Assembly: GCF_016889805.1 (NCBI RefSeq)
Contig: NZ_CP069535.1
Span: 3,224,001-3,288,000 of the forward strand
DNA length: 64,000 bases
Reading direction: 5' to 3'
Source of the DNA: Rhodanobacter sp. FDAARGOS 1247
GTDB lineage: Bacteria > Pseudomonadota > Gammaproteobacteria > Xanthomonadales > Rhodanobacteraceae
This document shows, one piece after another, positions 1 to 64,000 of this stretch (position 1 is the stretch's first letter; each line of letters begins with the position of its first letter). The notes under the pieces were generated by a model. The model worked only from the letters and a program-made list of their open reading frames with translations. It was not told where the DNA came from and searched no databases. The position numbers and the translations under genes are program-made.

Positions 1-235
1 CAACCTCGCCCGAGACCGGGGAGTAGATGTCCGAGGCCGCCTTCACCGACTCCACCACGGCAGCGCCGGCGCCGGCCTTCACCGCCGAACCGACTTCAGG
101 CAGCTCGACGTAGACGAGGTCGCCAAGCTGGCCCTGCGCGTGATCGGAGATGCCCACCCGTACCAGGCCGTCGTCTTCGACGCGGGCCCACTCGTGGGAT
201 TTGAGAAATTTCAGATCGCCGGGAATCTCGCTCAT
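1..235 (-). CDS. gcvH: Glycine cleavage system H protein, partial (3' end outside window)
   Basis: This is the lipoyl carrier protein of the glycine cleavage complex; it shuttles the aminomethyl group between the P, T and L proteins. The ATG is at 235 and the first 78 codons are inside the window; the C-terminus lies beyond base 1. The visible protein starts [10 protein letters not shown], with the typical SHEWARVE and GISDHAQ motifs near residues 13-33. The lipoyl-lysine motif [12 protein letters not shown] lies near residues 62-73, and its Lys is the lipoylation site. gcvH follows gcvT on the same strand after 99 bp, so the two are probably co-transcribed. Identification is secure from motifs and neighbour. 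Confidence 0.95.
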
Positions 236-303
236 GATCGGGGTCCACTCATTGGGTTGGGTTGCAGGCGGTGATTCTAGCCACATCCGCCTGCGGGAAG
301 AAT

Positions 304-319
304 GTGCCGCGAGCGGCAC
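304..319 (-). terminator. Hairpin between gcvT and gcvH
   Basis: A 6-bp GC-rich inverted repeat (GTGCCG/CGGCAC) with a CGAG tetraloop sits 15 bases past the gcvT stop. There is no U tract. It may be an mRNA processing or stability hairpin between the two cistrons rather than a true terminator. Confidence 0.25.
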
Positions 320-334
320 GCACATGACGACAGC

Positions 335-1435
335 CTAGATCCCTTCGCAGGGTTTGCCGTCGCGCACGAAGGGATATTTCACCAGACGCACCGGCACCTC
401 GCGACCGCGGATGTCGACGCGCACGTCACCCGGCGCGCCAGCCGGGATGCGCGCGAACGCCACCGCCTTGTTCAGGGTGGGCGCAAAGCTGCCCGAAAGG
501 ATCTCGCCCTCGCCGTTCGCGGTCAGCACCTTCTGGCCGTGACGCAGCACGCCCTTGTCATCCAGCACCAGCCCGACCATCACGCGCGGCACGCCGGCAG
601 CCTTCTGCTGCTCCAGCGCGGCGCGACCGATGAAGTCGCGTCCCTCGTCCAGCGCGATGGTCCAGGCCAGGTTCGCCTCCCACGGCGTGACCGTCTCGTC
701 CATGTCCTGGCCATACAGGTTCATGCCCGCCTCCAGGCGCAAGGTGTCGCGCGCGCCGAGGCCGGCCGGTGCGACACCCGCCGCAGCCAGCGCCTCCCAC
801 AGGGCGACGGCATGCTCGGCGGGAACCACGATCTCGAAACCGTCCTCGCCGGTGTAACCGGTGCGCGCCACGAACAGTGGCATGCCGTGCGGCCCCTGCG
901 CCGCGGCAGCGGCAAACTTGCCGAGCTTCTCGATGCGCGCGCGATCCACTTCATGCAACAGTCCCAGCACCTTGGCGCGGGCAGCCGGACCCTGCACCGC
1001 GATCATCGCGAACTCGGGACGCTCCTTCACCTGCACCTCGAACGCCTGCGCCTGAAGCTCGATCCAGGCCAGGTCCTTGGCGCGGGTGCCGGCGTTGACC
1101 ACCAGCCGGTAGAACTCGTCGCCCAGGTAATACACGATCAGGTCGTCGATCACGCCGCCACGCTCGTCGAGCATGCAGGAATACAGCGCCTTGCCTTGCA
1201 CCTTCAGCTTGTCGACGCTGTTGGCCAGCAGGTGGCGAAGGAAGTCGCGGACCCGCGCACCGTGCAGATCGATCACGGTCATGTGCGAAACGTCGAACAT
1301 GCCGGCCTCGCGGCGTACCGCGTGATGCTCCTCGATCTGCGAGCCGTAGTTGATCGGCATGTCCCAGCCACCGAAATCGACCATGCGTGCACCGAGTGCG
1401 CGATGGGTGGCATTGAGTACGGTCTTCTCGGTCAT
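335..1435 (-). CDS. gcvT: Aminomethyltransferase, glycine cleavage T protein
   Basis: GcvT transfers the aminomethyl carbon from lipoylated GcvH to tetrahydrofolate and releases ammonia. The protein is 366 aa, close to E. coli GcvT (364 aa). It begins [20 protein letters not shown], followed by the family motifs [12 protein letters not shown] and MFDVSHM near residues 22-53, which form part of the folate cavity. The C-terminal barrel ends with [12 protein letters not shown]. The open frame extends 18 codons upstream, but ATG 1435 is preferred because the homology starts there and a good promoter lies 31-59 bp upstream. gcvH follows on the same strand. Confidence 0.96.
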
Positions 1436-1465
1436 TGCGACGCAGCCTAGCGGAGGGAATGGGCC

Positions 1466-1494
1466 ATTATCCCCGCCAGCACCCGGCAATCCAA
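1466..1494 (-). promoter_or_regulatory. Putative sigma70 promoter of gcvTH
   Basis: Read on the minus strand, a TTGGAT -35 box (1494-1489) and a GATAAT -10 box (1471-1466) are separated by exactly 17 bp. Transcription would start near 1459, leaving a leader of about 24 nt before the gcvT ATG. That leaves no room for a glycine riboswitch. Confidence 0.6.
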
Positions 1495-1516
1495 GCCGAG
1501 CCCCCTGCCTGCCCGC

Positions 1517-1768
1517 TCAGTCCAGACCGGGCAGGCTGGCGATGACCTGTTCGGCCAGTGCCTCGGCACGCCGACCGTCGGCCAGCAGGTGGACTTCCGC
1601 CGCCTCGGGCCTTTCATAAGGTGCATCAATGCCGGCGAAATTGCGGATCGCGCCGGATCGCGCCTTGCGGTACAGCCCCTTGAGATCGCGTCGCTCGCAT
1701 TCCTCCAGCGAGGCGTCCACGAACACCTCGATGAACTCGCCCGGCTCGAACATGTCGCGCGCGGAACG
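1517..1768 (-). pseudogene. cysC: 3' fragment of adenylylsulfate kinase (cysC end of a cysDNC locus)
   Basis: The translated C-terminus carries unmistakable APS kinase sequence: [19 protein letters not shown], then [10 protein letters not shown], then [12 protein letters not shown] and PEAAEVHL. Only about the last 83 residues of a roughly 200-residue domain are present. The N-terminal half with the P-loop and APS site is missing, so it cannot be an active kinase. Upstream of the homology (above 1768) the sequence changes frame into a scrap of cysD. APS kinase normally makes PAPS for sulfate reduction and sulfation. The remnant looks like the right end of a large internal deletion. Confidence 0.8.
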
Positions 1769-1781
1769 GTTACCGGGTGCG

Positions 1782-1850
1782 GAAGGCCAGCTGCACTTCG
1801 CGCAGAATGTGAACACGCCCGGCTTCGAGCTCGTCGAGATGGGATGAGAG
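1782..1850 (-). pseudogene. cysD: 5' fragment of sulfate adenylyltransferase subunit 2 (cysD)
   Basis: One frame of the minus strand reads [20 protein letters not shown] and then LAF before diverging into a TAA stop at 1772-1770. This matches the conserved CysD N-terminus (pattern SHLxxLEAExxHILREVxAEF), which normally precedes the PP-loop. No ATG is seen in frame before an upstream TGA, so the true start is also lost. Only about 23 codons remain. The fragment directly precedes the cysC remnant, in the order expected for cysD-cysNC with everything between removed. The identification rests on a short but distinctive motif. Confidence 0.65.
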
Positions 1851-1910
1851 CCTCGCGATGCGAGATCAGGAGCGGCGTCGATGCGGCAGGTACCGCGTGT
1901 CAGCCGATCC

Positions 1911-3308
1911 TCAGGCAAGCACCGGATAGGTCGGGTCGGCATCCAGCGTCGCCGCGCATACTGCCGCCAGTTCCAGCAGGCGCAGATCCGAACCGCGCGC
2001 ACCGACCAGCTGCAGTCCCACCGGCATGCCGTTGGGCAACGTTCCCATCGGCAGGCTCACCGCGGGGCAACCGGCCAGGCTGGCGAAGCTGGTGAGGTCG
2101 GCCTGCGAATCGGGCACCGGGCCATCCAGCGGGAACGCACCCTGGGGCGTGGTCGGCATGACCAGCACGTCGACCCGGGAAAACAGCCGGCGCATTTTCA
2201 GCGTGGCCGCATCCAGCACGCGGTCGGCCGCCGCATAATCCGCCGCGCTCTTGCGGCCGGCGTAGCCGAGCATCTGACGGAAGCGCTCCGATACCGGGCG
2301 CTCGGTGTTGGCCAGGTCGGCGGCGAAGGTGCCGAGCATCTCCGCCTCCATCAGCAGCAGGCCGGCGCGGCGCGTGCGGGCGAAATCCCAGTCGGCGAAA
2401 TCCACCGTGCGCCGATCGCCCAGCGCATGCGGGAGTTTCGCCAGCGCCGACTCGAACACCTCGATCACCTCCGGCTGCACGCCCACGCCAGCGAGATCCG
2501 GCAGCAGGCCGGCGCGCAGGTTGCCCGGCTCCCAGTCCGGCAGGGCGAACGCGACACGCCGACGGCGCGAGCGCGCATCGTCGGCGTCGTAGCCGGCCAG
2601 CACCTGCAGCAGGACGGTCAGGTCGTCGGCGCTGCGCGCCAGCAGGCCGACGGCATCCAGTCGCCGCGCCGCCGGCACCAGGCCACGGGCGGAAATTTCG
2701 CCGTGCGTCGGCTTCAATGCATACAGGCCGCAGTAGCTCGCCGGGATGCGGATCGAGCCGAGACTGTCCGAACCCACCGCAGCCACCGCCAGGCCTGCGG
2801 CGACGGCTGCCGCCGCGCCGCCGGAAGAGCCGCCGGCGGTGTAGCCGTGCCGGTGCGGATTGTGGGTGGCGCCGAAGTGCGGATTGTCGGTGGTGGCGCC
2901 CAGCGCGCCTTCGTCCATGTTGGTCTTGCCCACCAGCAGCGCGCCGGAAGCACGCAGCCGCGCCACCACGTGGGCATCCTCCTGCACCGGCTTGCCGCGA
3001 CCGGGGAGGCCGACCCGCGTAGGCCAGCCGGCGATGTCGAAGTTGTCCTTCACCGCCAGCGGAATGCCGTCCAGCCGTCCGATCACGCCGTCGCGACGAC
3101 GCCGGTCCGCCAAGTCCGCCTGATCCTGCAGCAGGCCCGAACGATGGTCGACATAAGCATGCAGTTCGGGGTCCAGCCGTTCGATCGCCTGCTGGTAGAC
3201 ATCGGCCAGCACGCGCGGCTGCACGCGGCCGGTGGCCAGCCAGTGCAGCAACTGGCAAAGCGAGGCACGACGCAAGTCGAGATCGGCGATCGGCGGCATC
3301 GAATTCAT
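1911..3308 (-). CDS. Amidase signature family hydrolase
   Basis: A 465-aa amidase. It shows the complete signature-family catalytic set: the Lys in [11 protein letters not shown] (near residue 86), the cis-Ser in TAGGSSGG (near 165) and the nucleophile Ser in [13 protein letters not shown] (near 188). The usual GSDTGGS nucleophile loop is altered to GSDSLGS. Family members hydrolyse amides such as Asn/Gln derivatives or short peptides; the sequence does not reveal the substrate. It is not GatA of the transamidosome, because no gatB or gatC is adjacent and the C-terminal half differs. It is divergent from ETF-QO, with 169 bp between them. Confidence 0.85.
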
Positions 3309-3331
3309 GAAAACTCCCTGAGAATGCCCCG

Positions 3332-3362
3332 ATTATCACCGCGTCCGGTGAAGTGAATGCAA
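3332..3362 (-). promoter_or_regulatory. Possible amidase promoter
   Basis: On the minus strand a GATAAT -10 box (3337-3332) lies about 24 bp before the amidase ATG, with TTGCAT 19 bp further upstream (3362-3357). The spacing is long, so the -35 assignment is weak. A GGGAG ribosome-binding site is visible before the ATG. Confidence 0.35.
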
Positions 3363-3477
3363 GCGGTGGCGCAGCACGCGTTGCCGCGCGGCGCCCGAAA
3401 CCGGACAATGGTCGCCTGATCCATACCCCGACGCACGGCAGCCGCCTGCGCCCACACCTCGCATCCCGGAGTCCGCC

Positions 3478-5088
3478 ATGAGCGAACGCGAAACCATGGA
3501 ATACGACGTCGTCGTCGTCGGCGCCGGCCCGGCGGGACTGTCATTCGCGATACGACTCAAGCAACTGAAGCCCGACGTGAACGTCTGCGTGATCGAGAAA
3601 GCCTCGACCATCGGCGCGCAGATCCTCTCCGGCGCGGTGATCGAGCCGCAGCCGCTGGACGCCCTGCTGCCCGGTTGGCGCGACAGTCCGCCGCCGATCT
3701 GCGTGCCCGCGGGCGACGATGAATTCTGGCTGCTCGGCAAGGACGGCGGCCGCAAGCTGCCGGTACCGCCGGGCATGCGCAACCACGGCAACTTCATCGT
3801 GTCGCTGGGCGCGATGTGCGCATGGCTGGCGCCCCAGGCCGAGGCGCTGGGCGTGGACGTGTTCCCCGGTTTCGCCGCTGCCGACAACATCTACAACGAA
3901 GACGGCTCGGTCGCCGGCGTGCGCATCGGCGACATGGGCGTGGCGAAGGACGGCACGCACAAGCCCGGTTACACCGAAGGCATCGACATCAGGGCGAAAG
4001 TCACCGTACTGGCCGAGGGTGCCCGCGGCAGCCTCACCAAGCAGTTGATCAAGCGCTTCAAGCTCGACGCCGACAGCGATCCGCAAGGCTATTCCATCGG
4101 CATCAAGGAGCTGTGGCAGCTGCCCGCCGGCCGCGTCACGCCGGGCAAGATCGTGCACAGCTTCGGCTGGCCCGCCGACACGCATACCTATGGCGGCAGC
4201 TTCATGTACCACCTGGACAAGGATCGCATCGCGCTCGGCTACATCAGCGGGCTCGACTACAGCGACCCGGAATACAAGCCGTGGGAGGCCTTCCAGCAGT
4301 GGAAGAACCACCCGATGGTGAAGCCGGTGCTGGAGGACGGCACGATCCTGTCGGCCGGCGCGCGCGCCATCGTCACCGGCGGCTGGCAGTCGCTGCCGAA
4401 GTGCGAGATGCCCGGCGCGATCCTGATCGGCGACACCGCCGGCCTGCTCAACGTGCCCAAGGTGAAAGGCACCCACCAGGCACTGAAGAGCGGCATGCTG
4501 GCCGCCGAGCATCTCGCCGCGAACGGCCTGGACGCCGCCGGCTTCGACGCGAAGCTGCGCGGCTCGGACGTGATGGCCGAACTGAAGAAGGTGCGCAACA
4601 TCAAGCCCGCGTTCAAGAAGGGCCTGTGGTTCGGACTGCTCAATGCGGCGTGGGAAACCGTCACCGTCGGCCTGTCGCCGTGGACGCTGAAGAACAAGGC
4701 CGACTGGTCCTCGCTGCACAAGCTCGGTGCCCAGGAAGAACCGAAGCGCGACTACGTGCAGCGCACGCTTGCCCCGCGCGACCGCCTGGCCGGCGTCTAC
4801 TTCGCCGCCACCGAGCACGACGAAGACCAGCCGATCCACCTGCACGTGGCCGACACCGACATCTGCGCCACGAAGTGCGTCGAGGAATACGACAATCCCT
4901 GCACCCGCTTCTGTCCCGCCAACGTCTACGAGATGGTGGCCGACGAAAGCCAGCCGCACGGCAAGCGCCTGCAGGTCAACGCGGCCAACTGCGTGCACTG
5001 CAAGACCTGCGACATCAAGGACCCGTACGAGATCATCACCTGGGTCACGCCGGAAGGCGGTTCGGGCCCGAACTACCAGAACCTCTGA
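3478..5088 (+). CDS. Electron transfer flavoprotein-ubiquinone oxidoreductase
   Basis: This 536-aa inner-membrane-associated enzyme passes electrons from reduced ETF to ubiquinone. The FAD-binding motif VVVVGAGPAGLSFAIRL is at residues 9-25. The ubiquinone/FAD domain contains GCxTGLLNVPKVKGTH-like sequence (here GDTAGLLNVPKVKGTH). The C-terminal 4Fe-4S ferredoxin domain has cysteines in CVEEYDNPC/FCPANVYE and NCVHCKTCDIKDP. The protein ends with the typical PEGGSGPNYQNL. Its partner subunits etfB and etfA are encoded 5.3 kb downstream on the same strand, separated by three glycan-related genes. Start at ATG 3478; an in-frame ATG at 3496 is an alternative. Confidence 0.95.
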   Translation: MSERETMEYDVVVVGAGPAGLSFAIRLKQLKPDVNVCVIEKASTIGAQILSGAVIEPQPLDALLPGWRDSPPPICVPAGDDEFWLLGKDGGRKLPVPPGMRNHGNFIVSLGAMCAWLAPQAEALGVDVFPGFAAADNIYNEDGSVAGVRIGDMGVAKDGTHKPGYTEGIDIRAKVTVLAEGARGSLTKQLIKRFKLDADSDPQGYSIGIKELWQLPAGRVTPGKIVHSFGWPADTHTYGGSFMYHLDKDRIALGYISGLDYSDPEYKPWEAFQQWKNHPMVKPVLEDGTILSAGARAIVTGGWQSLPKCEMPGAILIGDTAGLLNVPKVKGTHQALKSGMLAAEHLAANGLDAAGFDAKLRGSDVMAELKKVRNIKPAFKKGLWFGLLNAAWETVTVGLSPWTLKNKADWSSLHKLGAQEEPKRDYVQRTLAPRDRLAGVYFAATEHDEDQPIHLHVADTDICATKCVEEYDNPCTRFCPANVYEMVADESQPHGKRLQVNAANCVHCKTCDIKDPYEIITWVTPEGGSGPNYQNL

Positions 5089-5141
5089 GAAGCCGCCCAT
5101 GATTTCCGGCACATGGCGGCGTGGCTTCCCGGCAAACCGGC

Positions 5142-6005
5142 ATGACTGACGCCCTGGCCCAGCTCACCGGACAAGGCTATGCGGTGATCCGCAACGCCGT
5201 GTCCGTGGCCGCGTGCGAGCGCGCGCTGGCCGGCATCGATGCGTTCAAGCGGGTGCACCGTGCGGCGATCCGCGACAATGCCAACGAACACGGCCAGCTC
5301 TACCGGGTGGTGAACATGCATCTGGCGATCGATGCACTGGCCGACGTGTTTGCGGAAAACTCCGCGTTGGCCACCTGCGATCGCTTTTTCGGGGAACCAG
5401 CCACGCTCTACACCAGCCTGTATTACGAACGTGGCTCCGAGCAGGCGCTGCATCGCGACACGCCGTACTTCTGCACGCGCCCGGCCGACCGCTACCTGGG
5501 GATGTGGCTGGCGCTGGATGACGTCGATGCGGACAACGGGCCGCTGCGGGTGGTACCGCGCAGTCATTTGTTGCCGGCGATCGACGTGGCCGCACTGGCG
5601 CGGGAACTGTTTCCCGACCCCGCCTCGATCCCGCCGATCTCCGATCTCGGCTGGAACGCTTACCAGGCCGCCGTGCAGCGGCAGTGCGACGAGCGCGGCA
5701 TGCTTGCGCAAGAGATCCACGTGAAGCGTGGCGACATGATCATCTGGCACCCGTCGATGTTCCACGGCGGTTCGCCTCATCAGGTCAGGCAGCGCTCACG
5801 GCGCAGCCTGGTCATGCACGTCACGCCGCAAGGCGTACCGGTGCATCACATCGATGTGTTCTTCGATCCCGACAAGCCGGTTGCGGCAAAGGCGGACTGG
5901 CGCTACTACCGACACGGCCAGCGCCGGATCGCACGCTTCCGCGAGATCGATTTCGGCCATACCCACAAGCTGGCGGTTCGCCGGTGGCGCTGGCCGTGGC
6001 CATGA
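5142..6005 (+). CDS. Phytanoyl-CoA dioxygenase-like Fe(II)/2-oxoglutarate oxygenase
   Basis: A 287-aa PhyH-family protein. The metal-binding facial triad is visible: HRD in QALHRDTPYF (near residue 104) and the distal His in WHPSMFHGGSPHQ (near 208-214), followed by an Arg (RQRSRRS) suited to binding 2-oxoglutarate. These enzymes hydroxylate small molecules or lipids; several are encoded in polysaccharide or natural-product clusters. Here it sits 77 bp before a glycosyltransferase, with a WbsX-like protein beyond, so a sugar or lipid-carrier substrate is plausible but unproven. ATG 5142 is chosen over 5121 because homology begins at MTDALAQLTGQGYAVI. Confidence 0.8.
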   Translation: MTDALAQLTGQGYAVIRNAVSVAACERALAGIDAFKRVHRAAIRDNANEHGQLYRVVNMHLAIDALADVFAENSALATCDRFFGEPATLYTSLYYERGSEQALHRDTPYFCTRPADRYLGMWLALDDVDADNGPLRVVPRSHLLPAIDVAALARELFPDPASIPPISDLGWNAYQAAVQRQCDERGMLAQEIHVKRGDMIIWHPSMFHGGSPHQVRQRSRRSLVMHVTPQGVPVHHIDVFFDPDKPVAAKADWRYYRHGQRRIARFREIDFGHTHKLAVRRWRWPWP

Positions 6006-6068
6006 CCCGCGTGGCGATGACGCTCGCCTGCAGGGGTTCGGCCACCGACAATGGCCGCCGCAATCCCC

Positions 6069-6084
6069 GGAGGAAGCAGTCCTG
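6069..6084 (+). promoter_or_regulatory. Shine-Dalgarno deciding a CTG start
   Basis: GGAGGA at 6069-6074 precedes a CTG codon at 6082. The frame has no ATG/GTG/TTG between the upstream gene's stop and the conserved domain, so this is the likeliest initiation region. Confidence 0.45.
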
Positions 6085-8163
6085 ATTTCCCACCTGCGAT
6101 GGCGCCTGAAGCGCTTGGTCTATATCAGCCGCCGCATCGCCGCCAGCCTGGCGCTGCGCGGCGTGCGCGGTACGCTGGCGCGCGTCGCGCAGGAGTTCCA
6201 GGCGCGTCCCGCGTTCGACGAGGCGCTGGCGCTGTTGCCGCTGGACGAGCCGTTCGCACCCTTTGCGTTGCCCGTCAGCGGGCAGCCTCGTGTCTCGGTG
6301 ATCATCCCGATCCACGGCAAGCTTGCCTATACCCTCGCCTGCCTGCGTTCGCTGGCGCGACATGGAGCCCGGACGGCTTTCGAAGTGATCGTGGTGGATG
6401 ACGCGTCGCCGGACGACAGCGCCGCGACACTCGCCCGGATCGCCGGCCTGCATCTGGTGCGCAACGCGGACAACCTCGGCTTCGTCGGCAGCTGCAACGC
6501 CGGTGCGGCCGCCGCCCGCGGCGAGTTCCTGCTGTTCCTCAACAACGACACCCAGGTCACGCCGGGCTGGCTGGATGCGCTGCTGCAGTGCTTCGCCGAT
6601 CATCCCGACTGCGGCATCGCGGGCAGCAAGCTGGTGTATCCGGACGGCCGCCTGCAGGAAGCCGGCGCACTGGTGTTCGCCGACGGCAGTTGCTGGACCA
6701 CCGGTCGCTTCGAGCCGCGCCAGGCCGCGACGTTCCGCTGGCGTCGCGAAGTCGACTACGTCTCCGGCGCGGCCTTGCTGATCCGCCGCGAGGTCTTCCG
6801 GCAGGTTGGCGGTTTCGACCTGCGTTACGCCCCGGCCTACTACGAGGATGTCGACCTGGCCTTCGCCGTGCGCCGGCTCGGCCTGCACGTGTACTACGAG
6901 CCGGCCAGCACGGTGATCCATTGCGAAGGCATCAGCGCGGGTACCGATCTCGATCGCGGCATGAAACGCCACCAGCGCCTCAACCAGCTGACCTTCGTCG
7001 ACAAATGGGCCACCGAACTGGCAGCCCAGCCACCGGTTGGCACGGCGGTGGAACGGGCGATCCGCTGGCGCCAGCGCGGCCTCGTGCTGGTGGTGGATGC
7101 GATGACGCCGGAACCGGCGCGCGACTCGGGCTCGCTGCGGCTGTGCGCGATCCTGGGCCTGCTCGACGGACAAGGCTGGGGCACCGTCTTCCTGCCCGAC
7201 GACGGCCGCGCCAGTCCCGCGGAGATCGATGCGCTGGGCACGCTGGGCTGCGAGGTGCTGTGCCGGCCCGCAGTGGCCGACCTGCCGCATTGGCTGCGCC
7301 GGCACGGCCACGAGCTGCATGCGGTGATCCTGTGCCGCCACACGGTGGCAGGCCAGTACGCCGCCGCCGTCCGTCGCCACGCGCCGCAGGCCCGGCTGAT
7401 CTTCGACACCGTGGACCTGCACTTCCTGCGCGAGGGCCGCGCTGCCGAAGTGGGTGGCAGCGCAGCGATGGCCCGCCAGGCGGAAGCGGCACGCCGCAGC
7501 GAGCTGGCCCTGATCGAACAGTCCGACGTCAGCCTGGTGGTCAGTCCGCACGAACAGGACTTGCTGGCGCAGCTGCTGCCCCGGGCGCGGGTGGAGCTGC
7601 TGTCGAACATCCATACCGTGCAGGCTTGCCGGCGCGCTCACCACGAGCGGCGCGACCTGGTCTTCATCGGCGGCTACGGCCACCCGCCGAACAGCGACGC
7701 GCTGCGCTGGATCGCCACGGAAATCCTGCCGAAACTGCGCGAGTTCTCACCGGAGATTACCGTGCACGTGCTCGGCGACATGCCCGACACCGCGCGGCGC
7801 GAACTGGCCGTGCCCGGCATGGAACTGCACGGGCGCGTCGCCGAGCTGACGCCATGGCTGGATGCCTGCCTGGCGTCCCTCGCACCGCTGCGCTTCGGTG
7901 CCGGCGTGAAGGGGAAGATCAACATGGCGATGAGCCATGGCGTGCCGGTGATCGCCACGCCGGTGGCGGTCGAAGGCATGCAGCTTGTCGATGGTCGCGA
8001 CGTGCTGGTGGCCAGCGACGCCGCCGGTTTCGTCGACGCGGTCCTGCGGCTGCAACGCGACGAGGCGCTCTGGCGGCAACTGTCGGCCGGCGGCCAGGAC
8101 AACGTGCGCCAGCACTTCTCGCCCGAGGCCGCCGACGCCACCCTGCGCCGGGTGCTGGATTGA
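6082..8163 (+). CDS. Two-domain glycosyltransferase (GT2 + GT4-like)
   Basis: A protein of about 693 aa for lipopolysaccharide or exopolysaccharide assembly. The N-terminal GT2 domain (about 70-290) has VSVIIPIHGK, VVDDASPDD, NADNLGFVGSCN, the DXD-like LFLNNDTQVTPGW, and YYEDVDLAFA with the catalytic acidic pair. The C-terminal part (about 335-690) is GT4/GT1-like, with FIGGYGHPPNSDALRW and the nucleotide-sugar loop APLRFGAGVKGKI followed by ATPVAVEG. No ATG, GTG or TTG exists near the homology start. CTG 6082, 7-8 nt after GGAGGA, fits best. The longer frame from ATG 5854 would overlap the upstream gene by 150 bp. The two-domain layout resembles the C-terminal half of the 1276-aa protein at 20-24 kb. 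Confidence 0.82.
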   Translation: MISHLRWRLKRLVYISRRIAASLALRGVRGTLARVAQEFQARPAFDEALALLPLDEPFAPFALPVSGQPRVSVIIPIHGKLAYTLACLRSLARHGARTAFEVIVVDDASPDDSAATLARIAGLHLVRNADNLGFVGSCNAGAAAARGEFLLFLNNDTQVTPGWLDALLQCFADHPDCGIAGSKLVYPDGRLQEAGALVFADGSCWTTGRFEPRQAATFRWRREVDYVSGAALLIRREVFRQVGGFDLRYAPAYYEDVDLAFAVRRLGLHVYYEPASTVIHCEGISAGTDLDRGMKRHQRLNQLTFVDKWATELAAQPPVGTAVERAIRWRQRGLVLVVDAMTPEPARDSGSLRLCAILGLLDGQGWGTVFLPDDGRASPAEIDALGTLGCEVLCRPAVADLPHWLRRHGHELHAVILCRHTVAGQYAAAVRRHAPQARLIFDTVDLHFLREGRAAEVGGSAAMARQAEAARRSELALIEQSDVSLVVSPHEQDLLAQLLPRARVELLSNIHTVQACRRAHHERRDLVFIGGYGHPPNSDALRWIATEILPKLREFSPEITVHVLGDMPDTARRELAVPGMELHGRVAELTPWLDACLASLAPLRFGAGVKGKINMAMSHGVPVIATPVAVEGMQLVDGRDVLVASDAAGFVDAVLRLQRDEALWRQLSAGGQDNVRQHFSPEAADATLRRVLD

Positions 8164-8213
8164 CCACCGGTCTTCCAGCGCCGATGCTGCGGCATTGCCC
8201 CTGATCCTCCGTC

Positions 8214-10274
8214 ATGCCCTCCTCTCACTTCGCCAAGCGACTCCTGTTCACCGCGCTGCGTGCCGGCTTCCGCCTCACGCCGATGCCGGCGACCACGCGT
8301 GACCGGCTGCGCCAGCAATTTCTGGACCGTCACGCCGACCTGCTGCCACCCGGTCCGCGCGGACAGGCGGGCAGCGGCTCGCAGGTCGAACACCGGCTGC
8401 GCACCAGCGCGGACGCGCGTGCCATCGGCTTCGCACCGCATCGCGCCGGCAACCTGCCGGCATCGCTGCCCGCCACCGTGGTCGCGTTCTACCTGCCGCA
8501 GTTCCACCCGATTCCGGAGAACGACGCATGGTGGGGCGCAGGCTTCACCGAGTGGCACAACGTGACCCGCGCCCTGCCGCAATTCGAGGGGCACGCGCAG
8601 CCACGCCTGCCCGGCGAACTGGGCTTCTATGACCTGCGCCAGCCCGACGCCATGCGCCAGCAGATGACGCTGGCCCGCGAGTACGGCCTTGGCGCGTTCT
8701 GCAGCTATTTCTACTGGTTCGCCAGCAAGACCCTGCTGGAGCAGCCGCTGCAGCAATGGCTGGCCGATCCCGCGCTCGATCTGCCGCTGTGCCTGTGCTG
8801 GGCCAACGAGAACTGGTCACGCCGCTGGGACGGTCGTGCGGACGACATCCTGATCGGCCAGCGCCACGACCATGCCGATGATCATGCCTTCATCGCGCAC
8901 GTCGCGCGTTACCTCACCGACCCGCGCTACCTGCGCGTCGACGGCAAGCCGCTGTTGCTGGTCTATCGACCCGGCCTGCTGCCGGACGCGAAGGCCACCG
9001 CCGCGCGCTGGCGCGAGTGGTGCCGGGGCAACGGCATCGGCGAGATCCAGCTGGCCTATGTGCAGAGCTTCGATTGCGTCGATCCGCGCACGATCGGCTT
9101 CGATGCCGCGGTCGAATTCCCGCCGAACAACACCACGCTCGACCCGATCACGGCCAGGCAGCGCCTGCTCAATCCGGACTATCACGGCGACGTGCATGAC
9201 TGGCGCGAACTGGCCCGACAGTCGATGGCGCAAGCCGATCCGCCCTATCCGCGCTATCCCGCGGTCAACCCGGGCTGGGACAACGAGCCGCGGCGCAGCG
9301 GGCGCGGCCGGGTGTTCGCGCATGCCTCGCCGCGCGGCTACCGCGACTGGTTGCGTCATGCGGTGGCCACCGCGCGACGGCGCTTTCCGGCGCAACCGCT
9401 GGTCTTCGTCAACGCCTGGAACGAATGGGCCGAAGGCGCGGTGCTCGAACCGGACAGGCGGCTCGGCCACGCCTGGCTCGAAGCCACCCGCAACGCACTG
9501 CAGGCCGAAGCGACCCCGGACGCGCGACCCTGCGCGGTGATCCACATCTGGTACCCCGAACTGCTGGACGAGCTGGTCGCCGCGCTGCGCGCCAGCAATA
9601 TCGACTGGCGCATCGTGATCACCACCGCGCACGAGCGCGAACAGGCAGTGCGCGAGCGCGCCGGCCAACTTGGCCTGGACGCCGAGATCGACGTGTTCGA
9701 GAACCGCGGCCGCGACATCCTGCCGTTCCTGCACGTGGCCAACCGCCTGCTCGACGAAGGCGTGACCACGGTGCTCAAGCTGCACGGCAAGCGCTCCACC
9801 CATCGCCAGGACGGCGAGGCCTGGCGCCGCGAACTGCTCGACAAGCTGCTTGCGCCGGAACGGGCCAGTCGCATCGCCGCCGCCTTCCGCGACGACGCGG
9901 AGCTGGGCTTGGTGCATGCCGAAGGGCACCTGCAACCGCTGGACTACTACTGGGGCGCTAACCAGGACAACGTCGACTACCTCACCCGCCGTCTGGGCAT
10001 CGCGGCCCCAAACGTGGAGACCGACAGCTTCATCGCCGGCAGCATGTTCTGGGTGCGACCGGCGGCGTTTCGCCCGCTGCTCGACGCCCATCTGGAGATG
10101 GCGGGATTCGAAGCCGAAGCGGGCCAGCTCGATGGCACGCTGGCCCATGCGATCGAGCGGGTCTTCAGCCTCGCCGCGCGTAGCGGAGGATTCACCGTGA
10201 AGAGCACGGCCGGGCTGCTGGGGCTGCTCGACGCCGCCCCCGGACCGTATCCCTATGCCCGGCGAAGCGGCTGA
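8214..10274 (+). CDS. WbsX-like glycan protein fused to RgpF-like domain
   Basis: A 686-aa fusion. The first half (about 80-425) is WbsX/GH99-like: VVAFYLPQFHPIPENDAWW, GFTEWHNV, LCWANENWSRRWDG and VNAWNEWAEGAVLEPD are hallmark motifs of proteins found in O-antigen and capsule clusters. The second half (about 435-670) matches rhamnan synthesis protein F (RgpF) type sequence, including ENRGRDILPFLHV, LKLHGKRS and FIAGSMFWVRP. RgpF-type proteins take part in rhamnose polysaccharide elongation. The gene lies 50 bp after the two-domain glycosyltransferase, probably in the same transcript, and could use dTDP-rhamnose from the rml genes 30 kb away. The exact reaction is unknown. Confidence 0.8.
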   Translation: MPSSHFAKRLLFTALRAGFRLTPMPATTRDRLRQQFLDRHADLLPPGPRGQAGSGSQVEHRLRTSADARAIGFAPHRAGNLPASLPATVVAFYLPQFHPIPENDAWWGAGFTEWHNVTRALPQFEGHAQPRLPGELGFYDLRQPDAMRQQMTLAREYGLGAFCSYFYWFASKTLLEQPLQQWLADPALDLPLCLCWANENWSRRWDGRADDILIGQRHDHADDHAFIAHVARYLTDPRYLRVDGKPLLLVYRPGLLPDAKATAARWREWCRGNGIGEIQLAYVQSFDCVDPRTIGFDAAVEFPPNNTTLDPITARQRLLNPDYHGDVHDWRELARQSMAQADPPYPRYPAVNPGWDNEPRRSGRGRVFAHASPRGYRDWLRHAVATARRRFPAQPLVFVNAWNEWAEGAVLEPDRRLGHAWLEATRNALQAEATPDARPCAVIHIWYPELLDELVAALRASNIDWRIVITTAHEREQAVRERAGQLGLDAEIDVFENRGRDILPFLHVANRLLDEGVTTVLKLHGKRSTHRQDGEAWRRELLDKLLAPERASRIAAAFRDDAELGLVHAEGHLQPLDYYWGANQDNVDYLTRRLGIAAPNVETDSFIAGSMFWVRPAAFRPLLDAHLEMAGFEAEAGQLDGTLAHAIERVFSLAARSGGFTVKSTAGLLGLLDAAPGPYPYARRSG

Positions 10275-10306
10275 GGCTGCGTCGCATCGCCGCAGACCCG
10301 CCCCGT

Positions 10307-10336
10307 TTCGTACGAATGTTTGAAGCCGGTTAGAAT
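10307..10336 (+). promoter_or_regulatory. Possible etfBA promoter
   Basis: A TAGAAT -10 box (10331-10336) lies about 52 bp before the etfB ATG, with a weak TTCGTA -35 (10307-10312) at 18 bp spacing. It sits in the 113-bp gap after the RgpF-type gene. Confidence 0.4.
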
Positions 10337-10387
10337 GGCGGCTCCCGCGCCCCCGCAGGGGTGGTCCATGAGGTCAAGGAATCGCAG

Positions 10388-11134
10388 ATGAAAATTCTGG
10401 TCGGCTACAAGCGCGTCGTTGATTACAACGTGCGCATCCAGGTCAAACCCGACGGCAGTGGCGTGGTCACCGACGGCGTGAAGCTCTCGGCCAACCCGTT
10501 CGACGACATCGCGCTGGAAGAGGCGCTGCGCCTGCGCGAGAAAGGCGTCGCCGACGAGGTGATCGTGGTCGGCATCGGTCCGGCCGATCTCACCGCGCAC
10601 CTGCGCAACGGCCTGGCGATGGGTGCGAATCGCGCCATCCACGTGACCACCGCCGATGCCGTGCAGCCGCTGACCGCCGCCCGCGTGTTCCTGAAGCTGG
10701 TCGAGAAGGAACAGCCGGGCCTGGTGATCCTGGGCAAGCAGGCGATCGACGACGACGCCAACCAGACCGGCCAGATGCTGGCCGCGCTGTGGGACCGCCC
10801 CCAGGCCACCTTCGCCAGCCAGGTCGAGATCGCCGACGGCAAGGCCACGGTGACGCGCGAAGTGGACGCTGGCCTGGAAGTGATCGAGGCCGAGCTTCCC
10901 GCGGTGATCACCACCGACCTGCGCCTCAACGAGCCGCGCTTCATCAAGCTGCCCGACATCATGAAGGCCAAGAGCAAGCCGATCGACACGATCGAGTTCG
11001 GCTCGCTCGGCGTCGAGGCACACGACCACCTCAAGACCACCCACCATGCCGCGCCGGCCAAGCGCAGCAAGGGCGTGATGGTGAAGGACGCGGCCGAACT
11101 GGTCGCCGCGCTGAAGCAGAAAGGGCTTTTGTGA
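10388..11134 (+). CDS. etfB: Electron transfer flavoprotein beta subunit
   Basis: The 248-aa beta subunit binds AMP and, with EtfA, carries electrons from acyl-CoA and dimethylglycine-type dehydrogenases to ETF-QO. It begins MKILVGYKRVVDYNVRIQVK. It contains NPFDDIALEEALRL and the EtfB signature region VTREVDAGLEVIEAELPAVITTDLRLNEPR (split across about residues 158-187). An in-frame ATG 9 codons earlier exists, but ATG 10388 matches the family start and has an AAGGA-type ribosome-binding site. etfA follows after 79 bp. In Xanthomonas this gene pair borders the LPS locus. Confidence 0.96.
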   Translation: MKILVGYKRVVDYNVRIQVKPDGSGVVTDGVKLSANPFDDIALEEALRLREKGVADEVIVVGIGPADLTAHLRNGLAMGANRAIHVTTADAVQPLTAARVFLKLVEKEQPGLVILGKQAIDDDANQTGQMLAALWDRPQATFASQVEIADGKATVTREVDAGLEVIEAELPAVITTDLRLNEPRFIKLPDIMKAKSKPIDTIEFGSLGVEAHDHLKTTHHAAPAKRSKGVMVKDAAELVAALKQKGLL

Positions 11135-11213
11135 TCGTCCCTGATCAGGCCCCGGCCATCCATGGCCGGACTTTCGAATAAAGCTCCCCACGCTCCAAGT
11201 TTGAGGAAACCCC

Positions 11214-12158
11214 ATGAGCAAGATCCTGGTCATCGCCGAACACCTCGGCGGCAAACTCAACTCCGCCACCGCACGCGCCGTGAGCGCCGCGATCGCCATC
11301 AAGGGCGAGGCGATCGACGTGCTGGTGCTGTCGGACGCGCCCGATGCGATCGCTGCCGAGGCCGCGCAGATCGACGGCGTGAGCCGCGTGCTCACCGTCG
11401 CCAGGCCCGAGAACGCGCATCCGCTGGCCGCCGTGCTGGCGCCGCAGATCGCCAGGGCCGCCGCCGGTTACAGCCACGTGTTCGTGCCGTCCACCACGTT
11501 CGGCAAGGACGTCGCCCCGCGCGTCGCCGCCCTGCTCGGGGTGGCCCAGGTCAGCGACGTGATGAGCGTCGAGGCCGCACACACCTTCAAGCGCCCGATC
11601 TACGCCGGCAACGCCATCATCACGGTCGAGGCCGATGCCGCCCACACCGTCGTGGCGACCATCCGCTCGGCCTCATGGCCGGCCGCCGCCACCGGCACCA
11701 ACGGCGCGCCGGTCGAGGCACTGGCCATCGACGTCGCCCTGCCCACGCACACCCGCTTCATCGAACTGAAGCAGGGCAGCAGCGACCGCCCCGACCTGCA
11801 GAGCGCGAGCAAGGTCGTCTCTGGCGGCCGCGGCGTGGGCTCGAAGGAAAACTTCGACATCATCTTCAAGTTCGCCGACCGGATCGGCGCGGCCGTGGGT
11901 GCCTCGCGCGCCGCCGTCGACGCCGGCTACGTGCCCAGCGACCTGCAGGTTGGCCAGACCGGCAAGATCATCGCGCCCGAGCTGTACATGGCGATCGGCA
12001 TCTCCGGCGCCATCCAGCACCTCACCGGCATCAAGGACGCCGGCACCATCGTGGCGATCAACAAGGATGCCGAGGCGCCGATCTTCGAAATCGCCGACTT
12101 CGGCCTGGTGGGTGACCTGTTCAAGATCATCCCGGAGCTGGAACAGGCACTGGGCTGA
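11214..12158 (+). CDS. etfA: Electron transfer flavoprotein alpha subunit
   Basis: This 314-aa FAD-binding subunit starts [20 protein letters not shown]. The FAD domain (about 190-314) is complete, with [36 protein letters not shown], the family signature [16 protein letters not shown], and [24 protein letters not shown] clear ribosome-binding site (GAGGAAA) precedes the ATG. It is co-transcribed with etfB. Downstream, convergent minus-strand O-antigen genes begin within 96 bp. Confidence 0.97.
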
Positions 12159-12232
12159 GAACCGAAGGGGCAGGATCGGCGCTGTCGGGTGCCCTGGCCA
12201 GAACGCCCTCCGCTCCGCCCCCGCCCGGCGCG

Positions 12233-12261
12233 CCCGATAGCGCAATCACGAGGCTATCGGG
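12233..12261. terminator. Bidirectional hairpin between etfA and O-antigen operon end
   Basis: A perfect 9-bp inverted repeat (CCCGATAGC / GCTATCGGG) with an 11-nt loop lies where the two converging transcripts meet. It overlaps the last codons of the methyltransferase gene. There is no long U tract. Confidence 0.4.
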
Positions 12262-13183
12262 TGGCCACAATCACCAGTTGCTCGTCGCCGATGTGACCAT
12301 ATTCCAGGGACCAGTAAGCCTCGATCCGCGCCCCTCTGAAACCGGCGGCCTCAAGCTCATCCAGAAGCTGCCAACCGAAATGGTAGTAACACAGGATGCC
12401 TCCATGGGGATCGACCGGGTCCCCGTGGAATTCCGGCGCAAGCAGGTGTTCTACCTCGCCGTCCGACCCGATACGCGCGCGGACGATGTTCTTCTCGGAT
12501 AGCAGTGCGAATGGAACGGAAAGAACAAGCCCCCCATCGTCCTTCAATACGCGCCTGAACTCCGCGAGAGCCTTCCGGTAGTCCGGAACGTGTTCGAGAA
12601 CATCGAAACTGAGGACGTAATCGAAGGATTGGTCACGAAAGCTCAGCGCGGTCACATCCTCATGGCGGATGCCACGCGCATCCACGCTGCCTGATACAAG
12701 GTCGTCACCGAGATACTCGCTCTTCGCGAGCTTGCGGTAGCGCCGACTCAGGCGGCTCGCCAGGGCCGTGACCTGTTCCGTCAGATACAGCGATGAACCT
12801 CGCGGTGCCAGGCGTTCGATCAGCTGGGCACACAACCGCAAGCGATTGTTGAGACCGCAACTCGGGCACACCAGGCGCTCACGCCAGTTCACATGGGTGC
12901 CGTCGGAATAGTTCCGGTCGTACAGAAACTCCCGGGTCGTGGAACAAACCCAGCATTCCCCGGCCAGAATGCCCTGTTCGTCCTCGCCCAGCTGCTCCTC
13001 CAGCCGGCTTTCAAGAAGCCGCCGCTGATGGAACTCTTCGGCATGAGCCTCAATCAGGGTCTTGCATTCGGTGAAAGAGCCGAGCGTCAAATGCCAGAGG
13101 TTCCGGTCCGCATGCCTGGCCGAACGGCTGGCACTGTCCCGGATGAACAGGCCCCGCGCAAGACTACTGATCCTGTTCAGCAC
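12254..13183 (-). CDS. Zinc-ribbon class I SAM methyltransferase
   Basis: A 309-aa protein. A four-cysteine knuckle (ECWVCSTTRE ... LVCPSCGLNNRLR, near residues 78-117) precedes a Methyltransf_11-type domain with LSFRDQSFDYVLSFDVLEHV (acidic and DVLEH motifs), FRRVLKDDGGLVLSVPF and a C-terminal GHIGDEQLVIVATR. Such zinc-ribbon methyltransferases are common in O-antigen clusters. The substrate (sugar O-methylation, capping or another target) cannot be read. GTG 13183 with an AGGGAG ribosome-binding site is preferred over GTG 13225. It is the last gene of the minus-strand operon, 222 bp after the acyltransferase gene. Confidence 0.75.
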   Translation of the reverse strand: MLNRISSLARGLFIRDSASRSARHADRNLWHLTLGSFTECKTLIEAHAEEFHQRRLLESRLEEQLGEDEQGILAGECWVCSTTREFLYDRNYSDGTHVNWRERLVCPSCGLNNRLRLCAQLIERLAPRGSSLYLTEQVTALASRLSRRYRKLAKSEYLGDDLVSGSVDARGIRHEDVTALSFRDQSFDYVLSFDVLEHVPDYRKALAEFRRVLKDDGGLVLSVPFALLSEKNIVRARIGSDGEVEHLLAPEFHGDPVDPHGGILCYYHFGWQLLDELEAAGFRGARIEAYWSLEYGHIGDEQLVIVATR

Positions 13184-13405
13184 TAGGCTCTCCCTATGCG
13201 GCAAGCTGCCGCGTTGGTGGTTCACTGCTTGTCATTGAACCGGACCAGCCTGCCCTGCGAAACGCCCTGCCCAGAAAGCCGGTGCATCGCCCCGTCCGAT
13301 CATTCATGGAGCGGCAGGAAACCGGCTGCGCTCGCAAGACGCGCCCGCGCCCCGAAAAGGCACCGACAGGTCCGCCATGTTACAGCGCCTCACTGGCCGG
13401 CGCTG

Positions 13406-14431
13406 TCAGGGCGGAAGGGTGGACTTTCTCTGCGCGTCTCGACGATGCGGGTCGCCAACGAGAGCGGATGAGAGCCATGACATCATGACAAAGTTCGAGA
13501 GCGTCCGCCGGGAGAGCACCAGCGATACAGCCGCCGCCACGACCGCGGAACCCGTCAGGACCACCGGCCAGGGGATCCGCAGCAGGATCGCCGCAAGGCC
13601 GACCGAGACCGCCTTGAGCAGGAAGCCATGCAGGATGTATGCGCTGATGCTGTACTGCCCCGCAGTCGCGATGATGCCATCGCGGCGTGGCACAAGAATG
13701 AGGAACGCCCCCGATGCAACGATGACCGCGGCAAGATGGACAGCTCTGGTGGCAACGGCCTCCAGCCCCGTGACGCGAAGCTGGCCGTAATTAGTATTTC
13801 CATACAGCCAGTGCATGTCGAAATGATTGTGCATCGCCATGAAGATCACGACGCAGCAAAGGATCCCGGCAGCTGCAATCTTGACCGACACCTTTTCGCC
13901 CCATGCCGAGATCGCTCCGAAAAAGTAGTGTCCCGCCATGAACACCGGCAGGAACACCAGGATTCGCTGGGTGGTGGGGGGCAGATCGCCGAGAAACCCG
14001 GCGACGAGCGACAGCAGGATGGCTATCGTCCAGCGCGCGGTCACTTTCATCGTGTCGAATAGAGGAAGCAACACGCGCCAGGCGGCCAATGCCGCTAGAT
14101 ACCACAGCAGCCACCACGGCTGGTCCAGGTTTGCGACTCTGGGGCCGGGCCACCACGCAAAATGGTCGAGCAGCCAAGCAGCGAATTGAAACACCGCGAG
14201 TGGCACGAGAAGGCGCGAGACCACGCCGGACAACGCCTTCCTGCTCAGTTCGCTGCTGCACACCGCCCCGGACAGGAAGATCAGTGCAGGAATGTGCACC
14301 AGATAAATGGAGCGATAGACGACCAGGAGCTGGGAGCGTTTCCAGATGACCAGCTCCAGCAGGTGACCGAGCACCACCAGCGCAATCAGCGCCCAGCGGG
14401 CGTTATCAATATAGGCGCTTCTTCGCATCAA
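13406..14431 (-). CDS. Membrane acyltransferase (acyltransferase 3 / OafA-like)
   Basis: A 341-aa polytopic membrane protein with about ten hydrophobic segments. It begins RRSAYIDNARWALIALVVLGHL, the acyltransferase-3 pattern in which R/D near the start and the GHLLE His act in acyl transfer. Later motifs include IYLVHIPALIFLSG and ISAYILHGFLLK. OafA-type enzymes O-acetylate O-antigen sugars from cytoplasmic acetyl-CoA. Placement inside the O-antigen operon supports that role. Gaps of 178 and 222 bp on either side are larger than elsewhere in the operon and hold no further gene that I can see. Confidence 0.85.
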   Translation of the reverse strand: MMRRSAYIDNARWALIALVVLGHLLELVIWKRSQLLVVYRSIYLVHIPALIFLSGAVCSSELSRKALSGVVSRLLVPLAVFQFAAWLLDHFAWWPGPRVANLDQPWWLLWYLAALAAWRVLLPLFDTMKVTARWTIAILLSLVAGFLGDLPPTTQRILVFLPVFMAGHYFFGAISAWGEKVSVKIAAAGILCCVVIFMAMHNHFDMHWLYGNTNYGQLRVTGLEAVATRAVHLAAVIVASGAFLILVPRRDGIIATAGQYSISAYILHGFLLKAVSVGLAAILLRIPWPVVLTGSAVVAAAVSLVLSRRTLSNFVMMSWLSSALVGDPHRRDAQRKSTLPP

Positions 14432-14609
14432 CGGTCCCGACCTTCCCGCAAATCACTCTATCACGGGCGACAACGTTCTTTTCCGGTGTGGATCTGCGGC
14501 GGCTGCATCGAGGAAAATTCATGCTCTACGGCAAGCCTGCAGGGCGACCCTGCGACGCTCACGCAGGTGATGACGTCCCGACGGCCGGGTTTCGGCGCGT
14601 AGTGATCCG

Positions 14610-14966
14610 TCACTTTTTCACATCGTTGCAAGGTGTGGTTTCGATGGTGTGCCGACCAAGAACTCTGCCATTGGAAGTCTCCAGCACCAGGGTCGAACCG
14701 TCTGCAATCCACTTGCCGGTATCCTTGTCGCCCTTGGGGGAACCCTGGTACCAGAGCACCTTGGGATTGCCCACTTTGTAGATATAGATGCGTACGGGGT
14801 CTGTCGTGACCGACTGGGCATCCCAGCTCACATGGGCAACGATGTTGGGACCACGGCATTCCGGAAAGGAGGCCGGCGTCACGTCAAACCTGGCACCGCG
14901 ACCGCAGCCGGCGAGCAGCGAGACGGCGACGATGCCCGCAAGAGTGATCAAAGATGAATTGCGCAT
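14610..14966 (-). CDS. Small lipoprotein
   Basis: A 118-aa protein with an N-terminal signal (MRNSSLITLAGIVAVSLLAGC). The lipobox LLAGC puts the mature lipid-anchored Cys at residue 21. The mature part resembles an immunoglobulin-like beta domain (FDVTPASFPECRGPNIVAHVSWD) with two further cysteines that could form a disulfide. ATG 14966 follows the stop of the upstream LTA-synthase-like gene by one nucleotide, so translation is probably coupled. No family is recognised. Location suggests a periplasmic partner of that enzyme. Confidence 0.7.
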   Translation of the reverse strand: MRNSSLITLAGIVAVSLLAGCGRGARFDVTPASFPECRGPNIVAHVSWDAQSVTTDPVRIYIYKVGNPKVLWYQGSPKGDKDTGKWIADGSTLVLETSNGRVLGRHTIETTPCNDVKK

Positions 14967-14967
14967 G

Positions 14968-16791
14968 TCAGTGATTCTGCCCGGCCTGGACGCCAAGAGT
15001 CCCCTGCACGGGCGACTCGCCGATGTTCTTTTCCAGCCCGCCCTTCAGATACAGACGCGCCAGCGAATAGATACCCTGCATGACCTCATCTTCATGCCTT
15101 GCCCCTGACTCCTCCTGCAGCGCGACTTCCGACTTGGCAATCAGCCGGTAGTAGGGCGTTTCCCTGATGCCTGCAGCGCGCAGGATCTCGCTGCCGATCA
15201 TCCAGGACTGGACGTGCCGATTGGCATGAGCGAGATCGCTCCCCACGACAAACCATGGCACGAACTGCGAGGGGCCGGTCTTGCCATCGTCGAACTCGGC
15301 CGCCTTGTACACATGCTGCAGCCCGGGCAGATGATCACCGTAGAACACCAGAACATAGGGACGCTTGCGCGCCGCGAGAAAATCCCACAGCCGCCCCAGC
15401 TGCGTGTCCGCATTCTCGATGTGGTAAAGGTAGTTGCCGTATTCCTGTGCTTCCTTGCCCGACAAGTTCGATGGAATCGGAATCGCGGCCCGCTGCGCCT
15501 GGTCCCTGGTCGGGACATGCAGATACGGTCCGTGCGCCTCGATGCTTATGGCGAAGATGAGCGTTGGCTTGCTGGCTTTCCCGAGCTGATCGATGATCTG
15601 GTCGGTCATGGCGGAATCGGCGTAATACCAGCCGTCGCGCTTGGCGTCTCGCGGAAAATCATCCGCTGTAATGAACTTGTCGAAGCCGATCGCCTTGAAG
15701 GCCTTGGCCCTGTTCCAGAAGTTTCCGTCGTTGCCGTGGATGGCGACGGCGGCGTAACCGTTGTTGCGGGCCACGTCGATGATGCTGGGGATCGCTTTCT
15801 GGGTGATCTGCAGATACGGAAATTCGATGGCCGGGTAGGTCTCCATGGGAATGCCCGTCAGCACCTCGAACTCGGTACGCAATGTACCGCCGCCGAAAGT
15901 CGGCGCTTCCATGCTCCCGCCGATGCCGCTGGCCAGTGCACGATGCAGGTTCGGCAGGATCGTGCTGGTGTCATCGACATCTTTCAGGATGCCCGGATCA
16001 AAAAAGGACTCACTCTGAACCACCACGATATCCGGTCGCTGTCCGACCGCCAGGTGTTCCGGCAACGCCGGACCGACGTCCAGCTTCAGGAATGCGTCGA
16101 CCGCCTGCTGATTTACCGGCACCTCGAGCGCACGTCGGCGCTCGGCACTGGTATACACAATCGAGCTGAACAAGCCCGAGTGAAGAATGCTCTGCATCGG
16201 GGACCACGCGATCACCCGCAGGTTGTCCGCGCCATATATGCGACCCACCCAACGCGAGCCGGAGCCGATCCCGACCATGCACGAGACCACGAGCACCGCG
16301 ACGATTGCCCGTGCGATGCTCCGACGCCGGAAGATGACCGGTTCCAGCCAGAACGAGAGTGCAAACAGGCCGATGATTGCAACCAGGCCTGCAACCACGT
16401 AGCGGAGGTTGACGTAATTGGCCAGAAGTTCGACGGTCGCGGCATGCAGGTTGCCAAGAAGATACACATCGCTGAACGCGACCGGCACATCCAGGTATCT
16501 CAATTTCATCATGTTGGCGGCATACACCACAGCCACCAGGGTCAGACTGATGATCAACGACAACAACGCCCGATTGCACAGCGTCAGTAGCAGCAGGAAG
16601 ACCAGGATTGCCGGCACGGAGTTGACCAGGAATCCGTAGCTGAAGAGGTACGCATCCAGTTCGACCCTGATCGACGCCCGATCCATCAGCCAGCTGAAAA
16701 CCGCGATCAGGGCAGACAGCGCGATCACGATGGCAACCCTGATTGCGCGCCCGCTGCCCTTTGACTCGCGTGATGAAATCGCTTTGCTCAC
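14968..16791 (-). CDS. LTA synthase-like membrane phosphotransferase (alkaline phosphatase superfamily)
   Basis: A protein of about 607 aa. Four to five transmembrane helices fill the first 200 residues, followed by a periplasmic sulfatase/LtaS fold. Catalytic features are visible: the Glu in VVQSESFFDP, the probable nucleophile Thr in GGGTLRTEFEVLTG, His in SIEAHGPY, and the metal ligands of VFYGDHLPG. LtaS/OpgB enzymes move phosphoglycerol or similar groups from lipids onto glycans. In this operon it may decorate O-antigen with phosphoglycerol or phosphoethanolamine (inference). GTG 16791 has an AAGAGG ribosome-binding site; an alternative GTG at 16839 has none. It is flanked by two small lipoprotein genes. 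Confidence 0.82.
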   Translation of the reverse strand: MSKAISSRESKGSGRAIRVAIVIALSALIAVFSWLMDRASIRVELDAYLFSYGFLVNSVPAILVFLLLLTLCNRALLSLIISLTLVAVVYAANMMKLRYLDVPVAFSDVYLLGNLHAATVELLANYVNLRYVVAGLVAIIGLFALSFWLEPVIFRRRSIARAIVAVLVVSCMVGIGSGSRWVGRIYGADNLRVIAWSPMQSILHSGLFSSIVYTSAERRRALEVPVNQQAVDAFLKLDVGPALPEHLAVGQRPDIVVVQSESFFDPGILKDVDDTSTILPNLHRALASGIGGSMEAPTFGGGTLRTEFEVLTGIPMETYPAIEFPYLQITQKAIPSIIDVARNNGYAAVAIHGNDGNFWNRAKAFKAIGFDKFITADDFPRDAKRDGWYYADSAMTDQIIDQLGKASKPTLIFAISIEAHGPYLHVPTRDQAQRAAIPIPSNLSGKEAQEYGNYLYHIENADTQLGRLWDFLAARKRPYVLVFYGDHLPGLQHVYKAAEFDDGKTGPSQFVPWFVVGSDLAHANRHVQSWMIGSEILRAAGIRETPYYRLIAKSEVALQEESGARHEDEVMQGIYSLARLYLKGGLEKNIGESPVQGTLGVQAGQNH

Positions 16792-16941
16792 CGCATATAG
16801 CCTCTTGAATGGAATTGCCCCCGCAGCGTGAATTTTCACGCTGCGCCGGCTCGTGCCACCAGACGACGGAACTGGAGGAGACCGCCCGGCGCCCCTGCCG
16901 CCCGGCTGGTCCGGGTCAGCCTCAACATGCCGGCAGCTACC

Positions 16942-17367
16942 TCACCGTACCAGCAGGTTCACGGGGTCGCTCTGAAAGCTGACGCCATTCTGCACGCCAG
17001 TCACGCGCAGCACGTAGGTTCCCGGCTTTGCATAGAGCTTGGCAGGCACGCTGGCCGTTATCAGGTCGGCGGAAACAGCGCTGTCCAGACGTTCGTCATT
17101 GAGGTAGATGGATGCCTCGCTGCCGGCCAGTGAGCGATCCACGCGAACCCAGACTGCGGCCTGTCCATCGGGCTGCACGTTGAACGGCTTGCCTGCAACA
17201 ACTTCATCCGGTCCATAGCTGCTGATCTTCAACGACGCCTGGCTCCGGGCCACAGCATCTGGTGCGTGCGTCTGCGATTGCGGGTTGCCCGCATCGCTGC
17301 AAGCGGACAGGAGTATCGCAGCGCCCAGCAGGACAGCGCACGCGACCCGTTCGATTCGAATGATCAT
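16942..17367 (-). CDS. Small lipoprotein with Ig-like domain
   Basis: A 141-aa protein with a signal peptide and lipobox LLSAC (Cys near residue 23). The mature region is a likely beta sandwich (LKISSYGPDEVVAGKPFNVQ ... ADLITASVPAKLYAKPGTYV ... DPVNLLVR) similar in layout to IPT/TIG domains. It lies between gmhB (22 bp away) and the LTA-synthase-like gene, with a GGAG ribosome-binding site before ATG 17367. Both this gene and the lipoprotein at 14.6 kb flank the phosphotransferase, suggesting a three-gene envelope module. Function unknown. Confidence 0.7.
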   Translation of the reverse strand: MIIRIERVACAVLLGAAILLSACSDAGNPQSQTHAPDAVARSQASLKISSYGPDEVVAGKPFNVQPDGQAAVWVRVDRSLAGSEASIYLNDERLDSAVSADLITASVPAKLYAKPGTYVLRVTGVQNGVSFQSDPVNLLVR

Positions 17368-17389
17368 TTCATTGCTCCAACGTCATAAA

Positions 17390-17953
17390 TCAACAATTCG
17401 GGGATTCGCCACTTTCAAGCAGTGCGACAACCAGCTGCAGGTCTGCGGCACGCAACGTCATGCGCCCGCTGACCTCGTCAGGTTCACTGCGCATCAGGAC
17501 GCAATGCCGCACGCCCGCATTCTTTCCGGCCTGGATGTCGCTTGGCTTGTCTCCGACAAGCAGCGACCTTTCCAGGCTGATGTCGCATTCACGCTGTGCG
17601 GCGAGCAGCATGCCTGGCTCCGGCTTGCGACAGCTGCACTCGCGCGCATAGTTTTCCACCACGCCATCGCGATGATGGGGACAGTAGTAGATCGCATCCA
17701 GCCGCGCCCCATGTTGCACGAACACCCCGGACATCCATTCCATGTAGCGATGAAAATCATCCTCGGAATAGTAGCCACGGGCTATGCCCGCCTGGTTGGT
17801 GACCACCACCACCAGATGGCTCGTCCGGTTTGCCAGTCGCACGAGATCGAAGATGCCGTCGATGAACTCCGTTCGTTCCGGCGTGCAGACATAACCGTGA
17901 TCGACATTGATAACGCCGTCCCGGTCGAGAAAGAGGGCCGGCCGTTGACCCAT
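17390..17953 (-). CDS. gmhB: D-glycero-D-manno-heptose 1,7-bisphosphate 7-phosphatase
   Basis: A 187-aa HAD phosphatase, the usual GmhB length, removing the C7 phosphate of heptose bisphosphate. The catalytic motif FLDRDGVINVDHGYV (DxD) is at the N-terminus. VVTNQAGIARGYY follows, then the zinc-binding loop with CPHH and ECSCRKPEPGM, and the LLVGDKPSDIQAG acidic motif. The longer open frame upstream runs into hddC. ATG 17953 overlaps the hddC stop by one base (TGATG), indicating coupled translation. Last of the four heptose genes. Confidence 0.92.
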   Translation of the reverse strand: MGQRPALFLDRDGVINVDHGYVCTPERTEFIDGIFDLVRLANRTSHLVVVVTNQAGIARGYYSEDDFHRYMEWMSGVFVQHGARLDAIYYCPHHRDGVVENYARECSCRKPEPGMLLAAQRECDISLERSLLVGDKPSDIQAGKNAGVRHCVLMRSEPDEVSGRMTLRAADLQLVVALLESGESPNC

Positions 17954-18666
17954 CAACTTGAACCCGCGCTTTCGCCGAGCCCGAGCTGGGCGCGCGAATA
18001 ATCCTCCGGCACGCCGATATCGATGAACCCGGTCGTTCGCGTAAAGGCCCGTACCTTCCCTCCCCGCACTGCCGGAGACAGAACGGCATCCTCGAAGGAA
18101 AAATGGTCCGACTCGGGGAATGCTCCCGCAAGCTCCCGGGCCACCCGGTATACCCCCGCATTGATGTAACCAGGGCCACTCAGCCCCTTTTCGGAAAAGC
18201 CGATGACCCAATCATTCCGGACCTCGACGGCCCCGTAACGGGCCACGTCCGGCACTCGGGCAAGCGCCATGCCGAGCTTCGCGCCGGAGGAGGCAACCTG
18301 TTCCTCGAAGGCTGCATGATCGAGTTCGAGATAAGTGTCGCCATTCAGGACGAAGAAGGCGTCGCCACCGATCTGCGGCAACGCCTGTGCGATCGCCCCA
18401 CCGGTGCCCAGCGGACGGGTCTCCCGCGAATAGACCAGTGACATGTCGCCCCAGCGATCGCCCAGCGCCTGGTGGACTTTCTCTCCCATGTAACCCGTTG
18501 CCAGCACTACCCGCCTGAACCCCTGCGCCGCCAACCGCTCGAGCAGGAAGGCGAGGAACGGCCGGCCCTGGACGGGAGCGAGCGGCTTGGGTACATCGCT
18601 GACAACGCTTTGCAGCCGGGTACCAAATCCACCGGCGAGGATCACGGCCTCGTCAATGAGCGCCAT
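17953..18666 (-). CDS. hddC: D-glycero-alpha-D-manno-heptose 1-phosphate guanylyltransferase
   Basis: A 237-aa nucleotidyltransferase with the signature AVILAGGFGTRLQSVVSDVP, Lys in KPLAPVQGRPFL, GTGGAIAQAL and the metal-binding FVLNGDTYLE. HddC makes GDP-D-glycero-alpha-D-manno-heptose from heptose 1-phosphate. The similar RmlA- or ADP-heptose-type alternatives are disfavoured by the adjacent hddA, gmhA and gmhB. It overlaps the 3' end of gmhA by 14 bp and gmhB by 1 bp. Confidence 0.88.
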   Translation of the reverse strand: MALIDEAVILAGGFGTRLQSVVSDVPKPLAPVQGRPFLAFLLERLAAQGFRRVVLATGYMGEKVHQALGDRWGDMSLVYSRETRPLGTGGAIAQALPQIGGDAFFVLNGDTYLELDHAAFEEQVASSGAKLGMALARVPDVARYGAVEVRNDWVIGFSEKGLSGPGYINAGVYRVARELAGAFPESDHFSFEDAVLSPAVRGGKVRAFTRTTGFIDIGVPEDYSRAQLGLGESAGSS

Positions 18667-19252
18667 GGCCGAAGATCTCCTGCTCGATCAGGCCGCACAG
18701 GAGATGCCCGATGAACTCGTGTCCTTCCTGGACTTTCGGTGTCTCCGATGACGGCATGCGAAAGCACAGGTCGCAGAGTTCGGCCATCTTCCCGCCCTCG
18801 TGGCCGGTAAATCCGATCACGACAATCCCGATGGCGCGGGCCGCTTCAATCGCCCGCAGGATGTTTTTCGAATTTCCGGAGGTGGAAATGACAAAAATCA
18901 CGTCCCCCTTTCGACCGAGCGCCTCCACTTGTCTGGCAAAAACGTAGTCATAGCCGTAGTCATTGCCGATAGCCGTGAGGATGCTGGTGTCCGTCGTCAA
19001 GGCGATTGCCGGAAGTCCCGGACGATCAAAATGGAATCGGCTGACCAGCTCGCCTGCCCAATGTTGCGCATCTGCGGCGCTGCCGCCGTTACCTGCAAAC
19101 ATCAACTTGTTGCCGCGCCGAAACGCTTCGACCGACAGGGTCACCGCGCGCGATATCAGCTCCCGCAATGCCGCGTCCGCCGACATGGCAGTCAGCAACT
19201 TGATCGACTTGTCGAATTCGGCCTCGATGTAGCCGTTCAAATGATCCGCCAT
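18653..19252 (-). CDS. gmhA: Sedoheptulose 7-phosphate isomerase
   Basis: A 199-aa SIS-domain enzyme converting sedoheptulose 7-phosphate to D-glycero-D-manno-heptose 7-phosphate, the first step of heptose synthesis. Substrate-binding motifs are complete: FAGNGGSAADAQHWAGE, the phosphate loop STSGNSKNI, and the catalytic/metal QEGHEFIGH near residue 185. ATG 19252 lies inside the end of hddA (16-bp overlap) with GGGAG upstream. A dedicated operon copy of gmhA suggests supply for O-antigen rather than core only. Confidence 0.92.
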   Translation of the reverse strand: MADHLNGYIEAEFDKSIKLLTAMSADAALRELISRAVTLSVEAFRRGNKLMFAGNGGSAADAQHWAGELVSRFHFDRPGLPAIALTTDTSILTAIGNDYGYDYVFARQVEALGRKGDVIFVISTSGNSKNILRAIEAARAIGIVVIGFTGHEGGKMAELCDLCFRMPSSETPKVQEGHEFIGHLLCGLIEQEIFGHGAH

Positions 19253-20265
19253 GAGGTGGCTCCCTGGTGCGTGAAATGAAAATCCATGATGCTCCCTCCT
19301 TCCTCCAGCAATGCGCGTGTCAGGCCGATGCGCTGCTCGGGGCTGCACAGGAACATCATGAAGCCGCCGCCACCAGCGCCAGACACCTTGGCGGCGCGCG
19401 CACCGCTGGCGAAAGCGACCTTCTCGACTCGTTCGATCAACGGGTTGCTGATGCTGGTAGCCGTTCTCTTCTTGGCCACCCAGCCCGCCTGCAACGTGGA
19501 CTCCAGCCGGCGCAGGTCGCCCTTGAGAATGCATTCCTTCATCTGGATGGCCTCATCCTTCAGCTGGTGCATGGCGTCAATGGATGCCTGGTCCCGGTTG
19601 CCCACGTTGCGCGACTGCTGGGCAATGATGTCCGCGGAAGCACGCGAAACGCCGGTGAAGTACAACACCAGCGAACTTTCGAGCTCTGCCCAGACCCAAT
19701 CCTTGATGCGCAACGGATTCACGATGACCCGATCGTCCGCATAGAACTCCATGAAGTTGAAGCCTCCGAAGGTGGCTGCATACTGATCCTGCTTGCCCCC
19801 CGCCAGCTCCAGATCCTTGCGCTCGATGTCGTAGGCCAGCTGGGCCACTTCATATTCGCCAAGAGGCAGGGAGAAATACTCGACGAAGGCCTGCAGCAGC
19901 GCCACTACCATGGTCGAGGATGACCCCAAGCCGGATCCCGGAGGCGCATCAGAGAACGTCTTGACCGTCAGCGAAGGCTGTTCGCCCTGGAGAAAGTCGC
20001 GCGACACCCGCGCATACACGCCCTTGAGCAATTGCAGGGGGCCGCCGCACGGAATGTCACCGTCACAGGAATGCATCTCCTCGTGGCGTACGTCGAGTGC
20101 ATGAAAGCAGGTTTCCTTCCCGTTGCCTGCCGTCACGATTGCATACGCATAACGGTCGATGGTGACGTTCATCACGCGACCGCCGTAGACATCGCAATAT
20201 GGCGACACATCGGTGCCGCCGCCAGCAAGCCCCAACCGGAGCGGTGCACGCGCACGCACGATCAT
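19237..20265 (-). CDS. hddA: D-glycero-alpha-D-manno-heptose 7-phosphate kinase (GHMP kinase)
   Basis: A 342-aa GHMP kinase phosphorylating C1 of heptose 7-phosphate with the alpha anomer specificity needed for GDP-heptose. Motifs: [19 protein letters not shown] at the start, the ATP loop [39 protein letters not shown], and the C-terminal [17 protein letters not shown] 20265 overlaps the stop of the large upstream transferase gene (ATGA), so the two are translationally coupled. HddA rather than bifunctional HldE implies GDP-heptose, not ADP-heptose. Confidence 0.9.
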
Positions 20266-23200
20266 GGGGAAGGCTCCCCGGCCGTCATCGTCCACGGAAG
20301 TTCGCGGGCGAATTCGCTCCACTGCGCGTCTTCCGTGAAGCTGGCACGCACGAACGCCTGACCTGCAGCAGAGCATCGGCGCCACGCAGCATCATCTTCA
20401 AGCAGGCGCAGGACATGCCCCGCAAACTCCTCGGCCGTGTCGGCGGCCGCAAGAAAATCGGCCGTCTGTTCGAGCCCCTGAACGCCGGTCGATGTAGTCA
20501 CGCAGGGCACGCCGAAACGCATGGCCTCGATCACCTTTCCCTTCATGCCGCCGCCAAACCGCAGTGGCGCAACAACGACTCGAGCATTCGCGTAGCGTGC
20601 CGAAAGCTCCTCGTCGGTGACAAAACCCGTCACCGTGACAGGCCCGCCATGCAGTGCCTTGACCGCATCGGACGGGTTGGAGCCGACCAGATCAAGGTGG
20701 ATCTGCGGATGGCGCTTCTGGATGAGGGGAAGTACCTCATGGGCGAACCATTCCGCGGCATCCACATTCGGCGGGTGCGCAAATCCCGCAACGAAGACCA
20801 GATCGTGTCGATCGGTCAGGTTCGCATCCGGTTGCTCGGGGAAGTCATCGAAGGCATACGCGGCGATCGTATGGGCGCGGACCGTCGACGACTGCCCGTC
20901 CAGCCACTCGCGCACATGGCGAGTCTCGCTGGCAGACGGATAGTAAACAGCGTCCACCAGCTTCCAGATCCCGTGCTCCAGCTTTCTCACCCTGTCGCAC
21001 TCGGCCCGCAGCAGCTTGTCCGCAGGCTGCATTCGCAACTGATCCTCGATGCGCAGGTAATGTACGTCATGTCCGTAGTACAGCAGCGGAGCGCTACTGT
21101 GCTTGCGTATCGCCCCGACGAAGTCGACTGCGATATGCGGCCGGCTCAGCAGCACGACATCAATGTCCGAAGCATGTTGCTCCATCCATTGACTGAAGCC
21201 CTGATGATATTCGGCGCCGTAGACAACTTCGACGCCAAGCTGCTGCAGCAACGGCGCGTAGGCCGGATCGTTGTACAGGTTCTCCGGCCAGAATTTTACC
21301 GAAAAGCCCTTCCGTACAAACATGCGGATGAACTGCCACATCGTGCGCGAGCCGGCATCCCTGTCCGGCTGGGGAATGTAGTGGTCCACGACGAGAATCG
21401 TCCGGGTCGCCCGCGTGCGACCGCGCGCCCTGAAAACGTTCTCGCCGTTGGGAAAATGCTCGCGCTTGAGCACCTCGTGCCAACGCTCGTAGAAGCGCCG
21501 CTGGTTCTCGACCTGGTAGGCCTTGATCCCGGAATTGACGTCGGTACCGTGCGACACGCCTTCGTGATGCACGACCACCGAGCGCGGCTGGTAATAGAGT
21601 TTCAGCCCGGCCTCGCGGACCTTGAAGGCGAGATCCGAATCCTCGCAGTACGCAGGCACGTAACGTTCGTCGAAGCGACCCAGTCGAGCGAACAATTCGG
21701 CGGGAATCAACAACGACGCGCCGGAGCAGTAATCCGTTTCGCGCACATAGTTGTAGATACTGCGCGAGGGATCATCCAGCCGGCCGTAGTTCCAGGCGCT
21801 GGCATCGGCCCAGATGATCCCTCCGGCTTCCTGCAGTCGACCGTCGGGATAGACCAGCTTGGAACCCACCATGCCGCAATCCGGGAATCGCCGGAACAGT
21901 TCGAGCATGCTGTCCAGCCAGCCGTCCGTAACCTCGGTGTCGTTATTGAGAAAATAGATGTAGCTGCCGCGCGCCAGCCCGGACGCGCGATTGCATGACC
22001 TCAGGAAGCCAAGGTTCTCCGAATTCACTTCGTAGCGAAGTCCGGGCACCGCCGCCAGCGAGTTCATCTCGGCATCGCCCGAAGCGTCCTCGGCAACGAG
22101 GATTTCATACGGCACTTGCGGCGGATGCGCGGCAATCGAGCGCAGGCATGATGCCGTGATGGCCAGATTGCCGTAAGTCGGAATGATGATCGTGACTTCC
22201 GGCTCGTTATAGAATGGAAACGCCAGTTCGGACACTTGCCCGGATGACTGCGGTGCGTCGATGCGGGGCGCGGAATGAAGATCCGGGAGCGTCTCTGCCG
22301 AGGCTTTCGCGCTGCGAAGGCCGAGCATGCGCCGCTCCGCGAAGCTGCCCCGCATGCCATGCCAATCCCGACGAAACAGCATGCCGAGGGCACGCAAGGG
22401 CCGGGTCAGGGTCCACGAGCGTGACCGCCGCAATTGTTCGTTCTGATCGCCCAGTTTCGCCAACTCCCCGGTCAACAGCTCCGCACGGGCTCTCAGGCGA
22501 CCCTGTTCATCCTGCAGTGAAGCGACCAGCGTATTTCGATCGGCCAGTTCGGTGTCCAACGAACGGGCCCACTGAGCGACTTTCTCGTGTTCGATGCACA
22601 GTGCCCCATAACGGGCATGAAGCTCGCCCAGTTCGCGGTTGATTCGTGCGAAAGCCTCGATCAGCTTTTCACCCACCACTGCGTCACGCGAGTATTCGCC
22701 GGTGAAGTCCCGGATATGCTGCCCGACCGCAGTCAATTGCTGTTCGACAGCGCGCCCCCACTCTTCCATTTCCAGTTTTTCCTTCTGCAGCACCGCATGT
22801 TCTGCATGCAACCGCGTTACTTCAACGACCGTCTTTTCATGTTCCGCAGCAAGCGTTGCGCCGTGTGCACGCTCCCGCGCCAATTCCGCATTCAGCGATG
22901 TTGCCCACGCGGACGCTTTTTCATGACCCGCCTGGGTATCTCCGTACGATTCACGCAGGGCATTCAGTTCCGTCTCCAGCGCCTTGGCCCAGTTCACGAT
23001 CTTTTCGTGATCCGCCTGGGTCCGCCCATACGTTTCGCGCAGGGCGCTCAATTCCGTGTCCAGCTCCTTGGCCCAGCCCACGATCTTTTCATGATCCGCC
23101 TGGGTCCGCCCATAAGTCTCACGCAGGGCGCTCAGCTCCGTGTCCAGCGACTTGGCCCAGCCGACAGTCTTTTCATGCTCCGCCTGGGTCCGCGCGTGAG

Positions 23201-24092
23201 TCTCACGCAGCGCATTGAGCTCCGCGTCCAGCGACTTGGCCCAGGTCACCGTGGACTCATGCTCCGCCACCATGCGTCCGTGCGTCGCCCGCGCCTCGCT
23301 CAACTCGCTGTCGAGAGCAGTAGCCCACGCAGCGACCTTTCTATGATGCGTATAAAGGTCCTCCGCCTCGGAAAACAGGATGGAGGGACGCAACTCCCGC
23401 AGAATACGCTCATCCAGCGAGCCGGCAACCGCAATGAAATAGACCGGGTCGGCCAGCGAGGTGGCGCGTTCGACGATTTCCGAGCCCGTATCCGTCAATG
23501 CATCGACCTCCTGCGCGCTGGCTTCAGCGCCCTGCAGCGTGAAGATCGATGACCCAACCGCGAGCCTCTGGCCAAAATAACGGATGTCACCAAACTGTTC
23601 CCGCAGAACCGCATCGAACTCTGCAAAGTCCAGTTCCTTGACATGGAATTCGTTGTGGTGCCCCGCAAGCTCCGTGTACACCGTCCGGTTTGGCGACGAC
23701 ATGACAAGCAAACCGTCCGGGCGCAATACCCGACGGATCTCGCTGAGCATTTCCCGATGGCGGTCGTGATGCTCGATGGTTTCGAACGAAACCAGCACGT
23801 CCACGCTGTTGTCCGCCATCGGTATCTGCGCGGCGTTTCCCTGCACGAAACGCAGGCCGGGAATGTCCGGATACGTCGCACGGGCATGGCTCACCGCGTT
23901 GTCGTCGATATCCACTCCCACCACGGAGTTGGCGCGGCGCGCCAGCATGGCGCTGCCGTAGCCCTCGCCACAGGCGATATCGAGGACGTCCTTGCCTTCG
24001 ACCAGACGTGCGCACCAGGCATAACGATGCAGATGTTCGTGTCGGATCTCTCCCGCTTCGGTAGGTACGTAGCGCTCGCCGGTAAACTCCAT
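20262..24092 (-). CDS. Trifunctional methyltransferase / coiled-coil / GT2-GT4 protein (WsaE/WbdD-like architecture)
   Basis: A 1276-aa multidomain protein. Residues 1-200 are a SAM methyltransferase ([36 protein letters not shown]). Residues about 245-555 are a long coiled coil made of 28-residue repeats in strict register. Residues about 632-860 are a GT2 domain ([45 protein letters not shown]). Residues about 895-1276 are GT4-like ([47 protein letters not shown]). Known parallels: WsaE joins a chain-end methyltransferase to two rhamnosyltransferases, and WbdD uses a coiled coil as a length ruler. It probably elongates and caps the O-chain exported by the adjacent Wzm/Wzt. The ribosome-binding site AGGAGT overlaps the wzt stop. 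Confidence 0.85.
22764..23351 (-). repeat. Seven in-phase 84-bp (28-codon) coding tandem repeats
   Basis: Inside the coiled coil, units begin at residues 248, 276, 304, 332, 360, 388 and 416, always 28 apart. The consensus start is A-E/D-H-E-K-x-V-x-W-A-K, then L-D-T-E-L-x-A-L-R-E and T-Y-G-R-T-Q. The central four units (22932-23267) are nearly identical at DNA level. Another clear unit at residue 500 is exactly three periods further on, so the register extends through degenerate units. Twenty-eight residues equal four heptads. Confidence 0.9.
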
Positions 24093-24096
24093 CGAC

Positions 24097-25506
24097 CTAG
24101 ACTCCTACCTGCTCGATTCCGATGGCATGCATCGGGATGCCAACCAGGCCATGCCGCATGGTGCTGTCACTGGCCTTGAACGTGAGAGCGTCATGGATCC
24201 AGTGATGCTGGGTATGGTTCTCCTGCGTTCCGTTGGCCAGCGCCACATCCACCGAATAATCGCCACTGGGCAGTATCGGCATGCGGAAGCGGAAATGTGC
24301 GCGCAGGCGCGTTCCGCCCCTCGCATCGACGGATCGCCCTCGATAGCTGAGGTATGTGTTGTCACCGAACAGTCGCTGCCCCAGGCGGTCCTTGACGTAG
24401 AACCCGAAGATCGGCGCATCCAGCGATTCGGAGACTTCGGCCTCGATCACCAGATCTGCCACTTCGCCACCTGCCGTCAGCCGCCGCGTCTGGCCATTGC
24501 CGTCCAGCAACTGCACGTCAACGATCCGCGCGGCTCCCGTGCCGAATTCATTGTCGATTCGTGCCGGATCGAATTCGAATATTTCGACCAGGTTGCGAGT
24601 CGCCTCCCCGTTCAGGATTGCCTTGCGCGGATCAACCACATCGGCGGGCACCGTCGTGTGGTCCGCACGATGACCGTCACCCGCCGCGCCCGCTCCCGGA
24701 ATGGACGTCCGAACGGTCACCGACTCGCCCAGTGAAGCGCGATCAGCCGCGTGCTGCTCGGCCAGGTACCTCTCGACGACATCGCGGGCCGAACCGTCCA
24801 TCACCATTTGTCCGGAGTCCAGCCAGACGGCCCGGCTGCAGAGGCTGGTCACCGCACCAGTGTCATGACTGACGAACAGCAACGTGCCCCGCTTCTGGAA
24901 TTCGCGCAGGTAACGCATGCACTTCTGCGTGAAACGCACGTCACCCACGCTCAGCGCCTCGTCGATCACCAGGGTGTCCGCATCGACGTGGGCCGCGATC
25001 GCAAACGCCAGCCGCACGTACATGCCGCTTGAGTACGTCTTGACCGGCTGGTTGATGAATTCCCCGATATCGGCAAATTCCGTGATCGACCGGTACCGCT
25101 TGCGCAATTCGCCTTCCGGAATGCCATACAGCAATCCGCTCAGGTAGACATTTTCTTCACCGGTGAACTCCGGATTGAACCCGGCACCCAACTCAAGCAG
25201 CGCCGCGATCCGTCCGTGCACCGCCACACTGCCTTCCGTGGGGTGGAGTGTTCCGCAGACCATCTGCAGCAGGGTGGATTTGCCCGAACCGTTGCGCCCG
25301 ATGATTCCGACGGTTTCGCCTCGGCGCACGTCGAACGACACACCACGAAGCGCCCAGAACTCGTTGAAATAGGCAACGTCGCCCTTCCCCATCGCCCGCC
25401 GGAAACGGGGCAGGATCATCTGCCTGAGCCGGTCGGATGGTTGCGCATAAATCTCGTAGCGCTTGCCCAGCCCGGCTATGCGAATGCTGAAATCGTCAGA
25501 GGACAT
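24097..25506 (-). CDS. wzt: O-antigen ABC transporter ATP-binding protein with C-terminal carbohydrate-binding domain (first copy)
   Basis: A 469-aa protein. The ATPase domain has Walker [12 protein letters not shown], the signature [11 protein letters not shown], Walker [12 protein letters not shown] and the H-loop FVSHD. After about residue 250 there is a beta-sandwich extension of about 200 residues ([28 protein letters not shown]), typical of Wzt proteins that bind the modified non-reducing end of O-antigen before export. ATG 25506 overlaps the end of wzm by 11 bp. The next gene encodes the methyltransferase that could make the cap. Confidence 0.93.
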
Positions 25507-26320
25507 CGGCAAACCCTTTCCTGCTCCGCTCGAACCACGCAAAGGAAAACCACGCGAACAGGCACGCAGATACGCTGTAGATGCCGAGATGAAGCCACGA
25601 CGGCGGCTTTCCCCAGACCAGAACGTTCTGGGAGGCTTCCACGATGACGGTGAGCGGATTCAGGTACATCCAGTCGCGGTATGGTTCAGGAATGAATTCC
25701 TTGGGATACAGGATCGGGGCAAGGAACATCAGGGCCGTGGTGATGATGCCGGTGGCCTGCTTGAGGTCGCGAAGAAACACGCCCAGAGATGCCAGCAACC
25801 AGATGGTTCCGGCGACGAAGGGCAGAAATGACGCAATGACGATCGGGAAAAGCACGATCGTCCATGGCAGTGAGCCCTTGGCAAACAGGGAGATGATCAG
25901 CAGGACCAGGGTGGAAACCAGCAGGTGGAATAGCGCGGAGCCCAGCGTGCTCCACGACAATATTTCCAGCGGAAACACCACCTTCTTGACGAAATTCGTG
26001 TTCTCCACGATCAGCGTGGGTGCCCGATTGGCGCATTCCGTGAACATCGAATTGATGTTCAGTCCCGCGAACAGGATCACCGCGAACTCGAAGTGACCTG
26101 TTACCTGGTCGTTCCAGCGCGACTTGAAGATGATCCCGAACACGAACGTGTAGATCATCAGCATGAGCAGGGGGTTGAAGAACGACCAGAGCAGTCCGAC
26201 AAACGACCCGCGATAACGACCTACCACATCGCGTCGAGCCATCTGCATGACCAGCGCGAAATGTCGGGACAATGCCCGATATGGAATGAGCGGGTCGATG
26301 AGACGATAGGCTGAAATCAT
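25496..26320 (-). CDS. wzm: O-antigen ABC transporter permease (first copy)
   Basis: A 274-aa ABC-2 type permease with six predicted membrane helices. Characteristic motifs: ARRDVVGRYRGSFVGLLWSF at the cytoplasmic elbow, ENTNFVKKVVFPLEIL, and LNPLTVIVEASQNVL. It exports lipid-linked polysaccharide together with Wzt. It is the first gene of the O-antigen operon that runs from 26.3 to 12.3 kb. A 118-bp gap separates it from the metB 3' end; no convincing promoter boxes were found there. Confidence 0.92.
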   Translation of the reverse strand: MISAYRLIDPLIPYRALSRHFALVMQMARRDVVGRYRGSFVGLLWSFFNPLLMLMIYTFVFGIIFKSRWNDQVTGHFEFAVILFAGLNINSMFTECANRAPTLIVENTNFVKKVVFPLEILSWSTLGSALFHLLVSTLVLLIISLFAKGSLPWTIVLFPIVIASFLPFVAGTIWLLASLGVFLRDLKQATGIITTALMFLAPILYPKEFIPEPYRDWMYLNPLTVIVEASQNVLVWGKPPSWLHLGIYSVSACLFAWFSFAWFERSRKGFADVL

Positions 26321-26438
26321 GACTTGGGGATGGACCTTTTCAGGGCTGCACTGTCGACCTTCACGAGGATGTACGACACAGCTGCATGGATCGTGGTTTT
26401 GCGCGCGAACGGAACGCGAACTGTCGGCAAGGGCTCGC

Positions 26439-27605
26439 TCAGCTCAACGCGCGTTCAAGCTCCTCGCGCAGGTCCTTCAAGTCCTCCACGCCCACCGACA
26501 GCCGGATCAGCCCGTCGCTGATGCCCAGCCGCTTGCGATTGGCTGCGGGCACCGAGGCGTGGGTCATGATCGCCGGATGCTCGATCAGGCTTTCGACGCC
26601 GCCCAGCGACTCGGCCAGCGCGAACAGTTCGCAGCGCTCCAGCATGCGCCGGGCCTTCTTCAGGCCACCCTTCACCTCGATCGTGATGATGCCGCCGAAA
26701 CCGTGCATCTGGCGCTTCGCCAGCGCGTGCTGCGGATGGCTTTTCAGGCCCGGATAGATCACCCGCTCCACGGCGGGATGCTTTTCCAGCCACTTGGCCA
26801 GCTCCAGTGCGCCGTCGCAATGCGCCTTCATGCGCAGGTGCAGGGTCTTCAGCCCGCGCATGGCGAGGAACGCATCGAACGGGCCGGCCACCGCACCGAC
26901 CGAGTTCTGCAGGAAGCCCATCTGGGTGGCCAGTTCCTTGTTGCCGGCGACCACGATGCCGCCGACCATGTCCGAATGGCCGTTGAGGTACTTGGTGGCC
27001 GAATGCAGCACCAGGTCGGCGCCGTATTCCAGCGGCCGCTGCACCATCGGCGAGCAGAACGTGTTGTCGACCACCAGGATCAGGCCGTGCTTCTTGGCGA
27101 ACGCGGCGACCTTAGCCAGGTCGACCAGCTTCAGCATCGGGTTGGTCGGCGTTTCCGCCCAGATCATCCTGGTGTTCGGCTTCAGCGCCGCCTTCATCGC
27201 CGCGGTGTCGTTCAGGTCGACGAAGCTGAAGTCCAGCCCCGCCGAGCGCCGGCGTACCTTCTCGAACAGGCGGTAGGTGCCGCCGTACAGGTCGTCCATC
27301 GCGATCACGTGGCTGCCCGAATCGAGCAGGTCCAGCACGGTCGCCGCGGCGGCCAGTCCCGACGCGAAGGCAAAGCCGGCGACGCCGCCTTCCAGATCCG
27401 CCACGCAACGCTCGTAGGCCATCCGGGTCGGGTTCTGCGTGCGCGAATACTCGTAACCCTGGTGCACGCCGGGACTCTTCTGCACGTAGGTCGAGGTCGC
27501 GTAGATCGGCGTCATGATCGCGCCGGTGCTCGGATCAGGGTGCTGGCCGGCGTGGATGGCGCGGGTGCCGAGGCCGTGCGGGGCTTGCTTGCTGCGTTTG
27601 TTCAT
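26439..27605 (-). CDS. metB: Cystathionine gamma-synthase/lyase (PLP-dependent)
   Basis: A 388-aa Cys/Met-metabolism PLP enzyme. Motifs: IYATSTYVQKSPG, EYSRTQNPTR, FASGLAAAATVLDLL, the Tyr in DDLYGGTYRLF, VVDNTFCSPM and the PLP lysine in LHSATKYLNGHSD. The C-terminus ends ISDGLIRLSVGVEDLKDL. Sequence alone does not separate gamma-synthase from gamma-lyase; the cystathionine beta-synthase at 58.5 kb makes the lyase role plausible. ATG 27605 is used because the extra upstream frame has no homology. In Xanthomonas this gene borders the LPS locus opposite etfA, as here. Confidence 0.93.
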   Translation of the reverse strand: MNKRSKQAPHGLGTRAIHAGQHPDPSTGAIMTPIYATSTYVQKSPGVHQGYEYSRTQNPTRMAYERCVADLEGGVAGFAFASGLAAAATVLDLLDSGSHVIAMDDLYGGTYRLFEKVRRRSAGLDFSFVDLNDTAAMKAALKPNTRMIWAETPTNPMLKLVDLAKVAAFAKKHGLILVVDNTFCSPMVQRPLEYGADLVLHSATKYLNGHSDMVGGIVVAGNKELATQMGFLQNSVGAVAGPFDAFLAMRGLKTLHLRMKAHCDGALELAKWLEKHPAVERVIYPGLKSHPQHALAKRQMHGFGGIITIEVKGGLKKARRMLERCELFALAESLGGVESLIEHPAIMTHASVPAANRKRLGISDGLIRLSVGVEDLKDLREELERALS

Positions 27606-27651
27606 GATGATCCGTGATATCCCCGGGGCGGGATCTGCTGGCAAAGCCGCT

Positions 27652-27681
27652 ATCTTACTCGTCGCGGCGCACCATGCCGAA
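27652..27681 (-). promoter_or_regulatory. Possible metB promoter
   Basis: Minus-strand TAAGAT (27657-27652) as -10 and TTCGGC (27681-27676) as -35 with 18-bp spacing, about 46 bp before the ATG, in the 248-bp divergent gap with the next glycosyltransferase. Confidence 0.35.
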
Positions 27682-27853
27682 CCTCGACGGGTGCATCCAT
27701 TCATCGAAGCTTACGGATGGGAATGCGTGAATTTTCCGTCGAGCATGCGCTCGCGTATTGCACATCGCACCGGGACACGCGATCTTTGACGTTCGCAGCC
27801 TTCCCCGTCGACCTGACTCGTCGAGGGGTTTTCGTTCCAGTCGAGATCCGTTG

Positions 27854-30253
27854 ATGATGAACAACCCAATCACTTTCCCGTCCGCATTGCTGCTGGAGGG
27901 GGTCGTGGACGGCATCACCAACCACATCGTGCACGGCTGGGCCTGGTTCCCGGATGAACCGGCACGAACGGCCAGCATCGAGGTACGTGCCCACGGTACC
28001 GTGCTGGGCCGCGGCGAGGCCGACACCATGCGTGCCGATCTCGCTGCCGCCGGGAAGCGAAACGGCTACTGCGCCTTTGCGCTTCGTCTGGAGGCCACGT
28101 TGCCCGAACTCGGCACCGCGCTGGAAGTCGTTGCGGTGCAAGCATCCGGCGCCCAGCCACTGGTTGGCAGCCCGGTGGTGATGCCTGCAGCCGCGTCCGC
28201 CGAAAGCAGCGACATCCTGCCCATCCCGTTGCACCGGCCGGGCCTGCACGGTTCGCTGGACCAGTGCGGGCCGGCGCGTATGCGGGGATGGCTGCGCTGG
28301 ACGGACGGCACCCAGGCATCGCCGAACCTGGTACTTCGCGAAGGCAGCCGCGAATGGATGCGGTTTGCGGCCAATCAGTGGCGGCCGGACATCGCCGAAC
28401 TGCATCAGGGCGACGGTTGCTGCGGCTTCGATCAACCGCTTCCGGACGAGCTGCGCGACGACCGTCTGCACGAGCTGCGGTTGTGCCTCGCCGACGAAGA
28501 GGCGTCGCCGCTGGCCATGCCGTTCCGGGCGCTGACCTCGCCTGCTTCGCCGGAGAAACTCGCAAGCCGCGCGAAATTGCCGCCTCCGCTGTCACGCCAG
28601 CCGGTCGCCGACCCGGTCACGCTGTCCATCGTCGTCAACTTCTACAACATGCAGCGTGAAGCGGCGCGCACGCTGACTTCGCTGACCCGCGCCTATCAGG
28701 CCGATTCCGCGGACCTCGATTACGAAGTCCTGTGCATCGACAATGGATCACAACCACCGCTCGACCCTGCCTGGGTGGCCAGCTTTGGCCCGGAATTCCG
28801 GCTGGTCCGGCCAAGCCGCCAGCACGCCTCGCCGTGCGGTGCGCTCAACGAGGCCGCGTTGGCGGCGCGCGGCAGGTATCTGGCGGTGATGATCGATGGC
28901 GCCCACGTACTCAGCCCCGGCATTTTTCGCGAGGCTCGCCAGGCCTGGCGCGAGCATGCCGGCGCGGTGGTCGCGGTGCGCCACTGGTTCATCGGCGGCG
29001 ACCAGCGCTGGCTGACCCTGGTCGGTTACAGCCGCGAACAGGAAGACAAGCTGTTCGAACGCATCCGCTGGCCTCTGAACGGCTATGACCTGTTCCGCAT
29101 CGGCACGCCGATGAGCGAGAACCCCGAGCCCTGGTTCGACGGCCTCAGCGAGAGCAACTGCCTGATGTTGCCCACCGAGTTGTATGACCGCATCGGCGGC
29201 TTCGACGAGGCTTTCGATCAGCCTGGTGGCGGGTTCGCCAATCTCGACCTGTGGCGTCGGACCTGCATGGCTGCCTCCGCACCACTGGTCGCACCCATCG
29301 GCGAGGCCACCTTCCACCAGTTCCACGGCGGCACCACCACCAATGTGGATGACGTGGAAAAGGATTTGCGCGTGCGCGCCTATGCCACGGCCTACCGCAC
29401 GCTGCGCGGCGAAGACTTCGCCATGATCGAGCGGGGCCAGCTCACCTTCCGTGGCCAGCTGCGTTCCGAGTTCGCCACCGGCATGCGCCAGCGCACGCTG
29501 ATGCCGATGCGACTGGGCGTCACCGAGGAAGTGCGCCCGGGCAAGCTGGCCGCCCACTTCGATGACGGCGCCCAGTCGCACCTGCTGTCCGTGTATGCCG
29601 AATGCGGCCTGCAACGCGATGTGCGCTGGCTGGGCCAGCCCACCGGCATGGCGCCGGCCGACCTGAGCAGCGTGCAGGACATCATTCATCAGATCCGGCC
29701 CGATGCCGTGATCGGCGTGGGCGTGGAGCGCGGCCTGATCGCCTATGTCGACAGCGTGCTGCAGGCCGCCGGGATCGGGGCCGCGCGCATCCTGCACGTG
29801 GCGGACGACGCCGTGGCGGCGTCTGCCCGGATCACCGGCTTGGTCGGCACGCCTGCGGATGCCTCCGCCCCGACCGCGGCCCGGCTCTGGGCCGGCACGG
29901 CCGAGACCGTGCTGGTGCTGCACGCCGCCGGCGATGCGGGCCGGTTCAACGGCGCCACCCTGGCAGCGTGGGGGGAGCTGGTCTCCCATCGCTCGTACAT
30001 GATCTGCGTGGGCACGGTGTTCGGCCAACCCTGGCTGGGCTACTCGACGCGGCAGCACTACAAGACCCTGCGCGAGTTCACCGAAGGCAACCCGATGTTC
30101 GTCATCGACCGCAGCTGGACGCGACAGCTGATCACCACCTGCCCCTATGGCTACCTGCGCAAGATCGGCGGCGGCGTCAACGCAGCCAGCTACGATGCCG
30201 CGCTGGACGAGCTCGGCACCGACACGTCCCTGGATCTGGAGAACATGCAATGA
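27854..30253 (+). CDS. GT2 glycosyltransferase with duplicated N-terminal domain and CmcI-like C-terminus
   Basis: A 799-aa protein. The first 240 residues hold two copies of the same putative beta domain: one around GVVDGITNHIVHGWAW to GYCAFALRL, one around GSLDQCGPARMRGWLRW to GCCGFDQPLP. A GT2 domain follows (about 255-460: LSIVVNFYNMQREAARTLTS, LCIDNGSQPP, YDRIGGFDEAFDQPGGG). Residues about 605-790 resemble cephalosporin hydroxylase/rhamnosyl O-methyltransferase proteins (DAVIGVGVERGLI, GYSTRQHYKTL, FVIDRSWTRQLITTCPYGYL) but the metal-binding pattern is not obvious. ATG 27854 or 27857 is the start. The next gene overlaps by four bases. Confidence 0.78.
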   Translation: MMNNPITFPSALLLEGVVDGITNHIVHGWAWFPDEPARTASIEVRAHGTVLGRGEADTMRADLAAAGKRNGYCAFALRLEATLPELGTALEVVAVQASGAQPLVGSPVVMPAAASAESSDILPIPLHRPGLHGSLDQCGPARMRGWLRWTDGTQASPNLVLREGSREWMRFAANQWRPDIAELHQGDGCCGFDQPLPDELRDDRLHELRLCLADEEASPLAMPFRALTSPASPEKLASRAKLPPPLSRQPVADPVTLSIVVNFYNMQREAARTLTSLTRAYQADSADLDYEVLCIDNGSQPPLDPAWVASFGPEFRLVRPSRQHASPCGALNEAALAARGRYLAVMIDGAHVLSPGIFREARQAWREHAGAVVAVRHWFIGGDQRWLTLVGYSREQEDKLFERIRWPLNGYDLFRIGTPMSENPEPWFDGLSESNCLMLPTELYDRIGGFDEAFDQPGGGFANLDLWRRTCMAASAPLVAPIGEATFHQFHGGTTTNVDDVEKDLRVRAYATAYRTLRGEDFAMIERGQLTFRGQLRSEFATGMRQRTLMPMRLGVTEEVRPGKLAAHFDDGAQSHLLSVYAECGLQRDVRWLGQPTGMAPADLSSVQDIIHQIRPDAVIGVGVERGLIAYVDSVLQAAGIGAARILHVADDAVAASARITGLVGTPADASAPTAARLWAGTAETVLVLHAAGDAGRFNGATLAAWGELVSHRSYMICVGTVFGQPWLGYSTRQHYKTLREFTEGNPMFVIDRSWTRQLITTCPYGYLRKIGGGVNAASYDAALDELGTDTSLDLENMQ

Positions 30254-31134
30254 ATCGTTTCTGGCAGCGCTACATCCGTCCGATCTTCGAGACGGTGCAG
30301 CCCCGGCAGATCATGGAGATCGGCGCCGAATACGGCTGGAACACCCGCCAGATCCTGGCCTTCTGCCGTGACAACGGCGCGCATGCCGACATCATCGATC
30401 CGGCGCCGCTGCCGAGCCTGCGCGAGGAACTGGCCAGGTTCGGTCCGGCCGAGTACCGCTTTCTCGCGCTGAAGAGCCTGGCCGCCATTCCGCAACTGGA
30501 AGCACCCGACATCGCGCTGGTGGATGGGGATCACAACTGGGCCACCGTGTTCAGCGAACTCAACCTGCTGCAGGCGCGCGCCGAGCAATGCGGCAAGCTC
30601 CCGCCCATCGTGCTGTGCCACGACGCGGCCTGGCCGTATGCGCGACGCGACATGTATTACAGCCCGGACGACCTCGACGGATGGCAGCGGCACCCCTACA
30701 GCTACAAGGGCATGCTCCCGGACCAGTCCGAACTGACCGAGCAGGGCGTCAACGGCTGGCTGGCGAACGCCACGCATGAGGGCGGGCCACGCAATGGCGT
30801 ACTCACGGCCATCGAGGACTTCATCGCCAGTTCGCCTACCGAATGGAGCCTGCGCAAGCTGCCGTTTTTCAACGGCCTGGCAATCGTGGTGCCGGTGCCG
30901 CGCATGACGCCGGCGCTGCAATCGCTGATCGACGGATTCTTCAGCGGTGACGCCATGCTGGAAGCCAGCAAGGCGCTGGAGTCGGACTGCATCCAGCTGC
31001 GCGCGATGCTGTGCCAGGCGGAGGCCTGCCTGACCCGCCGCACCGAGGCGCTGGAACGCGCCCGCGCGCTGATCGATGCGCAGCAACGGCGCATCGCCCA
31101 GCTGGAGAACCGGGCGATCGCCGGCATCGACTGA
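30250..31134 (+). CDS. SAM-dependent methyltransferase (Methyltransf_24-like) with coiled-coil tail
   Basis: A 294-aa protein with a Rossmann start (QIMEIGAEYGWNTRQILAFC), an acidic ADIIDPAP strand and IALVDGDHNWATVFSELNLL, then VLCHDAAWPYARRDMYY. The last 60 residues are a helical coiled coil (SKALESDCIQLRAML to RRIAQLENRAIAG). It is coupled to the upstream GT gene by an ATGA overlap. Similar proteins occur next to glycan glycosyltransferases; the methylated sugar is unknown. Confidence 0.75.
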   Translation: MNRFWQRYIRPIFETVQPRQIMEIGAEYGWNTRQILAFCRDNGAHADIIDPAPLPSLREELARFGPAEYRFLALKSLAAIPQLEAPDIALVDGDHNWATVFSELNLLQARAEQCGKLPPIVLCHDAAWPYARRDMYYSPDDLDGWQRHPYSYKGMLPDQSELTEQGVNGWLANATHEGGPRNGVLTAIEDFIASSPTEWSLRKLPFFNGLAIVVPVPRMTPALQSLIDGFFSGDAMLEASKALESDCIQLRAMLCQAEACLTRRTEALERARALIDAQQRRIAQLENRAIAGID

Positions 31135-31162
31135 AGCGGCGACCGGTCAGGCCATGCCGCGC

Positions 31163-33253
31163 CTACAGCCGGAGCGGCACCTGGTCGGCGGGATACGCCG
31201 TGGGCGCGAAGAACCATGACTCGATCGCGTAGCGATCCCGGCTGATCGCGGCCGGGATGCCGGTACGGTGCACGAAGAAGTGATCGAACAGCAGGGCGTC
31301 ACCGGGTTCGAATTGGGGCGTCCAGGTGCCACCGGCCCCGGCAACCTGGCGGACCATGTCGGGTCCCACCGACCAGTCGAAGCTGGCGCCATGGCTGCCG
31401 GTGGGCAGGATGCGCTCCACGCGCTGCGGGAGCACCTCGAGGCCGGAAGCCTCGACCCCACAGGACGACAACGCCATCCAGATGTTGAGGCTCCTGATTT
31501 CCGCGCCCATGAACGCGCCGTCCTGGTGCCAGTCCGATGCACGGATGGTGCTGGGCACGCAACGCAAGGTGGATTTGCCTACCGACATCATCGCGGGCTC
31601 GCCGAAATAGTCGGCCACCACCCGGGTGATGCCCCGGCGCTCGAGCAGCTCGGTGAGCTCGTAGAGCATGCGCGGGGAGTCTGCCAGCCAGACACCGCCA
31701 TTGCCCTCGACCCAGGGGCGGGCCACGCCGAGTTCGCAATCGGCGGGCAGCGCCAGGCGGGAGTACCAGGTGTCGGGAAACTCGCCCTGGCCACCATCGT
31801 GCCACGCCTGGCAGGCATCCAGTGAGCGCTTGACGCCATCAGCCAGCATCGCGGCCGTCGCCGTATCGAACAGTCCACGCACCAGCAATGCGCCGTGCTT
31901 GCGGACGCCCGCCGCCACGGTGCGGGCGTCGAGCTCGCCGGCCTGCACTTCGGGAATGCCCTCGACGTGCTCGAAGCGGTCCGCGGCATCTCCTGCCCAG
32001 CGATCGGGCACGGTGGAAACAGGCACCCTGGCCTGGTAGGCCTCGAAGCGGCAGGTCGCGAGGAGACGCTCCAGGCGTGCATCCTGATGCCGGCGACGGA
32101 CAGCGGTCAGACAGGCGATGGCCTCGTCGTGATGTCCCTGCGCCCGGCATGCATCGGCGAAGTTCAACGCCGCATCGGGCGAGTCAGGCGCGTTCATCGG
32201 GAGTTCTCCAGTGGACGGATCCAGTCGTTGTTCGTCGCAGAGGACATCGACGAACCGCCGGCTCTGCGACAGGAAGTCGTTCTCTTCAGGCAACGCGTGG
32301 GGCGAACCGGTGCCGTCCAGCACATGGTGCGAGAAGAGTTCCATGACCCGCCGCACGCCCGGCTCAAGAATGGTGCGGCGGTCCGGCGCGAGGTATTCGC
32401 CGCCACCTGCCGTGATGATTTCGTAGGCAGGAAAGTAGTAGGCCCCGTCCTGCCTCGCCAGGGTCTCCGCCGCCACCCGCAGCACGGACTTGGAATACGT
32501 CGTCGCTGCCAGTACATGCTGCGACTCGGCGGTGGCCGCCAGCGGAACCGGCGAGACGGTCAGGATCAGGCGCAGGCGCGGATTGATCGCGCGCACCTCG
32601 CTGATGAAGGCGCGGAGATCCTCCACTACCTCCTGCACACCCAGATTGACCAGCTCGTGCCGTTCGGCGTCAAAGCGCCCCGCGGCGACACCGGGGCACA
32701 CCGGATAGGCCGCGCCATCGAGGCGGGAAACCCAGCACTCGGTGAGCCCCAGCGTGAACACGAAGACGTCCATTTCCGAGAAGGCGCGGCGAACCGCGGC
32801 AAAATGCTGCCGGCGATCCTCGGTGTACTCGCGCATCGAGCTGAACCCGCCCGGCTGGATCGTGGGCCGGAACGGATCGAACCAGCCACCGTCCTGCTGC
32901 CAGCAATCCTCGACCGGTTGCATCCGCCCGGTCGCCCGTCGCCACAACTGCAGCAACTGGCGCGAGGTGTAGATGTTTCCGTAACGCGCGGCGTAGACGC
33001 CATAGCCATATGTCTCGGCCAGGCTCGCCGGCATCAGCGGATGCGCCGGCTCCGTCTCGAACAGGGCGTAACCTTGGTCGCGCAGGTGACGCGCCACGTG
33101 CTGGGCGAAGCAACTGCCGGCCGTGACGATCTTCGCCTCGCTGCCGATCCGCCAGGGTGGCGGCAAAACAGGATCGATGGCAGCAAGCTCGCGGCCCGCC
33201 ATCGTCCGGCTCCATCGCTGCCGATCCGGCGCGGAAGCATAGGGATGGGTCAC
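31163..33253 (-). CDS. GSCFA-domain protein fused to phytanoyl-CoA dioxygenase-like domain
   Basis: A 696-aa fusion. Residues about 38-310 form a GSCFA domain (KIVTAGSCFAQHVARHL at the front; VFTLGLTECWVSR; LTVSPVPLAAT; YFPAYEI), a family related to SGNH hydrolases. Residues about 445-690 form a PhyH-type Fe(II)/2-oxoglutarate oxygenase with the HxD motif DWHQDGAF, a distal His in FDHFFVHRTGIP and an Arg in ISRDRYAIESWF. GTG 33253 overlaps the stop of the SGNH-like gene (GTGA). It is the last gene of the second wzm/wzt operon. A hydroxylase plus esterase-fold pairing suggests glycan or lipid modification; the substrate is unknown. Confidence 0.8.
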   Translation of the reverse strand: MTHPYASAPDRQRWSRTMAGRELAAIDPVLPPPWRIGSEAKIVTAGSCFAQHVARHLRDQGYALFETEPAHPLMPASLAETYGYGVYAARYGNIYTSRQLLQLWRRATGRMQPVEDCWQQDGGWFDPFRPTIQPGGFSSMREYTEDRRQHFAAVRRAFSEMDVFVFTLGLTECWVSRLDGAAYPVCPGVAAGRFDAERHELVNLGVQEVVEDLRAFISEVRAINPRLRLILTVSPVPLAATAESQHVLAATTYSKSVLRVAAETLARQDGAYYFPAYEIITAGGGEYLAPDRRTILEPGVRRVMELFSHHVLDGTGSPHALPEENDFLSQSRRFVDVLCDEQRLDPSTGELPMNAPDSPDAALNFADACRAQGHHDEAIACLTAVRRRHQDARLERLLATCRFEAYQARVPVSTVPDRWAGDAADRFEHVEGIPEVQAGELDARTVAAGVRKHGALLVRGLFDTATAAMLADGVKRSLDACQAWHDGGQGEFPDTWYSRLALPADCELGVARPWVEGNGGVWLADSPRMLYELTELLERRGITRVVADYFGEPAMMSVGKSTLRCVPSTIRASDWHQDGAFMGAEIRSLNIWMALSSCGVEASGLEVLPQRVERILPTGSHGASFDWSVGPDMVRQVAGAGGTWTPQFEPGDALLFDHFFVHRTGIPAAISRDRYAIESWFFAPTAYPADQVPLRL

Positions 33254-33948
33254 GCCAGTTGCCTCATCTGCGCCAGCACCAGTTCACCGTAAGCATCGTT
33301 CGCATGTGCACCGTCGCCATAGTAGTCGTCAAGCATGAAGCCGTCGGCGTCACTCGTCCCGGCCGGTGCCTCGACAAAAGTCACGCCGTTGCCGCTGCAC
33401 CATGCGCGGAGAATCTGCGAGTGCAGCCGCCACAGCTTGTAGCGCAACGCCGCGGGTGAAATTTCCCTGCAGCGATCCGGAAACATCACCCACGGCACGT
33501 CGGCATGCATGCGCAGGGCGTCGGCCGAGGGCGGTGGCGGCTCGATGTGGAACATCGCCCCGCTGGCCAGCCGGCGAACCTCGCCCATCAGGGTCAGATA
33601 TTCGTCGGTCATGGATTCCAGAATCCGCCTGACCGCAGTGGCCGGCAACACTTCGGCCGCCGGGTCGAGGGCCAGGTCCGGCTGGTCGGGCAGCACGAAA
33701 TCGAAACGCCGCGGATGCACCAGCATGCCAAGCACCACATGCGCCCCGCCACCTACGAAGGAGAACACGGGACCGGCGTGTCCGATCAGCGCCTCGCGGA
33801 TGTCTTCGGCAAATCGCGGCTGGCCGCCATCGTTGACGATCGCCCCGGGCAAGTCCCAGAAGTTGAACGCGCGGAACGGGAGCTCCGCAGCGACGGCGGC
33901 GCGCGTCACGCACGCAAGATGGCTGTGGCCTATGCACAGCAGTGGCAT
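33250..33948 (-). CDS. SGNH-hydrolase-like protein of unknown function
   Basis: A 232-aa cytoplasmic protein. The start LLCIGHSHLACV resembles the first SGNH block (Ser in GHSH), and the end DDYYGDGAHANDAYGELV resembles the Asp-x-x-His block (D...H). A central FVGGGAHVVL could supply the Gly block. It is similar in fold type to the GSCFA domain encoded next, and the stop overlaps that gene's GTG. ATG 33948 with GGAG six bases upstream is preferred over ATG 33984. No specific family is recognised; perhaps an esterase/acyltransferase for the same glycan. Confidence 0.6.
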   Translation of the reverse strand: MPLLCIGHSHLACVTRAAVAAELPFRAFNFWDLPGAIVNDGGQPRFAEDIREALIGHAGPVFSFVGGGAHVVLGMLVHPRRFDFVLPDQPDLALDPAAEVLPATAVRRILESMTDEYLTLMGEVRRLASGAMFHIEPPPPSADALRMHADVPWVMFPDRCREISPAALRYKLWRLHSQILRAWCSGNGVTFVEAPAGTSDADGFMLDDYYGDGAHANDAYGELVLAQMRQLA

Positions 33949-33983
33949 GGACTGCTCCAACCGACAGGCTCCCGACCCGGCCA

Positions 33984-36377
33984 TCAGTGCACCGAAGTAC
34001 CGGCGTGCGCCCGGGGGTATGCGACCTCCTCCGGAAGCGGCGAACCGGGTTCCACCTGGCGCCAGTCACGCGGCGGGAAGGCCAGCGTGAACGGTTCGCC
34101 GCGCAGGGTCAGGTTGGGGTTGTACGCCGGGTCCCGTTCAAGCTCGACACCCCAGCGCTGGCGCATGAAACCCACCTCGCGCTCGAAGCGTGCCTGCTTC
34201 TGCGGCGTGTCTTCGTGCCCCCGCGAGGCGGACTCGTGATGGTACAGCTCCGCGTACGGCGTCCACACGTTGCTGAAACCCGCCCGACGCAGGCGCAGAC
34301 AGAAATCCACGTCGTTGAAGGCCACTTGCAGCGTGGCGTCCAGGCCACCCACCTGCTGGTAGACCTCGCGTCGCACCATCAGACAGGCAGCGGTCACGGC
34401 GCTCATCGCCTGGGCCAGTCGTGCGCGCGCCATCTGTCCCGAGTGCCCGCGCGGCATGCCGCAGTACGGATGCGCCGCGACCCCATGCACCCCCGTCACG
34501 ACCCCTGCATGCTGGATCGTGTCGTTCGGGTAATACAGCATCGCGCCAACCGCGCCCACGTGAGGGCGCATGGCATGGCTGGCCAGTTCCTCCAGCCAGT
34601 CCGGGGTGATCACCTCGATGTCGTTGTTGAGCAGGCACACCAGCGGAGAAGCGCATTCACGCACGGCCTCGTTGTTGATGACCGAATAGTTGAACGGCCG
34701 GTCGTGCGCACGCACGCGTACATTCGGCAGCGCGGCCAGCTGGGCAAAGTAGGCGATCGACGCCGGCTCGACCGACTGGTTGTCGACCACCACGATTTCG
34801 TAGTCCGGATAGGTCGTGTGCCGGAGAATCGATTCCACGCACTGTCGCAGCAGGTCGATCCGGTCCCGCGTCGGCACGATGATGCTGATCCGCGGTGCCG
34901 GCTCGGGCAACGGATGGCGAACCCGGAAAGCTCCATGAATGCCTTCGATCTCGTGCACCTCGGCAGCCTGCCCCTGCCGCGCGAAATGTTCCCGCACCGC
35001 GCGCAGGCCTGCCGTGTGCGCATATCCCTTCTGCTCCACGCCTTGCGCCGTGGAGCCCTCGATGGCGCGCCAGTGATACAGCACCATCGGTATGTGCCCG
35101 ATCTGGTCGGGGCGCAGCTGCTCGCTGCAACGTAGCGCCAGGTCCCAGTCCTGGCTGCCTTCCAGGCCTTCGCGGAACCCGCCCAAGGCGGTCAGCAGCT
35201 CGCGCGAATAGACGCCCAGATGGCTGACGCAGTTATGCCCGCACAGCAGGTCGGGGTTCCAGTCCGGCTTGAAATACGGATCGTAGCGCCTGCCCTCGGC
35301 GTCGATCTTGTCTTCGTCGGAGTAGGCCATCTGCCACTGCGGATGCTCGCGCAGCGCCTCGCTGACCGTGGCGATCGCCTGCGGGTGCAGTTCGTCGTCG
35401 TGATCGAGCAGGATGACATGGTCGCCGGTAGCCAGCGCCAGCGCGCTGTTCGAGGCCGCCGAGATATGCCCGTTGCGCTCGCGCCAGTGGATCCGGATGC
35501 GCGGGTCGCGCGCGGCGTACTCCTCCAGCACGCTGCGAACCTGCGGTTCGCCGGAGGCATCGTCGGCCACGCACAGCTCCCAGTCGGGGCTGGTCTGCGC
35601 CAGCACGCTGTCGAGGCAACGGCGCAACCAGACTTCCGCCGTGTTGTAGGTCGGCAGCAGGATGGAAATCGGCTGACCGCCGGCCCGCGAAGCAGGCGCC
35701 GGCTGCCGGTCGTAGAGTCGAAGCCAGCGCTCGTAGGTCGGTGCCTTGCCGCCGCGCCGGGTATAGCGGCCATGCAGCCAGCTCGCGAAGGCGCGACGAC
35801 CACCGCGCTGGCGCAACTCGGCCCAGGCTTCGCGCCGGAGAGCACCGACCTGCCCGCCCTGCGCTTCGTGTGCTTCCGACACCGAACGCCACATGTGCCA
35901 GCTGGCCGCGATGCGGCCCAGTCGCACCAGGCTCATGTTCCGCGCGCGCAGCCTGCATGGCTGGCCGGCCGGATCCAGCCGCAGGCGATGGATGTCGTGC
36001 GTCAGCAACACCACGCCGCTGTGCCGCCTCCTGCCGGGGTCGAAGAAGCCCAGGCGCAGCGACCAGTCCTCATGCATGCCCCATCCATAGTCGAAGTACA
36101 ACGTCGGCTCCAGCCGGTCGCCATCCAGATCTTCCAGCTCGATGGACAGCAGGTACCAGCCCGCCCGGACCGGGAAGCGCTGACTCACGCACTCGAACTG
36201 GGGGTCGTTGCCATCGGATTGCCAGCCGTCCGGCACTCCCTCGACCGGCCGCAACTGATGCAGCGGACGCAGCGAGATGGCGGGCCCGTGCAGATGCCGC
36301 AATGCTCGGCGCAGGCGCCGCAACACCCTGCGCAGCAAGCCGCCACGTTCGATCGGGGGTTCGCCGCCGGGGATCAT
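33984..36377 (-). CDS. Double GT2 glycosyltransferase
   Basis: A 797-aa protein with an N-terminal domain of about 230 residues that I do not recognise, followed by two GT2 domains. The first (about 236-440) has ISILLPTYNTAEVW, VADDASGE, HISAASNSALALATGD, LLDHDDELHP and YSDEDKID. The second (about 500-720) has ISIIVPTRDRIDLL, VVVDNQSVEP, NYSVINNEAV, LLNNDIEVITPDW and FNDVDFCLRL. Two catalytic sites in one chain suggest that it adds two different linkages of a repeat unit. The ATGA overlap with the upstream methyltransferase gene shows tight coupling in the wzm2 operon. Confidence 0.88.
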   Translation of the reverse strand: MIPGGEPPIERGGLLRRVLRRLRRALRHLHGPAISLRPLHQLRPVEGVPDGWQSDGNDPQFECVSQRFPVRAGWYLLSIELEDLDGDRLEPTLYFDYGWGMHEDWSLRLGFFDPGRRRHSGVVLLTHDIHRLRLDPAGQPCRLRARNMSLVRLGRIAASWHMWRSVSEAHEAQGGQVGALRREAWAELRQRGGRRAFASWLHGRYTRRGGKAPTYERWLRLYDRQPAPASRAGGQPISILLPTYNTAEVWLRRCLDSVLAQTSPDWELCVADDASGEPQVRSVLEEYAARDPRIRIHWRERNGHISAASNSALALATGDHVILLDHDDELHPQAIATVSEALREHPQWQMAYSDEDKIDAEGRRYDPYFKPDWNPDLLCGHNCVSHLGVYSRELLTALGGFREGLEGSQDWDLALRCSEQLRPDQIGHIPMVLYHWRAIEGSTAQGVEQKGYAHTAGLRAVREHFARQGQAAEVHEIEGIHGAFRVRHPLPEPAPRISIIVPTRDRIDLLRQCVESILRHTTYPDYEIVVVDNQSVEPASIAYFAQLAALPNVRVRAHDRPFNYSVINNEAVRECASPLVCLLNNDIEVITPDWLEELASHAMRPHVGAVGAMLYYPNDTIQHAGVVTGVHGVAAHPYCGMPRGHSGQMARARLAQAMSAVTAACLMVRREVYQQVGGLDATLQVAFNDVDFCLRLRRAGFSNVWTPYAELYHHESASRGHEDTPQKQARFEREVGFMRQRWGVELERDPAYNPNLTLRGEPFTLAFPPRDWRQVEPGSPLPEEVAYPRAHAGTSVH

Positions 36378-37993
36378 CGTGCGCGCCCCAGCAGTCTGCG
36401 CATCCGCGCAACCAAGCCCCGCTCGGCAAGCGAATCCACTCCCTGCTGCAGGCGTTCGATCGCCGACTGCATGTCGACCTGTTGCCGGGTCGACTGCTTC
36501 ACCAGCGCTTCGAGTTCATCCCTGCCCGACAATGCCTCGGTCAACTGGGCCTGCTGCTGCGCCAGGCTGGAGGCAAGCCCCTGCAGCTGCTCGCGCTGGT
36601 GCGAGAACCCCAGCAGGAGGTGTTGCAGCTGCTCCCGCCGTTCGGCCAGCTCGGCGGATTGCTCCCGCAGGGCCTGGCCTTGTTGTCCGAATTCGCCACA
36701 GATGGCCAGCAACTGCTCCTGCTGGCCGGCGAACTCGCGCAACAGGTTCTGCACATCGATGCGCTCACGCGACAGATGCACCATTTCGACGATCGATTCC
36801 GACTGCCGCTCGAGCAGGCGATGAAGCGCCGGGCGATCGATCACCACTTCGTACTCGATCCGGATCGCGACCTCCAGCCACTCGCCGGGCAGTCGCTGCG
36901 GCAGCGCGCTGCCGATCTCGAATTCCAGATGGGGATCGCTGTCAAAGCTGGCCAGGCGCACGCCCTGCGTCGCCTGCGATGGCAGCAGCTCGCCGTGCAC
37001 GTGCCCCAGCCGACCGGGCAAGCCGCCCAATTCGTGCCACGCTTCGTCAGCTTGCGTACGCCACGCGACCCGACCCAATCCGTAGATGCCGGGATGGTCC
37101 GCCGGATCGATCCGCAGGTAGTCCGGCGTGGTGTCCGCGGGCAGCCGGAATTGCAGGTCCAGCACGCCCTCGAGCGCATCCGGTGCCAGTGAGACCATGC
37201 GGCTTTCGTCGTAGTTCTCGTCACGCCGGCGGTAGTACAGATGGCTGCCGGGCGGCGGCACCTCGGCCGGCGCTCCCTCGACCGGATGGCCATCCGCGTC
37301 GACCAGCTTGCCGCCCAGCGCGGCAAAGAATCCCCGCACGGCCTGCGGCGCTTCCGCTGCCCTGTGCATGAATGCGGCAAATGACGGCGGGATGCGTGCG
37401 CCCACCGCCACCACGCCCAGGCCATGGCTGTGCTCGAATGCAAAAGACGGATAACGGGCGGCCAGTTCGTCAAAGAAGCGCCACACGCCGAAGTCGCGCC
37501 CACGTTCCCCGGTATCGTGCAACAACACCACCGCGCGTTCGCTCAGCCTGGGCAGCCAGGTCTCGAAATCGTGGCGCACGGCATCGTAGGTATGGAGCCC
37601 ATCGATGTGCAGCAGGTCGATGCTTCCCTCGGGAAACTGCCCGACCGCGTCGTCGAAGCGTGCACGCAGCAACCGCGAAAAGTCGCCGTAGAGCGGATCA
37701 TGCCGCGCGCGCAGCGCCTGATAGACCTGTTCTCCGTAGTGCAGCGCATGGGCGTCGCCCTGCCAGGTATCGACGGCGCTGCAACGGCAGTCCAGCGCCA
37801 GCGCCCGCACCGCCTGGCAGAACGCCATGTACGAGTTGCCCGAATGCGTGCCCAGCTCGACCAGGGTTCGCGGGCGCAGCAGGTCGATCGCCAGGAAGGC
37901 GAACGGAATGTGGCCCGCCCATCCATACGGTGGCACCAGACGCGGGTTCAGCAGAAGCAGCGGATGCTCTTCGAGGAGAAAGTCAGGCTTCAT
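36374..37993 (-). CDS. CmcI/Methyltransf_24-like protein with long coiled-coil C-terminus
   Basis: A 539-aa protein. Residues about 35-205 are a methyltransferase/CmcI-type domain: RTLVELGTHSGNSYMAFCQ, CSAVDTWQGD, IDLLHIDGLHTYDAVRHDF and VVLLHDTGERG. A beta-rich middle (about 230-390) and a glutamine-rich coiled coil (about 395-515, e.g. SRERIDVQNLLREFAGQQEQ) follow. It could methylate the growing or terminal sugar, and the coiled coil could space it from partner transferases as in WbdD. It overlaps wzt2 by 11 bp and the double-GT2 gene by 4 bp. Confidence 0.75.
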   Translation of the reverse strand: MKPDFLLEEHPLLLLNPRLVPPYGWAGHIPFAFLAIDLLRPRTLVELGTHSGNSYMAFCQAVRALALDCRCSAVDTWQGDAHALHYGEQVYQALRARHDPLYGDFSRLLRARFDDAVGQFPEGSIDLLHIDGLHTYDAVRHDFETWLPRLSERAVVLLHDTGERGRDFGVWRFFDELAARYPSFAFEHSHGLGVVAVGARIPPSFAAFMHRAAEAPQAVRGFFAALGGKLVDADGHPVEGAPAEVPPPGSHLYYRRRDENYDESRMVSLAPDALEGVLDLQFRLPADTTPDYLRIDPADHPGIYGLGRVAWRTQADEAWHELGGLPGRLGHVHGELLPSQATQGVRLASFDSDPHLEFEIGSALPQRLPGEWLEVAIRIEYEVVIDRPALHRLLERQSESIVEMVHLSRERIDVQNLLREFAGQQEQLLAICGEFGQQGQALREQSAELAERREQLQHLLLGFSHQREQLQGLASSLAQQQAQLTEALSGRDELEALVKQSTRQQVDMQSAIERLQQGVDSLAERGLVARMRRLLGRAR

Positions 37994-39353
37994 CAGTCAA
38001 CCGTTCAACACGAATGTCCAGCATCGGTATGCCGATCAGTCCGGCCACCATGGAACCACCCTCGGCGGTAAAACGCAGCGCTTCGTGCAGCCAGTGCTGC
38101 ACGACGTGCTGCTCCTGCGTTCCCTCGGAAACACCTGCGGCCACAAAATATTCCCCGGGTATCAGCCGCGGCATCACGAACTGGAAGCTGGCGCAAAACC
38201 GCTGCCCCCCGCTCACCGCGAAGTCGCCCCCGTGGCTGATGGCCGTATTGTCGCCGAACATCAGCTGCCCCAGACGGTTCTTCACGTAGAACCCGGTGAT
38301 CGCATTGTCCATGGCTTCATCGGCGATCAGCTCGATCCGGAGCGTCACGCATTCTCCGGCCAGCACGAGGGCGATATCCCGTCCCTGCTCGTTGCAGATC
38401 GAGACATGCGCGATGCGGACCTTGCACTCGCCGAAGCCGTCCTCCTCCGGCTGGAAGGGGAATATCTTCATGTCGTTGCGCAACGTGGAGCGGTCGATCA
38501 GCTCCTGACGCGGATCGACCTGACGCCGGGTCGAAGGCTGGGGGCGTTCCTGCAACCTTTGCCCCTGCGCCCCGATCCCGTGTTGCCGTTCGATCAGCGA
38601 CGCCTCGATATAGGCTTCCATCACCTTGCGTGCCGTGCCGATCTGCTGCACCCGGCCGTGTTCGAGCCAGATCGCGCGGTCGCACAGGCTGGTCACCGCG
38701 CTGCCATCGTGGCTGACGAACAGCATGGTGCCCCGTTTGCGGAACTCGCGCAGGTAACGCATGCACTTCTGCATGAAGAACGCATCGCCCACGGCCAGCG
38801 CTTCGTCGATGATGAGGATGTCCGCGTCCACGTGCGTCACCACCGAGAACGCCAGCCGCATCACCATGCCCGTGGAGTAGCTGCGCACCGGCTGGTCGAC
38901 GAAGTCGCCGATCTCCGCATAGGCGAGGATGTCCTCGATGCGGGCATCGATCTCGTCGCGGCTCAGGCCCAGGATGGCGGCGTTCAGATAGACGTTCTGG
39001 CGACCGGTGAAATCGGGATTGAATCCGCTGCCCAGCTCCAGCAGCGCCGCCACCCGGCCATGGATGCCGGCGCGCCCCTCGGTCGGCTTGAGCGTACCGG
39101 CGATCAGCTGCAGCAAGGTGGATTTGCCGGCGCCGTTGCGACCGACGATGCCAAGGGTCTCTCCGCGATGAACCTCGAAGTCCACCTCGCGCAGGGCCCA
39201 GAACTCACGGTAGAAGCGTCGATTGCCACCCAGCAGGCTCTGCCACATCCGGTGCACCGGCTTGTCGTAGAGCTGGTAACACTTGCCCAGCCCACGCACC
39301 TCGATCGCCACGTCGACGGCGGTGCCCGGCACGGGGACGGTTTCAGAGGACAT
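37983..39353 (-). CDS. wzt: O-antigen ABC transporter ATP-binding protein with C-terminal carbohydrate-binding domain (second copy)
   Basis: A 456-aa paralogue of the Wzt at 24-25.5 kb. Walker A is GRNGAGKSTLL, signature YSTGMVMRLAF, Walker B LIIDEALAVGD. The C-terminal domain (about 270-456) shares the ITGFYVKNRLGQLMFGDNT block and the VQHWLHEALRF block with the first copy but differs around the likely ligand face. This predicts a different or variant glycan end as cargo. ATG 39353 overlaps wzm2 by 11 bp, and the overlap sequence is identical to that of the first pair. Confidence 0.93.
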   Translation of the reverse strand: MSSETVPVPGTAVDVAIEVRGLGKCYQLYDKPVHRMWQSLLGGNRRFYREFWALREVDFEVHRGETLGIVGRNGAGKSTLLQLIAGTLKPTEGRAGIHGRVAALLELGSGFNPDFTGRQNVYLNAAILGLSRDEIDARIEDILAYAEIGDFVDQPVRSYSTGMVMRLAFSVVTHVDADILIIDEALAVGDAFFMQKCMRYLREFRKRGTMLFVSHDGSAVTSLCDRAIWLEHGRVQQIGTARKVMEAYIEASLIERQHGIGAQGQRLQERPQPSTRRQVDPRQELIDRSTLRNDMKIFPFQPEEDGFGECKVRIAHVSICNEQGRDIALVLAGECVTLRIELIADEAMDNAITGFYVKNRLGQLMFGDNTAISHGGDFAVSGGQRFCASFQFVMPRLIPGEYFVAAGVSEGTQEQHVVQHWLHEALRFTAEGGSMVAGLIGIPMLDIRVERLTDEA

Positions 39354-40149
39354 CGGCGAATCCATCGCGCGTGCGCTGAAACCAGGCAAAGCCGAACAGC
39401 AGCACGGCGATCGCCACCAGGGTGTAGCTGCCCAGCGCCGCCCAGTCCGGCGGCTGACCGAACAGGACGATCTGGCGCGTCTGTTCGATCATCAGGGTCA
39501 ACGGATTGAACGCGAGCCAGTCACGATACGGTTCGTGCAGGGTCGAGGCAGGATAGAAGACCGGGCTGAGAAACATCAGCATCGCCGAAAGCACGCCGGC
39601 CACTTGGGCGATATCGCGGATGAACACGCCGAGCGAAGCCATCAACCAGCTCACGCCGCAAAGCAGGAGGACGTACGGCGCGTACACCAGCGGCAGATAC
39701 AGCACCGCGACGGGAATCGCGTGTTGCGAGAGCAGCACGAACAGCAGCAGGACCAGCAGGCTCAGCGCCGCGTTGAAAAGGGACGATGCGACCATCACGC
39801 ACGGCAGGATGGACAGCGGGAAAACCACCCGCTTCACCAGGTTGCTCTGCGAAACGATCACCGACGGCGCCCGCATCAGGCATTCGGCCAGCAGCGAGTG
39901 GATGATCATGCCGCAGAAGATCATCAGCGAAAAATCGACTCCGGATTTCATGCCGGGCCAGCGCATGCCGAGGAAAACGCGGAAAGCCAGGGTATAGACG
40001 GCCAGCATCAGCAACGGATTGATGAAGGACCAGAGCAGCCCCAGGAAGGACCCGCTGTAACGCCCTTCCACGTCGCGTCGGGCAAGTTCCCAGAACACGT
40101 CTCGCCGCGCCCAAAGGCGGCGCGGCAGGGACAGATTTGCCAATTCCAT
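39343..40149 (-). CDS. wzm: O-antigen ABC transporter permease (second copy)
   Basis: A 268-aa ABC-2 permease with six helices. Motifs [34 protein letters not shown] and [20 protein letters not shown] parallel the first Wzm. It ends RDGFADVL, as the first copy ends [11 protein letters not shown] 40149 with GGAGAG just upstream is preferred to the 17-codon-longer frame. It is the first gene of a six-gene operon ending at 31.2 kb and is divergent from rmlB. Confidence 0.92.
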
Positions 40150-40236
40150 CGTCTCTCCAGATGCTGCTTCGGACACCGCGCCATGCACGCGCGACATCAA
40201 CCCTCAATGAACCCGTCTCGCCGGCAGCGTCCTTAC

Positions 40237-40255
40237 TTGCCTCCATCAATGGCAA
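40237..40255. promoter_or_regulatory. Inverted repeat in the wzm2/rmlB divergent region
   Basis: TTGCC and GGCAA flank a 9-bp spacer in the 221-bp region between the two divergent operons. It could be a regulator site or be coincidental. No clear -35/-10 pair was identified for either operon. Confidence 0.25.
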
Positions 40256-40370
40256 ACTATCGGGGCAAACGCCCCACGCTGGCGCAGCCAGCCACGGGTT
40301 CGCGCATGACGTTTTGCCGATCCACCATTCGCTTGCGGATGTATGCCCATATGACACCAAAGAAGGCCCG

Positions 40371-41441
40371 ATGAACAGCCCATCCAGTCACGTCCCCCTG
40401 CTCATGGTCACCGGCGGAGCCGGTTTCATCGGTGCCAACTTCGTCCTGCAGGCCATCGCCGATGGTCTGCGCGTGGTGAACCTGGACAAGCTCACCTACG
40501 CCGGCAACCCCGACACGCTGGCTTCGCTGGACGGGAACGAGCGGCACCTGTTCGTGCAGGGCGACATCGGCGATCGTGAACTGGTGGCGAAGCTGCTGGC
40601 CGAGCACCGGCCCGACGCCATCGTCAATTTCGCCGCCGAATCGCATGTGGACCGCTCGATCGACGGCCCGGTCGAGTTCGTGCAGACCAATGTGGTGGGC
40701 ACGCTGGGCCTGCTCGAATGCGCCCGCGACTACTGGCGCGGCCTCGACGGCGCCGCCCGCGACGGCTTCCGCTTCCTGCACGTGTCGACCGACGAGGTCT
40801 ACGGCTCGCTGGGGGCCGAGGGCAAGTTCACCGAGACCACGCCGTACGCGCCGAACTCGCCGTACTCCGCGTCCAAGGCCGCCTCCGACCACCTGGTGCG
40901 GGCGTTCCACCACACCTACGGCCTGCCGGTGCTGACCACCAACTGCTCGAACAATTACGGGCCGTACCAGTTCCCCGAGAAGCTGATCCCGCTGGTGATC
41001 CAGAAGGCCCTGGCCGGCGAGCCGCTGCCGGTCTACGGCGATGGACTCAACATCCGCGACTGGCTGTTCGTGGGCGATCACTGCAGCGCGATCCGCCGCG
41101 TGCTGGACGCCGGTCGCGTGGGCGAAACCTACAACGTGGGCGGCAATGCCGAGCGCGAGAACATCACCGTGGTGAAGACCATCTGCGCCCTGCTCGATGC
41201 GCGCCAGCCACTGGCCGACGGGCGCCCCCGCGAATCGCTGATCACCTACGTCAGGGATCGCCCCGGCCACGATCGCCGCTATGCGATCGATTCGAGCAAG
41301 TTGCAGGACGAACTGGGCTGGCGGCCGACCCACACCTTCGAGACCGGCATCGCGCAGACGGTGGACTGGTATCTCGCCCATCAGTCGTGGAGCCAGCGCG
41401 TGCTGGACGGCAGCTATCGCATGGAGCGCCTCGGCTCATGA
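40371..41441 (+). CDS. rmlB: dTDP-glucose 4,6-dehydratase
   Basis: A 356-aa short-chain dehydrogenase, second step of dTDP-L-rhamnose synthesis. NAD-binding [12 protein letters not shown] at the start, [15 protein letters not shown], the active-site [10 protein letters not shown] and the catalytic [12 protein letters not shown] are all intact, with [20 protein letters not shown] following. The upstream frame extension lacks homology; ATG 40371 is chosen. First gene of rmlBACD; its stop overlaps the rmlA start (ATGA). Confidence 0.97.
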
Positions 41442-42328
41442 GCAGCACACGGAAGGGCATCATCCTCGCCGGCGGTTCCGGCACCCGGCTGCACCCGATC
41501 ACCCGCGCGATCAGCAAGCAGCTGCTGCCGGTGTACGACAAGCCGATGATCTACTACCCGCTGGCCACGCTGATGCTGGCCGGTATCCGCGAGATCCTGA
41601 TCATCAACACGCCGCACGAGCAGGCGATGTTCCAGCGCCTGCTGGGCGACGGCTCGCAGTGGGGCCTGGACATCCGTTACGCGGCGCAGCCGTCGCCGGA
41701 CGGGCTGGCCCAGGCGTTCACCATCGGCCGTGATTTCGTCGACGGCAAGCCCAGCTGCCTGGTGCTGGGCGACAACATCTTCTACGGCCACGGTTTCACC
41801 GAGCGCCTCAAGCGTGCCGCGGCGCGCGAACACGGCGCCACCGTGTTCGGCTACTGGGTGAAGGACCCGCAGCGTTACGGCGTGGCGGAATTCGACGCCG
41901 ACGGGAAAGTGGTCGGGCTGGAGGAAAAGCCCGCCACACCGAAGTCCCACTACGCCGTCACCGGACTGTATTTCTACGACGCCCGCGTCTGCGACTACGC
42001 CGCCGCATTGCAGCCGTCGCCGCGCGGCGAGCTGGAGATCACCGACCTCAACCGCTGCTACCTCGACGACGGTTCGCTGCACCTGGAGCAGCTGGGCCGC
42101 GGCTTCGCCTGGCTCGACACCGGCACCCACGAATCGCTGATGGAAGCGGGCAACTACATCGAGACGATCGAGAACCGGCAAGGCCTGAAGGTCTGCTGCC
42201 CGGAGGAGATCGCCCACCTCAACGGCTGGATCGACGACGAGCAGCTGCTGGGCCTGGCCGCGCCGCTGGCCAAGACCGGCTACGGCCAGTACCTGCAGGG
42301 CCTGGTGCGCGAGGGACACGCCCGATGA
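41438..42328 (+). CDS. rmlA: Glucose-1-phosphate thymidylyltransferase
   Basis: A 296-aa enzyme making dTDP-glucose, first step of the rhamnose pathway. Signature [45 protein letters not shown] (metal site) and [18 protein letters not shown] are complete. The C-terminal helix ending [13 protein letters not shown] is the usual allosteric part. ATGA overlaps on both sides place it in a coupled operon. Confidence 0.97.
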
Positions 42329-42882
42329 AGGTGATCCAGACCAGCCTGCCCGGAGCGCTGATCCTCGAACCGCAGGTGTTCGGCGATGCCCGCGGGTTCT
42401 TCTACGAAAGCTACAACGAGGCGAAGTACCAGGAGGCCGGCGTCGACCACCGCTTCGTGCAGTCCAACGTGTCGCGCTCGGCGCGCGGCGTGTTGCGCGG
42501 CCTGCATTACCAGTGGCCGAATCCGCAGGGCAAGCTGGTCAGCGTGCTCGAAGGCGAGGTCTATGACGTGGCGGTGGACATCCGCCGCGGCTCGCCCACC
42601 TTCGGGCAGTCGATCGGCGTGATGCTGACGGCCGACAACCATCGCCATTTCTGGGTGCCTGAAGGCTTCGCGCACGGCTTCTGCGTGTTGTCCGAGTTCG
42701 CCACCTTCAGCTACCAGTGCACCGCGCTGTATGACCCCAGGGCCGACGCGGGCATCCGCTGGAACGACGCCGCGCTCGGCATCGACTGGCCGATCAGCGC
42801 GCCGCTGCTGTCGGACAAGGACGGCAAGACGCCCCTGCTCGCCGACGTGCCAGCGGAGCGCCTGCCGGTCTACGCGGCATGA
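42325..42882 (+). CDS. rmlC: dTDP-4-dehydrorhamnose 3,5-epimerase
   Basis: A 185-aa cupin enzyme. Motifs: [20 protein letters not shown], the catalytic His in [33 protein letters not shown] and [15 protein letters not shown] with the second His. Normal length. It overlaps rmlA and rmlD by four bases each. Confidence 0.97.
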
Positions 42883-43814
42883 AGATCCTGCTGCTCGGGG
42901 CCAACGGCCAGCTCGGCCGCAGCCTGCTCGATCACGGCGGCCTCGCCGCGCGCGGCGAGCTGGTCGCCGCCAGTCGTGATGGCGTGCTGGCCGGCGGCGG
43001 GCACGGCGAGCTTGCCGACCTGTCGAACCCCGCATCCCTGCCCGCCCTGCTCGACCGCCTGCAACCCGACCTGATCGTCAACGCCGCCGCCTATACCGCA
43101 GTCGATCGTGCCGAGCAGGAGGAAGCCCTGGCCACCCGCGTCAACGGCGAGGCGGTGGGCGTGCTCGGCCACTGGGCGGCGGCACGTGGCGCGCTGGTGA
43201 TCCACTACTCCACCGACTACGTGTTCGACGGTCGGCAGTCGCAGCCGTACGCGGTCGATGCAGCCACCGGCCCGCTCGGCGCCTATGGCCGCAGCAAGCT
43301 GGCCGGCGAACTCGCGCTGCGCGACAGCGGCGCCGACCACTTCATCTTCCGCACCGCCTGGGTCTACGCGGCGCACGGCCACAACTTCCTGCGCACCATG
43401 CTGCGCCTGGGCGCCGAACGCGACGAGCTGCGCGTGGTGGCCGACCAGCACGGCGCACCCACCGACACCGGCCTGATCGTGGACGGAACGCTCGCCGCAC
43501 TCGATCGGTGGTTGTCGTCGGATCGTGTGCAACGCGATGCACTGGCCGGCACCCATCACCTGGTTGCCAGCGGCGCGACGACCTGGCACGGCTTTGCCGG
43601 CGCGATCTTCGCCGAGGCCGCCACCCAGGGCCTGCTGGCACGCGCGCCCCGCGTGCTTGCGATCGACAGCAGCGAATTCCCCACGCCGGCCGTGCGCCCG
43701 GCCTGGTCGCTGCTGGACAATGGCGGTTTCCAGCGGCATTTTGGCCTTGGCCTGCCGGACTGGACGCAGGGCTTGCGCGATGTCGTGCGCCAGCTTGCCT
43801 CATCCATGCACTGA
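42879..43814 (+). CDS. rmlD: dTDP-4-dehydrorhamnose reductase
   Basis: A 311-aa NAD(P)H reductase giving dTDP-L-rhamnose. N-terminal [46 protein letters not shown] and the YGRSKLAGE catalytic motif are intact, with FRTAWVYAAHGHNFLRTML following. Last of the rml genes; manC follows after 16 bp. Confidence 0.97.
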   Translation: MKILLLGANGQLGRSLLDHGGLAARGELVAASRDGVLAGGGHGELADLSNPASLPALLDRLQPDLIVNAAAYTAVDRAEQEEALATRVNGEAVGVLGHWAAARGALVIHYSTDYVFDGRQSQPYAVDAATGPLGAYGRSKLAGELALRDSGADHFIFRTAWVYAAHGHNFLRTMLRLGAERDELRVVADQHGAPTDTGLIVDGTLAALDRWLSSDRVQRDALAGTHHLVASGATTWHGFAGAIFAEAATQGLLARAPRVLAIDSSEFPTPAVRPAWSLLDNGGFQRHFGLGLPDWTQGLRDVVRQLASSMH

Positions 43815-43830
43815 ACGAGATCCTGCCACC

Positions 43831-45243
43831 ATGTTGATTCCCCTCATCCTCAGCGGTGGCAGCGGCACCCGGCTCTGGCCCGTCTCGCGCAAGAACCTGC
43901 CCAAGCAGTTCCTCGCGCTCGCCGGCAAGGGCACGCTGTTCCAGCAGACCATCGCGCGCACCCGCCAGTTGCCCGACGTCGCCGCGCCGATCGTGGTGGC
44001 CAGCGAGGATCACCGCTTCCTCGCCGCCGACCAGTTGCTGGAGGCCGGCATCAGGGACGCCAGCATCGTGCTGGAACCGCTGGCCCGCAACACCGCGCCG
44101 GCGATCGCGCTGGGTGCGTTGCAGGCCTTGCAGCGCGACCCCGAGGCCATGCTGCTGGTGCTGCCGGCCGATCACCTGATCGGCGACACCGACGCCTTCG
44201 TCGAGGCCGTGAGACAGGCGCAGCCGCTGGCGGCGCAGGACTGGCTGGTGACGTTCGGCATCCGCCCGGACCGGCCGGAAACCGGCTTTGGCTACATCCG
44301 CCGCGCCGACGCGATCGACCACCACGGCTATCGCGTCGAGCAGTTCGTCGAGAAGCCCGACCTGGCCACCGCCCAGTCCTACCTGGCCGACGGCGGCTAC
44401 GACTGGAACTCCGGCATGTTCCTGTTCAAGGCCGCGCGCTACCTGGAAGAACTGGCCGCGCACGCGCCGGCGATGCTGGAAGCGGTGCGCATGGCGCACG
44501 CGAAAGCCACGGTCGATCTGGACTTCGTGCGCATCGACCGCGATGCGTTCGCCCGGGTGCCCGACGATTCGATCGACTACGCCGTGATGGAGAAGACCCG
44601 CCGCGCCGCGGTGATCCCGGTCAGCTGCGCATGGAGCGACATCGGTTCGTGGTCGGCGCTGTGGCTGACCGGCGACAAGGACGCCGACGGCAACCTGCGC
44701 GAAGGCGACACCCTGGCGGTGGACACGCATCGTTCGCTGCTGCGCTCGCACGACCGCCACCTGCTGGCCACCGTGGGCGTCGACGACCTGATCGTGGTGA
44801 CCACGCCGGACGCGACCCTGGTGGCCCACCGCGACGCCGCGCAGGACGTGAAGAAGATCGTCGAGCAACTGAAGGCCGCCGGCCGCAGCGAACACTCGCT
44901 GCATCGCGTGGTGCACCGCCCCTGGGGCAATTACGACTCCCTGGAGGAAGGCGAGCGCTTCCAGGTCAAGCGGATCCAGGTCAAGCCGGGCGCTTCGCTC
45001 AGCCTGCAGAAGCATCATCATCGCGCCGAACACTGGATCGTGGTCTCCGGCACCGCCGAGGTCACCTGCGACGACAAGGTGTTCCTGCTCGGCGAGAACC
45101 AGAGCACGTATATCCCGCTGGGCAGCAAGCACCGCCTGCGCAACCCCGGCAAGGTCGTGCTGGAACTGATCGAGGTGCAGTCCGGCAGCTATCTGGGTGA
45201 GGACGACATCGTGCGTTTCGACGATGTCTACGGCCGCGTCTGA
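43831..45243 (+). CDS. manC: Bifunctional mannose-1-phosphate guanylyltransferase / mannose-6-phosphate isomerase
   Basis: A 470-aa ManC/XanB-type enzyme supplying GDP-mannose. The N-terminal pyrophosphorylase carries LILSGGSGTRLWPVSRKNLP, KQFLAL, VLPADHLIGD and VEQFVEKPD. The C-terminal cupin isomerase domain has VKRIQVKPGASLSLQKHHHR, AEHWIVVSGTAEVTCDD and TYIPLGSKHRLRNPG. ATG 43831 follows rmlD closely. In Xanthomonas xanB lies next to rfbBACD and xanA; xanA (phosphohexomutase) is not in this window. The next gene converges after 85 bp. Confidence 0.96.
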   Translation: MLIPLILSGGSGTRLWPVSRKNLPKQFLALAGKGTLFQQTIARTRQLPDVAAPIVVASEDHRFLAADQLLEAGIRDASIVLEPLARNTAPAIALGALQALQRDPEAMLLVLPADHLIGDTDAFVEAVRQAQPLAAQDWLVTFGIRPDRPETGFGYIRRADAIDHHGYRVEQFVEKPDLATAQSYLADGGYDWNSGMFLFKAARYLEELAAHAPAMLEAVRMAHAKATVDLDFVRIDRDAFARVPDDSIDYAVMEKTRRAAVIPVSCAWSDIGSWSALWLTGDKDADGNLREGDTLAVDTHRSLLRSHDRHLLATVGVDDLIVVTTPDATLVAHRDAAQDVKKIVEQLKAAGRSEHSLHRVVHRPWGNYDSLEEGERFQVKRIQVKPGASLSLQKHHHRAEHWIVVSGTAEVTCDDKVFLLGENQSTYIPLGSKHRLRNPGKVVLELIEVQSGSYLGEDDIVRFDDVYGRV

Positions 45244-45328
45244 GCGCGACGGCAGCTGCCGCAGCGGGCCACGGATTCGCTGAAACGGGAACCTCGATTC
45301 GCCCCAGGGCTGCCGACCGCCACGTCGT

Positions 45329-46948
45329 TCAGGCCGTCTGCGCGCACTTCGCCGACGCGGGCCAGGAGCCCGCCCCGGCGGTGCGCAGCACGGCTTGGGC
45401 CGCCCATTCGCCGGTCTCGCAGCCACCTTCCATGAAGCCCTGGTTGTCGTACGCGCAATGCTCGCCGGCGAAGTGCAGGTTGCCCACGCGCTCGCCGATG
45501 GCGCCACGGATGCCGGTCCACTGGCCCGGCAGGAAGCACGCGTAGCTGCCCAGGGTCCACGGGAACGTGGGCCAGTGCATGCGCGCCTCGCGCGCCCCGT
45601 CCCTCGCCCCGGACAGTCCCGGGAAGACCGCTTCCAGTTGTTGCACGGCGGCGGCAGCCTGCTGCTTCGCGCTGCCGCTTCCCAGCTCGACGCCATGCCG
45701 TCCGCCGGTGAAGTTGGTCAGGATGCCGGCCGTACCAGGCTGCATGCGGCTGGTTTCCCAGGTGGTCTGCAGCGGCAGGTCGGCATAGATGGCGCCACCG
45801 CTCTGGTGGCGCGTGTGCCAGACCCGCTCGTTGAAGCCGATCATCAGCTTGGCGTTGGTGCCATAACCGAGTTCGGCGATCGCACGGCGTTTCACCGCCG
45901 GCAACGCCGCGTCGATGCGTACGCGGCGCAACGTGGTGAAGGGCAAGGCCAACACCACCTGTTGCGCGCGCACCTCGAATGCGCCGGCATCGCGCTTGAA
46001 GCCCAGCACGTAGCGGCCATCGGCGCCCTGGCCGAGCGACTCCAGCACGCTGCCAGTGTGGATGGCGTCGGCCAGTCCCGCGCCCAACCGCTGCACGATC
46101 AGGTCGTTGCCGCCGCGCGCGTGGAAGCGCTCGTCGCTTTCGCCGAAAATGCGGAAATGGTCCCGACCCGGATCAATGAAGGTGAGGAAATTCAGCGCGG
46201 ACTGTTCGTCGCAGTCCAGTCCCATCTCCGTCGTGTACGCCACCTCGATCATGGTGCGCAGCCAGCCGCTGGCGCCCTGGCGATCCAGCCATTGCGTGAT
46301 CGTTTCGCGATCCAGTCGCTGCGCGCCGCCGGGCGTGGCCGCGGTGATTTCTTCCTCCGGCAAGGTCGCCGCGTCGCGGGCGATCGCCGCGGCCAGCGGC
46401 GCGAATTCGCGCAGGATGTCGTCCTCGCCGTAACGCCGACCGTTGCAGAACCAGATGTCGCCGAACGCAGCCGTGGGATCGCGCGACAGGTCGTCCAGTT
46501 CGATGCCCAGCTCACAGGCCAGCGCGCGGATATGCACGTGGCCAGTGTCGATCAGCTCGCCGCCCAGTTCGCACACCTGGTTGTCGGCGAAGTGGCCGCG
46601 CAGGCTGAGCATGCGCCCGCCGATGCGCTCCTGTGCCTCGTACACACGCACCGGCACGCCGGCCTGGCGCAGCCGGTGCGCGCAGGTCAACCCGGCCACG
46701 CCGGCGCCGACCACCACCACTTCATCCGTGCCGGTGGCGCGAAGGGGCATCGGCACGCGTGCGCAGGCGCCCAGCATCAGCGCTGCGGAAGCCACCGCCG
46801 ATTGCCGCAGGAATCGGCGCCGCGCATGATCCACCCGCAAGCTGCGTTCGCGCGCAATCGCCTCGTCCAGCGGCTCGCCCGTACTCCGGGACACGGCCGC
46901 AATCGCCGCGGCCCGCCGCAACACATCGACCAGAGCCGTCCGAGCCAT
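45329..46948 (-). CDS. Tat-exported flavin-dependent amine oxidase
   Basis: A 539-aa flavoprotein. The N-terminus contains a twin-arginine motif ARRRFLRQS near residue 43, a hydrophobic stretch and LGAC, so it may be a Tat-exported lipoprotein. FAD binding: EVVVVGAGVAGLTCAHRLRQ, then ERIGGRMLSLRGHF; the C-terminal LHFAGEHCAYDNQGFMEGG is the amine-oxidase FAD-closing motif. Family members oxidise polyamines, monoamines or amino acids. It lies 137 bp downstream of the DgcA-type flavoprotein gene on the same strand, so a role in amine catabolism is likely; the substrate is unknown. Confidence 0.85.
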   Translation of the reverse strand: MARTALVDVLRRAAAIAAVSRSTGEPLDEAIARERSLRVDHARRRFLRQSAVASAALMLGACARVPMPLRATGTDEVVVVGAGVAGLTCAHRLRQAGVPVRVYEAQERIGGRMLSLRGHFADNQVCELGGELIDTGHVHIRALACELGIELDDLSRDPTAAFGDIWFCNGRRYGEDDILREFAPLAAAIARDAATLPEEEITAATPGGAQRLDRETITQWLDRQGASGWLRTMIEVAYTTEMGLDCDEQSALNFLTFIDPGRDHFRIFGESDERFHARGGNDLIVQRLGAGLADAIHTGSVLESLGQGADGRYVLGFKRDAGAFEVRAQQVVLALPFTTLRRVRIDAALPAVKRRAIAELGYGTNAKLMIGFNERVWHTRHQSGGAIYADLPLQTTWETSRMQPGTAGILTNFTGGRHGVELGSGSAKQQAAAAVQQLEAVFPGLSGARDGAREARMHWPTFPWTLGSYACFLPGQWTGIRGAIGERVGNLHFAGEHCAYDNQGFMEGGCETGEWAAQAVLRTAGAGSWPASAKCAQTA

Positions 46949-47085
46949 CGTCTTACCCCCAGTCGGTACACCCCCGCGCACGGGCGCAGCCTACGCCGAA
47001 TCTGCCACCGCATCGAGTGCGCCGACAGGTATCCCGGGGCCACACCCGGCGGCGATCGCGCTGCGCCCGTGAACCTGGGCGATCG

Positions 47086-49140
47086 TCACTCGATGTGGAA
47101 ATGGCGTTTGAACGGGACGCCGACCGCGGCCGGTTCTTCCAGCTCACGGGCGTAGCGATGTCCCGCATACACCGCGTGGGCGATCAGGCCCGGCGCCTCG
47201 GCGTCGCCGATGCAGCGCAGTGATTGCAGGCCCGCAGCGGACCACTCGGGTTCGCGCCGCAACAGCTCCTGGTATAGCGCATCGTCGGGCAGGCGGGCGG
47301 TGACCGTGACGACGGCGTCGCAGGCCAGTTCGCGGCGCTGGTGGTCCCACACGTTTTCGATGGCGAGCGTGCTGCCGGCATAGCCGACGATGTCGTGCGA
47401 CACGACCGCCTCGATGCCGAGCTTGGCCATCCGCTTGCGGATGTGCCGGTAGTCCAGCGTGTGCTGGCTCCATGGCGCGACGCTGTCCTCCGGCGTCAGG
47501 TACGCCACTTCGCAACCGCGCAGGCGCAAGGCCTCGGCCGCGATGCCCGCGTGGTAGAAACCGTCATCGTCGAACACCACCACGCGGCCCTCGGGCAGAC
47601 GGCCGTCCATCAGGTCGTCGGGCGTATAGATGCGCGCGCCGTCGGCGAAACCGTCGATGGCGGTGCCGTGGCTGCGGCCGTAGCCGTCGCGGCGCCAGTG
47701 GCAGCCGGTGGCGATCACCACGTGTTCGGCGCCGAAATCGAGCACGTCCTGGGCGGTCAGCGGCGAGTCGAGATAGACGGCTATGTTCGCCAGCTTGTTG
47801 ATCTGACCCACGCGCCAGTCGCGCACGCGTGCCCATTCGGCCAGGCCCGGCAGGCGCGCTTCGCGGGCGACGCGGCCGCCGAGTTCCTTGCGCGCCTCGG
47901 CCAGGCTCACCTCGTAACCGCGCTGGCCCAGCGCACGCGCCGCTTCCAGCCCGGCCGGGCCGGCACCGACCACCAGCACGCGCGCTGCCGAACGCTTCGG
48001 CGCGATGCGCTCCGGGTGCCAGCCCTTGCGCCACTCCTCGCCCATGGTCGGGTTCTGCGTGCAGCGGATCGGCGAGATCGTCATGTCGCCGGAGACGCAG
48101 ATGTTGCAGCCGATGCATTCGCGGATGTCGTCGCTGCGGCCTTCTTCGATCTTCTTCGGCAGGAACGGATCGGCGATCGACGGGCGCGCGCAGCCGATCA
48201 TGTCGAGCACGCCGCGCTTGAGTTGCGAGACCATGGTGTCGGGCGAGGTGAAGCGGCCCACGCCGACCACCGGCTTCGTCGTGGTTTGCTTGACGAAGTC
48301 GATGAACGGCTCCTGCGCGCCTTCGGCGGCGAAGCGCGACGGCACCGAGTCGTTGTACCAGGCGGCCACGTTCACGTCCCACAGGTCGGGCAGCTCGGCC
48401 AGCATGGCCACGATTTCCTTCGCCTCGGCCAGCTCGACGCCGCCCGGCCCCAGCAGCTCCTCGGTGGCGAAGCGCAGCGCCACGGCGCAGGTGTCGCCTA
48501 CCGCATCCTTGGTGTCTTCGAGCACCTCGCGCAGCAGCCGCACGCGATTCTCCAGCGAGCCGCCGTACTCGTCGCTGCGCTGGTTGCGCCGGCGCTGCAG
48601 GAAGTGCATCGCCAGCGACAGGTCGTGCGCCGCGTAGACGTAGATGATGTCCATGCCCGCGCGCCTGCCGCGGATCGCCGCCTCGCGATGCCAGCGGCGG
48701 TATTCGCGGATGTCGTGCTTCGTCATCGCCCGCGCCTGGTGCGGGTAGCCGTACTTGGTCGGCTGGTGCGACGGCGCGATCAGCACTTCACGCGAATACA
48801 GATTGGACGCCGTCGGCCCGTTGTGGGTGAGTTCCAGCGCAGCCAGCGCGCCGTGCGCGTGCACCTTGTCGCACATCAGCGCCAGCGCGGGGATGTCGCG
48901 GTCATCCCACAGCCGCGCCTCCACGTACGGCGTGAGATCGCCGCTGGGGTGGATCTCGCACTCCTCGGTGGAGACCACCGCCCAGCCGCCCTCGGCCTTC
49001 ATCTCGCGCATCGCCGCATGGGCCAGCGGCATCGCGTGGCCCATGCCGTTGCAGTGCGGCACCTGGAAGAAGCGATTCTTCGCGGTGACCGGGCCGATCT
49101 TCACCGGTTCGAACAGGATGTCGTAGCGGGGGTCGCGCAT
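47086..49140 (-). CDS. DgcA/TMADH-type NADH:flavin oxidoreductase (dimethylglycine or related amine demethylase)
   Basis: A 684-aa fusion of an FMN TIM barrel (about 1-360; LFEPVKIGPVTAKNRFFQVP, YVYAAHDLSLAMHFLQ) with a 4Fe-4S motif (ECIGCNICVSGDMTISPIRC; the first Cys also positions FMN) and a C-terminal NAD(P)/ADP-binding half (ARVLVVGAGPAGLEAARALG). This is the layout of trimethylamine dehydrogenase and of DgcA, which demethylates dimethylglycine and feeds electrons to an ETF. Lengths and the QNPTMGEEWRKGWHPE region fit DgcA best. The adjacent permease and Rieske oxygenase support betaine-type catabolism. ATG 49140 is 5 bp from the permease stop. Confidence 0.82.
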   Translation of the reverse strand: MRDPRYDILFEPVKIGPVTAKNRFFQVPHCNGMGHAMPLAHAAMREMKAEGGWAVVSTEECEIHPSGDLTPYVEARLWDDRDIPALALMCDKVHAHGALAALELTHNGPTASNLYSREVLIAPSHQPTKYGYPHQARAMTKHDIREYRRWHREAAIRGRRAGMDIIYVYAAHDLSLAMHFLQRRRNQRSDEYGGSLENRVRLLREVLEDTKDAVGDTCAVALRFATEELLGPGGVELAEAKEIVAMLAELPDLWDVNVAAWYNDSVPSRFAAEGAQEPFIDFVKQTTTKPVVGVGRFTSPDTMVSQLKRGVLDMIGCARPSIADPFLPKKIEEGRSDDIRECIGCNICVSGDMTISPIRCTQNPTMGEEWRKGWHPERIAPKRSAARVLVVGAGPAGLEAARALGQRGYEVSLAEARKELGGRVAREARLPGLAEWARVRDWRVGQINKLANIAVYLDSPLTAQDVLDFGAEHVVIATGCHWRRDGYGRSHGTAIDGFADGARIYTPDDLMDGRLPEGRVVVFDDDGFYHAGIAAEALRLRGCEVAYLTPEDSVAPWSQHTLDYRHIRKRMAKLGIEAVVSHDIVGYAGSTLAIENVWDHQRRELACDAVVTVTARLPDDALYQELLRREPEWSAAGLQSLRCIGDAEAPGLIAHAVYAGHRYARELEEPAAVGVPFKRHFHIE

Positions 49141-49145
49141 GGTGC

Positions 49146-50459
49146 TCAGGCCTCGGTGGCGGCGACCGGCTTGCGCCGCCACCGCATGAAGACATACAGC
49201 GGCAGGCCCGCGGCGATCAGGCCCAGCGCATACACGAACGGCCCGCCGCCGATGCCGACGAAGGCGAAGACCACATACGCCGCGCCGATGCCCGCCACCA
49301 GCAGCACGCCGCGCCCGCTGCAGCCCGGCGCGCCGCGCCGCCACAGCACCGCCAGCGCCAGCGCACAGGCCAGGTACAGGGGCAGGTTCGCCGCCGTCAC
49401 CACCAGGGTGATGAAGGTGAACGCCGCCACCAGCGAACTGCTGTAGCTCATCCACACCATCACCGAGGCCAGCGTCGCGGTGATCAGCAGGGCGGCAACC
49501 GGCGCGCCATGGCGATTGCTGCGCGCAAGCAACGGGGGCAGCACGCCGTTGTCCGCCATGGTGCGGGTCAGTTGTCCGGCCAGCAGGGTCCAGCCGTTCA
49601 GGGCGCCGAGTCCGCTGATCACCACGAACAGCGCCAGCCAGCGACCCGACCCGGCATGGCCGAACGTGTCCATCAGCAGCGCAAACGGCGCGCTGGCGCT
49701 GGCCAGCACGTCCTGCCGCAACAACAGCAGCGGCACGGTCGACACCACGACGTAGATCAGCGCGACCACCACCGCGCCCGTCATCGTGGCGCGCGGAATG
49801 GTGCGGCCGGGGTTGTCCACGCGGCTGGCCGGAATGCTGGCCGATTCGATACCCAGCATCGCGAACAACGCGATGGTGGAAGCCGCCATCACGCCACCAA
49901 ACGTCACCGGGGTGGTCGGTGGATGGGCCGCATAGCTGCCCGGCGAGCTCAGCAACACCCAGCCGCCAAGCACGGCGATCGCCAGCATCGGCAGCAGCTT
50001 CAGTGTGGTGGTGACGATCTGCACGATGCCGCCGGTGCGCACGCCGAGCAGGTTGACCAGGGTGAACAGCCACACCAGTACCAGCGCAAACCACACCGGC
50101 GGAATGACGCCGAGTGCCGGCATCACCACGGTGACGTAGCCCACCACGCCAGTGGCCAGCGCCGCGTTGGTCAGCCACAGCGACACCCAGTACGCCCACA
50201 TCGACATGTAGGCCGGCAGCTCGCCCAGCGTGTCGCGGACATAGCCGTAGGGGCCATCGGCCGCAGGCAGCGCCGCGGACAGATGCGCGAACACCCGCGC
50301 CAGGGTGAGGCAGCCGAACAGGGTGATGCCCCAGCCGATCAGCGCGTTGAAACCGAACGGCGCCAGCGACGAGGGCAGCAGGAAGATGCCCATGCCGATC
50401 ACGTTGCCGACCACCAGCGCGGTGCAGGTCCAGAAGCCGATCCGGCTGCGGTCACGCAT
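49146..50459 (-). CDS. APC-family amino acid/amine permease
   Basis: A 437-aa inner-membrane protein with about twelve hydrophobic helices. The N-terminal unwound-helix motif VVGNVIGMGIFLLPSSLAPF is typical of AdiC/PotE/YjeH-type APC transporters, followed by ARVFAHLSAALPAADGPYGY and FAMLGIESASIPASRVDNP. It lies between the Rieske oxygenase and DgcA-type genes (5 bp before the latter) and probably imports their substrate. The substrate is not identifiable from sequence alone. Confidence 0.85.
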   Translation of the reverse strand: MRDRSRIGFWTCTALVVGNVIGMGIFLLPSSLAPFGFNALIGWGITLFGCLTLARVFAHLSAALPAADGPYGYVRDTLGELPAYMSMWAYWVSLWLTNAALATGVVGYVTVVMPALGVIPPVWFALVLVWLFTLVNLLGVRTGGIVQIVTTTLKLLPMLAIAVLGGWVLLSSPGSYAAHPPTTPVTFGGVMAASTIALFAMLGIESASIPASRVDNPGRTIPRATMTGAVVVALIYVVVSTVPLLLLRQDVLASASAPFALLMDTFGHAGSGRWLALFVVISGLGALNGWTLLAGQLTRTMADNGVLPPLLARSNRHGAPVAALLITATLASVMVWMSYSSSLVAAFTFITLVVTAANLPLYLACALALAVLWRRGAPGCSGRGVLLVAGIGAAYVVFAFVGIGGGPFVYALGLIAAGLPLYVFMRWRRKPVAATEA

Positions 50460-50507
50460 CTCGACGCGCGCCTGTCCGCTTCGGTGGCAGCACATGCGGC
50501 GACGAGT

Positions 50508-51578
50508 TCATGCAGATTCGCCGGCCGGCCCCGCATAGGCCGCGCGCAACAGGTTCTGGAAATGCCATACGCCGCTTTCGCGCTTCGGGTTGAGCCGGCC
50601 CGGCGTGTACGCGCCGGAGGCCAGCCCCCGCTGCACCGCCTCGCAGATGCCGATGTCCTCGTTCTGCACCTCGTCGCTGAAGCTGCGGTCGGCCTCCATG
50701 CGCGCCTGCGCCGCGGCGTCCTGCGCGTAGTAGTAGTCGAACACGATGCGGCAGCGGCCCGGGCCCAGCGGCAGGATGCGATTGGTCTGCAACCTTCCCG
50801 GCATGATGTTGAGCATCACGTTGGGATAGATGAAGTAGTAGAACGCCTCGCCGTCGCCGTAGATGTCGGTGCTGTTGCGCAGCGGCGAGGATTGCAGCGA
50901 ATGCCAGGCGAACAGCTCGGTGTCGTAGGCGCGGTAGTCGAGCACCTTCGACAGGCCCGGATGCACGTGCGGCAGGTGGTAGCCCTCGAGGTAGTTGTCG
51001 ACGTAGACCTTCCAGTTGCAGTCGATGTCGTAGGTGTCGCGGCGCAGGTAGCGCATCGCCGCCAGGTCGATCGGCGCGATGCGTTCGGCGATGCCGCCAT
51101 AGACCTCCTCGAACGGCGGCACGGCAGCGTCCAGCGCCACGAACACCAGCCCCTGCCATTCGTGCACGCGCAGCGGCGGCAGGCGGATGTCCTCCACGCG
51201 GAAGTCGGCGGCGTCCTGCATCTCCGGCGCGCTGCGCAGCTGGCCTTCCAGCGTGTAGGTCCAGCCGTGGTACTTGCAGTGCAGCGCCCGCGCGCCCTTG
51301 CCGTCGCACAGCGCCAGCGGGCCGGCGCGGTGGCGACAGACATTGGGAAAGGCCCGCAGCACGCCATCCTGGCCGCGCACCAGCAGCAGGGGCACGCCGC
51401 CGACCTGATCGACCACGTGATCGCCGGGCTCGGCCAGCTGCTCCCGATGGGCCACCAGTTGCCAACTGCGCGCGAACACCGCGCGCTGCTCCATCGCCAG
51501 CATCGCCTCCCCCGCGTAGTAGCGCGCCGGCAAGGCGTGTGCCCGGTCGAGCAGTTCGACGACGGTGTCGGTGTGCAT
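50508..51578 (-). CDS. Rieske non-heme iron oxygenase, GbcA/choline monooxygenase-like
   Basis: A 356-aa oxygenase alpha subunit. The Rieske [2Fe-2S] ligands are CRH (in FPNVCRHRAGPL) and CKYH (in LHCKYHGWTYTLEG). The mononuclear iron site is in DNYLEGYHLPHVHPGL. Relatives include GbcA (glycine betaine), CntA/YeaW (carnitine), Stc2 (stachydrine) and plant choline monooxygenase; all oxidise N-methyl groups of quaternary amines. No ferredoxin reductase partner (GbcB-like) is present in the window, so it must be elsewhere. It is the first gene of the catabolic group. Confidence 0.85.
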   Translation of the reverse strand: MHTDTVVELLDRAHALPARYYAGEAMLAMEQRAVFARSWQLVAHREQLAEPGDHVVDQVGGVPLLLVRGQDGVLRAFPNVCRHRAGPLALCDGKGARALHCKYHGWTYTLEGQLRSAPEMQDAADFRVEDIRLPPLRVHEWQGLVFVALDAAVPPFEEVYGGIAERIAPIDLAAMRYLRRDTYDIDCNWKVYVDNYLEGYHLPHVHPGLSKVLDYRAYDTELFAWHSLQSSPLRNSTDIYGDGEAFYYFIYPNVMLNIMPGRLQTNRILPLGPGRCRIVFDYYYAQDAAAQARMEADRSFSDEVQNEDIGICEAVQRGLASGAYTPGRLNPKRESGVWHFQNLLRAAYAGPAGESA

Positions 51579-51858
51579 GGATTGCTGTCCCCCGGTTGGA
51601 TGGCCGCGAACAACCCGGCCGATGCGACCCGCCCAGCCCGGCGGAGGCGTCCGGCTGAGCCTAGCGCTTGTGTCGAACCGGCGGCAACCGCAGCTGCGCC
51701 GCGCCGGCCGACGCCACTATCTCCCAGCCGGATTCGGTTGTAGATTGCGGCGAACCCCGCGAGAGGCCGCTACCTTCCATGTCAGGCGCCGCACCGCTGT
51801 CGTCACTCCGGCCCGTCGCCCCGCGTGGGGCGTTCCCGTCGCCAGCACGAGGCGACGC
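51579..51858. other. 280-bp intergenic region between divergent Rieske and sulfotransferase genes
   Basis: It must hold promoters for both directions. Only a weak TAGATT box near 51740 on the plus strand was noticed. No RNA gene, repeat or conserved operator was recognised. Confidence 0.4.
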
Positions 51859-53883
51859 ATGATCGCGGCGTCGGCCAGCGGCACGCTGGAGCAGGCGCTG
51901 GCACACGCGGAGCGGCTGCTGCAACGCGACCCCGCACTGGCGGTGGAACAACTCGAAGAAATCCTGCACGCCGTCGGCGCCCATCCGCTGGCGCTGCAAC
52001 TGCTGGCCGCCGCGCGCCTGCGTCAGGGCGATGCCCGGGCCGCGCTCGACATCCTGCTTCCGCTGGCGCCGTCGCAACCGACATGGGCGGCACTGCAGTT
52101 CGACCTGGGCGTGGTGCTGGGCCGGCTCGGCCGCGGCGAAGAGGCGATCGCCGCGCTGCGCCGCGCGGTCGCACTGCAACCCGACCTGCCGCAAGCCTGG
52201 CGCGAACTCGGCGACCACCTGATGGCCGCCGGCGAGCAGGACGCGGCGGACGCCGCCTACGCCCGGCACGTGTTGCACTCCACCCATGACCCGCGCCTGA
52301 TGGGCGCGGCCGTGGCGCTCGCCGAAGGCCGCGTCCCGCAGGCCGAGGCGCTGCTGCGCGAGCATCTGAAACAGGTGCCCACCGACGTGGCGGCGATCCG
52401 CATGTTCGCCGAAGTCGCCGCCCGCGTGGGCCGCAACGAGGATGCGCTGAACCTGCTGGCGCGCTGCCTCGAGCTGGCCCCCGGCTTCGACGCCGCGCGC
52501 CAGCACTACGCCATGGTCCTGCATCGCAGCAACCAGCCCGAACAGGCGCTCGCGCAGATCGAACACCTGCTGGCCAACGATCCGCAACACCCGGCCTACC
52601 GCAACCTCAAGGCGGTGGTGCTGTGCCGCATCGGCGATTACGAGCCGGCCCTCGCGATCTACGCCGACCTGGTGCAGCGCTACCCCGACAATCCGCGGGT
52701 ATGGATGAGCTACGGCCACGCGCTGAAGACCGCCGGTTTCGGCGAACGCGCGATCGCCGCCTACCGGCACAGCCTGGAGCGCCTGCCCTCGTTCGGCGAA
52801 GTCTGGTGGAGCCTGGCCAACCTCAAGACCTTCCGCTTCAGTGCGGGCGACCTCGCCACGATGAGCGATCAGCTGGCCCGCAGCGACCTGTCGGACGAAG
52901 ACCGCCTGCACCTGGAGTTCGCCATGGGCAAGGCGCGCGAGGATGCCGACGCCTGCGCGGATTCGTTCGCCCACTACGCGTGCGGCAACGCGATCCGCCG
53001 CGCGCAACTGCACTACAGCGCGGACGCGACCAGCGCGCGGGTGGACCGCGCCTGCGCGCACTACACCGGCGATTTCTTCGGCGCGCGCGCGGGCATGGGC
53101 TGCCCGGCGCGCGATCCGATCTTCGTCGTCGGGCTGCCGCGCGCCGGTTCCACCCTGATCGAGCAGATCCTGTCCAGCCACAGCCAGGTCGAGGGCACGA
53201 TGGAGCTGCCCGAAGTCGCCTCGATCACCCGCGGCCTGCGCCGGCAGGGCGACGGCGACGGCGACGGCGCGACGCCCTACCACGATGCGCTGGCCGCGCT
53301 CGACGCCGACGCGCTGCGCGCGCTCGGCGAGCGCTACCTCGCGCACACGCGCATCCATCGCAAGACCTCGGCACCGCTGTTCATCGACAAGATGCCGAAC
53401 AACTTCATGCACGTCGGCCTGATCCAGCTGATGCTGCCGAACGCCCGAATCATCGACGCGCGCCGGCATCCGCTGGCGTGCTGCTTCTCGGCGTTCAAGC
53501 AGCACTTCGCGCGCGGGCAGAGTTTCAGCTACGACCTGGAAGACGTCGGGCGCTACTACCACGACTACGTCCGCCTGATGGCGCACTTCGACACGGTGCT
53601 GCCCGGACGCATCCACCGCGTGTTCTACGAGCGCATGGTGGCGGACACCGAGGGCGAGGTTCGTCGCCTGCTGGATTATTGCGGCCTGCCATTCGAGGAC
53701 GCCTGCCTGCGCTTCTTCGAGAACCCGCGACCGGTGCACACCGCCAGTTCGGAGCAGGTGCGCCGCCCGATCTATCGCGAGGGCGTGGATCACTGGCGCC
53801 ACTTTGCGCCGTGGCTGGGGCCGCTGGAACAGGCACTCGGGCCGGTGCTGGACAGCTATCCCGAGGTGCCCGGGTTCATCTGA
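51859..53883 (+). CDS. TPR-repeat sulfotransferase
   Basis: A 674-aa protein. The first 380 residues are tetratricopeptide repeats (e.g. LGVVLGRLGRGEEAIAALRR, YGHALKTAGFGERAIAAYRH). The C-terminal sulfotransferase domain has the PAPS 5'-phosphate loop FVVGLPRAGSTLIEQILSS, a DKMPNNFMHVGLIQ segment and the 3'-phosphate region ARRHPLACCFSAFKQ. It needs PAPS as donor. It is immediately followed (51 bp) by a TonB-dependent receptor gene; this pairing recurs in xanthomonads and alphaproteobacteria (from memory), but its purpose is unclear. The start ATG 51859 lacks a strong ribosome-binding site. Confidence 0.88.
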   Translation: MIAASASGTLEQALAHAERLLQRDPALAVEQLEEILHAVGAHPLALQLLAAARLRQGDARAALDILLPLAPSQPTWAALQFDLGVVLGRLGRGEEAIAALRRAVALQPDLPQAWRELGDHLMAAGEQDAADAAYARHVLHSTHDPRLMGAAVALAEGRVPQAEALLREHLKQVPTDVAAIRMFAEVAARVGRNEDALNLLARCLELAPGFDAARQHYAMVLHRSNQPEQALAQIEHLLANDPQHPAYRNLKAVVLCRIGDYEPALAIYADLVQRYPDNPRVWMSYGHALKTAGFGERAIAAYRHSLERLPSFGEVWWSLANLKTFRFSAGDLATMSDQLARSDLSDEDRLHLEFAMGKAREDADACADSFAHYACGNAIRRAQLHYSADATSARVDRACAHYTGDFFGARAGMGCPARDPIFVVGLPRAGSTLIEQILSSHSQVEGTMELPEVASITRGLRRQGDGDGDGATPYHDALAALDADALRALGERYLAHTRIHRKTSAPLFIDKMPNNFMHVGLIQLMLPNARIIDARRHPLACCFSAFKQHFARGQSFSYDLEDVGRYYHDYVRLMAHFDTVLPGRIHRVFYERMVADTEGEVRRLLDYCGLPFEDACLRFFENPRPVHTASSEQVRRPIYREGVDHWRHFAPWLGPLEQALGPVLDSYPEVPGFI

Positions 53884-53934
53884 AAAGTTTGGGGGTTGGG
53901 TTGGTTTGCCGTTCACCGGATGAGGGGAAATCGC

Positions 53935-56481
53935 ATGCATGCAAGCAGTTCCAGACAGGCCATGAACGCCCGACGGGCGACGTTGATCCGGTTGCCGCTG
54001 GCGGCCGCCATCTGTCTCGCCATGGCGGCGCCCGCCATGGCGCAGGACACCGGACAGTCCACGCCGCCCGACACCACGTCGTCAACAAAGAAAGCCACCA
54101 CGCTCAGCGTGGTCACAGTGACCGCGCAGAAACGCACGGAGAACCTGCAGAAGGTGCCGATCAGCATGGACGTGCTGGCCACCGACCAGCTCGAAGCGCT
54201 GCACGTGAAGAGCTTCGACGACTACGTGAAATACCTGCCCAGCGTGACGTTCCAGCAGGGCGGCGGCGGCATCGCCACCGGCCCCGGCTTCGTCTCGATC
54301 TACATGCGCGGCGTGACCAGCGGCGGCAACACCAACCACTCCGGTTCGCAGCCGAGCGTGGGCGTGTACCTCGACGACCAGCCGGTGACGACGATCCAGG
54401 GCCCGCTCGACATCCACATGTACGACATCGCCCGCATCGAAGTGCTGGCCGGCCCGCAGGGCACGTTGTACGGCGCCAGCGCCGAGGCCGGCGCCCTGCG
54501 CATCATCACCAACAAGCCCGACCCCAGCGGTTACGCGGCCAGCTACAGCCTGGGCGTGGACACGCTCGCCCACGGCGGCATCGGCTACACGGGCGAGGGC
54601 ATGCTCAACCTGCCGATCAACTCGACCGCCGCGATCCGCCTGGTCGGCTGGCGCGAGCACGACGCCGGCTACATCGACAACAAGGCCGGCTCGCGCACCT
54701 TCCCCACCTCGGGCATCACCATCAGCAACGCGCCGGGCTGCACGGCGAGTGGAACCTCGCCCTCGTCGGCGTCCCAGTGCGTCGGCCATGCAAAAGACAA
54801 CTACAACGACGCCAACATCACCGGCGCGCGCGCCGCGCTGAAGGTCGACCTCGACGACAACTGGTCGATCACGCCGATGCTGATGGGGCAGCAAACCATC
54901 TCGCACGGCAACTTCGCCAGCGACCCGGCGGTGGGCGATCTGGCCGTCACGCACTTCTACCCCGAGCGCGTCAACGACCGCTGGTGGCAGGGCGCGCTGA
55001 CCGTGCAGGGCAAGATCGGCAACTTCGACCTGACCTATGCCTACGCCCACCTCAAGCGTAACCAGGAGGAGCAGACCGACTACAGCGACTACGGCTTCTG
55101 GTACGACGCGCTGTACGGTTCCGGCGCGTATTTCTATGACAACAGCGGCGCGCTGATCAATCCGTCGCAACACATCAGCGATCGCGACGGCTACACCAAC
55201 AGCAGCCACGAGCTGCGCCTGGTCTCGCCGGCGGACGATCGCCTGCGCCTGGTCGCCGGCGCGTTCTGGCAGAAGCAGAAGCACGACATCATGCAGAACT
55301 ACCAGGTCGACGGCCTGGCCGACTCACTCTCCGTCACCGGCTGGAACGACACCATCTGGCTGACCCGGCAGATGCGCTACGACCGCGACGAGGCGCTGTT
55401 CGGCGAATTGTCCTGGGATTTCATCCCCGACGTGCTCACCGGCACCTTCGGCGAACGCTACTACCGCACCAGCAACCAGCTGTACGGCTACTTCGGCTAC
55501 GGCGCGGGCTTCTCCTCCAGCCAGGGCGAGGCCGCCTGCGTGTCGCCCGAACCGTTCATGGGCGCGCCGTGCCTGGACTTCAACAAGAAGGTGAAGGAGA
55601 GCGGCAACCTCACCAAGTTCAACCTGACCTGGAACATCAGCGACACCAAGATGATCTACGCCACCCGCTCCGAGGGCTTCCGCCCCGGCGGCGTCAATCG
55701 GCGCGGCACCTTGCTGCCGTACCACGCCGACTTCCTGATCAACCAGGAGCTGGGCTGGAAGACCTCATGGCTGAACAACCGGGTGTCCTTCAACGGCGCG
55801 GTGTTCCGCGAAACCTGGAACGATTTCCAGTTCCCGATCCTCGGCGCGAACGGCCTCACCGAAATCAAGAACGCCAACTCCGCCCGCATCGAAGGCCTCG
55901 AATCGCAACTGAACTGGCAGGCCACCTACAACCTGCAACTGACCGCCGGCTGGGCGCTGTATCGCGCGCGGCTGACCGCCAACTACTGCGGCTTCACCGA
56001 CGCGAGCGGGCGCCCGATCACCGACTGCCCGCCCGGCTCGCTCAATCCGCAGGACGGCAGCGTGGTGTCCGGGCCGCTGGCGCCCAGGGGTACCCAGCTG
56101 CCGATCACGCCGAAGTTCAAGGGCAACCTGATCGCGCACTACAGCTTCAACATCGGTGACAGCGACGCGTTCGTGCAGGCGGCACTGGTCCACGTCGGCA
56201 AGCGCACCACCGACCTGCGCCTGAGCGAGCGCGCGCTGCTCGGCGACCTGCCCGCCTACACCACGCTGGACCTGTCCGCCGGCGTGCAGAAAGGCAGCTG
56301 GTCGGCCGACGTCTACATCAACAACGCGTTCGACAAGCGCTCGGCGCAATACAAGTACACCGAGTGCGGCGTCGACGTCTGCGGCGCGCACGGCGTGGTG
56401 GCGCCATACCCGAACGGTCAGGTCTACACCGGCTACAGCCTGCCGCGCACCATCGGCATCCGCTTCAAGCAGGAGTTCTAG
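53935..56481 (+). CDS. TonB-dependent outer-membrane receptor
   Basis: An 848-aa receptor. A signal peptide ends around AAPAMAQDTGQ. The TonB box lies in TLSVVTVTAQKRTENLQKVP. The plug domain contains SIYMRGVTSGG and RIEVLAGPQGTLYGASAEAGALR, and the barrel ends with the aromatic C-terminus RFKQEF. This type (Caulobacter/Sphingomonas/xanthomonad family) imports sugars, polyphenols or siderophores; the ligand is unknown. ATG 53935 has GAGGGG upstream; ATG 53962 is an alternative. It probably shares a transcript with the sulfotransferase gene. Confidence 0.93.
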   Translation: MHASSSRQAMNARRATLIRLPLAAAICLAMAAPAMAQDTGQSTPPDTTSSTKKATTLSVVTVTAQKRTENLQKVPISMDVLATDQLEALHVKSFDDYVKYLPSVTFQQGGGGIATGPGFVSIYMRGVTSGGNTNHSGSQPSVGVYLDDQPVTTIQGPLDIHMYDIARIEVLAGPQGTLYGASAEAGALRIITNKPDPSGYAASYSLGVDTLAHGGIGYTGEGMLNLPINSTAAIRLVGWREHDAGYIDNKAGSRTFPTSGITISNAPGCTASGTSPSSASQCVGHAKDNYNDANITGARAALKVDLDDNWSITPMLMGQQTISHGNFASDPAVGDLAVTHFYPERVNDRWWQGALTVQGKIGNFDLTYAYAHLKRNQEEQTDYSDYGFWYDALYGSGAYFYDNSGALINPSQHISDRDGYTNSSHELRLVSPADDRLRLVAGAFWQKQKHDIMQNYQVDGLADSLSVTGWNDTIWLTRQMRYDRDEALFGELSWDFIPDVLTGTFGERYYRTSNQLYGYFGYGAGFSSSQGEAACVSPEPFMGAPCLDFNKKVKESGNLTKFNLTWNISDTKMIYATRSEGFRPGGVNRRGTLLPYHADFLINQELGWKTSWLNNRVSFNGAVFRETWNDFQFPILGANGLTEIKNANSARIEGLESQLNWQATYNLQLTAGWALYRARLTANYCGFTDASGRPITDCPPGSLNPQDGSVVSGPLAPRGTQLPITPKFKGNLIAHYSFNIGDSDAFVQAALVHVGKRTTDLRLSERALLGDLPAYTTLDLSAGVQKGSWSADVYINNAFDKRSAQYKYTECGVDVCGAHGVVAPYPNGQVYTGYSLPRTIGIRFKQEF

Positions 56482-56492
56482 CTGCCAGACGG

Positions 56493-56522
56493 CGAAGGCC
56501 CCGGCGTGAACCGGGGCCTTCG
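56493..56522 (+). terminator. Strong hairpin after TonB receptor
   Basis: A perfect 12-bp stem (CGAAGGCCCCGG / CCGGGGCCTTCG) with a 6-nt loop begins 12 bp past the stop, between convergent tonB-receptor and glmS transcripts. There is no U tract, so it may work in both directions or with Rho. Confidence 0.6.
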
Positions 56523-56562
56523 CAGGGGACGGCACATCCCGAGCCGGGTTGAAAGCTCCGAA

Positions 56563-58392
<1,830 letters not shown>

Positions 58393-58413
58393 CGTTCGGA
58401 TTTCCTTGGAGAA

Positions 58414-58454
58414 GCAGGGCCTCCGGCCCTGCATGGACGGGCGATTATGCCCGT
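58414..58454 (-). promoter_or_regulatory. glmS leader hairpin and palindrome over a -10-like box
   Basis: Two structures lie before glmS. At 58414-58432 is an 8-bp GC hairpin (GCAGGGCC / GGCCCTGC, 3-nt loop), about 22 bp before the ATG. At 58437-58454 is a palindrome ACGGGC-N6-GCCCGT whose centre on the minus strand reads ATAATC, so CATAAT could be a -10 box inside an operator. No good -35 box was found. Confidence 0.35.
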
Positions 58455-58522
58455 TCATTCATGACTGTTCGCTGCCCGAACCGGGTGCTTCCGGCGATGG
58501 CCGCGAGTTTCATTCAGCCTGT

Positions 58523-59893
58523 TCAGTTCACCTTGCGACGCAGCCAGTTCAGCAGGTCGATGCGGGTGATCAGGCCGAGGAAGTCGTCGCCGTCGACCAC
58601 GATGGCCACGTGGCCGCGCTCGAACACCGGCAACAGCGACTCGACCGGCGAGCGCACGTCGAGCTTCTGCAGGCTGGTGATCATGGCGCTCGACACCGAG
58701 TCGCGGAAACGCGACTCGTCGGCGTGCACGTGCATCAGCACGTCCGATTCGTCGACGATGCCCACCAGCTTGCGGCCGTCCATCACCGGCAGCTGCGACA
58801 CGTCGTACAGCTTCATGCGGTTGTAGGCGGTGATCAGCAATTCGTTGGGGCCGACCACCACGGTGTCGCGCTGGGCGAACGGGCGCAGCAGCAGGTCGCG
58901 CAGGTCGCCGTGCTGCTCACGCTCGATGAAGCCGTTGTCGAGCATCCAGTAGTCGTTGTACAGCTTGGACAGATACTTGTTGCCGGTGTCACAGACCAGG
59001 GTCACCACGCGCTTCGACGTGGTCTGCTCGCGGCAGTAGCGCAGCGCCGCGGCCAGCAGGGTGCCGGTGGACGAGCCGCCCAGGATGCCCTCCTTCGCCA
59101 GCAGCTCGCGGGCGGTGAGGAAGCTCTCCTTGTCCGGGATCGCGTAGGCCTTCTTCACCCGGGTGAAGTCGCTGATGCCCGGCAGGAAATCCTCGCCGAT
59201 GCCTTCGACCATCCAGCTGGCCGACTTGGTCGAGAGCGTGCCCTCGTTGATGTATTCGGCAAGGATGGAACCGACCGGATCGGCCAGCACCAGTTCGGTC
59301 TGCGGCGAGTGCTCGGCGAAGAATTTCGACAGGCCGCTCAGCGTGCCGGACGAACCGCAGCCGAGCACGATCGCGTCGACCTGGCCGTCCATCTGCTCGA
59401 GGATTTCGGGCCCGGTGGTGGCGATGTGCGCGGCCGGGTTGTCGGGGTTGCCGAACTGGTTGATGAAGTACGCGCCGGGCGTCTCGCGGGCGATCCGCTC
59501 GGCCATGTCCTGGTAATACTCGGGATGGCCCTTGGCCACGTCGGAACGGGTCAGCACCACTTCGGCGCCCATCGCCTTCAAGTTGAAGATCTTCTCGCGG
59601 CTCATCTTGTCCGGCACCACCAGGATCAGGCGGTAACCCTTGGCCTGCGCCACCAGGGCCAGGCCAAGGCCGGTGTTGCCGGCAGTGCCTTCGACCAGGA
59701 TGTCGCCCGGGCGGATGCGGCCGTCCTTCTCGGCACCCTCGATCATCGACAGGCCGATGCGGTCCTTGATCGAACCGCCGGGGTTGGCGCTCTCCAGCTT
59801 GAGAAACAGTTCGCACAGGCCGGTGTCCAGGCGCTGGGTGCGGACCATCGGCGTGTGGCCGATCAATTCAAGAACGCTCTGGTGGACCGTCAT
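58523..59893 (-). CDS. cbs: Cystathionine beta-synthase
   Basis: A 456-aa PLP enzyme condensing serine and homocysteine (reverse transsulfuration). The PLP lysine lies in ANPGGSIKDRIGLSMIEGAE near residue 42. GTAGNTGLGLALVAQ and the phosphate loop GCGSSGTLSGLSKF follow. A CBS-domain pair fills about 330-456 (VGPNELLITAYNRM, VGIVDESDVLMHV, LGLITRIDLLNWL). There is no heme-binding N-terminal extension, as in other bacterial and yeast forms. ATG 59893 fits the family start. Its pathway partner metB/CGL is 31 kb away on the same strand. Confidence 0.93.
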   Translation of the reverse strand: MTVHQSVLELIGHTPMVRTQRLDTGLCELFLKLESANPGGSIKDRIGLSMIEGAEKDGRIRPGDILVEGTAGNTGLGLALVAQAKGYRLILVVPDKMSREKIFNLKAMGAEVVLTRSDVAKGHPEYYQDMAERIARETPGAYFINQFGNPDNPAAHIATTGPEILEQMDGQVDAIVLGCGSSGTLSGLSKFFAEHSPQTELVLADPVGSILAEYINEGTLSTKSASWMVEGIGEDFLPGISDFTRVKKAYAIPDKESFLTARELLAKEGILGGSSTGTLLAAALRYCREQTTSKRVVTLVCDTGNKYLSKLYNDYWMLDNGFIEREQHGDLRDLLLRPFAQRDTVVVGPNELLITAYNRMKLYDVSQLPVMDGRKLVGIVDESDVLMHVHADESRFRDSVSSAMITSLQKLDVRSPVESLLPVFERGHVAIVVDGDDFLGLITRIDLLNWLRRKVN

Positions 59894-59985
59894 GGGGGCT
59901 CCGTGATGTGGCTGCGACGCGATGAGGACCGTCGCGACAAGAGGGCCATGATACCCGAGCGCTCGAAGCGGACAGCGCAAACGCG

Positions 59986-60031
59986 GCGGCCCCGGCACCC
60001 TTTCCGTCTGGCGGAAAGGGCCCGGGGCCGC
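59986..60031 (-). terminator. Two-tier hairpin terminator after the YdcH-like gene
   Basis: An inner 9-bp stem CCCTTTCCG / CGGAAAGGG with a 5-nt loop (59998-60020) is nested in an outer 10-bp stem GCGGCCCCGG / CCGGGGCCGC. It begins 19 bp past the stop of the small gene and isolates it from the downstream cbs gene. Confidence 0.6.
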
Positions 60032-60049
60032 GTTCGCGAACAGCCGAGG

Positions 60050-60277
60050 TCAGTGGACGAGATGCGCCCGATCTGCCCACATGCGTTCGAGTCGGGACTT
60101 GGCCAGCAATTTTTCCTTCTTCATGCTGGCCAGGGTCATGTCGTCGATGGGCAGCACGCCGATGTCGGCGTCGTGCACCTTGCTGTCGAGTTCCCTGTGA
60201 TGCTGGTAGAGCCGCCGGAATTCCGCATCAGCCTTCATCAATGCCTCGACATCATCACGCTGCTGGTTTTCAAACAT
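60050..60277 (-). CDS. YdcH-like DUF465 small protein
   Basis: A 75-aa, mostly helical protein starting MFENQQRDDVEALMKADAEF and containing LYQHHRELDSKVHDAD and MTLASMKKEKLLAKSRLERM. This is the DUF465/YdcH pattern: HxxLD in the first helix and LKKEKLxxKDxI-like in the second. Function unknown. A perfect AGGAGG ribosome-binding site precedes ATG 60277. It stands alone, with a terminator behind and a 325-bp non-coding leader region ahead. Confidence 0.85.
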   Translation of the reverse strand: MFENQQRDDVEALMKADAEFRRLYQHHRELDSKVHDADIGVLPIDDMTLASMKKEKLLAKSRLERMWADRAHLVH

Positions 60278-60602
60278 GGTCCGACCTCCTCGCGAGTTGA
60301 CGTGCGGACGCAACAGGCCGTCCGCAGACGGTGAACCGGGGCGCGCACCCTCGATCCGCGCCGGAACACCGGATGCGGAGGAAGCTTTCGAAGCGAGGAA
60401 TGCGTGCATGGTTCGGTCAGTGACCCACGGGACCGGGATGCCCCGTGGGACTTTGACCCTACTCCCCCACCGGAGGGGGTGCAAGCGTTTCGAGGGCACT
60501 TTCGGGGGGCGTGGAAAGTTCCGTAAAAAACTGTCAAAACAGCCTTTTACATCCGCTCAACGACTTTCTTCCGCGACCGTAACGGGGCCGGAAACGACCC
60601 GG
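60278..60602. other. 325-bp gene-free region with several hairpins
   Basis: No gene was seen. It contains an 8-bp stem CCCACGGG / CCCGTGGG (60424-60449, 10-nt loop), a CCCCC/GGGGG stem (60464-60479) and the U-tract terminator listed separately. The first two could lie in a long 5' leader of the YdcH-like gene. No confident promoter boxes were found. Confidence 0.5.
60525..60548 (-). terminator. Rho-independent terminator of the DUF4398-type operon
   Basis: Read on the minus strand: AAAAGG, then CTGT-TTTG-ACAG, then six T. The GC stem is short but is extended by A/T pairing and followed by a U tract, 55 bp past the last gene's stop at 60603. Confidence 0.5.
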
Positions 60603-61244
60603 TCAGCGATGCTGGCCGGACGGCTTGGCATCGGTCCCGGAGGGCTTGTCCGCGCCTTCCATCTGCGAGCGCATCGCCTTGGCGGCCTGCGCCGCCAACT
60701 CGGCCTGCCGCTTGGCGGCGCGTGCCACCTTGCTCTGGGCCGCGGCCAGCTTCTTTGCCCGATCCGCTTCCGCCCGGGCCTGGTCGGCCGCCTGCGAATA
60801 CTCCAGGCCCTGCGCCTGCAGCCGGGCCGCCTCCTCCTGCGCCAGCTGGTATTGCAGGCGCTGGCGCTCCAGCTCGCGCCGGGCCAGCTCCGCATCGCGA
60901 CGGCTGTTGTCCAGCAGGATCTGGTCGTGTTCGCGATCGAGCTGGGTCAGCTTGACCTGGGCGTCCTGCACCTGCGCGGCGGTCTTGGCCAGGTCGACGC
61001 GACGCTCGGCCAGATACAGCGCATGCGGCCGCTCACGCGAGCCGGCCTGGGCCAGCCGGTTGATGGCGTCGCGGGCACGGGCCTGTTCGGCCTGGGCGTA
61101 GGCGCCCAGGCCGGGATCGCTGGCGAGCTGGTTGAGGCTGCCGGTCAGGCGGTTGATGTCGATGTCGTCCTGGCGGGCATGGGCCGAACCCAGCGTGCCC
61201 AAACCCAGCGCGATGGTGGCAAGGATGATGGCGGAACGCTTCAT
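60603..61244 (-). CDS. Secreted coiled-coil protein, DUF4398-like
   Basis: A 213-aa protein with a cleavable signal (MKRSAIILATIALGLGTLGSAHA). The mature part is almost wholly helical: LASDPGLGAYAQAEQARARD, RVDLAKTAAQVQDAQVKLTQ, then long charged coiled-coil (RRELERQRLQYQLAQEEAAR) rich in Ala, Gln and Arg. It resembles the DUF4398/OmpA-associated periplasmic proteins encoded as pairs. ATG 61244 overlaps the stop of the lipoprotein gene upstream (ATGA). Probably periplasmic; function unknown. Confidence 0.7.
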   Translation of the reverse strand: MKRSAIILATIALGLGTLGSAHARQDDIDINRLTGSLNQLASDPGLGAYAQAEQARARDAINRLAQAGSRERPHALYLAERRVDLAKTAAQVQDAQVKLTQLDREHDQILLDNSRRDAELARRELERQRLQYQLAQEEAARLQAQGLEYSQAADQARAEADRAKKLAAAQSKVARAAKRQAELAAQAAKAMRSQMEGADKPSGTDAKPSGQHR

Positions 61245-61801
61245 GGCTGACCTCCCGCGGGGTCCACCGCAGGCTGTTGTGCGTTGTCCGGCACGGTCTG
61301 GAAACCGTCACCGGCCGGCGTGGACAGCGCCGAGGACGGCGGAGCCGGCATGTCTTCGGTGGGCTGGGCGTTGCTGGCCGGTGGCGCCGGCGCAGGCGCC
61401 TGCGCCGCGGCGGCCGCAGCCTCGCCCTGGGCCCGCAGACGGCTGTTTTCCTGCATCTTGCTCTGGATCTGGGCGCGCGCTGCGCCCAGGCGGGCTTTGG
61501 CCTGGGCCAGTTCCGCGTCGGCGCGGGATTCCTCGGCCAGACTCGCCGCGTCGGCGTACTTGCGTTCGGCCATCGCCGACTGCGCCAGCTGGAACTTGTC
61601 CTGGGCAAAACCGAGGTCCACCGGCGCATAATCGGCCGCGCCGGCGTCGCGAGCCATCTGCAGCTGGGTCTGGGCCATGTTCATCGAGTCATTGGGCGGC
61701 GGCACCGAGGCGCAGCCAGCCACGAACAGGGCCAGGACCAGGGCGATCAGGACGGTGCGGCCGGGCCGGAAATGTCCGGCCGGCAGGGAAAAGATGTGCA
61801 T
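61241..61801 (-). CDS. DUF4398-like lipoprotein
   Basis: A 186-aa protein. The signal TVLIALVLALFVAGCASVPP has lipobox FVAGC. The mature part has the DUF4398 layout: MNMAQTQLQMARDAGAADYA, then APVDLGFAQDKFQLAQSAMA and EERKYADAASLAEESRADAE-like helices; the C-terminus is Pro/Ala-rich and disordered. Two in-frame ATGs exist; ATG 61801 with GAGGA five bases upstream is preferred over 61813. It is coupled to the coiled-coil protein gene and divergent from pilU. Confidence 0.75.
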   Translation of the reverse strand: MHIFSLPAGHFRPGRTVLIALVLALFVAGCASVPPPNDSMNMAQTQLQMARDAGAADYAPVDLGFAQDKFQLAQSAMAERKYADAASLAEESRADAELAQAKARLGAARAQIQSKMQENSRLRAQGEAAAAAAQAPAPAPPASNAQPTEDMPAPPSSALSTPAGDGFQTVPDNAQQPAVDPAGGQP

Positions 61802-61886
61802 CACATTCCTCATGGTGTGTCGCAGCGTATTGTGGGCGGGCATAATCCATCATTGCAACGCGCATTTCGCAAACTAGGGGTTTTTC
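61802..61886. promoter_or_regulatory. Divergent promoter region lipoprotein/pilU
   Basis: A palindromic TTGCAA (61853-61858) could serve as -35 in both directions. Toward the lipoprotein gene, ACAATA (61833-61828) is 19 bp away. Toward pilU, no good -10 is seen (ACTAGG is about 15 bp away). Confidence 0.3.
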
Positions 61887-62999
61887 GTGGACATCGGTTA
61901 CTTCCTGAAGCTTATGGTAGACAAGGGCGCGTCGGACATGTTCCTGTCCACGGGCGCCCCGGTGAATATCAAGGTCGAGGGCAAACTGTATCCGCTGGGC
62001 AATACCGGCCTTCCCAGCGGCATGGTCAAGAAGATCGCCTACTCGCTGATGGACGAAGGCCAGGTGCCCCAGTTCGAGCGCGACCTTGAATTGAACATGG
62101 CGCTGGCGGTGAAGGAAGCCGGCCGCTTCCGCATCAACGTGTTCAAGCAGCGCGGCGAAGTGGGCATGGTGATCCGCGCGATCAAGAGCGAGATCCCCAG
62201 CATCGAGCAGCTGCAGCTGCCGAAGATCTTCCGCGACCTGATCATGGAGCCGCGCGGCCTGATCCTGGTGGTCGGCGCCACCGGCTCGGGCAAGTCGACC
62301 ACGCTGGCGGCGATGCTCGACCACCGCAACACGAATTCCTCCGGCCACATCCTCACCATCGAGGATCCGATCGAATACCTGCACCGGCACAAGAAGTCGA
62401 TCGTCAACCAGCGCGAGGTGGGCCTGGACACCCATACCTATCACGAGGCCCTGAAGAACGCGATGCGCGAGGCGCCGGACGTGATCATGATCGGCGAGAT
62501 CCGCGACACCGACACCATGGAGGCGGCGATCGCCTTCTCCGAGACCGGCCACCTGTGCCTGGCCACGCTGCACTCGAACAACGCCGACCAGACGCTGGAA
62601 CGCATCCTCAACTTCTTCCCCGAATCGGCGCACAAGAACGTGCTGATGAACCTGGCGCTGAACCTGCGCGCGGTGATCAGCCAGCGTCTGGTGATCGGCA
62701 AGGACGGCCGGCGCATTCCCGCCGCCGAGGTACTGCTGAACACCCCGCTGATCCGCGACATGATCCGCCGTGGCCAGACCCACGAGATCAAGGAGGCGAT
62801 GGACCGCAGCCTGCAGGAAGGCATGCAGACCTTTGACCAGTCACTGTACCGCCTGTACAAGGAAGGCCGCGTGGACCTGGACGAAGCGCTCAACAAGTCC
62901 GACTCGCGCGACGGCCTGGCCCTGAAGATCCGCCTGGCCGAAGGCGGCACCAGCGACGAGGAACTGGCCGGCAACGACCCGTACGGGATGGGCTTCTAG
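61887..62999 (+). CDS. pilU: Type IV pilus retraction ATPase PilU
   Basis: A 370-aa hexameric secretion-type ATPase that helps PilT in pilus retraction. Walker A GATGSGKSTTLAAML, Asp box LTIEDPIEYLH, Walker B APDVIMIGEIRD and His box GHLCLATLHSNNADQ are intact. Local sequence such as HRHKKSIVNQREVGLDT and EGMQTFDQSLYRLYKEG fits PilU better than PilT. The GTG start at 61887 gives the usual N-terminus MDIGYFLKLMVDKGASDMFL. pilT is not adjacent in this window. Confidence 0.92.
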   Translation: MDIGYFLKLMVDKGASDMFLSTGAPVNIKVEGKLYPLGNTGLPSGMVKKIAYSLMDEGQVPQFERDLELNMALAVKEAGRFRINVFKQRGEVGMVIRAIKSEIPSIEQLQLPKIFRDLIMEPRGLILVVGATGSGKSTTLAAMLDHRNTNSSGHILTIEDPIEYLHRHKKSIVNQREVGLDTHTYHEALKNAMREAPDVIMIGEIRDTDTMEAAIAFSETGHLCLATLHSNNADQTLERILNFFPESAHKNVLMNLALNLRAVISQRLVIGKDGRRIPAAEVLLNTPLIRDMIRRGQTHEIKEAMDRSLQEGMQTFDQSLYRLYKEGRVDLDEALNKSDSRDGLALKIRLAEGGTSDEELAGNDPYGMGF

Positions 63000-63000
63000 A

Positions 63001-63160
63001 AAAGCGGCCCATGGCCGCCGCAAAGCCCCTTCTCCCCGCCGGGGAGACAAATCGGCAGGATTGCCGATTTGCACGGCGACAGCCGCCCGAAGGGTGAGGG
63101 CCAAGGATGGCCCGAATGCAGGTGGCCCGAAGGGCCGGATGAGGGGTCACGGTTGCGACA
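63001..63160. repeat. Hairpin-rich, REP-like intergenic sequence
   Basis: Between pilU and maiA lie successive inverted repeats: GCGGCC/GGCCGC, TCTCCCC/GGGGAGA (63032-63048) and AAATCGGCA/TGCCGATTT (about 63050-63072). Direct motifs AGGGTGAGGG and GGATGAGGGG follow. This resembles the dispersed palindromic elements of xanthomonad genomes and may also serve as terminator for the converging genes. Confidence 0.45.
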
Positions 63161-63212
63161 GACCCCCACCCCCGACAGAGCGATCGCGCACAAGGTGCGC
63201 TCCTGCACGTTC

Positions 63213-63875
63213 TCAAGGCGCGTCCGGCTGAGCCTCCGGCGCAGCCCGCTGGAAGGCTTCCAGCTCGTTGCAGGCGCGGTGGATGCGCGCGATGGTGGGG
63301 TAGTCGTCCATCGGCAGTTTCCAGCGCAGCGCGTTGTACACCTGCGGAATCAGGCAGGCGTCGGCCATGCTCGGCGTCTCGCCGTGGCAATAGCGGCCCG
63401 TCGCGGCGCTGTCGGACAGCTGCTCCTCGATCGCCTTGAAACCCACGGCCATCCAGTGCCGCGACCAGGTCGCGCGCTGTTCCTCGCTGGCGCCAAATTC
63501 GGCTTCCAGCTGTTGCAGGACACGCAGGTTGCCCAGCGGATGGATGTCGCAGGTGACCGCCATCGCCAGCGCCCTGACCTGGGCGCGACCACGGGCGTCC
63601 ACCGGCAGCAGGGCCGTTTCCAGTTCCGGGTGCATCTCGTCCAGGTATTCCATGATCGCCAGTGACTGGGTGATCACCCGATCGCCATCGAGCAGGCACG
63701 GCACCATTTCCTGCGGGTTGAGTGCCTTGTAGGCCGGCGCATGCTGCTGACCGCCGTCCTGTACCAGATGCACCGGCCGGGTTTCGTACTCCAACCCCTT
63801 GAGGTTCAGCGCGATGCGCACGCGATAGGCAGCGCTGGAGCGCCAGTAGCTGTAAAGCACCAGACCGGTGGCCAT
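63213..63875 (-). CDS. maiA: Maleylacetoacetate isomerase (zeta-class GST)
   Basis: A 220-aa glutathione-dependent isomerase of tyrosine catabolism. The thioredoxin-like domain has SYWRSSAAYRVRIALNLKGL (catalytic Ser kept; the SSC form is SSA here, as in many proteobacterial members), NPQEMVPCLLDGD and ITQSLAIMEYLDE. The C-terminal helical domain has CDIHPLGNLRVLQQL and GETPSMADACLIPQVYNA. ATG 63875 fits the family. Fumarylacetoacetase is not in the window and may lie past the right edge. Confidence 0.92.
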   Translation of the reverse strand: MATGLVLYSYWRSSAAYRVRIALNLKGLEYETRPVHLVQDGGQQHAPAYKALNPQEMVPCLLDGDRVITQSLAIMEYLDEMHPELETALLPVDARGRAQVRALAMAVTCDIHPLGNLRVLQQLEAEFGASEEQRATWSRHWMAVGFKAIEEQLSDSAATGRYCHGETPSMADACLIPQVYNALRWKLPMDDYPTIARIHRACNELEAFQRAAPEAQPDAP

Positions 63876-64000
63876 GAGCAGTCCCCCTCTGCACGATGAT
63901 GGCAAGCAGGCGACAGTGTGGCCCGGGCCGGTCCGGGCCGCAACGCCCCGTCGAACGGCAGCCGGTTTGCATCGACACGACCGGGGCCGGACAATAGTCG
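63876..64000. other. Right-edge non-coding stretch
   Basis: This stretch holds the upstream region of maiA. No gene start was recognised before the window ends. Confidence 0.4.

Follow-up and report, generated by a model that had tools for sequence, protein, structure and literature searches.

A candidate polymerase-ruler-terminator protein of Rhodanobacter and the stepped length of its helical rod among homologues

Very few systems, of which PMC11231755 names O9 and O12, have an established coiled-coil ruler that governs O-antigen length. In Escherichia coli O9a and O8, WbdD carries an N-terminal methyltransferase, alone in O8 and with a kinase in O9a, followed by a coiled coil of ~20 nm, and the polymerase WbdA is a separate protein (PMC3482155, PMC5082667); when this coil is extended by insertion or truncated, modal chain length goes up or down (PMC5082667, PMC3482155). 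In Klebsiella pneumoniae O7 and O12, one chain is already known to unite a terminator, a coil and a polymerase (PMC11231755). As described there, WbbB of O12 polymerises and terminates within one polypeptide that has a coiled-coil ruler, and O7 ORF6, encoded with wzm/wzt, terminates with (methyl)phosphate; the terms "repeat number" and "tandem" are absent from the main text of that paper. In Helicobacter pylori FutA/FutB, the repeat number in an O-antigen enzyme is said to set active-site distance, with 12 vs 4 heptads in related strains (PMC5358919, where a 2006 "enzymatic ruler" paper on this theme is referenced), and PMC9445017 provides a further precedent for the machine proposed below. 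Within the open-licence literature, no paper was found whose title concerned the number of repeats in coiled-coil rulers of O-antigen, or Rhodanobacter O-antigen or LPS.

In the 64,000-nucleotide stretch of Rhodanobacter sp. FDAARGOS 1247 DNA analysed here (the window), a 1276-aa protein, hereafter protein X, is encoded in an operon with the order wzm-wzt-[protein X]-hddA-gmhA-hddC-gmhB:

25496..26320, minus strand: wzm, ABC-2 permease (Pfam)
24097..25542, minus strand: wzt, ATPase with C-terminal Wzt_C (cap-reading) domain (Pfam)
20262..24092, minus strand: protein X, methyltransferase - rod - GT2 - GT4 (Pfam)
19237..20265, minus strand: hddA-like kinase (best NCBIfam hit, below its cut-off)
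18653..19240, minus strand: gmhA-like isomerase (below cut-offs)
17953..18666, minus strand: hddC-like nucleotidyltransferase (best NCBIfam hit, below its cut-off)
17390..18103, minus strand: gmhB-like phosphatase (above the TIGR00213 cut-off)

Among the profile-searched gene products of this minus-strand run, GT domains were found in protein X alone, and wzm, wzt, X, hddA and gmhA co-occurred in 11 of the 44 loci, out of 80, taken into the count. Judged from gene content, the operon product is an ABC-exported polysaccharide, which probably contains D,D-heptose (D-glycero-D-manno-heptose). The following parts were distinguished within protein X:

23388..24092, minus strand: class I SAM methyltransferase, residues 1-235 (Pfam Methyltransf_11 at 37-131), putative chain terminator
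22422..23375, minus strand: helical rod, residues 240-557 (anchor alignment and AlphaFold2)
22764..23351, minus strand: seven 28-residue repeat units in phase, residues 248-443 (in-phase unit comparison)
22932..23267, minus strand: core units 276, 304, 332 and 360 (71-87% DNA identity)
22599..22766, minus strand: non-repeat cassette within the rod, residues 443-498 (homologue comparison)
22512..22595, minus strand: in-phase unit at residue 500 (in-phase unit comparison)
22350..22412, minus strand: basic amphipathic stretch at the rod base, residues 561-581 (amphipathicity scan), possible membrane contact
21543..22193, minus strand: GT2 (GT-A) module, residues about 634-850 (Pfam and fold comparison)
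20316..21032, minus strand: GT4 (GT-B) module, residues about 1021-1259 (Pfam, NCBIfam and fold comparison)

Pfam and AlphaFold2 thus place the candidate terminating enzyme distally on an extended helical rod, with the putative polymerase GTs at the opposite end. The AlphaFold2 model of residues 1-591 (mean pLDDT 70.0), a monomer model that cannot show an oligomer, has helix at 246-326, 334-460 and 469-556 with breaks at pLDDT below 50, and the short orthologue P0017 was predicted as a single continuous helix at 242-386. The rod has the heptad 3-4 hydrophobic spacing; the WbdD coil is a parallel trimer. Eighteen-residue windows starting at 561-564 rank in the top 2% of protein X for amphipathicity, a helix is predicted at 558-573, and the stretch 561-581 may touch the membrane.

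Like O7 ORF6, protein X comprises in one chain an N-terminal methyltransferase, a central predicted coil and two C-terminal GT modules; unlike it, protein X lacks the kinase and CBM-like domain ahead of the coil, and O7 uses two GT2 modules plus a separate ribofuranosyltransferase (PMC11231755). O12 WbbB differs in its GT99, GT102 and GT103 families and in having no methyltransferase terminator (PMC11231755). The N-terminal methyltransferase is shared with WbdD, but in contrast to O9a WbdD no kinase was found among the Pfam hits between methyltransferase and rod, which starts straight after the former. With WbdD, WbbB and O7-type terminators protein X also shares a gene position beside wzm and wzt, with a Wzt bearing a C-terminal cap-binding domain. 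FutA/FutB, with 7-residue units, are fucosyltransferases decorating the chain, for which PMC5358919, in its parts on these enzymes, describes neither a terminator nor Wzt coupling. A sequence search of solved structures returned generic methyltransferases and GTs, with WbdD at E 0.006-0.008, and the best 50 Foldseek matches were likewise generic.

Within the rod, Tandem Repeats Finder located 3.9 copies of a repeat at 22918-23244 whose period is exactly 84 bp, with matches of 85% and indels of 0%. The repeats, previously annotated as exact, are exact in period, while the copies differ: the middle four units, described as nearly identical in DNA, share identities of 0.71-0.87 (0.81, 0.87 and 0.82 for adjacent pairs). 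The annotated unit starts (residues 248, 276, 304, 332, 360, 388 and 416, plus 500 in the same phase) were recovered, as was the equivalence of 22764-23351 with residues 248-443, and recognisable units make up 8 of the 11 in-phase 28-residue units of the rod. Elsewhere in the gene, 4700 pairs of 84-mers drawn at random in frame averaged 0.28 identity and never exceeded 0.45, far below the core units, which rules out that the repeats are noise. Units 248, 388, 416 and 500 showed 0.44-0.61 DNA identity to the core units and unit 472 only a weak 0.33-0.45, and segment 444-471 was unrelated (0.00-0.18 protein identity to the ten other units). The non-repeat cassette lies 116 residues ahead of the rod end in 14 of its 16 carriers.

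Units were also compared among orthologues, leaving out L044 and L047 (missed by the pattern) and L112 and L113 (without the methyltransferase). Window units 304, 332 and 360 were 0.82-0.87 identical to each other versus 0.71-0.76 at best to units of three orthologues, units 248 and 388-528 had a better match in an L114 unit than in any unit of their own array, and L114 displayed a two-unit expansion of its own. By unit identity, window residues 304-387 represent a lineage-specific expansion, and the arrays of the window protein and of its nearest named-genome orthologue expanded independently.

Rod length was measured between two anchors (315 residues in the window protein) in 131 homologues, after 24 of 155 proteins without the methyltransferase end or anchors had been left out; P0115 (no anchor) and P0002 (the window's own protein) were excluded from the measurement. 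Among the 120 matches listed in a third protein search, 110 were already in the set and 10 were new. Rods ranged from 87 to 539 residues, with 147 in R. soli and 343 in strain Soil772, and the best self-match offset was 28 or 56 in 81 of the 91 rods of at least 140 aa. Rod length differed in 23 of 35 tree-independent close pairs, 13 times by multiples of 7 (3.3 expected) and 10 times by non-multiples of 7. Ten of the 13 were exact multiples of 28, where a uniform null predicts 0.8 (p=2.5e-9). No multiple of 28 occurred in the linker, GT part or methyltransferase part, ruling out stepping as a general property of length change. Rod length thus varies across homologues, often in whole 28-residue steps, in line with the variation in unit number that had been proposed. 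In 9 of 15 hand-chosen pairs the rod alignment consisted of one single gap of 28, 56, 84, 112 or 224 residues, the other 6 aligning otherwise, and one pair 94.7% identical outside the rod differed by one 8-unit block. Among 15 pairs of unequal rod length at identities of 0.60-0.75, a multiple of 28 occurred once. The unpaired length spectrum, in which period 7 is the dominant signal, gave z 6.6 at period 28, below the z of 9.2 that the linker control attained at period 7, and was for this reason given no weight for period 28. Streptococcal M proteins likewise contain a coiled coil whose length varies by in-register repeat number, but they are surface proteins, neither enzymes nor rulers.

We consider it rather probable that protein X polymerises, measures and terminates within a single chain and that its ruler evolves by steps in heptad phase, often of 28 residues, with an effect on chain length taken from the WbdD analogy. 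The GT2 and GT4 modules, anchored at the membrane through the basic amphipathic stretch, would elongate a lipid-linked chain, with D-glycero-D-manno-heptose as a probable constituent; the methyltransferase at the rod's far end would cap this chain when growth had brought it within reach, and the methyl cap would be read by the Wzt C-terminal domain for export. The rod would gain or lose blocks that are, above chance, whole heptads and 28-residue (four-heptad) units, and since whole-heptad blocks keep both reading frame and coiled-coil register, related species would carry stepped rod lengths. The sequences themselves establish the architecture, operon, repeat phase, stepped length differences and independent array expansion. 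We infer that the rod forms an oligomeric coiled coil contacting the membrane and that protein X has polymerase and terminator activity; by analogy with WbdD, rod length would set chain length, and since related bacteria carry different numbers of blocks, block gain and loss may be how evolution adjusts chain length. Closely related enzymes, some of them from named isolates, have rods that differ in length by whole units and form a natural series that would allow "rod length gives chain length" to be calibrated and would show surface-polymer length evolving in discrete steps without breaking the enzyme.

A faster process, in which units are gained and lost inside a single strain so that chain length switches in the population, would be favoured by core units up to 87% alike in DNA and by P0022 and P0025, which differ by 13 heptads (91 residues) at 96.5% flank identity. 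However, rods were equal in 67 of the 68 pairs with flank identity of at least 95%; 66 of the 68 fall within one group of 12 near-identical Rhodanobacter soli-like sequences with a single rod length, the other two being P0022/P0025 and P0077/P0087 (equal). Adjacent units moreover differ at at least 13% of bases, a divergence that should slow slippage, and such a contingency locus appears very improbable. The variation between close strains sought by the first-pass annotation is lacking in this group and present at 90-95% flank identity, where rods differed in all 12 pairs not touching the group. The contrast between rods of 87 and 147 residues in P0102 and P0103 at 90.8% flank identity looks as though length hardly mattered and, together with the dominance of period 7 and the ten non-heptad differences, would also suit a plain oligomerisation spacer, whose register is selected while unit number drifts by repeat recombination and chain length is set elsewhere (enzyme ratios, Wzt). 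Occupancy of the polymerase site on WbdD indeed also affects chain length (PMC11231755). Nevertheless, protein X retains the terminator-rod-polymerase order of the proven rulers (PMC11231755) and chain length shifts when the coil of WbdD is engineered (PMC5082667), making a spacer unlikely, if still a serious contender to the ruler.

The putative terminator role was addressed by comparing Wzt across 30 loci (L040, L122 and L130, with no usable Wzt, and L133, with neither type, were left out; L038 and L124, both included, are apparently one gene). Within the same ATPase-identity band, 20 MTase/MTase pairs had Wzt_C identities of 0.48-0.57, as against 0.13-0.26 for 184 MTase/DUF4915-like pairs, 5 of the 189 cross-type pairs lying outside the reported bands. 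Relative to the window, L112 had a GT identity of 0.70 and a Wzt_C identity of 0.19, and L037 and L042 had GT identities of 0.27-0.28 and Wzt_C identities of 0.67 and 0.63. These values indicate that Wzt_C tracks the N-terminal module and not the glycosyltransferases, which supports a terminator role, with linkage as the alternative: wzt adjoins the 5' end of the protein X gene, the two could have been transferred together, and the methyltransferase would then decorate the chain without terminating it. ATPase domains also split by N-terminal type (184 of 189 MTase/other pairs in the 0.55-0.70 band), but Wzt_C separates without overlap at equal ATPase identity and O8 WbdD terminates by a methyl group alone (PMC3482155), so that decoration with linkage seems quite improbable. 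Returning to the terminator reading, we tentatively extend it to a stepped ruler of the Rhodanobacteraceae, a possibility we would not yet put at even chances, in which one polypeptide polymerises, measures and caps, the rod changes in heptad-phased steps, typically of four-heptad units on its membrane-distal side, and exchange of the cap-making head goes along with that of the cap-reading domain of Wzt; length and cap would be separate modules, and the polymer could stay the same. A simple GT4 motif pattern was present in 70 of the 131 homologues and GT2 patterns in 116 and 122, and hence the homologues need not all share the same polymerase.

The gene of X encodes a protein that is probably a single-chain polymerase-ruler-terminator, whose rod evolves in heptad-phased, often 28-residue, blocks.

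Gene and Pfam domains of X
20262-24092, minus strand: gene of X, 1276 aa
X residues 37-131: class I methyltransferase
X residues 634-754 (631-845 by PF13641): GT2
X residues 1096-1233: GT4

The architecture is of a known kind, given several precedents. Excerpts of PMC11231755 describe a Klebsiella O7 protein that unites a methyltransferase-kinase, a coiled coil and a pair of GT modules in a single polypeptide, and they treat the ruler role of the coil as established for O9 and O12. X resembles the O7 protein in joining a methyltransferase, a probable coiled-coil rod and two GT modules, the kinase being named for O7. In excerpts of PMC5082667, the WbdD coil measures ~20 nm (~1 nm per heptad), and insertions or truncations in it raise or lower modal length, while changes in heptad number are described for H. 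pylori FutB in part of PMC5358919.

A single 84-bp array was detected by TRF in the window at 22918-23244 (3.9 copies, 85% matches, 0% indels), and in-phase units of X start at residues 248, 276, 304, 332, 360, 388, 416 and 500, which bears out the coordinates, period and phase given in the first-pass annotation. Its description of the copies as exact is too strong, and the middle units are less than nearly identical, since DNA identity among the four core units (276, 304, 332 and 360) is 71-87% (null mean 28%, null maximum 45%). Neighbouring units differ at at least 13% of bases. The rod of X, from the methyltransferase-end anchor to the rod-end tryptophan, comprises 315 residues, or 45 heptads. 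The sole other TRF match in the window is a 21-bp tandem array (51882-51928, 2.3 copies).

Structure prediction of the repeat region, which the same annotation had proposed, gives helices between the methyltransferase and GT2: AlphaFold2 places them at 246-326, 334-460, 469-556 and then 558-573 in X residues 1-591 (mean pLDDT 70.0, pTM 0.43), and predicts a single helix at 242-386 in the 1112-aa orthologue of R. soli, P0017 (mean pLDDT 78.8). Across rods with lengths divisible by 7, unit positions 5, 9, 12, 16, 19 and 26 are hydrophobic (0.68-0.91), as are positions 6 and 8 (0.63 and 0.61), with a weaker hydrophobic layer at position 23 (0.51) and a polar layer at position 2 (0.18); judged from sequence, this is the 3-4 spacing characteristic of heptad coiled coils. 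Residues 561-581, directly after the rod, are among the most amphipathic stretches of X, and the C-terminal region of WbdD holds a membrane-associated amphipathic helix (PMC11231755, in part). Catalytic-motif patterns were found among 131 homologues in 130 (SAM motif), 116 and 122 (GT2) and 70 (GT4), the last count being low because of either a narrow pattern or real differences.

Searching with X residues 1-265 returned 2841 proteins at E <= 1e-30, of which the best 120 were used; the anchor distance was measurable in 120 of 121 proteins and, after later additions, in 131 of 155. Rods range over 87-539 residues in these 131 homologues, many of them from metagenome assemblies, where repeats may have collapsed (the window and loci L114 and L115 come from genome assemblies). 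At ~1 nm per heptad (PMC5082667, in part) this corresponds to ~12-77 nm overall, 45 nm in the window and 21 nm in R. soli. Ignoring kinship, 91/131 lengths are multiples of 7 and 52/131 are 7 mod 28. Of the 91 rods of at least 140 residues, 65 match themselves best at an offset of 28 and 16 at an offset of 56.

On a tree built from the flanking domains alone, 35 non-overlapping tip pairs at distance <=0.30 had equal rods in 12 cases and unequal rods in 23. Among the unequal pairs, 13 differences were multiples of 7 (3.3 expected) and 10 were multiples of 28 (0.8 expected, p = 2.5e-9 under a uniform null); the multiple-of-28 test gave p <= 1e-4 at each of the five distance cut-offs applied. In controls at distance <= 0.5, multiples of 7 and 28 accounted for 2/21 and 0/21 differences in the linker, 2/25 and 0/25 in the GT part, and 0/10 and 0/10 in the methyltransferase part. 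Against stepping, the change was not a multiple of 7 in 10/23 unequal pairs, and the signal weakens with distance, multiples of 28 being found in 1/15 at 0.60-0.75 identity. By analogy with WbdD, the rod would control chain length; the main rival, a rod acting as a neutral spacer, is considered rather unlikely. Among the papers listed by literature searches, none presented a natural stepped rod-length series from a 28-residue unit.

Change of unit number between close strains, on which the inference in the first-pass annotation depends, may occur. At 90-95% flank identity, rods were unequal in 12/12 pairs without a member of one 12-sequence group, and equal in 12/12 pairs touching that group, all with P0026. 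At >=95% they were equal in 67/68 pairs, yet 66 of the 68 belong to that group; of the two others, P0077/P0087 are equal and P0022/P0025 differ (112 vs 203). In 15 hand-chosen rod pairs, 13 alignments had a single gap, a multiple of 28 in 9 of them; for P0110 and P0114, identity beyond the rod is 94.7%.

Gaps (residues) in chosen rod alignments
P0110/P0114: single, 224
P0031/P0027: single, 84
P0035/P0019: single, 28
P0083/P0098: single, 28
P0014/P0003: single, 84
P0107/P0105: single, 56
P0076/P0069: single, 112
P0004/P0001: single, 28
P0003/P0001: single, 28
P0033/P0030: two, 56 and 112
P0063/P0065: two, 42 and 14
Remaining four pairs: single, 91, 60, 10 and 17

Compared unit by unit, the array shows more rapid turnover than the parts flanking it. 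In the window, units 304, 332 and 360 are 0.82-0.87 identical to one another vs 0.71-0.76 to any unit of three orthologues, whereas units 248, 388, 416, 444, 472, 500 and 528 match an L114 unit (0.69-0.82) more closely than any own unit, unit 276 being a near tie (0.81 own vs 0.79 L114). L114 units 304-416 show an alternating two-unit pattern (best own 0.77-0.81 vs best other 0.63-0.69). Thus, the window and L114 reached 11 and 12 units through separate expansions of unlike block sizes. A conserved non-repeat cassette (window 22599-22766), a possible hinge or docking site, is carried by 16 of the 131 rods. In 14 of them its start lies at precisely 116 residues from the rod end, while its distance to the methyltransferase is 87-423 residues, which places the variable part on the methyltransferase side in those carriers.

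The gene order is wzm, wzt, X, then hddA-, gmhA-, hddC- and gmhB-like genes, bordered by what we take to be metB and etfBA, named from their translations. For hddA, gmhA and hddC the names are best NCBIfam matches under curated cut-offs, whereas gmhB scores over the TIGR00213 cut-off. The first five genes occur jointly in 11/44 loci searched (L032, L033, L034, L035, L038, L039, L041, L044, L046, L047 and L071). Where hddA is present and the rod was measured (ten loci: L032-L035, L038-L041, L044 and L046), rods span 91-406 residues: the sugar-nucleotide genes persist as the rod changes in length. The named close relatives are Rhodanobacter; the methyltransferase form was found in 6/45 genomes of the genus (E <= 1e-60) and 20/233 of the family (E <= 1e-75).

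A DUF4915 module precedes the rod and GTs in L112, L113 and protein P0125. At L112:3838-7194 and L113:6044-9997 it stands in place of the methyltransferase before the rod of 28-residue units and the GTs, and it may be a chain-capping or cap-related module that is new to description. Wzt was compared between 21 methyltransferase-type loci and nine others, the latter being matches to the L112 N-terminus, with DUF4915 confirmed by Pfam in L112 and L113 only. At ATPase-domain identity 0.55-0.70, Wzt C-terminal identity was 0.48-0.57 when both loci were of methyltransferase type (20 pairs), 0.13-0.26 for mixed type (184 pairs) and 0.18-0.55 between other loci (27 pairs), which makes the second class heterogeneous. 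Relative to the window, L112 has GTs at 0.70 and Wzt_C at 0.19, while L037 and L042 have GTs at 0.27-0.28 and Wzt_C at 0.67 and 0.63. The Aquifex Wzt carbohydrate-binding domain recognises a methylated cap (PMC9445017, in part), and the Wzt_C pattern fits an N-terminal module that would make the cap. Co-transfer of wzt with the 5' end of the X gene is an alternative explanation, because the two adjoin and the pairs are non-independent.

Elsewhere in the window, a second ABC export set comprises a Wzm-like protein (39343-40200, by similarity) and a Wzt with Wzt_C (37983-39389). Next to it, 36374-37993 encodes a methyltransferase (PF13578) as a protein of its own, whose C-terminal tail is rich in glutamine; this genome may thereby also hold a WbdD-like terminator of the stand-alone type. 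A member of the sulfatase family that weakly matches lipoteichoic acid synthase is encoded at 14968-16839, downstream of the heptose genes, and phosphoglycerol decoration of the polymer is a possible role for it. On the strand opposite to X, 5854-8163 encodes a paralogous GT2-GT4 protein with 38% identity to X residues 577-1261.
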